This document shows positions 1-24,686 of a DNA stretch of 24,686 bases, one piece after another (position 1 is the first letter of the stretch; every line of letters starts with the position of its first letter). The DNA is taken from positions 1 through 24,686 of the forward strand of contig LJUY01000050.1 in assembly GCA_001304015.1 (NCBI GenBank), in the 5' to 3' direction. The notes under the pieces were generated by a model. It worked only from the letters and a program-made list of their open reading frames with translations, was not told the DNA's origin and did no database searches. This stretch comes from a candidate division Zixibacteria bacterium SM23_81. GTDB taxonomy: Bacteria; SM23-81. Position numbers and translations under genes: made by a program.

Positions 1-3000
1 ACATGCGATTCCACACTCAGTGTTATTGAACAGTTCAACATCTCGTATGTCAGGGTTTCCACCACAAATATCGATTCCACGGGCGAAATTATTAACAGTT
101 CCACCGTGAATTTCTGGAGCTGAGCTATAGATTTGGATACCCTTGCTATAAAACGCCCCATCGCCAGAAAGATCAACCGACTCAATACTGGGATTGCTCT
201 GCTCAGAGCAATAGATGCCGATGGCGACGGTACCATCATTCATCATGGGAGAGAGAATTTGAGGGGAAGAACTGTTTTTACAAGTAATTCCAGTTTCGCA
301 CTGTCTGATGGATACAGTCGCGATAGTGTCCGGAGATGCGCTATTACACAAAATGCCAGTGCTTGCATGCTCTACCAGGCAGTTTTTTAAGACACATAGA
401 GAATCTACGCTTGAGTTCGTAAACGAGATCCCGTTCCACTTTTTTGTTGTGTCAATGGCCGTGAAGCGTATGGAATCTCCTGGAGATCCTTTCGCCTGTA
501 AGATGCCATCGATCTGTAATTTCGTACCTTGATTGAATTTTACTTCCACACCCGGTTCGATGGTCAGGGTCACGCCGGAGTCAACGGTTATGCTTGTTAT
601 GACAGTGACCGTCGAGTTGCTTTCCCAGGTGGTGTTTTCAGTGATGTGGTCAGGTACAGTGGTGATGTAGTTTCCTTGCTTGCAAAAAGATACCGGAGCA
701 TAATTGAGCTCTACCGTTTGGGCCTCCGGCGCATAGACGGTGAAATCGACGATGTCTTCGCCATGCATGTCCACCTCTGTCCCCGAATTGACCACCGTGC
801 CATTGGTTCCATAGAGATCTACCAAGAGTGTCTCTTGAAAGGTTAATTGGCTGCCTTCGGACATGATAAAGCGGGTGATCTGATCTTGTGTTGTGTTTTT
901 GCGGACAAGGGAGAGGACAGCATCTGTGCTTACTGTATCTCCGGAAATGCTATCTCCGTGGGTGAAGATGCTATAATCGGTGTAATTCTGCCAGTTGATT
1001 TCGGCAACGCTGCCGCCACTCACTGAAAGAGTATCCCAGCTACTGGGGGCTTCTAGACCTGACTTATGTGGGTAAAGAATCATGTGGAAGTACGGGTTCA
1101 CAACGTTGGATTTCTGGATGCGCAACCTACGCAATTCTATATCAACCGATTTCTGACCCCCAATGGGACCAAGAGAGTCAAAATAGGCAGTATTTGTCAC
1201 GTATTCAACCGAGTCTGAGTATGATTGTGGCGAAGCGACATAGATATCCATATATCTGTCGGGATACGCTGTTCTGTAAATGCGAACGGGATTAGAGGTG
1301 GTGTTAATCGTATTCTGAGTTGACGTCTGGGCTAACCACTCATAAAGGTGTACATCGCCATCTTTCTGGATGTCGTCCGCTATGATAAAATATGGCGGAA
1401 GGCCCTCGTCTTCTCGAATGAACTGCACGTGGCGATCAGCGTGATGGACGGGATTTAGGTACCACGGTTCTTCAAATTCACCAGGATCCGCGTGGGCAAT
1501 TGGTTCATCATTATTGGGATCACCCGACCATAAAGTATCATAAGCGCTTTCGGCATCGCCATGGACGCAATTGGCAAAATTTGAAGTATTGTGTTCAATT
1601 ATACTTCCGCTTGTAAGATACGCCATAAAGACACCTTCACCTTCTCCATCGATCACAATGTAATTGTTTTCGTTGGTCGAGTTACCTAGAGGACTTTGTG
1701 CTTCTTTTGGTGGATAACCGTAATCAATCACAAACGGTTCCTGATAGGCATAAAGGGTGAAATTGTTTTTATCGGACTGATCGTGCTTGTCGGAGTAAAT
1801 AATCTCTCCTGGAACGATGTTTCTGTTAAGCGATGGTGCACATTCGAAGGCAAACTGAATATCATCAGATTGCCAACCGGTGCGCCAGTAAATCAATCCC
1901 CGATCTCGAAAATATGCGGATTTGGATAATTGATCAGGATCACCGGCTGACATTTGTTCATAGTTGGCCAATGCAACAATCCAGTCTGCTGCGGTTAATA
2001 AATCACTGCTTTCTGTCCCAGTAGCATAGGGATTGTTGAGATATTCTATACCCACCCGTGTTTTCTGAAAGGCCCATACTCCAAGATCCTGATCGTAAAG
2101 TCCCGCAAACCCCAGCATGCGAAATATGGGTTCGCCAGGATCCCAACCGTCTCCCCAGTTCCAAGTGTCATTCAGCATATTCATGCAGACTTTAGGCCAG
2201 CCATAATTCGGAGAAGTATAAGACTCTGGATCGGGCAGCATCTCATAAATGATCCAGTCATCAAATTTGGACAATCGATTTTTGATATATGTGTACGTGG
2301 GATGATCGAACCAATTGGTACCCTCCCATGCGGAGAGGGCTTGCAGGGCTTCAAAGGTCAACATGAGGTTTACAAAACCATAGTTGAGCCCCTCTACACA
2401 TGCACCGTCCTGGCCGAACATGCGCTTCAGATAATTATCTTGATTGGTAAGCATCCACTGTTTGACTAACTCAATTTTCTCTTGCGCGCTATCTGGTGGA
2501 CAGAACCGATAATAAAACTCGTTGTTTGTGGTATCTACTTCGCCCTTCAAAGCAATGGCACCATAAAGGACCGCTGTGGCCCAGGAAGCGCCATGATTAT
2601 TCTGGTGAATATTCGCCGGATTCGTGAAATGATAGTAGATGTGGTTCTGCGTGCCCGCATCTCCTTCAAATAAATTGCGGAGTATCGCATTTTCAAAGTC
2701 TGTTTTCTGAGCCTCAGTAAGCTTAGAGTATCCGTAGTCATAGGTCAGTGCCAGTGCCTTAACTCGATGTATGGCTTTGAATTTGCTCCAAGTGCTGTCC
2801 AGCGCAGCATCATCGATGATTTCCTGTTCGCAGAGAGCAATGGAGCTATCTGTAAATGCCTCGCCCAACTGGACACTATCTGAGTTGGTGCTCTGCCGTA
2901 GCAACAGACCTACCAGCGCCAATTTTTCTATTTCCCGGTACTGATAAAAGGTGCTGAACAGGTTTGGATCTGATCCGCTGACCGTATATTCAGCTTCGGT

Positions 3001-3192
3001 CCGCAGTTTAGCCCACATGGTATCCGCCGGATTGAGAGTGGGATCGGTAGAGACGATCCGACTCCATATGTTCTGAACTTCACCCTCGGTGAGGAGTAAC
3101 CGAGGATGGCATGGGTCTTCGGCCCAGAGAAAGTTTGGAAGCACTAGCGCAATCAATATCAGTACCAATGCGATGAAATATCTGATTCTCAT
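1..3192 (-). CDS. Exported heparinase II/III-like polysaccharide lyase with C-terminal parallel beta-helix (3' end beyond window)
   Basis: Reading the minus strand from the ATG at 3190-3192 gives 1064 codons without a stop up to the window edge, so the C-terminus is missing. A GGGGGAGG ribosome site lies about 5 bases before the start. A signal peptide covers residues 1-24 (MRIRYFIALVLI..., cleavage near WAED). HPRLLL at about 29-34 is the typical entry of heparinase II/III (alginate-lyase-like) proteins. NNHG (N198-G201), EGxxY (E267-Y271) and KHDQSD around H470, followed by NNFTLYAY and VIDYGYP, fit the alpha/alpha-toroid and beta-sandwich parts of that fold, where Asn, Tyr and His act in beta-elimination of uronic-acid polysaccharides. 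From about residue 870 the pattern changes to right-handed beta-helix repeats (LTIEPGVEVKF, LQIDGILQAKG, WNGISF). The substrate cannot be told from sequence. It lies 24 bases downstream of the Asp-box gene, probably in one transcript. The lyase call is fairly secure and the activity is inferred. Confidence 0.8.
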   Translation of the reverse strand, partial: MRIRYFIALVLILIALVLPNFLWAEDPCHPRLLLTEGEVQNIWSRIVSTDPTLNPADTMWAKLRTEAEYTVSGSDPNLFSTFYQYREIEKLALVGLLLRQSTNSDSVQLGEAFTDSSIALCEQEIIDDAALDSTWSKFKAIHRVKALALTYDYGYSKLTEAQKTDFENAILRNLFEGDAGTQNHIYYHFTNPANIHQNNHGASWATAVLYGAIALKGEVDTTNNEFYYRFCPPDSAQEKIELVKQWMLTNQDNYLKRMFGQDGACVEGLNYGFVNLMLTFEALQALSAWEGTNWFDHPTYTYIKNRLSKFDDWIIYEMLPDPESYTSPNYGWPKVCMNMLNDTWNWGDGWDPGEPIFRMLGFAGLYDQDLGVWAFQKTRVGIEYLNNPYATGTESSDLLTAADWIVALANYEQMSAGDPDQLSKSAYFRDRGLIYWRTGWQSDDIQFAFECAPSLNRNIVPGEIIYSDKHDQSDKNNFTLYAYQEPFVIDYGYPPKEAQSPLGNSTNENNYIVIDGEGEGVFMAYLTSGSIIEHNTSNFANCVHGDAESAYDTLWSGDPNNDEPIAHADPGEFEEPWYLNPVHHADRHVQFIREDEGLPPYFIIADDIQKDGDVHLYEWLAQTSTQNTINTTSNPVRIYRTAYPDRYMDIYVASPQSYSDSVEYVTNTAYFDSLGPIGGQKSVDIELRRLRIQKSNVVNPYFHMILYPHKSGLEAPSSWDTLSVSGGSVAEINWQNYTDYSIFTHGDSISGDTVSTDAVLSLVRKNTTQDQITRFIMSEGSQLTFQETLLVDLYGTNGTVVNSGTEVDMHGEDIVDFTVYAPEAQTVELNYAPVSFCKQGNYITTVPDHITENTTWESNSTVTVITSITVDSGVTLTIEPGVEVKFNQGTKLQIDGILQAKGSPGDSIRFTAIDTTKKWNGISFTNSSVDSLCVLKNCLVEHASTGILCNSASPDTIATVSIRQCETGITCKNSSSPQILSPMMNDGTVAIGIYCSEQSNPSIESVDLSGDGAFYSKGIQIYSSAPEIHGGTVNNFARGIDICGGNPDIRDVELFNNTECGIAC

Positions 3193-3216
3193 AATATCCT
3201 CCCCCTGAGAGTGTAA

Positions 3217-4734
3217 CTATCGTAACAACAAAAGCTTTTTTACAATTAGTTGGCTACCGGCCCGGAGAACATAAAGATATACCCCACTGGCTACTCGGTG
3301 CCCACTTGTATCCATACCATCCCATAGGACTTGATAGCTACCAGCACTTTTCTGACCATTTTGTAGAAGTCGGACCAATTGACCCTGAATATTGAAAATT
3401 CCTAGATGAACCCAGCAGGGGCGAGCAAGTCGATAGCGAATAACCGTAAAGTTGTTAAACGGGTTGGGATAATTTTGGCTCAACCAGAAGTTCTCTGGCA
3501 GTAAGCGTTCATCCTCGTCTTCATACACTTCAGTAGGTGGAATAGTAGCTTTGGTCACAAAGAGGTTATACTCCCCGTGGCGATTGTCAATAAAGGCTAC
3601 ATACAGATGTCCAGAATCATCTATTGTTATTTCTCCCACATCTTGCTCATAGAGTTGATAACTCGAATCCACCGGCGATATCCTTTCTCCAAAAGTTGTT
3701 CCACCATCCACTGACCGGACTACAAAGATATCAGAACTATCAGTTCCAACCTGATAAAGCACGAACAGTCCATAGAGTCGATGGTATGCTATCTTTGGCC
3801 TGCTCTGCATCCCTTCTATCATACTGTTTACCCGTACTTCTTCTGAAAAGCTTACTCCCCCATCGAATGATTTGGCAAGATAAATATCGCGATCCCCCAT
3901 CCTATCGTCAGACCACGTCACGTAGATAGTGTTCGTTTCATCCACCGTGATGGCTGGATCCGTCACACCGTAATGCCCCATCAAGGGTGCCTCAGATACC
4001 AGGACTGGTTCAGCGAAGGTAGTACCTGCATCGGTTGATTGGGAGAAGTAGATGAGGTCTGGCTTACTATAGTCAAGTGAATCAGCCCGAAAGACAATAT
4101 AGATGGTGTCTCGGCCCACCGACTGGAAATCAGGAAACCAACCCGGCCGAAGACTCGAGGGATTCACGGGAGTCTCGTAACGCTGTGAATAATTGCCACA
4201 ATAGAGAACAATACAGTTCAACCCAGGTGCCCATAGAGAAGGTACATACACAGTGCCATTTTCATCTATTGCTATTGTTTGTCGTTCTGTTCCGTTAGAG
4301 AGGCCTACAATATGACTCGATTCGAAGCTCAGCCCACCATTGAGCGATTGGGAAATGTGAATAGAAGCATCTGTTGTCGATTCCCAGATATAGTACTGCC
4401 ACACCACCCAGGGATTGTCTTGGGGATCAAAGGCTAACGCGGGACACGCGCGCATATCCCACCAATGTTGAAGTGGTGAATCGCAGACCACCACTTTCTG
4501 CCAAGATTGCCCCTCATCTTCTGATTTGGCAAAATTGACAATATCATTGTCAGGAGCCAAGCTGATCCATGTCACTCCCACGTTACTATCGCTATCTAAG
4601 GCAATGTCGGCGTATCTGAGCCCCCATCTTGCTACTGTACTGGTATCCACCAGCACGTCAGGACCAAAGGTTTGAGCAAAGGTGATATTCACGAAAGCCA
4701 GTAGCAGAGTTGCGAGTATAAATAATCGTTGCAT
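3217..4734 (-). CDS. Secreted Asp-box (BNR/sialidase-like repeat) protein with C-terminal sorting domain
   Basis: 505 residues. A signal peptide covers residues 1-20 (cleavage after ITFA). Five Asp-box motifs of the form SxDxGxxW/F are visible: SEDEGQSW (71-78), SLNGGLSF (130-137), STDAGTTF (233-240), SFDGGVSF (289-296) and SVDGGTTF (341-348). They predict a beta-propeller of the sialidase/BNR type. No RIP-type arginine motif or clear sialidase active site was seen, so enzyme activity is uncertain; it may bind glycans or proteins. The last ~85 residues form a FlgD-like/type IX-type sorting domain beginning NYPNPFNNFTVIRY, ending exactly at KKLLLLR. The ATG is preceded by GAGG at a spacing of 7. 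A strong promoter candidate lies about 370 bases upstream. Being 24 bases ahead of a polysaccharide lyase gene, it may take part in glycan breakdown at the cell surface. Confidence 0.8.
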   Translation of the reverse strand: MQRLFILATLLLAFVNITFAQTFGPDVLVDTSTVARWGLRYADIALDSDSNVGVTWISLAPDNDIVNFAKSEDEGQSWQKVVVCDSPLQHWWDMRACPALAFDPQDNPWVVWQYYIWESTTDASIHISQSLNGGLSFESSHIVGLSNGTERQTIAIDENGTVYVPSLWAPGLNCIVLYCGNYSQRYETPVNPSSLRPGWFPDFQSVGRDTIYIVFRADSLDYSKPDLIYFSQSTDAGTTFAEPVLVSEAPLMGHYGVTDPAITVDETNTIYVTWSDDRMGDRDIYLAKSFDGGVSFSEEVRVNSMIEGMQSRPKIAYHRLYGLFVLYQVGTDSSDIFVVRSVDGGTTFGERISPVDSSYQLYEQDVGEITIDDSGHLYVAFIDNRHGEYNLFVTKATIPPTEVYEDEDERLLPENFWLSQNYPNPFNNFTVIRYRLARPCWVHLGIFNIQGQLVRLLQNGQKSAGSYQVLWDGMDTSGHRVASGVYLYVLRAGSQLIVKKLLLLR

Positions 4735-5107
4735 AATAAAACCTCTTTTTTGTCAGCGACTGATTCACAACCAGCATGATAATTAGCCAGATCAATATTG
4801 TATGGTCAAGAGAACCGTTTTATCTCTCCCGCTTTTCAATCTATACAATGGATCCTTTCTAGGGCACCTAACTTATAAATAGATGGTTTTCCCTGCTAAG
4901 ACTTCTGACTGCTAATTGTCCAGATAACACGCGAACAATTAATACTCATAAGTTTTTTCTTTCGAAGGTGTTGGGACTGAATCGGTTTTTATGGCCGCGT
5001 AGTCAAGACGAGTTCCGGCACTTTTGCTGCTATGGTTCAAGAAATACCTGCAGATCCCAATGGTTTTGCGATTTCAGAGTTGGATATACTTTTACTTCTA
5101 CCGATTA
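4735..5107 (-). other. Long untranslated leader between promoter and Asp-box gene
   Basis: This ~370-base AT-rich stretch separates the promoter at 5108-5136 from the ATG at 4734. No convincing gene was found in it and no known riboswitch class was recognised. A nearer promoter is possible: TTGACC lies near 4805 on the minus strand, but its downstream -10 match is poor. If the distal promoter is the one used, the mRNA has an unusually long 5' leader. Confidence 0.35.
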
Positions 5108-5136
5108 ATTGTACTACGATTCTAAAAAATTGTCAA
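5108..5136 (-). promoter_or_regulatory. Sigma70-type promoter for the Asp-box / lyase genes
   Basis: On the minus strand TTGACA (5131-5136, perfect -35) is followed by exactly 17 bases and TACAAT (5108-5113, 5 of 6 to the -10 consensus). This is the best housekeeping-type promoter in the window. Transcription would begin near 5101 and run towards the gene starting at 4734. Confidence 0.65.
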
Positions 5137-5152
5137 GCACTTTGTCAAGCAC
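5130..5152. repeat. Tandem 12-base direct repeat over the -35 element
   Basis: TTGTCAAGCAC occurs at 5130-5140 and again at 5142-5152, one helical-turn-like step of 12 bases apart. On the minus strand each copy contains TTGACA, so the proximal copy supplies the -35 box and the distal copy duplicates it. It could be a pair of regulator half-sites or a chance duplication. Confidence 0.6.
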
Positions 5153-5185
5153 ATAAATGGTATGGTTGAACAAGGGCATGTTCAT

Positions 5186-5212
5186 AAAAAGTCCACTCCG
5201 TTCGGTGGAGTA
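5186..5212 (-). terminator. Intrinsic terminator after the murA operon
   Basis: On the minus strand TCCAC and GTGGA (with the alternative pairing ACTCC/GGAGT) form a short stem followed directly by CTTTTT. It lies about 170 bases after the stop of the gene ending at 5381 and before the next promoter at 5136. The stem is only 5 pairs, so strength is uncertain. Confidence 0.5.
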
Positions 5213-5380
5213 GGCCTATTCTCACATCAAATCCTATCTTAAAATTTATGGTGCGATGAGCAATCTTTGTAACAAGAAACAAAGAAAGGGAGTTGAATAA
5301 GTTTCAAGAACTTACGCAACCCCCTCCAATAGGAAGTTCCGTCCAGCAGATCTTTTAGTTTGTATACCTTCAGTCTAATC

Positions 5381-6364
5381 TCACCGGAGCAACACCAGCT
5401 TCCTGGTGAGAGAGACCTTTTCGGACTGTAACCAGCAGAAATAGATGCCGCTCTCCACCTCCCTTCCACCGCTATCCCTGCCATCCCAAGTCTGAACGTA
5501 GGATCCCGCCGAGAGAGAGCCCTGCACCAGGGTTCTCACCAATTGGCCACCAACGTTGTAGATGCCTATCTCGACCTCGGCTTCAGGAACCTGATACCCG
5601 ATGGTCGTCTGGGCGTTGAAAGGATTTGGGTAAGGAGGGTGGAGCGCGAAATCCTGAGGCAGCGAAGATTCTGTATCTTCCCCCTCCACAGAGGTAATGG
5701 GGGTTCCGGTGATGACGATCTCGTCGATGGCCATGCCAAATCCCATGGGTGTGCCGCTATCGGAGATAAACCAGAACTCGATGAGCACACCCGAGTGACC
5801 CAGTAAGCCCGCCAGGGAGATTAACGAATCCGGAGGATACCAGAGCCTCCCCCAATCTCCGGTCCACACCTGCGTCCCCCCTGGGTCCAAATTGATCCAG
5901 TCACCCCCCGGATACTTCGCATAGACGGCGAATCCCTCGTCAATCGCCTCCATGGTGCCCAGATAGTACAGGTGGGCTTCGCTGTAGTTGAGAAGATCGA
6001 TAAAGATCTGGTAGCCCACATCGTTCCCGTCGCTGTAACCCGTGCTATCGTCCCCGATGGAGCAGAAATAGCTATCCTGGGGCGCCGTGATCCATTCAGA
6101 TGAGCTGTGATGCAGGACCCGTTTGGTGACATGCCACTCATCCGGCGAACTGCTGCCGTTGTAGTCGAAATTGATCCCCAGGGAATCTCCCGGTTCGAAG
6201 CCGCTATACCAGATGGTATCTCCCTGTGCCGCTGAGGAGAAATCGTAACTACCAGGTGCTTCTCGCTCCCTCCTTCCCCCGGCCACTTGGTGCGCCTCAG
6301 CCCAAAGGACCCAGACCATCACCGTCATGGCCAAGGCGATGCCGACAACCTTTGCATAGCGCAT
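5381..6364 (-). CDS. Secreted jelly-roll-like protein with C-terminal sorting domain
   Basis: 327 residues. A signal peptide is at about 1-25 (VVGIALAMTVMVWVLWAEA). The body (about 50-225) has a pattern rich in W, G and D (GDTIWYSGFEPGD, SGVLIEFWFISDSG, AIDEIVITG) that resembles MAM / immune-inhibitor-A-type carbohydrate- or protein-binding sandwiches, but no enzyme motif is visible. The C-terminal ~85 residues are a type IX-like sorting domain with PYPNPFNAQTTIGY and the terminus RKLVLLR. GGAGG lies 5 bases before the ATG. The gene starts 15 bases after the protease-barrel gene, so it is the last gene of the murA operon, and the terminator at 5186-5212 follows. The specific function is unknown. 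Confidence 0.75.
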   Translation of the reverse strand: MRYAKVVGIALAMTVMVWVLWAEAHQVAGGRREREAPGSYDFSSAAQGDTIWYSGFEPGDSLGINFDYNGSSSPDEWHVTKRVLHHSSSEWITAPQDSYFCSIGDDSTGYSDGNDVGYQIFIDLLNYSEAHLYYLGTMEAIDEGFAVYAKYPGGDWINLDPGGTQVWTGDWGRLWYPPDSLISLAGLLGHSGVLIEFWFISDSGTPMGFGMAIDEIVITGTPITSVEGEDTESSLPQDFALHPPYPNPFNAQTTIGYQVPEAEVEIGIYNVGGQLVRTLVQGSLSAGSYVQTWDGRDSGGREVESGIYFCWLQSEKVSLTRKLVLLR

Positions 6365-6379
6365 ACGGCCTCCTTTCTT

Positions 6380-9300
6380 TTAGAACTCCGCGCCAAGAGA
6401 GAAGTAGGTCTTCGGTTTTGCGGAAACACGATCAAAGTCGGTCTTCCAGGCGGCATCGAAGCGCAGCACGAAGATGCCCAGATTGGCTCTGGTCCCAAAG
6501 CCAAAACCCGTTTTGAGATCCTTCAGGCGAGGGCCGCCTTCCGTGGTCCCTCCCTTGAAGGCCTCCGTACGGTCCCAGGCACTGCCCGCGTCCAGAAACA
6601 AGGCTCCATTGACTTGACTGATGCCAAAACGCAGGGGCCAGTGAATGAGCAGATAATCGACGAAAGGATATCGGAATTCCAGGTTTAACAAGCCAAATTT
6701 GGAGCCCTGAAGCTCGTTATAATCATAGCCCCGCAAGGGTGTTATCCTGGAAGAGAAGTAGATATCCTCCACCGTGTAATATTGGTCACCGCGGAAGAAA
6801 TCTCCGCCCAGCCAGTTGGAGGTTCCTCCAAGATAGAACCTCTGTGGGGCATCGCCCCGGCTAACCCCTGCCGTCAGTCGATACACGAAATTGTATTTCT
6901 TGCGGTAGTCGATGTAGCGCCGGCGATCAAACTGCACTGTGATATAGGATTTGGAGTTTCCGCTGAAGGAAGGAGCGTAATCCGTCGTCAACATCATCCG
7001 CGATCCATTGACGGGACCTGTGTTTCCCCACAAGGCTGTATCGTGCACCAGGGAACCAGATAGCTGATAGAGTCGGGTCACGGAATCATCTTTGGGTGGA
7101 TCGAAGTAGTGGCGGTCGATGGTCATAGATAATATGCTCACATCCAGACGGTTGAATTTGTCGAAGGGTCTGGACAAAGAGAGATAACCGCCGTAGAGAC
7201 GGTCTGAGAATAAGCGATCTTGCGCATCCAAGAAGAAATTCTTCAGGTGAAAGAAGCCCACGCCGTAGTCGATTCTCCGGGGAAGATAGTAGTAAGCCAC
7301 CTGAAAATCGCTCTCTGACAAAGAATAAAAGAGGCTGGTCAACAGGTAAAAACGGTGGTTGCCCAATAGGTCGCTGATGGCCAGCATCGACTCACCTTGA
7401 AAACCGTAATAGGTGTCGTAGCCCACATTGCCTGTCAACACATCGGGTGAGAACCTCACGCGGTATTTCCGCGGGCCCAGGACCGCCTGCACGGTGTCGG
7501 CAGAAAAGGAAGGCATAGAATCAAGTCCCGCCTCCTGGGTTAAAAGGCTGTCCTTTTGAAACTCAGTCAGCTGGTATACGAATGCGGCACTATCCGATGG
7601 CTCCGAGGTGGGCAGACTGTCGGCCGCAGAGAAGGTGCTCTCCACTGGCTCTCTTTGTGTGGTCACGAAAACCGTCGGCTCCAGCTCCTCCGTGGCCAAG
7701 CGGTGATCCAACGGGTCTTTCAGCACATACAGATCCCAACCACCTTTTTGAAAGTAGGAAAAAGCCAATCTTTTCCCGTCAGTGGACCATGAGGGCGAGA
7801 AACAGCCGCCGAGAACATCTGTCACGGGGTAGCTGTCCTTCTCCTCCAGGTCTACGATGTACAAATTGCTGATGCCATTTTCATCGGAGGTATAACAGAT
7901 CTTATCCCCCTGAGGAGACCAAGTAGGAGATCTCTGCTGACCCTCTGCCAGCACCACTGGATCAATCTGGCCCGTGGAAAGGTCCATGACGAAAATGTCG
8001 TATTCCCCATAAGAGAAGGCCGAGTCAATTGCCCCTCCAGGATCCCTCAGACGATCGGAGGAAAAGGCAATTTGACCCCCGTTTGGAGACCATGCGGGCT
8101 CCGCATCGTCATAGAAGTCCTCGGTTAGGCGGGTCAGCTGGCCCGTCTCGATCTGGAGCAAATAAAGATCGGAATACCCATTTTTGAGGCCATTGAAGAC
8201 AATCTCACCTCCCTGGGGGGACCAAGATGGAGATGAGAGCAAATCCAGAGGAAGATGAAACTTCTCGACCACCTTCCTGTTCTCCACGCTCAACAAGCAA
8301 AGGGCATCTTTTCCTCCACTCTTGGCGACGAAGACGATCTTAGAACCGTCAGGCGACCAACCTATGGAACTCCTGAAGTAGCGTAGAGATTCCAGCCCTC
8401 CAGAGCGCTCTCCTTTGACCAATCGATCCAGAACCTGTCCGTCGATGGCCGAGATGAGATAAATATCCGTATAGTCGCTTTTGTTCGAGAAAAAGACCAG
8501 TCTGCTCCCCTGGGGCGAGAAGGCGGGCTTGAGATTGAAATTGGAGCCATCCTTTGTATGGTCGGTGAGCTGGCGGGCAAAATCACCGATTTCTTGACGG
8601 CGGGTTATCTCGGGCCAGTATTGCATCCGCATACTCCGGCTCCACTCCTCATCCAGCTCCTCAATGCCCATGCCGATAGAAGATTTCATGGCCTTATCCA
8701 TGTTCTTGTGCAGTCTGGCCTTGCTCAAGATCTCGCCCAGCTTTTCCCCACCGTACCTGTTTGCGATGTACCTGATCACCGACTGACCTTGCTTATAGAC
8801 CATATACCCTCTCACATACAAAAGAGGATGGAGATAACCGTGGATGGTAGCGTCGCGTATGATCATATCGGAGTTCTTGTCCCAATCCAAGGATTCATAT
8901 TCTGAGAGGCCTTCCACAAACCATAGTGGAGGCATAAAGAAGTATTGACGCCGCAGCAAAGATTCTACCACTCCGCCATACAGCGTGTTCATCATGATGG
9001 CGTGGGTCAGCTCGTGGTGAAGTACATGCCGATATTCTTCGTATGAACCCGTGTGGGGCATGACCACCCTGTATTTAAAAAACTCTGTAAAACCTCCCAC
9101 CCCTTCCTCCAGCAATTCAAGGATCACATTGGTCTGCTGAAAATCATTTTGGGAGTTGTACAGGATGATGGGCACTCTTTTTTGAATCTCACTTCGAAAA
9201 TCCTTCTGAACCTCCCGGTAAGCACGCTCACAATACTGGGCCACAAACTGAGCTAGCTCCTCACCCCCCGGATAAAAATAGATATCAAAATGGGAGGTTT

Positions 9301-9427
9301 GCAAGTAAGACCAGTTAAAAGACTTATATTGGACCTTGTTCTTGCCGAAGCCCTGTGCCATGCCCACAAGGGGCAACAGCAATATCATGACACCAGCTAT
9401 CAGGAGAGACCGTCTCATGCGAAACAT
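6380..9427 (-). CDS. Gluzincin (peptidase MA-like) / TolB-type propeller / BamA-like outer-membrane barrel fusion
   Basis: 1015 residues. A signal peptide covers 1-24 (cleavage after GMAQ). Residues ~35-280 form a zinc-protease domain with HELTH at 138-142 and the third ligand in WFVEGLSEY (E172), the gluzincin arrangement of the peptidase MA family. Residues ~300-600 hold six PD40/TolB repeats (for example PAFSPQGSRLVFFS, IGWSPDGSKIVF, PAWSPNGGQIAFSS, PTWSPQGDKICYTS), predicting a six-bladed propeller. A linker rich in S, P and E follows. Residues ~655-1015 show alternating beta-barrel strands with GGTSNWLGGDF, LRGYDYNELQG, LFLDAGSAW and a final strand ending GAEF, as in the BamA/Omp85 C-terminal barrel. 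The protein should sit in the outer membrane with protease and propeller on one side; which side is not known. GAGGAG precedes the ATG. It follows the 134-residue membrane protein by 27 bases. Confidence 0.85.
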   Translation of the reverse strand: MFRMRRSLLIAGVMILLLPLVGMAQGFGKNKVQYKSFNWSYLQTSHFDIYFYPGGEELAQFVAQYCERAYREVQKDFRSEIQKRVPIILYNSQNDFQQTNVILELLEEGVGGFTEFFKYRVVMPHTGSYEEYRHVLHHELTHAIMMNTLYGGVVESLLRRQYFFMPPLWFVEGLSEYESLDWDKNSDMIIRDATIHGYLHPLLYVRGYMVYKQGQSVIRYIANRYGGEKLGEILSKARLHKNMDKAMKSSIGMGIEELDEEWSRSMRMQYWPEITRRQEIGDFARQLTDHTKDGSNFNLKPAFSPQGSRLVFFSNKSDYTDIYLISAIDGQVLDRLVKGERSGGLESLRYFRSSIGWSPDGSKIVFVAKSGGKDALCLLSVENRKVVEKFHLPLDLLSSPSWSPQGGEIVFNGLKNGYSDLYLLQIETGQLTRLTEDFYDDAEPAWSPNGGQIAFSSDRLRDPGGAIDSAFSYGEYDIFVMDLSTGQIDPVVLAEGQQRSPTWSPQGDKICYTSDENGISNLYIVDLEEKDSYPVTDVLGGCFSPSWSTDGKRLAFSYFQKGGWDLYVLKDPLDHRLATEELEPTVFVTTQREPVESTFSAADSLPTSEPSDSAAFVYQLTEFQKDSLLTQEAGLDSMPSFSADTVQAVLGPRKYRVRFSPDVLTGNVGYDTYYGFQGESMLAISDLLGNHRFYLLTSLFYSLSESDFQVAYYYLPRRIDYGVGFFHLKNFFLDAQDRLFSDRLYGGYLSLSRPFDKFNRLDVSILSMTIDRHYFDPPKDDSVTRLYQLSGSLVHDTALWGNTGPVNGSRMMLTTDYAPSFSGNSKSYITVQFDRRRYIDYRKKYNFVYRLTAGVSRGDAPQRFYLGGTSNWLGGDFFRGDQYYTVEDIYFSSRITPLRGYDYNELQGSKFGLLNLEFRYPFVDYLLIHWPLRFGISQVNGALFLDAGSAWDRTEAFKGGTTEGGPRLKDLKTGFGFGTRANLGIFVLRFDAAWKTDFDRVSAKPKTYFSLGAEF

Positions 9428-9454
9428 CGACGACTCCTCAAAATATAGAATGGC

Positions 9455-9859
9455 TCAAACCAACTTTCCCAGGATATATCCAATGACCATGCCCACCAGC
9501 AACGCCGAGACCAGAATGCGAGATTCAATGGCACTACGCACATAGCCTTTCCTCACGGACACCAGCGTAATCACGTAGGCCAGTCCATTGACGACCAGAA
9601 AGAAAGGAAGGGTGACGATGCTCACGATGAGCGGACCCAGCACGGGAATGAGAGCCACCAAAGCCAACAGAAAGGCAAAGGCTTGTGACAGCCAGCCTAC
9701 TACTAATACCACAAGGGCGATGATTCTTCCCTCAACGCCCAGGTATTTGGCCACCACAACGAAAACCACCAACAGAATGCCAAAGACCAGGGCCACTCTG
9801 TTTGCTCGGATATCGCCTTTCCCTTTTTCCTTGAAAAGCCACGGCACCTTGAGATTCAT
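9455..9859 (-). CDS. Small inner-membrane protein of unknown function
   Basis: 134 residues, not recognised. A charged N-terminal tail (~1-19, with KEKGKGD) is followed by hydrophobic stretches at about 20-42, 45-70, 71-98 and 112-132, so 3-4 membrane helices are expected. There is no signal-peptide cleavage site and no catalytic motif. The ATG overlaps the TGA stop of murA as ATGA (9856-9859), which points to translational coupling with murA. It could be an accessory membrane factor for envelope synthesis, but this rests only on position. Confidence 0.7.
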   Translation of the reverse strand: MNLKVPWLFKEKGKGDIRANRVALVFGILLVVFVVVAKYLGVEGRIIALVVLVVGWLSQAFAFLLALVALIPVLGPLIVSIVTLPFFLVVNGLAYVITLVSVRKGYVRSAIESRILVSALLVGMVIGYILGKLV

Positions 9860-11109
9860 ACTCTCACTCTTTGGATCTCCGCACCCAGCCCCCGCAGCTT
9901 CTCCTCAATTCTTTCGTAGCCCCGATCGATGTGATAGACCCGCAGGATCTCCGTTTCCCCTTGAGCCACCAGGGCCGCCAGAACTAGGGCCGCGCTGGCT
10001 CGCAGATCTGAGGCCATCACAGGAGCACCGCTGAGTCTTTTCACACCAGTTATCTTAGCCACGTTGGCGTCCAGTGTCACCTTTACCCCCAGTCGGCGGA
10101 GCTCGGGCACATGGGTGAACCGATCCGGAAATATGGTTTCGGTGATCACGCTGGTACCTTGAGCCAGGCTAAGCAGAGCCATGAACTGAGCCTGCATATC
10201 GGTGGGAAATCCCGGATATGGAGAGGTGGTCACGTTCACCGGTACCAGGGACGTGGGTCCTTCCACGACAAGGTTCCCAGCCTCTTGCCGAATCGTAACC
10301 CCCGCCTCAGCCATCTTGTCGATGACAGCACCCAGATGGTCTGCTCGAGCTCTCCTGAGGGTCACTTTGCCCCCCGTCATAGCGGTGGCCACCATGTACG
10401 TGCCGGCTTCGATTCTGTCGGGTATGATCCGCTCCCGAACAGCACGCAAGGTCTTCGCCCCCTGAATTTCCACCGTGCCGCTTCCCGCCCCTGAGACGGA
10501 CGCCCCCATGGAAGAGAGCATCTGGCCTAAGGCCTCGATCTCTGGCTCCCGGGCGGCATTGCGCAGCAGAGTGTTTCCCGAAGCTAAGCTGGCAGCCATC
10601 ATCGCGTTGGCAGTGGCTCCTACGCTGGACACATCGAAATCGATGAGGGCGCCTTGGAGTTTACCAGCCCGGGCCATGATATATCCGTGTTGGATCTCTA
10701 CATGAGCTCCCATCTCCTCCAAGATTTTGAGGTGCAGGTTCACCGGACGAGGGCCCCAGGCGCAGCCACCGGGCAGAGACACCCGGGCCTGCCCGAAACG
10801 GGCTAACAGAGGTCCCAGAACGTAAATAGAGGCCCGCATGGTTCGCACTAATTCGTAAGGCGCCTCCAGGTGTTCGATGCTCGAAGTGTCGATGATCAGG
10901 CTGTTCCCTTCTCTTTTGACCCGCGCTCCCAATACGCGGAGCACATCCGAAAAGGTGCTCACGTCCTTCAGATGAGGCACATTGAGCAAGGTGCTCTCTC
11001 CGGATGCCAGGATCGTGGCCGCCATCATGGGCAGAGCGGCGTTCTTTGCTCCGCTAATGTCCACAGCCCCTGCCAGCCTTTTTCCTCCGGCGACAACGAT
11101 CTTATCCAC
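9856..11109 (-). CDS. murA: UDP-N-acetylglucosamine 1-carboxyvinyltransferase (MurA)
   Basis: 417 residues from the GTG at 11107-11109, the usual family length. It transfers enolpyruvate from PEP to UDP-GlcNAc, the first committed cytoplasmic step of peptidoglycan synthesis. The substrate-binding pair K22-N23 lies in SGAKNAALP, and the catalytic cysteine C116 in LPGGCAWGPRPVNLHL (Cys, not the fosfomycin-resistant Asp variant). The C-terminus has DRGYERIEEKLRGLGA, typical for the family. The GTG is preceded by GTGGAGG at a spacing of about 4-5 and begins VDKIVVAGGKRLAGAV, a standard MurA N-terminus. An in-frame TTG at 11181 would add 24 unconserved residues, but it coincides with the -35 box of the promoter and has no ribosome site. 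First gene of a four-gene unit. Confidence 0.95.
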   Translation of the reverse strand: MDKIVVAGGKRLAGAVDISGAKNAALPMMAATILASGESTLLNVPHLKDVSTFSDVLRVLGARVKREGNSLIIDTSSIEHLEAPYELVRTMRASIYVLGPLLARFGQARVSLPGGCAWGPRPVNLHLKILEEMGAHVEIQHGYIMARAGKLQGALIDFDVSSVGATANAMMAASLASGNTLLRNAAREPEIEALGQMLSSMGASVSGAGSGTVEIQGAKTLRAVRERIIPDRIEAGTYMVATAMTGGKVTLRRARADHLGAVIDKMAEAGVTIRQEAGNLVVEGPTSLVPVNVTTSPYPGFPTDMQAQFMALLSLAQGTSVITETIFPDRFTHVPELRRLGVKVTLDANVAKITGVKRLSGAPVMASDLRASAALVLAALVAQGETEILRVYHIDRGYERIEEKLRGLGAEIQRVRV

Positions 11110-11152
11110 GAAGCCTCCACTGGTAGGATGAAAGTATGGCCTCTTATTTTTA

Positions 11153-11181
11153 AAAATATGGACAAGATTTGGGCTTGTCAA
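11153..11181 (-). promoter_or_regulatory. Promoter of the murA operon
   Basis: On the minus strand TTGACA (11176-11181) is followed by 17 bases and TATTTT (11153-11158, 4 of 6 to the -10 consensus). Transcription would begin near 11145, giving a leader of about 35 bases before the GTG start of murA. Confidence 0.6.
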
Positions 11182-11265
11182 GTTTTCTTTTCCCGAGGGC
11201 CCGTGGTTTACGCAATATGAGAGGGATAGCTTCGCGGTTTGGCCGGGAAAATCCGGTGAGTAAAG

Positions 11266-11298
11266 AAAAAGCCACCGGATCTGCCTGGTCTCGGTGGC
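11266..11298 (-). terminator. Intrinsic terminator of the 392-residue sorting-domain gene
   Basis: On the minus strand GCCACCG (11292-11298) and CGGTGGC (11271-11277) form a perfect 7-pair stem with a 14-base loop, followed by TTTTTCTTT. It lies 24 bases after the stop at 11322 and separates that gene from the murA promoter. Confidence 0.8.
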
Positions 11299-11321
11299 TA
11301 GAAGAACTTCTCAAAATATCT

Positions 11322-12500
11322 TCAGCGCAGCAAAATCATCTTCATAACCTCTTGGTGATCGCCAAATTGAAGCATACAGAAGTAAAGTCCGCTGCCGCAA
11401 GCAAGCCTGTTCCGGGTACGGCCATCCCAGCTTACCCGGTACTCCCCCCGACTTTGCACCTCATCTACCAGCATCCCGATCAGGTTGCCGCGCACATCGT
11501 AAATTCGCATGGTCACGTGAGCATCATGAGGAATCTGGTAGCGAATTTCTGTACAACCGTTAAAGGGATTGGGATAGTTCTGGAAAAGGCGAAAGTCATC
11601 TGGCCAATCTCCTGCCTCCATAACAATTGCCGTAACGGGGCCATAGACGCTTTTATGACCCTGGAAGGTAACGGCCTCAAGCTGGTACTCGTAGGTCACT
11701 CCGGTCGATACTTCCTGATCCATGAACTGGTAGTGCAGCGGATTCTCAGAGTTGCCCTGGCCTGCGCTGGGTATCAACTCCGGGTTAATCTCGACAAATG
11801 GCTCCTTCGGAGAGCTCCTGCGGAGAAGATTGAATCCCAAATTCTGCCTCTCGTTCGCGGTAGTCCACTTCACAATCACCTGCCCTTGCCGGGCGGAGGC
11901 CGTGAAAGAGGACAAAGATACGGCAACCTGAAAATCGCTCCAGATCAGATCGGTGGCCCCTCTTATTTCCAAGTTGTAGATGACCAGCAGGTAAAAATAA
12001 ATCGCCTGGGGGTAAGACATTCGAAAATCGACGACTGGATTGGGATTGGGCGCCTCGGGATCGTAATACACAATCGCCTCAAAATAGTCGCCCTTTTCCA
12101 CCATATCTCGGTCAAACTGCTCCAATAACTCGTATATCAGGGCGGAGCTATGATCAAGGTTGACATGAGGGCCGCTGTTGATTAATAGCTCCTCCAGATC
12201 CCGGCGCAACATGCTGGCTCGAGTCATAGCACTATTCATCTCGCCAACTCCCAATTGCATAAACAGCCAGAAATGCCGTGTGGCTGGATGGGAGGAAATG
12301 GCGTTTTCTCGATAGGTGATCCAGCTAGGTGGATCCAACCAGTCTGAGTAAAACTGGAACCGCCCCGGAGAAAGACGCTCCTGACTGATGGCAAAATCGC
12401 AATTGCCCAACAAACCCATCCTGGCCGCGGATGAGCCGAAGAACAGGAGCGTGATCATAATGAGAAGGAGAAGCCAGGATAGGTGAGCTGTGAATCTCAT
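11322..12500 (-). CDS. Exported protein with FN3-like and C-terminal sorting domains
   Basis: 392 residues. A signal peptide or N-terminal anchor covers about 1-26 (LSWLLLLIMITLLFFGSSAA). Residues ~27-195 are not recognised; they are rich in aromatic residues and probably helical (FYSDWLDPPSWITYRENAIS, MLRRDLEELLINSG). Residues ~200-295 look like a fibronectin III-like sandwich of the kind placed before sorting domains (VSLSSFTASARQGQVIVKWT, TYEYQLEAV). The last ~85 residues are a type IX-like sorting domain with QNYPNPFNGCTEIRYQIP and the terminus MKMILLR. AGGGGG lies a few bases upstream of the ATG. It is transcribed alone: a terminator follows it, and no clear promoter was found in the 400-base intergenic region upstream. 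The biological role is unknown. Confidence 0.75.
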   Translation of the reverse strand: MRFTAHLSWLLLLIMITLLFFGSSAARMGLLGNCDFAISQERLSPGRFQFYSDWLDPPSWITYRENAISSHPATRHFWLFMQLGVGEMNSAMTRASMLRRDLEELLINSGPHVNLDHSSALIYELLEQFDRDMVEKGDYFEAIVYYDPEAPNPNPVVDFRMSYPQAIYFYLLVIYNLEIRGATDLIWSDFQVAVSLSSFTASARQGQVIVKWTTANERQNLGFNLLRRSSPKEPFVEINPELIPSAGQGNSENPLHYQFMDQEVSTGVTYEYQLEAVTFQGHKSVYGPVTAIVMEAGDWPDDFRLFQNYPNPFNGCTEIRYQIPHDAHVTMRIYDVRGNLIGMLVDEVQSRGEYRVSWDGRTRNRLACGSGLYFCMLQFGDHQEVMKMILLR

Positions 12501-12697
12501 AGGTCCCCCTATTTATGGATTATTCGAAAGAAACTAACAGCAATAAATCTCCCCGGGAGCATGACCGAACCGGTCGTTGTGAAAAAATGCAAACACTGTG
12601 CCAGGCCCATCCCAGAGAGTCGATTTAGCCCCACCCTAAATCTATAACGTTCTTCTTAGAAAAAGATTATCTGAAAAACAAAGCGAAACTGTGAGAA

Positions 12698-12799
12698 CCT
12701 CCTTTGAGGGATATCCAGAGAGACTCCGGTCCTGGTCGATACCAGAATAGGGTACAAAGTACCCAACACCCCCTCTCCCATCGTTTGAGACAAAATCTC
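12698..12799. other. Cluster of short hairpins, possible structured leader or small RNA
   Basis: Within about 100 bases there are four inverted repeats: CCTC/GAGG (12698-12709, loop CTTT), CTGGT/ACCAG (12732-12745, loop CGAT), GGGTAC/GTACCC (12750-12764, loop AAA) and GAGA/TCTC (12787-12799, loop CAAAA). None is followed by a T-run, so they are not ordinary terminators. They may be part of the leader of the plus-strand gene or of a small RNA; the strand is undecided. Confidence 0.35.
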
Positions 12800-12863
12800 T
12801 TGACCTTTTCTCGAATGACTACGACGTTCATACAAATATCCCGCATGCCAGGCGCCCTTCAGG

Positions 12864-12890
12864 CAAGGAGGAGTTATTTTCTCCCCCTTG
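12864..12890. other. Hairpin with a buried ribosome-site-like sequence before the LpxH-like gene
   Basis: CAAGGAGGAG (12864-12873) can pair with CTCCCCCTTG (12881-12890) through nine pairs and one A-C mismatch, loop TTATTTT. It encloses a strong AGGAGG element that no start codon follows at the proper distance. It ends 16 bases before the TTG start at 12907 and could influence initiation. Confidence 0.4.
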
Positions 12891-12906
12891 GCGAAAAAAG
12901 GTTGCC

Positions 12907-13719
12907 TTGACGCAAACTGAGCCTATATTTAATCTTGATTCGTGCTCGCCGCAACAGACCAAGACGCGGAGGAAAAAGCTGCCCACCGAGGGAAAAATCT
13001 ATTTCATCTCCGATGCCCACCTGGGAGAAGATATCTCAAAAGTGGAGAAGTCCAAAGAGGAGCGCCTCATCGCCTTCCTTCGCCACATCGCTCAGGACGC
13101 CGCTTTCCTCTATGTTGTGGGCGACCTTTTCGATTTCTGGTTTGAGTACAAACAGGCGGTGCCAGCTCGTCACCACCGCGTTCTCCATCGGTTGGCCACC
13201 CTCGTCCAGCAGGGAATACATACTGTTTACGTGGCCGGCAACCACGACTTTTGCCTGGGACATTTCCTCAGCCAAGAGATCGGCATGGAGGTCTCTGCGC
13301 AGCCCCTGGCGGTTGAACATCACGGATTAAGGCTCTTTGTGGCCCACGGCGATGGCCTGGCCTCAAAAGATCGCGGATACCGCTTCCTTAAAAAGATCCT
13401 TCGACACCCCTTGAGCGTCTGGCTCTATCGCCAGGTTCACCCCGATATTGGCCTTCCCCTAGGCAAGTTGATCTCTGCCTCCAGCCGCGCCTATACTGAC
13501 CAGAAGGCCTTGAAAATGGTTGCAGAGTACGAACTGGCGGCGCGGCAGAAGCTTAGCCAGGGGTTTGATGCCGTGATCTTGGGCCATTCCCACTACCCCA
13601 TCCTTCGGCGCTTCGGCGAGAAGACCTACCTTAACATCGGGGACTGGATCACTCACTTTACCTATGGCATGCTCCAGGAAGGAAAATTGACCCTGGAAAA
13701 GTGGGAGAAAAACCTTTAG
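12907..13719 (+). CDS. lpxH: LpxH-like UDP-2,3-diacylglucosamine diphosphatase (calcineurin-like phosphoesterase)
   Basis: 270 residues from the TTG at 12907. The five metal-binding blocks of the calcineurin-like fold are complete: D36-x-H38 in ISDAHLG, GDLFDFW (72-78), GNHD (111-114), HGD (147-149) and GHSH (226-229). Their spacing and the GDLFDFW and GNHDFCLG forms match LpxH/LpxH2-type enzymes, which release UMP and lipid X from UDP-2,3-diacylglucosamine in lipid A synthesis at the cytoplasmic face of the inner membrane. Other phosphodiesterases share these blocks, so the substrate is inferred. The start is doubtful: TTG has a weak AAGG site. An ideally spaced GGAGG (12968-12972) points to an in-frame CTG at 12979, six residues before KIYFISD, where family members usually begin. 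It is the only plus-strand gene and its stop lies 4 bases from the convergent protease stop. Confidence 0.8.
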   Translation: MTQTEPIFNLDSCSPQQTKTRRKKLPTEGKIYFISDAHLGEDISKVEKSKEERLIAFLRHIAQDAAFLYVVGDLFDFWFEYKQAVPARHHRVLHRLATLVQQGIHTVYVAGNHDFCLGHFLSQEIGMEVSAQPLAVEHHGLRLFVAHGDGLASKDRGYRFLKKILRHPLSVWLYRQVHPDIGLPLGKLISASSRAYTDQKALKMVAEYELAARQKLSQGFDAVILGHSHYPILRRFGEKTYLNIGDWITHFTYGMLQEGKLTLEKWEKNL

Positions 13720-13723
13720 TCCG

Positions 13724-16700
13724 TTAACGAATTAAAGCCAGTTTCCCCCTTTTGGTTTGACCATTCGCCTCCAGAAGATAGAGATAGACTCCGCTGGCCA
13801 CAGGATGACCACCCTCATTCACCCCGGACCAGAGGATGGCCCCGTTCGTTTCCACCTCTTCCTTTCTCCAAACCAGCTCTCCTAACACGGTGAAAATACT
13901 CGCCGAGGCCTGGGAAGGCACATTGATGAATCTCACCACATCATCTCGGCTGGGAGAAAATGGGTTGGGAACGGCCGCAGCCTCCGCAAGATTGGCCGCT
14001 GCGTATGCAAAGGAAGCGGTGTTGCCCATGCCAGGGATGACCATTTTCTCCAGGGTCTCGCTCCAGATGTCGGCCACCGTGAGCACATACACAGATCCCA
14101 TGGCCTGGACGGGTGATAACTGCAGATGCACGAGATCCCCGTTGGCGGAATCCAGTCGAGCCTCTTTCACCACTACAGCCGGGACAATGCCATAATGGCT
14201 GGTATCCTGAGCGCTGCTCCCGTCCACGGGTTCGCTAAACAGAATATCCAGTTGAGTTCTGCCCAACAGATCGACGCGCTTGATGTAAAGGGGCTCAGGG
14301 AACGTATCTGCAGGCAAGGCAAAGGTGACCATCCGGGCATCGGCATCGATGGGCACCCCAGTCTTATCATGAACCTTACTAGCCGCTACCGTATAGAGCA
14401 CCTCTGGCTCCAGATTGAAATTCAGGCTCAACAAAGCCCTCTGGCCATCGCGATCCAAGATCACTGAAGAAGGAGAGCCGATGCCGCCGTCGATCCAATA
14501 GTGGCTAGCGACCTGGGCGGATGGATCCATGGCCTCGCTGAAACTCAGCGCCACATGACGCTGGGTGAGGACTTCGGCAGCCACTATCTGAGGAGGAGCA
14601 TTAGGCGTAGCGCTGACCACCGAGGAGAAAAAACGGCTTTCTCGGGATAGGGAATCCACGCTGGTGATGGCATACCAGTAAGTTTTTCCCTCCACCAAGG
14701 CAGAATCTAGGAAGGTTGTGGTCAGCAGTCCCACTTCTATGGCGTCAAGGTCATAATAGTCCAAGCCACGATAAAGATTATAGGAGGCCGCCTCCGGTAC
14801 CGCCACCCACTCTAGAAAGACTCGATGGTCGTCCAAAGGGCGAGCCACAAGGCCTGGGGGTGGAGGGGGAGTCTGGCCAGAATCGGCCCGCTCCAGGACG
14901 ATCATGGAGTCGGGACCGTTGAAGGCGATCTCCACCAAGCCGTCGCCGTGAAGATCTCCCACAAAGGGACGGTGCATAAAGCCGCAGGGAGTGTACCAGA
15001 CGGGCTGGAACGCGCCTTCCTCCGTCCGCTGAAAGACATAGAGATCTGGCAGGGCGCAGATAAGGATCTCTTTGTGTCCATCCCCGGTGAAGTCGGCGGT
15101 GACGATACCGTTGCCCTGACCGCCGACTCCCACCAGCTCCTGCGACCACTTGGCAACAAACTGATCGTCTTCCGTTGGCTCATAAACGCTCAGGCGCCAG
15201 TAAGTGGATCGGGGATCGAACACATCCGTCTCGTTAGCGGCCACCACAAACCAGCTTCCACCTCCCTCCAATGTGTCGCCAGGGGCTAGATAGCGGGCGT
15301 CCTCCAGGCCGGTGCTGTGAGACCAGGTGGCCTCGTAGGAGTCGTCTCCCGTCGTCTCGAAGATGAAAATGTCCCCATCGGAATCTCCGGCCAGAATCTC
15401 CGTTTTTCCATCCCCATCGAAGTCGGCCACTGCGAACCTGGTCCCGGTGCTATTTCTTCCCTCCGTGGGATTTGGCAGGCTGGCCATCTGCCTGAAGGTG
15501 TCGTCCCCATCATTTTCGAAGATGATCACGTCGGAGCCCACCTCGATCTTGGAGAGGATCTCCACGTGTCCGTCGCCGTCGGTGTCGGCCATCTGACTGC
15601 CCCAGACACCATGTTGGCTCCAAACTGGGTTTACGGGGTCCGGGAAACTGTTTGAATCGGGAGCCTCAAAGAGATGGATTTCGGCGAAACCGCCTCCCAA
15701 AATTTCCCGCTTGCCATCCCCATCGGCATCCCCCACATCCCAGACCAGATAGTCTGCCTCGCTTTGAAAAACCTTCTCAAGGCGACGGTCCTCTCCCATT
15801 TCATAGGCCATGGCCTTCCCATAGGCAGAGGTATCACTGAAGGCCATGAACAAGAGCTCTCGCTGCTCATCGCCATCCAGGTCTACGGGACTTTGAAATT
15901 GGTAGCCGGAGACAAGCTGATCCAACAGCAGGAACCCTCCCCGTTCCACCATGCGCAGGGGGGCCGAGAGGGCGTAATACTGGCCTTCATTATCGTCCAC
16001 TGTGGTCAGCCCGGCGGGATTGGTGCTAGCCACATATAACTGATAATCGCCGGACTCTAACTCCCCAGAGAGATCCAGAGAATGCTCCCGGGCCACGTGG
16101 AGGTCTTCGATGAAGGAGAACTCCTCCTCACCCTGGCGACGATAGAAGAGTTTGGCCAGGGTCTCGTCGTCCGTGTTCCATTCCACGAAGGCGGCGTATC
16201 CGTCCCCGTCCAGTCGGCGAACGGCCCGTATTTCCTCCAGAACAGGCGGGGTGTGATCCACATGAACGGCAACGCGATCCTCCACCATGAGCCCATCCGT
16301 CTGCCACACCCTCAGGCGGATGATGCAGCTGGTATCTGGAAGTTGAGAGACTCCTTCCCACACGGTGAGAGTCTCCTCCAAGGCCTGGACGCAGACGGGT
16401 TCAAGGATGGTGTTGAAGGCATAAATGGCGGGGCTGAGACCCAGGCCATAATCCAGACTGTAGCAGTCCATGTAAGGACCCAGCGCGGTGCCCACGATCA
16501 CCACCCGGGCATCGACGCCGGTTCCTGTCTGGGGTTGGGAGATCCGGACCACGGCAGTCCGCTCCATGCTCAGGGCTCGCAATCCGTCGATGCGTCCGCT
16601 CCCGTGCTCAGGATCCCAGCCGAAGGGCCCCAGGTCCACCGCTGAGGCGCTGATGATCTGCCTGACTTCCTCGCTGGAGAGCGTCGCATCTCTGGACAGC

Positions 16701-17977
16701 ACCAGGGCTGCCAAACCGGATACATGGGCCGTGGCCATGGAGGTGCCGCCCAATGAGCCGTACTCGTCATCGGGAAAGGTACTCAGAATAGAGGACCCCG
16801 GGGCCAGGACATCCAAATTCTGACCAAAACTGGAGAAGCTGGCCCGCTGATCATAAGAGGTCGAGGCCCCTACGGCCATGGTCTGGTCAAAGCCAGCGGG
16901 ATAATAGACGCCCCCCTGATCATCGTCGCTTACGTTGCCCGCCGCCGCTACCAAAACGCATCCCTTGGCGTAAGCATAGGCGATAACATCTCGGACCAGG
17001 GGCGAGATGCGCGGGTCTCCCCAGCTCATGTTGATCACCTGCGCTCCGTTGTCGGCGGCGTAAACGATGCCCGCCGAGACGTCGTCGTCCTCCAGAAAGG
17101 CCCCCAGGCTCATCCTGAATGCCGCCCGCAGGGGCATCAGCTTGGAATGCCATGAGATGCCCGCCACTCCGATGCCGTTATCAGTCATGGCGGCCACGAT
17201 GCCCGAGACGTGTGTGCCATGTCCCAGGTCGTCGTATGGGTCGTTGTCCCGCTCCCGATAATCGCCCAGGCCCGCGAATTGAGGGGCGTCGGTGAAGTCC
17301 CAGCCTCTGATGTCGTCCACATATCCGTTGCCGTCGTCATCGATGGCGTTGAAATCGGAGCTATCCACCTGTCCGTCGCCATTGAGGTCCTCTCCAGGAT
17401 TGATCCAGATATTGGCCACCAGGTCCTGGTGCTCATAATCGATGCCCGAGTCCACAATGCCCACGATCACCTCCTGGCTTCCCCGCTCGATGGTCCAGGC
17501 CGCTGGCATCTTTATCTTGGCCAGGGCCCACTGTTCGGGGTACAGGGAATCATCCGGCACCACGCAGAGCTGGTTGAGGTAGTTGGGCTGGGCGTAGACC
17601 ACGTGGGGATCGTGCCCATAGGCCACCACCGCCTCCTGGACATCCCGACCAGTTCCCAATTCCAGACGGTAGACTCGCGATAACTCCTCGGCTAGCTGAG
17701 CCGTCTGGACATCGTTCTTTCCCTTCCTCATGGGGAAAAGGAATCTCTCCATCCGGATGACCTGATGCCAACGATTCAGCTGGTCCAAACTGCTTATCTG
17801 TGTGCTTATCCCATCCACTTCGGCCTTGGGTCGCAATTCCTCTAGCCCCGGCCGGAGCTTGATCAAAATCTCTCCTGGAGCATAGGAGGGGGGCTCAGTC
17901 TCGGCCCGGCACCAGGCCAAAGGGCTGACCAGAATCAAGGCCTGGATCGTAAGCAAGATGACCTTACCTGGTCTCAT
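13724..17977 (-). CDS. Large secreted subtilisin-like (S8) protease with FG-GAP repeats, FN3, Ig-like and C-terminal sorting domains
   Basis: 1417 residues. A signal peptide covers ~1-25, then a propeptide-like part (~33-135, [12 protein letters not shown]). The S8 domain has all catalytic residues: D176 (VGIVDSGID), H253 (GHGTHVSG), oxyanion N348 (AAAGN) and S413 ([12 protein letters not shown]). A calcium-loop insertion lies at ~198-222 ([23 protein letters not shown]). Residues ~680-1030 hold at least six FG-GAP/VCBS-like repeats ([51 protein letters not shown]), predicting a calcium-binding beta-propeller. An FN3-like domain (~1045-1130), two SbsA-type Ig-like domains (~1133-1310) and a FlgD-like sorting domain ([13 protein letters not shown], ending GKLALIR) follow. 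GAGGAG precedes the ATG. Its start overlaps the end of the LeuD-type gene by 14 bases. It is probably a secreted or surface-bound protein-degrading enzyme. Confidence 0.9.
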
Positions 17978-18515
17978 CTTCTCCTCTTTTTAGGCCTCCA
18001 TCAACAGGACGAACAAGTTTGTGTGTGGCCAACTCCCTCTTAACGTGTGGAATCAGCCCTCCATCCTCCATGATGCCCATGACGAACGCCGACGGCGGGG
18101 GAAAGGAAAAGGAGCTTTCCCCGGCCATTATCTGTCCCTCAGCTAGATCTATGGTCACCGTCTGGCCGGCCTGAATCATCTCAGCCGCTTCCGGGACGGC
18201 CAGGGCTGGCAAGCCCTGGTTGATGGCATTTCGATAGAATATCCGAGAAAAGGATGTGGCGATAATGGCTCCCACCCCAGCATATTTGAGACAGGTGGCC
18301 GCCTGCTCCCGCGAGCTGCCACAACCAAAATTCTTCCCGGCCACGATCACGTCTCCCGGCGCGACCTTGTGGACGAAGCCCGGGTCGAGATCCTCCAAGG
18401 CGTGCTGGGCCATCTCCTGGGGATCGCTGATGGTATAGGTGTACTTGCCTGGGAAGATGACGTCGGTGTTCACGTCATCTCCGTATTTCCAGGCTTTTCC
18501 GCGAATGCGCTCCAT
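17964..18515 (-). CDS. leuD: LeuD-type small subunit, 3-isopropylmalate dehydratase family
   Basis: 183 residues from the ATG at 18513-18515, which has GGAGGT five bases upstream; a longer frame from 18554 would add 13 unconserved residues. [29 protein letters not shown] and ARAN-like [13 protein letters not shown] are hallmark segments of the swivelling small subunit of the aconitase superfamily (archaeal-type LeuD/HacB, ~160-185 residues). With LeuC it would isomerise 2-isopropylmalate to 3-isopropylmalate in leucine synthesis. Related pairs act on homoaconitate, methylmalate or dimethylmalate, and the specificity loop ([10 protein letters not shown]) was not diagnostic to me. It lies 35 bases after the LeuC-type gene. 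No leuA or leuB is in the window, so the substrate is not confirmed by context. Confidence 0.8.
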
Positions 18516-18550
18516 GTCGCACCTCCATAACCCACAGAACCATAATTCCC

Positions 18551-19807
18551 TCACAACATCTCCCGGGGGTCTGTGATCCTGCCGGCCACCGCCGAGGCCG
18601 CCACCGTCGCCGGGCTGGCCAGGTAGACGAAGGCCTCATTGCACCCCATTCGGCCCCGAAAATTCCTGTTGGCAGTGGAGAGACAGACCTCACCAGGAGC
18701 CAGAACGCCCTGGTGGGCGCCCAAACAGGGACCGCAGCCTGGATTGAGGATCACCGCTCCGGCCGCCGTCAACTCTCCCAAGATGCCCGCTGCCAGCGCC
18801 TTCCTGTAGACCTGGGCCGAGGCGGCAAGCACCAAAAGTCGTAAGCCGTGGGCCACTTTCCTGCCTCGGAGCACCTCAGCGGCCATCTGGAGGTCCTCCA
18901 GCCGACCGTTGGTACAGGTCCCGATGAGCGCTTGGTGGATCTCGGTATCCACTACCTCCTCAACTGGCTTGACGTTGTCAACGGTGTGGGGACAGGCCAC
19001 CTGCGGACAGAGATTATCCACACAATAGCTGTGGATTTGCTCAACCGGCGCCTCTGGATCCGAGGTCACCAATTCGTAGGATTGAGCTGGCCGACCTTTC
19101 AGCCAAGCCTCGGTTTTCTCATCGGCCTCGACGATGCCGGCCTTGGCCCCCATCTCGACAGACATGTTGCACAGGACCATCCGTCCGGAGATGCTCATCT
19201 GGCCTATGGCGGGTCCCCTGAACTCTACAGCCCGATACAGGGCTCCGTCGGCCCCCAGGTCACCGATGATGTGCAGGATGAGATCTTTGGCCGAAACTCC
19301 GCGAGGAAAGGACCCCGTGACCTGAATGACCATCGTCTGGGGCACCGTGAGCCATATCTGTCCGGTGGCCCAGATGACGGCTGCCTCGCTGCGGCCGATG
19401 CCCGTGGAAAAGGCCCCCAGGGCTCCATAGGTGGTTGTGTGAGAATCGCTGCCCAAAATTAAAGACCCAGGCACCACATGTCCCTTCTCGGGAACTACCT
19501 GATGGCAGATGCCCACGCCCACGTCGTAGAAATGGACCACTCCCTGACGGCGAACGAACTCTCTGATAACCTTATGATTGGTGGCCGTCTTTTCGTCTGC
19601 AGCGGGAACCACGTGATCTAAAACGATGACCAGCCGTCCCGGATCCCAGACGCTCTCGACTCCCAGCTGCTTGAAGTTCTGCGAAATGGCCGCGGTGTTG
19701 TCGTGGGTCAAAAGGCGATCTGGGGTGACGGTGACGATCTGGCCGGGAAGTACCTCGTCAAGGCCCGCCTTCTGAGCCAGTATCTTTTGACTCAGGGTTT
19801 GAGGCAT
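18551..19807 (-). CDS. leuC: LeuC-type large subunit, 3-isopropylmalate dehydratase family
   Basis: 418 residues, the length of archaeal-type/HacA-like LeuC (bacterial LeuC is ~470). It begins [15 protein letters not shown], typical of the family, with GGAGGTGA about 6 bases before the ATG. Three cysteines for a [4Fe-4S] cluster are visible: IGTCTNGR (~300) and NPGCGPCLG (~355-362). Other family segments are [31 protein letters not shown] and a terminal [11 protein letters not shown]. It should pair with the following LeuD-type subunit as a hydro-lyase/isomerase. Substrate assignment is open between isopropylmalate and related C4-C6 diacids. The start lies 50 bases inside the end of the upstream gene, an unusually long overlap that both reading frames support. 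Confidence 0.85.
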
Positions 19808-20225
19808 CGCCGTTCACCTCCGGGTGAAAGGACAGATTCTGCCCCCTCCTCTCTTGAGGCAGGCGGAACACTAAAGTCCCTTCCAACATCTGGTCCTGAC
19901 CACCGAAGAGAGAGTCTGAAAACAGCGGAGATAGGGGCTCCGGTCTGTATTCCTGGCCTTCTGTGTCCATAAGGGCAAATAAGGCTGGGCTCAGGGGCTG
20001 TGGAACGCCGGGACGCAAGACCAGCGTCACCTCAACCAACACCAGCTTTTCCCCCTCTCCCGCCAACATGGCGCCCAGCTGTTTGGCCTCCTGCACCTGG
20101 GTCACCCGTAAACCGTATTCAGGAGTCAGTGCTCGCCGCAGACGGAACAGGACCAGGACCAACATCAGGGCCAGCGAGTAGACGACTACCCTGACCACGG
20201 TGCGCCTATGGTCGTTCAGGCCCAT
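19758..20225 (-). CDS. Membrane-anchored extracytoplasmic protein, DUF4352-like
   Basis: 155 residues from the ATG at 20223-20225 (GGGTGA seven bases upstream; a GTG at 20234 is less likely). A single N-terminal membrane helix lies at about 10-28 (VVRVVVYSLALMLVLVLF) after a basic tail (HRR), so the rest is expected outside the cytoplasm. The body (KLVLVEVTLVLRPG, FALMDTEGQEYRPEPLSPL, LEGTLVFRLPQE) has the beta-sandwich pattern of DUF4352-like domains, which are often in surface-exposed lipoproteins and membrane proteins of unknown role. It overlaps the upstream NTPase gene by 20 bases and the downstream leuC by 50, showing tight coupling. No catalytic residues were identified. Confidence 0.6.
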   Translation of the reverse strand: MGLNDHRRTVVRVVVYSLALMLVLVLFRLRRALTPEYGLRVTQVQEAKQLGAMLAGEGEKLVLVEVTLVLRPGVPQPLSPALFALMDTEGQEYRPEPLSPLFSDSLFGGQDQMLEGTLVFRLPQERRGQNLSFHPEVNGDASNPESKDTGSEGGP

Positions 20226-20760
20226 GGCACTCACCCGTTGCGGAAATCCCGGCCCCCAAGAGGTCTAGAAGATCTGCACACAGGCCATCTCGATTTTGGG
20301 GCGTGACCAGCTTCACGACCACGTCCGGTCGCTTTCGAATGCCATCCAGAAAGGGGGTAGACCTCATCTGAAGAGTGCCCAGCACATCTTGTGGGGCATC
20401 GAGGGCCTCCAGCACCGCTTGCCGAAAGGACGGGCAGTAATTCTCCATCCTGCCGATCTCATCCATGATGATCACATCGCTGGATCTCATGGCTCGGTGC
20501 AGAGCGGATATCCCCACCCTCTCCATCTCGTCCACGTTGACCCCGTATTTGCTCACTCTATAAGGGCTGGCAGAATCCATGTGGGCCAGAACTCCCTCCT
20601 GGCCGGTGTCCACGGCCCTGATGCTGAATCCCACGCGGAGGCCACCCTGGCGAATTTCCTGAGTGGTGAAACCACCCAGGCACCGGGTGATCTGGGAAAG
20701 AACCCTCTGGATGAGGGTGGTCTTTCCCACCCCGGGCTTTCCGGTCAGGAGAAGGTTCAT
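20206..20760 (-). CDS. THEP1-type nucleoside-triphosphatase (P-loop NTPase)
   Basis: 184 residues from the ATG at 20758-20760, which has AAGGA nine bases upstream (a GTG at 20766 is possible but too close). The N-terminus begins directly with Walker A, LLLTGKPGVGKTT, and Walker B is VIIMDEIGRME (~95-105). GGFTTQEIRQGGLRVGF and KYGVNVDEME match the THEP1/NTPase_1 family, small soluble enzymes that hydrolyse nucleoside triphosphates and are common in archaea and thermophilic bacteria. The cellular role of the family is not settled. It is the first gene of the operon whose later genes are the DUF4352-like protein, leuCD-type subunits and the secreted protease; the functional link is unclear. A hairpin sits in its leader. 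Confidence 0.8.
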   Translation of the reverse strand: MNLLLTGKPGVGKTTLIQRVLSQITRCLGGFTTQEIRQGGLRVGFSIRAVDTGQEGVLAHMDSASPYRVSKYGVNVDEMERVGISALHRAMRSSDVIIMDEIGRMENYCPSFRQAVLEALDAPQDVLGTLQMRSTPFLDGIRKRPDVVVKLVTPQNRDGLCADLLDLLGAGISATGECHGPERP

Positions 20761-20779
20761 CGACACTCGTCCTTCATCC

Positions 20780-20797
20780 CCCGTAAAACAATACGGG
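20780..20797 (-). other. Leader hairpin before the NTPase gene
   Basis: CCCGTA and TACGGG form a perfect 6-pair stem with a 6-base loop between the promoter at 20836-20864 and the start at 20760. It lacks a T-run, so it is not a terminator. It may affect leader structure or be incidental. Confidence 0.4.
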
Positions 20798-20835
20798 CCA
20801 CCATGAACCTTAAGATGACCCCCTTCTAATAATTA

Positions 20836-20864
20836 AAAATAACGATGCCGTTCAGAAATGGCAA
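20836..20864 (-). promoter_or_regulatory. Promoter of the NTPase-leuCD-protease operon
   Basis: On the minus strand TTGCCA (20859-20864, 5 of 6) is followed by 17 bases and TATTTT (20836-20841, 4 of 6), the same -10 form and spacing as the murA promoter. Transcription would start near 20829, about 70 bases before the ATG. Confidence 0.5.
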
Positions 20865-20941
20865 GGTTTTTTTCTATAATGAGGTTAACCGGGAAGGGAA
20901 AAAGGGGAGAGAAATCTAACAGCCACTCGGGGATCTTGAGG

Positions 20942-20986
20942 AAAAAAAATAAAGGACTGGTGCTCTTATAGAGCTAGCAGTCCCCT
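20942..20986 (-). terminator. Intrinsic terminator of the pil operon
   Basis: On the minus strand GGACTG (20978-20983) pairs with CAGTCC (20954-20959), with an inner GCTC/GAGC stem in the loop. The stem is followed by TTTATTTTTTTT. It lies about 20 bases after the pilQ stop at 21007. Confidence 0.8.
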
Positions 20987-21006
20987 TTTGGGTTCCCAAG
21001 AGAGCG

Positions 21007-22302
21007 TTACTCACTCTGAGATACGATATGAGGCGTGACGAATATGACTAGGTCCTTCTTGGTGACCTCCTCCCGGGTATATCTGAACAGCAGGCCCAGA
21101 AGGGGAATGTCTTTTAACAGGGGAAGGCCCTTATTCACCTTGATGATGTCATGGGTGGTCAGCCCACCGATGACCGCCGTCTGGCCATCGGAGACCACCA
21201 CGCTGGTTTTTGCCCTCTGGGTGTTGATGATCACGCCCGCTCCGGGATCCACCTCATAGGAGCTCCGCTCCGGCTCCAATTCTAGCAAGATGGTCTGTGC
21301 CGAGGTGATGTGGGGAGTTACCGTCAGCTGCGTGCCCACCTCTTTCAGCTCGGTGACGACGTTGCCACGCTCGTCCAGCACCTTGAAGGGAACTTCCTGG
21401 CCCATGAGAATGGTGGCCTGCTTGTTATCCAGGGTGGTGATCTCGGGATGAGCCAGAATCTCGCCCTTGTTATCGCTGGCCAAGGCCGCCAGCAAAGCGT
21501 CTATATCATAACCATCTTCCAGGGTGCTGTAGGTAAACCGGCCGATGAGCTCCGAGACGCCGCTGGCGGTGTGCTGTTCCGCCCTTCTTTCATGAGCGTC
21601 GCCCAAAATACCCTCATCCGGGGAAACAAGCGGATCAAAATCAAATGCCCCTTCCTTGATGACCGACCAGTCAAAGCCCAGCTCCAGCAGGCTTTTGGAG
21701 TCCACCTCGAACAGCTTGGCGGAGATGGTCACCTGGGGCGTTTCCTGGTCCAGCTCCTGGACCATCAGAGCCACCAGGTCTAAATTCTCGGGCACGTCGG
21801 TGACGATGAGGGAGTTGGTCCGGGAGTCGACATCGATGCGGCCTCTTTTGGAGAGGGCCGAGACCAAGGGCTCCTGAAGCTCTTCAGCGGTGGCGTGTAC
21901 CACAGGTATGATGCGATGTTCCAGCTGAATCAGGTCTTGCTTCTCCTGCTCATACTTCTGAAGATCCAGATCTGACTTGTGTAGCTCCTCAACGGTCATA
22001 ACTCGGATGTACCCCTCCTCCTCCACAGCAGCCAGATGGCTGATCTTGGCGATGATCTCCAAGGCTTGTTGCCAGGTCACGTCTTTCAGCTGTACATCCA
22101 CCGCTCCCGTAACATATTGACTGGCCACGATGTTTCGACCGCTGAACTCAGACAGAAAGCGTAGCACCGCGTGCAAATCAGCGTCGTGGAGGTTCAGCGA
22201 CTTAATGACTCTCTCCTCCTGAGCCTCTCCCACCAGGGAGATGGCCATCAAGAGAAAGATCACAAGAACCACGTCTCTCCACAGGGCATTATGCCATGGC
22301 AT
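21007..22302 (-). CDS. pilQ: Type IV pilus secretin PilQ (short form without AMIN domain)
   Basis: 431 residues. A signal peptide covers ~1-27 (VVLVIFLLMAISLVGEAQ). An STN-like domain lies at ~33-95 (LNLHDADLHAVLRFLSEFSG, VDVQLKDVTWQQALEII), an N1/KH-like domain at ~125-190 (ELQEPLVSALSKRGRIDVD, SLIVTDVPENL), and the secretin domain at ~195-431 with VTISAKLFEVD, ILMGQEVPF, VGTQLTVTPHI, AVIGGL and LPLLKDIPLLGLLF. It forms the outer-membrane channel for the pilus. PilQ proteins usually carry one or two AMIN domains before STN; here none is present, and an AMIN domain instead sits on the preceding gene product. AGAGGT lies seven bases before the ATG. It is the last gene of the pil cluster and a strong terminator follows. 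Confidence 0.9.
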   Translation of the reverse strand: MPWHNALWRDVVLVIFLLMAISLVGEAQEERVIKSLNLHDADLHAVLRFLSEFSGRNIVASQYVTGAVDVQLKDVTWQQALEIIAKISHLAAVEEEGYIRVMTVEELHKSDLDLQKYEQEKQDLIQLEHRIIPVVHATAEELQEPLVSALSKRGRIDVDSRTNSLIVTDVPENLDLVALMVQELDQETPQVTISAKLFEVDSKSLLELGFDWSVIKEGAFDFDPLVSPDEGILGDAHERRAEQHTASGVSELIGRFTYSTLEDGYDIDALLAALASDNKGEILAHPEITTLDNKQATILMGQEVPFKVLDERGNVVTELKEVGTQLTVTPHITSAQTILLELEPERSSYEVDPGAGVIINTQRAKTSVVVSDGQTAVIGGLTTHDIIKVNKGLPLLKDIPLLGLLFRYTREEVTKKDLVIFVTPHIVSQSE

Positions 22303-22339
22303 CGTTTTTACCTCTTGTTCAGATTTTACAATATTAAGG

Positions 22340-23299
22340 TTACTGGGAAAGTTTCAAGATAACCGTTCGATCGAGCCCCCTCCGGTTCAATCGAAATACG
22401 ACCCTTTGCTCCTCGATCCGGGTCACATAGCCATACAGCACCCGGTCGCCTTTCCTGAGCACGTATCCGTTTTCCTTATCATCCTGAGCCAGGGCTCTGT
22501 ATCCGTCGACGCCCTGAAGAATGCCCACGATGGTCAGCTTTTCCACATTGGGAAGGGGAGCTTCGCCGAACGCCGTTTCCTGCTGTGCGGGCAACGAAAG
22601 AAAGGGGTCTCTTCGGCCGCCACTGCTGTATGAAACGGGCTCCCTGAAACCCAAAGCGAGCAGTTCGGGGGAAGATACCTTCTCCGGCTTCTGAGGTGCG
22701 GAGGCCTCTTCAGGGGAACCAGTCGAGTCTGGGGGACTGGGAGGGACCACGGGGGCTTTTTCCACAGCCTGAGGGTGCTCTTCAGGCGGAGGTTGAGTCT
22801 CACCCTGAACCTGCTCAACTGCCCTCTCGGGCTCCGGGACAACCGTCTGAGCACCTGCCACACTGTCGGCAGGGGCTTCTAACTGGATGACAAGTCGATC
22901 CTTCTCTCCCTCATGGAGACCCATCTGAAATGCTAAAAGTTTGGGCATATCCAAGACGATTCGCACCACAGGTTCGGGATAGGGGCGATACTGACTGGTT
23001 CGGATGCGAGTGATCAGCGGAGTTCCCAGGTTGACGAAATGATACCTGGGCAGAGCGTGCACCGCATCGGAGAAGTCCACCACCAGACGAGGCTCCGGCT
23101 CCCCAATGGCAAAATATCTATAGTTCACAGGGCCGTCGGCCTTGATGGTGATGGCAGGTCCCCTCTCCATACTGAACACTTCCAGACCGGTTACCCGATA
23201 GGCCGCCTCCGAAGGGCCGGTCAACAACAGAAGACCGGTTCCTATCAGAAGGATACCGAGCAGCCTCCTGGAGAAAAAATGTGTCCGGGTATCTTTCAC
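22340..23299 (-). CDS. pilP: AMIN-domain PilP fusion, pilus alignment protein
   Basis: 319 residues from the GTG at 23297-23299. A signal peptide or anchor covers ~10-32 (LLGILLIGTGLLLLTGPSEA). An AMIN domain spans ~33-145 (YRVTGLEVFSMERGPAITIK, EPRLVVDFSDAVH, VRIVLDMPKLLAF), the peptidoglycan-binding sandwich normally at the PilQ N-terminus. A proline/glutamate-rich linker (~148-210) leads to a PilP-like domain (~220-319) with GRRDPFLSL, KLTIVGILQG, YRALAQDD and YVLRKGDRVLYGYVTRIEE. PilP bridges PilNO in the inner membrane to PilQ. The start codon is uncertain: GGAGG lies 13 bases before the GTG but 7 before an in-frame ATT at 23303-23305. The gene begins 8 bases after pilO and ends 37 bases before pilQ. 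Confidence 0.8.
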   Translation of the reverse strand: MKDTRTHFFSRRLLGILLIGTGLLLLTGPSEAAYRVTGLEVFSMERGPAITIKADGPVNYRYFAIGEPEPRLVVDFSDAVHALPRYHFVNLGTPLITRIRTSQYRPYPEPVVRIVLDMPKLLAFQMGLHEGEKDRLVIQLEAPADSVAGAQTVVPEPERAVEQVQGETQPPPEEHPQAVEKAPVVPPSPPDSTGSPEEASAPQKPEKVSSPELLALGFREPVSYSSGGRRDPFLSLPAQQETAFGEAPLPNVEKLTIVGILQGVDGYRALAQDDKENGYVLRKGDRVLYGYVTRIEEQRVVFRLNRRGLDRTVILKLSQ

Positions 23300-23307
23300 T
23301 GGAATGC

Positions 23308-23907
23308 CTATTCCTCCTGCTCTTCTTCCAAGTTCATGTCTTCCCTGATGCTGTATGTGGTAAGCACTAATCGGCTACGGATGCTGGGCCCCAGTACCTG
23401 CTTCTCCTCTTCTTCCTCCACCTGGGGAATGCCAGTCACGTCCTGAAGAGTCACATCCACAATGATGGGTAGGTTGGCCACATGGCTGAGAAATTTCCCC
23501 AGGCCATGGTAAGTCGTCAACATCTCTATTTCATATGGATTTTCAACCAAAAAGTCCATTGACTTGGACTTCAGCGGGGAGATGCGTTCAACGGTGGCAT
23601 CCACCTTACCCTTGATTCTGTGGATCTGCTGTATAAAGTCAGACATGTCCCGTTCTTTAGGCAGCAGGGTTTCCACCACCTGCCATTGCTCTTGAAGATC
23701 TTCGTATTCCTGTTGAAGTGAAACGCGACGCGCTGCCTGGCGTTTGGCCATCTCCAAGCGTGTCTTCAGGAGCTGGTACTCCTCCGATTTCTCTCCTAGC
23801 TGGTCCAGGAGAGGCCGATACAGAGAGGTATACCAGAAATAGCTGATGGCGATGATCGCCAAAACCAGCAAAATAGCAATCTGAACTTTGGTATCCCTTA
23901 GGTTCAT
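23308..23907 (-). CDS. pilO: Type IV pilus inner-membrane protein PilO
   Basis: 199 residues. A short cytoplasmic tail is followed by one membrane helix (~9-26, IAILLVLAIIAISYFWYTSL), a coiled coil (~35-75, LGEKSEEYQLLKTRLEMA) and a ferredoxin-like periplasmic domain (~85-180: TLLPKERDMSDFIQQIHRI, YHGLGKFLSHVANLPIIVDV). This is the PilO layout; it dimerises with PilN in the periplasm and connects the cytoplasmic PilM ring to PilP/PilQ. The C-terminus is unusually rich in glutamate (residues ~156-162 and MNLEEEQEE at the end). AAGGG lies ahead of the ATG. It is 69 bases after pilN. Confidence 0.85.
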   Translation of the reverse strand: MNLRDTKVQIAILLVLAIIAISYFWYTSLYRPLLDQLGEKSEEYQLLKTRLEMAKRQAARRVSLQQEYEDLQEQWQVVETLLPKERDMSDFIQQIHRIKGKVDATVERISPLKSKSMDFLVENPYEIEMLTTYHGLGKFLSHVANLPIIVDVTLQDVTGIPQVEEEEEKQVLGPSIRSRLVLTTYSIREDMNLEEEQEE

Positions 23908-23976
23908 ACCAGCCCTTCGAGACGTGAGGGGCGAAACATCCCGATGAGTTTATGACCTCTTTTTTCGTTACCTTTT

Positions 23977-24603
23977 CTAATTGCTTCTCTTGCCCTTCAC
24001 AGCCTGCTCATCAGAAGAGGTCTTTTGAGACAATAATTTCCGCTCATAGCTGAGGAGATCGGCCAGGATCTCAAAATCATAGGCCATCCCCTCGTCCACT
24101 GCCAGCCTTTGGGCATAAGTGAACTGTGAGTTGGAAAACAACTCGGTTTCATCCAGATTATCCATAAAAACAGCAATGGGTTTCAAAGAAAAAGACATGC
24201 CCTGAATTTGAGCCTGGAAATTCCCCCCGACTCTGTTTTCACGCAGTGAGACCAGCCACATCTCCTCGGGAACGGAACCACTGAGGGCCGTGAGAATCTC
24301 CATCCAGCGAGTGCGGCTTTGGTTTAATTCTTCCACCACCTGCACGTGACGGAGAATCCTCTCTTTTAGGGCAGTCAATTCCTGAACAAGCTCCAGATCT
24401 GCCTTCTGCCGTTCCGCCTCCATTCGCGTTTGGTAAATCCTCTTTTCCAGGCTACTAAGGCGAGACTTCTGCCATATGGTCAGGACAAGGAGAATGAGAA
24501 AAAATCCCACCACCGCAGCGACCAGATACCCCCAGTTCACGGAGACGCGGATTTTTCTCTTGCGAGCTCGAAACTCTTCTGGTAGCAGGTTAATCCTGAT
24601 CAT
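23977..24603 (-). CDS. pilN: Type IV pilus inner-membrane protein PilN
   Basis: 208 residues. The N-terminal MIRINLLPEE is the conserved PilN tail that inserts into the PilM groove. A basic stretch (RARKRKIR) and one membrane helix (~25-44, YLVAAVVGFFLILLVLTIW) follow, then a coiled coil (~50-95, SSLEKRIYQTRMEAERQ) and a compact periplasmic domain (~105-190, WMEILTALSGSVPEEMWLVS, FSLKPIAVFMDNLDETELF). It forms a heterodimer with PilO. The ATG is three bases after the pilM stop, consistent with translational coupling; its own ribosome site is weak. Confidence 0.9.
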   Translation of the reverse strand: MIRINLLPEEFRARKRKIRVSVNWGYLVAAVVGFFLILLVLTIWQKSRLSSLEKRIYQTRMEAERQKADLELVQELTALKERILRHVQVVEELNQSRTRWMEILTALSGSVPEEMWLVSLRENRVGGNFQAQIQGMSFSLKPIAVFMDNLDETELFSNSQFTYAQRLAVDEGMAYDFEILADLLSYERKLLSQKTSSDEQAVKGKRSN

Positions 24604-24606
24604 GTC

Positions 24607-24686
24607 TCACTCTGCCTGTCTCAAAGCCAGGCCAACGGGCACCGCCAAAGACGGAGCCAACTCCTCCAGACCATTCTCCTTCAGCT
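24607..24686 (-). CDS. pilM: Type IV pilus assembly ATPase-fold protein PilM, C-terminal end only
   Basis: Only the last 25 codons plus TGA (24607-24609) lie in the window; the gene continues beyond the right edge. The visible end contains LAPSLAVPVGLALRQAE, the conserved C-terminal segment of PilM (usually AxxLAVAxGLALR), an actin-like protein that forms a cytoplasmic ring at the pilus base. Its position three bases before pilN gives strong support. Confidence 0.85.
   Translation of the reverse strand, partial: LKENGLEELAPSLAVPVGLALRQAE

Follow-up and report, generated by a model that had tools for sequence, protein, structure and literature searches.

Heinz and Lithgow divided Omp85 proteins into ten subfamilies in 2014, and the main text of their survey likens one of these, WD40-Omp85, to a fusion of BamA and BamB, with a TolB-like propeller N-terminal to an Omp85 barrel and no POTRA domain (PMC4104836). 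Supplementary tables S1 to S3 apart, WD40-Omp85 is described there without a peptidase domain, a split into classes, a gene neighborhood, or a link to the type IX secretion system (T9SS). The separate "Metallo" subfamily of the same main text rests on PF00149, which in Pfam is a calcineurin-like phosphoesterase. In PlpD, a patatin enzyme domain is joined to a POTRA domain and an Omp85 barrel (PMC11116518). BepA is a periplasmic zinc protease that functions in LptD biogenesis and in degradation at BAM (PMC8423444), and PorE/PG1058 is a multidomain component of the type IX system (PMC5053529).

We analyzed a 24,686-nucleotide stretch of DNA (contig LJUY01000050.1, here called the window) from candidate division Zixibacteria bacterium SM23_81. 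It encodes a 1015-aa protein (Table 1) in which one conserved chain carries both a protease and an assembly-type barrel; this chain occurs in many largely uncultured phyla, and its active site is fully conserved. Protein quality control and processing at the outer membrane have been described mostly in Proteobacteria, in which the protease and the assembly barrel are two different proteins. BepA has no barrel of its own. PorE/PG1058 also has a propeller but is not known to carry a protease domain or an Omp85 barrel. A sequence-only reading of the window implied that the combination of metalloprotease, propeller, and barrel was new. However, the main text of the 2014 survey had already named a propeller-plus-Omp85 subfamily (PMC4104836), whose order of propeller before barrel the 1015-aa protein shares, and our search of the open literature for a peptidase-WD40-Omp85 protein returned nothing beyond that survey. 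The additions made here to the known subfamily, described in that main text with propeller and barrel only, are the peptidase domain, which would give it a catalytic function, the class structure, and the T9SS link.

Architecture and predicted folds

The open reading frame (ORF) has the same ends as in the sequence-only reading. It combines a signal peptide, a zinc protease, a propeller, a linker, and a POTRA-less Omp85 barrel in one chain, an assignment that we regard as practically certain. This architecture is far beyond chance because the full domain order recurs in 134 distinct homologues; the search across FCB genomes that had been proposed earlier found it in many phyla. Residues 1 to 25 are the sole hydrophobic stretch of transmembrane length in the protein, and FGKNKVQY, a conserved family motif, follows them. 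The full-length AlphaFold2 model, made with 19 homologues (pLDDT 80.1, pTM 0.79), is folded in three regions: the metalloprotease domain, which is helical, a propeller spanning roughly residues 280 to 578, whose strands we counted as six blades, and 16 long strands at residues 659 to 1012.

Table 1. Features of the 1015-aa protein and its adjoining genes (window coordinates)
Feature	Position	Strand	Remarks
Class I peptidase-MA/PD40 propeller/Omp85 barrel protein, 1015 aa	6380..9427	-	
Signal peptide, residues 1-25, MFRMRRSLLIAGVMILLLPLVGMAQ	9353..9427	-	Cleavage site placed by eye
Zinc metalloprotease domain, residues 36-276, predicted gluzincin, collagenase M9-like fold	8600..9322	-	pLDDT 90; Z 17.7 to collagenase 8jt1
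HELTH, residues 138-142; zinc ligands H138 and H142, catalytic E139	9002..9016	-	Invariant in 134 homologues
E172, third zinc ligand, within WFVEGLSEY, 30 residues past H142	8912..8914	-	Invariant in 134 homologues; aligns with collagenase ColT motif
Y211, invariant, the probable catalytic tyrosine at the gluzincin site	8795..8797	-	
Six-bladed TolB-type beta-propeller, residues 280-578, PD40 repeats	7694..8590	-	Pfam, NCBIfam, model, structure matches
Linker, residues 594-649, low confidence, probably disordered, where POTRA would be expected	7481..7648	-	Model
16-stranded Omp85 barrel, residues 655-1015, terminal F1015	6383..7465	-	Pfam, model, structure matches
Omp85 loop-6 motif PLRGY, residues 897-901	6725..6739	-	R899 in 125/134, G900 in 129/134
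murA	9856..11181 (ORF as called)	-	True start probably GTG at 11109; homologues align from residue 23-25
134-aa multi-TM protein, between murA and the class I gene	9455..9859	-	No family
Secreted protein, FlgD/Por_Secre_tail domain, possible T9SS cargo	5381..6364	-	15 bases downstream of class I gene stop

Peptidase_MA_2 (PF13485) scores 32.3 bits on the whole protein, against a cutoff of 32.4, and 37.8 bits on the domain alone; 57 of 60 homologous protease domains match it at an E value of ≤0.01. Folded alone with the 60 homologous domains, the protease domain matches microbial collagenases best (Z 17.7, rmsd 3.3 over 223 residues), then M30 lugdulysin (Z 16.6) and M1 aminopeptidases. Its sequence profile, compared with solved structures, likewise puts collagenases first and aligns HExxH, W..EG.AEY, and the tyrosine of Y..G. 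E139 and Y211 are 72 residues apart, versus 73 for E242 and Y315, the residues mutated in lugdulysin entry 7bb9. The fold, HExxH, W..EG.AEY, and the conserved tyrosine are thus common to this domain, the M9 collagenases (ColT, ColH, Vibrio), and lugdulysin, whereas identity in the structural alignments is only 13 to 15%, neither sequence nor model showed an obvious collagenase activator domain, and the protease is fused to a propeller and a barrel. Both the M9 gluzincin site (HExxH, a Glu 30 residues on, and Tyr) and the fold are present, and the domain is, on the predicted structure, a gluzincin of the collagenase (M9) fold. HELTH and E172 had been read as intact, and this was borne out: none of H138, E139, H142, W169, E172, G173, and Y211 differs in any of the 134 distinct homologues that have the full architecture. 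We also looked for routine loss of HExxH, and it is never lost (134/134). The protease is very likely active, because in a family of this depth one would expect a dead enzyme to have lost some of these residues.

The PD40 propeller holds up as well. Pfam finds five PD40 stretches (E value, 6.5e-27), and solved TolB structures match at Z 28.5 with about 22% identity. The likeness to TolB is in the propeller fold, but the other domains differ, and the TolB equivalog score is 155 bits against a cutoff of 343. For the C-terminal Omp85-like barrel, Pfam Omp85 scores above its cutoff at residues 783 to 1015 (E value, 1.2e-11), and structure prediction, the check suggested beforehand, placed a barrel after residue 655. 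BamA structures match it at Z 23 to 25, that of Flavobacterium johnsoniae at Z 24.8 (rmsd 3.9, 315 residues aligned). The Omp85 strand motif F-D-G is present as LFLDAG, with D946 in 125/134 and G948 in 126/134 homologues. With this barrel and a constant HExxH, the proposal of a single chain that would anchor its own zinc protease, probably an active one, to the outer membrane stands.

No POTRA domain matched in the Pfam or NCBIfam scan of the 1015-aa protein, and the BamA equivalog score is 25 bits against a cutoff of 297, the POTRA array being absent. At least one POTRA domain is the stated criterion for the Omp85/TpsB superfamily (PMC11116518), and by it the protein falls outside; the 2014 classification, in its main text, admits POTRA-less subfamilies on the barrel alone (PMC4104836). 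PlpD likewise joins an enzyme domain to an Omp85 barrel, but its enzyme differs, and its POTRA domain (PMC11116518) has no detected equivalent here.

Paralogue classes and their neighborhoods

The scan found 542 relatives, of which 80 were kept; their labels are Zixibacteria, KSB1, Calditrichota, Ignavibacteria, Marinimicrobia, Latescibacterota, LCP-89, Kryptonia, Cloacimonadota, Eisenbacteria, and others. The same domain order is present in each genome of the small phylum to which the window belongs. The tree resolves class III as a clade of 18 members and class II as a clade of 16, each with support 1.0; a 17th class II member joins with weak support. It also contains a large class I group with moderate basal support (0.72) and a few divergent sequences. 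We count at least three old paralogue classes, which share one domain order and are spread over many FCB phyla, and two or three of them occur together in many genomes. Five members are present in the window's genome: the class I gene at 6380-9427, two of class II, one of class III, and one divergent. The same genome also encodes a BamA, two TamB-TamA-like pairs, and a patatin protein resembling PlpD, so that the 1015-aa protein supplements these and does not stand in for them. Replacement of BamA or TamA by it was rejected because of the full BamA and the two pairs. Each pair, a TamB with a POTRA-Omp85 protein, is separate (L205:2428-8309 and L206:4600-9961); the PlpD-like patatin-Omp85 protein is encoded at L208:4012-6714 (G000:C54).

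The sequence-only reading took linkage to murA and a small membrane protein as a clue to function and proposed looking for recurrence of murA. Recurrence was found in Zixibacteria and close kin and nowhere beyond them. murA is linked to class I in 22/22 Zixibacteria-labeled loci (directly upstream in 20 according to the gene calls, at a distance of three genes in another, and detected by tblastn only in the last), usually at a distance of 0 to 140 bases, as in near kin; it is also upstream in the window's own phylum and in a few unlabeled loci, in no other phylum, and never beside the other classes among the loci examined. The murA link is a lineage habit of Zixibacteria and close kin, because murA adjoins class I only there and other phyla differ. 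Ignavibacteria and several Bacteroidota-labeled loci have RNase R upstream of class I, mostly with a TamB-like gene beyond it; the Ignavibacteria gene was accepted as TamB-like on an NCBIfam E value of 8e-20 (below the curated cutoff) and a profile comparison at 96% probability, and had no Pfam match. KSB1 loci mostly carry a GWxTD gene downstream. In LCP-89, most Calditrichota, and some unlabeled loci, MlaE lies by class I, usually with MlaF and often with a cytochrome c assembly gene. Since the class I neighbors differ between phyla, none of them names a client.

Class II genes are followed by a BamB-like PQQ propeller gene in 14/17 loci. This pair, often with a PEGA-domain gene after it, is seen in L155, L156, L157, L158, L159, L161, L176, L182, L184, L022, L023, L027, and L032. 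Class III has PorV and/or a T9SS-type M6-like protein close upstream in 14/18 loci, the sortase PorU in five, and DUF5683 genes downstream, while class I has no adjoining T9SS genes. Among the T9SS-linked class III loci are ones from Ignavibacteria, Kryptonia, Calditrichota, Marinimicrobia, KSB1, LCP-89, and Latescibacterota (M6-like protein only). Outer membrane assembly and secretion are the common theme of the family's neighborhoods.

A conserved cluster, (PorU)-PorV-M6-like protein-class III-DUF5683 (×2), occurs in several phyla, including the window's genome at G000:C79 (L025:4634-11785), and is also found in L163, L164, L165, L167, L168, L178, L180, and L191. Near it, L025:13740-17198 encodes a protein of 1152 aa that matches SprA weakly (25.9 bits) and adjoins a POTRA-Omp85 gene; L194 has a similar pair beside its class I gene. 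Some class I genes, including that in the window, have "PorU" labels nearby; these are probably artefacts of a shared C-terminal sorting domain and were ignored.

SprA, the T9SS translocon, is present in the window's genome. In a 50-genome sample, SprA was above the cutoff in 29/29 genomes with class I and 0/21 without it. Among 109 genomes of Bacteroidota, the phylum holding Ignavibacteria, it was found in 58/58 class I genomes and in 72/73 genomes with any family member; the Fisher P values, 2e-13 for the family and 2.8e-10 for class I, ignore phylogeny and may make the link look stronger than it is. At the threshold used, the family is missing from 13 SprA-positive Bacteroidota genomes and is therefore dispensable for T9SS there. 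Divergent members also occur in genomes without detected SprA (G020, G031, G036, G038, G042, G043, G049, and G075). The class I family, and with it the 1015-aa protein, possibly tracks T9SS, and the association may reflect merely shared FCB ancestry.

A proposed role and its rivals

From the computed architecture and folds, the intact and constrained active site, the old paralogy, and the linkage to outer membrane and secretion genes, we infer orientation, activity, and clients with differing confidence. As a whole, the reading that we favor tentatively places the protein, through class I, in a family of outer membrane proteases found across FCB bacteria and has it act in quality control of assembly or secretion. 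The signal peptide would export the protein, and the 16-stranded barrel would insert in the outer membrane. A flexible linker would hold the gluzincin and propeller on the periplasmic side, in place of POTRA domains; this orientation is probable. The propeller would most likely recruit or dock a client or partner protein, and the protease would cut misassembled or immature outer membrane or secreted proteins at the assembly site. That its work is quality control or processing at outer membrane assembly or secretion sites, on clients of this class, is plausible but uncertain. The protein would then be a one-chain counterpart of Escherichia coli BepA at the BAM complex. The idea of a periplasmic zinc protease at an outer membrane assembly site is common to both, but BepA belongs to another peptidase family (M48), and the likeness is analogy, not homology.

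The main rival is a dedicated T9SS role, which we consider rather unlikely for the 1015-aa protein and which is best supported for class III, with its PorV and its M6-like protein bearing a T9SS-type tail (14/18 loci) and PorU in five. Class I genomes have SprA without exception, both in Bacteroidota and in the 29 elsewhere, as do all but one of the family-bearing Bacteroidota genomes, and the window's SprA-bearing genome encodes four proteins with T9SS-type C-terminal tails in the window itself. However, class I has no T9SS genes beside it, the co-occurrence counts take no account of phylogeny, and some divergent members live without detected SprA. Class I next to RNase R and TamB-like genes in Ignavibacteria and Bacteroidota-labeled loci, or next to MlaE/MlaF in LCP-89 and Calditrichota, fits instead a barrel that moves phospholipid or outer membrane protein with TamB-like or Mla partners, its protease only trimming; two ordinary TamB-TamA-like pairs elsewhere in the genome, and different lipid systems in different phyla, make such a partnership quite improbable. 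Peptidoglycan synthesis, the tie that the sequence-only reading drew from the murA operon for an envelope-upkeep protease, has in its favor murA directly upstream in Zixibacteria and near kin, often with an LpxH-like gene divergent alongside. With no murA adjacency in any other phylum or by the paralogue classes, and with the small membrane protein absent from every other locus searched, these neighbors lose their value as a clue to function, and we hold that tie very doubtful.

Delivery to the cell surface has a precedent that counts against the favored protease reading: for the Omp85 relative PlpD, the main text of the 2014 survey gives surface delivery of an enzyme domain as a proposal (PMC4104836). 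A barrel that brings protease and propeller outside to digest external protein would suit a protease fold that is that of secreted collagenases, and a PlpD-like protein exists in the same genome (L208:4012-6714). Yet it is difficult to see how a folded six-bladed propeller would pass through a barrel of 16 strands, the POTRA guide is absent, and the neighbors are biogenesis genes rather than nutrient uptake genes; we judge such export improbable. The same main text proposes for WD40-Omp85 proteins a BamA-BamB-like fusion as an insertase platform (PMC4104836), in which the protease domain would be kept only for structure. We give this almost no credence for the 1015-aa protein: a structural remnant does not need catalytic residues, which are present in every homologue, there is no POTRA domain, and the genome has a complete BamA.

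Surroundings of the gene in the window

The ATGA overlap of murA with the small ORF (9856-9859) and the 27-base gap between that ORF and the class I gene (9428-9454) are as described in the sequence-only reading. G003, the nearest relative at 72% identity, has 134 bases between murA and the gene and no small membrane protein ORF there. The 134-aa membrane protein has no homologue among the other loci searched and is private to the window's genome; with its absence in G003, it was rejected as a partner. Promoter and terminator scans were at chance level, and Rfam and tRNA scans of the window returned nothing. A promoter-like TTGACA-TATTTT lies at 11181-11153, and murA probably starts at the GTG rather than at TTG 11181.

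Four secreted proteins with FlgD-Ig/Por_Secre/CHU-type C-terminal tails, one of them a subtilase with FG-GAP repeats, are encoded on the minus strand (5381-6364, 3217-4734, 11322-12500, and 13724-17977), and all four are likely T9SS cargo. The LpxH-like calcineurin phosphoesterase gene at 12907-13719 (+) is divergent near murA and recurs by murA in several Zixibacteria loci. Also on the minus strand are an aconitase-family pair of large and small subunits (LeuC/LeuD-like, 17964-19807) and secretin, PilO, and PilN genes (21007-24603), which form a type IV pilus or type II-like assembly cluster.
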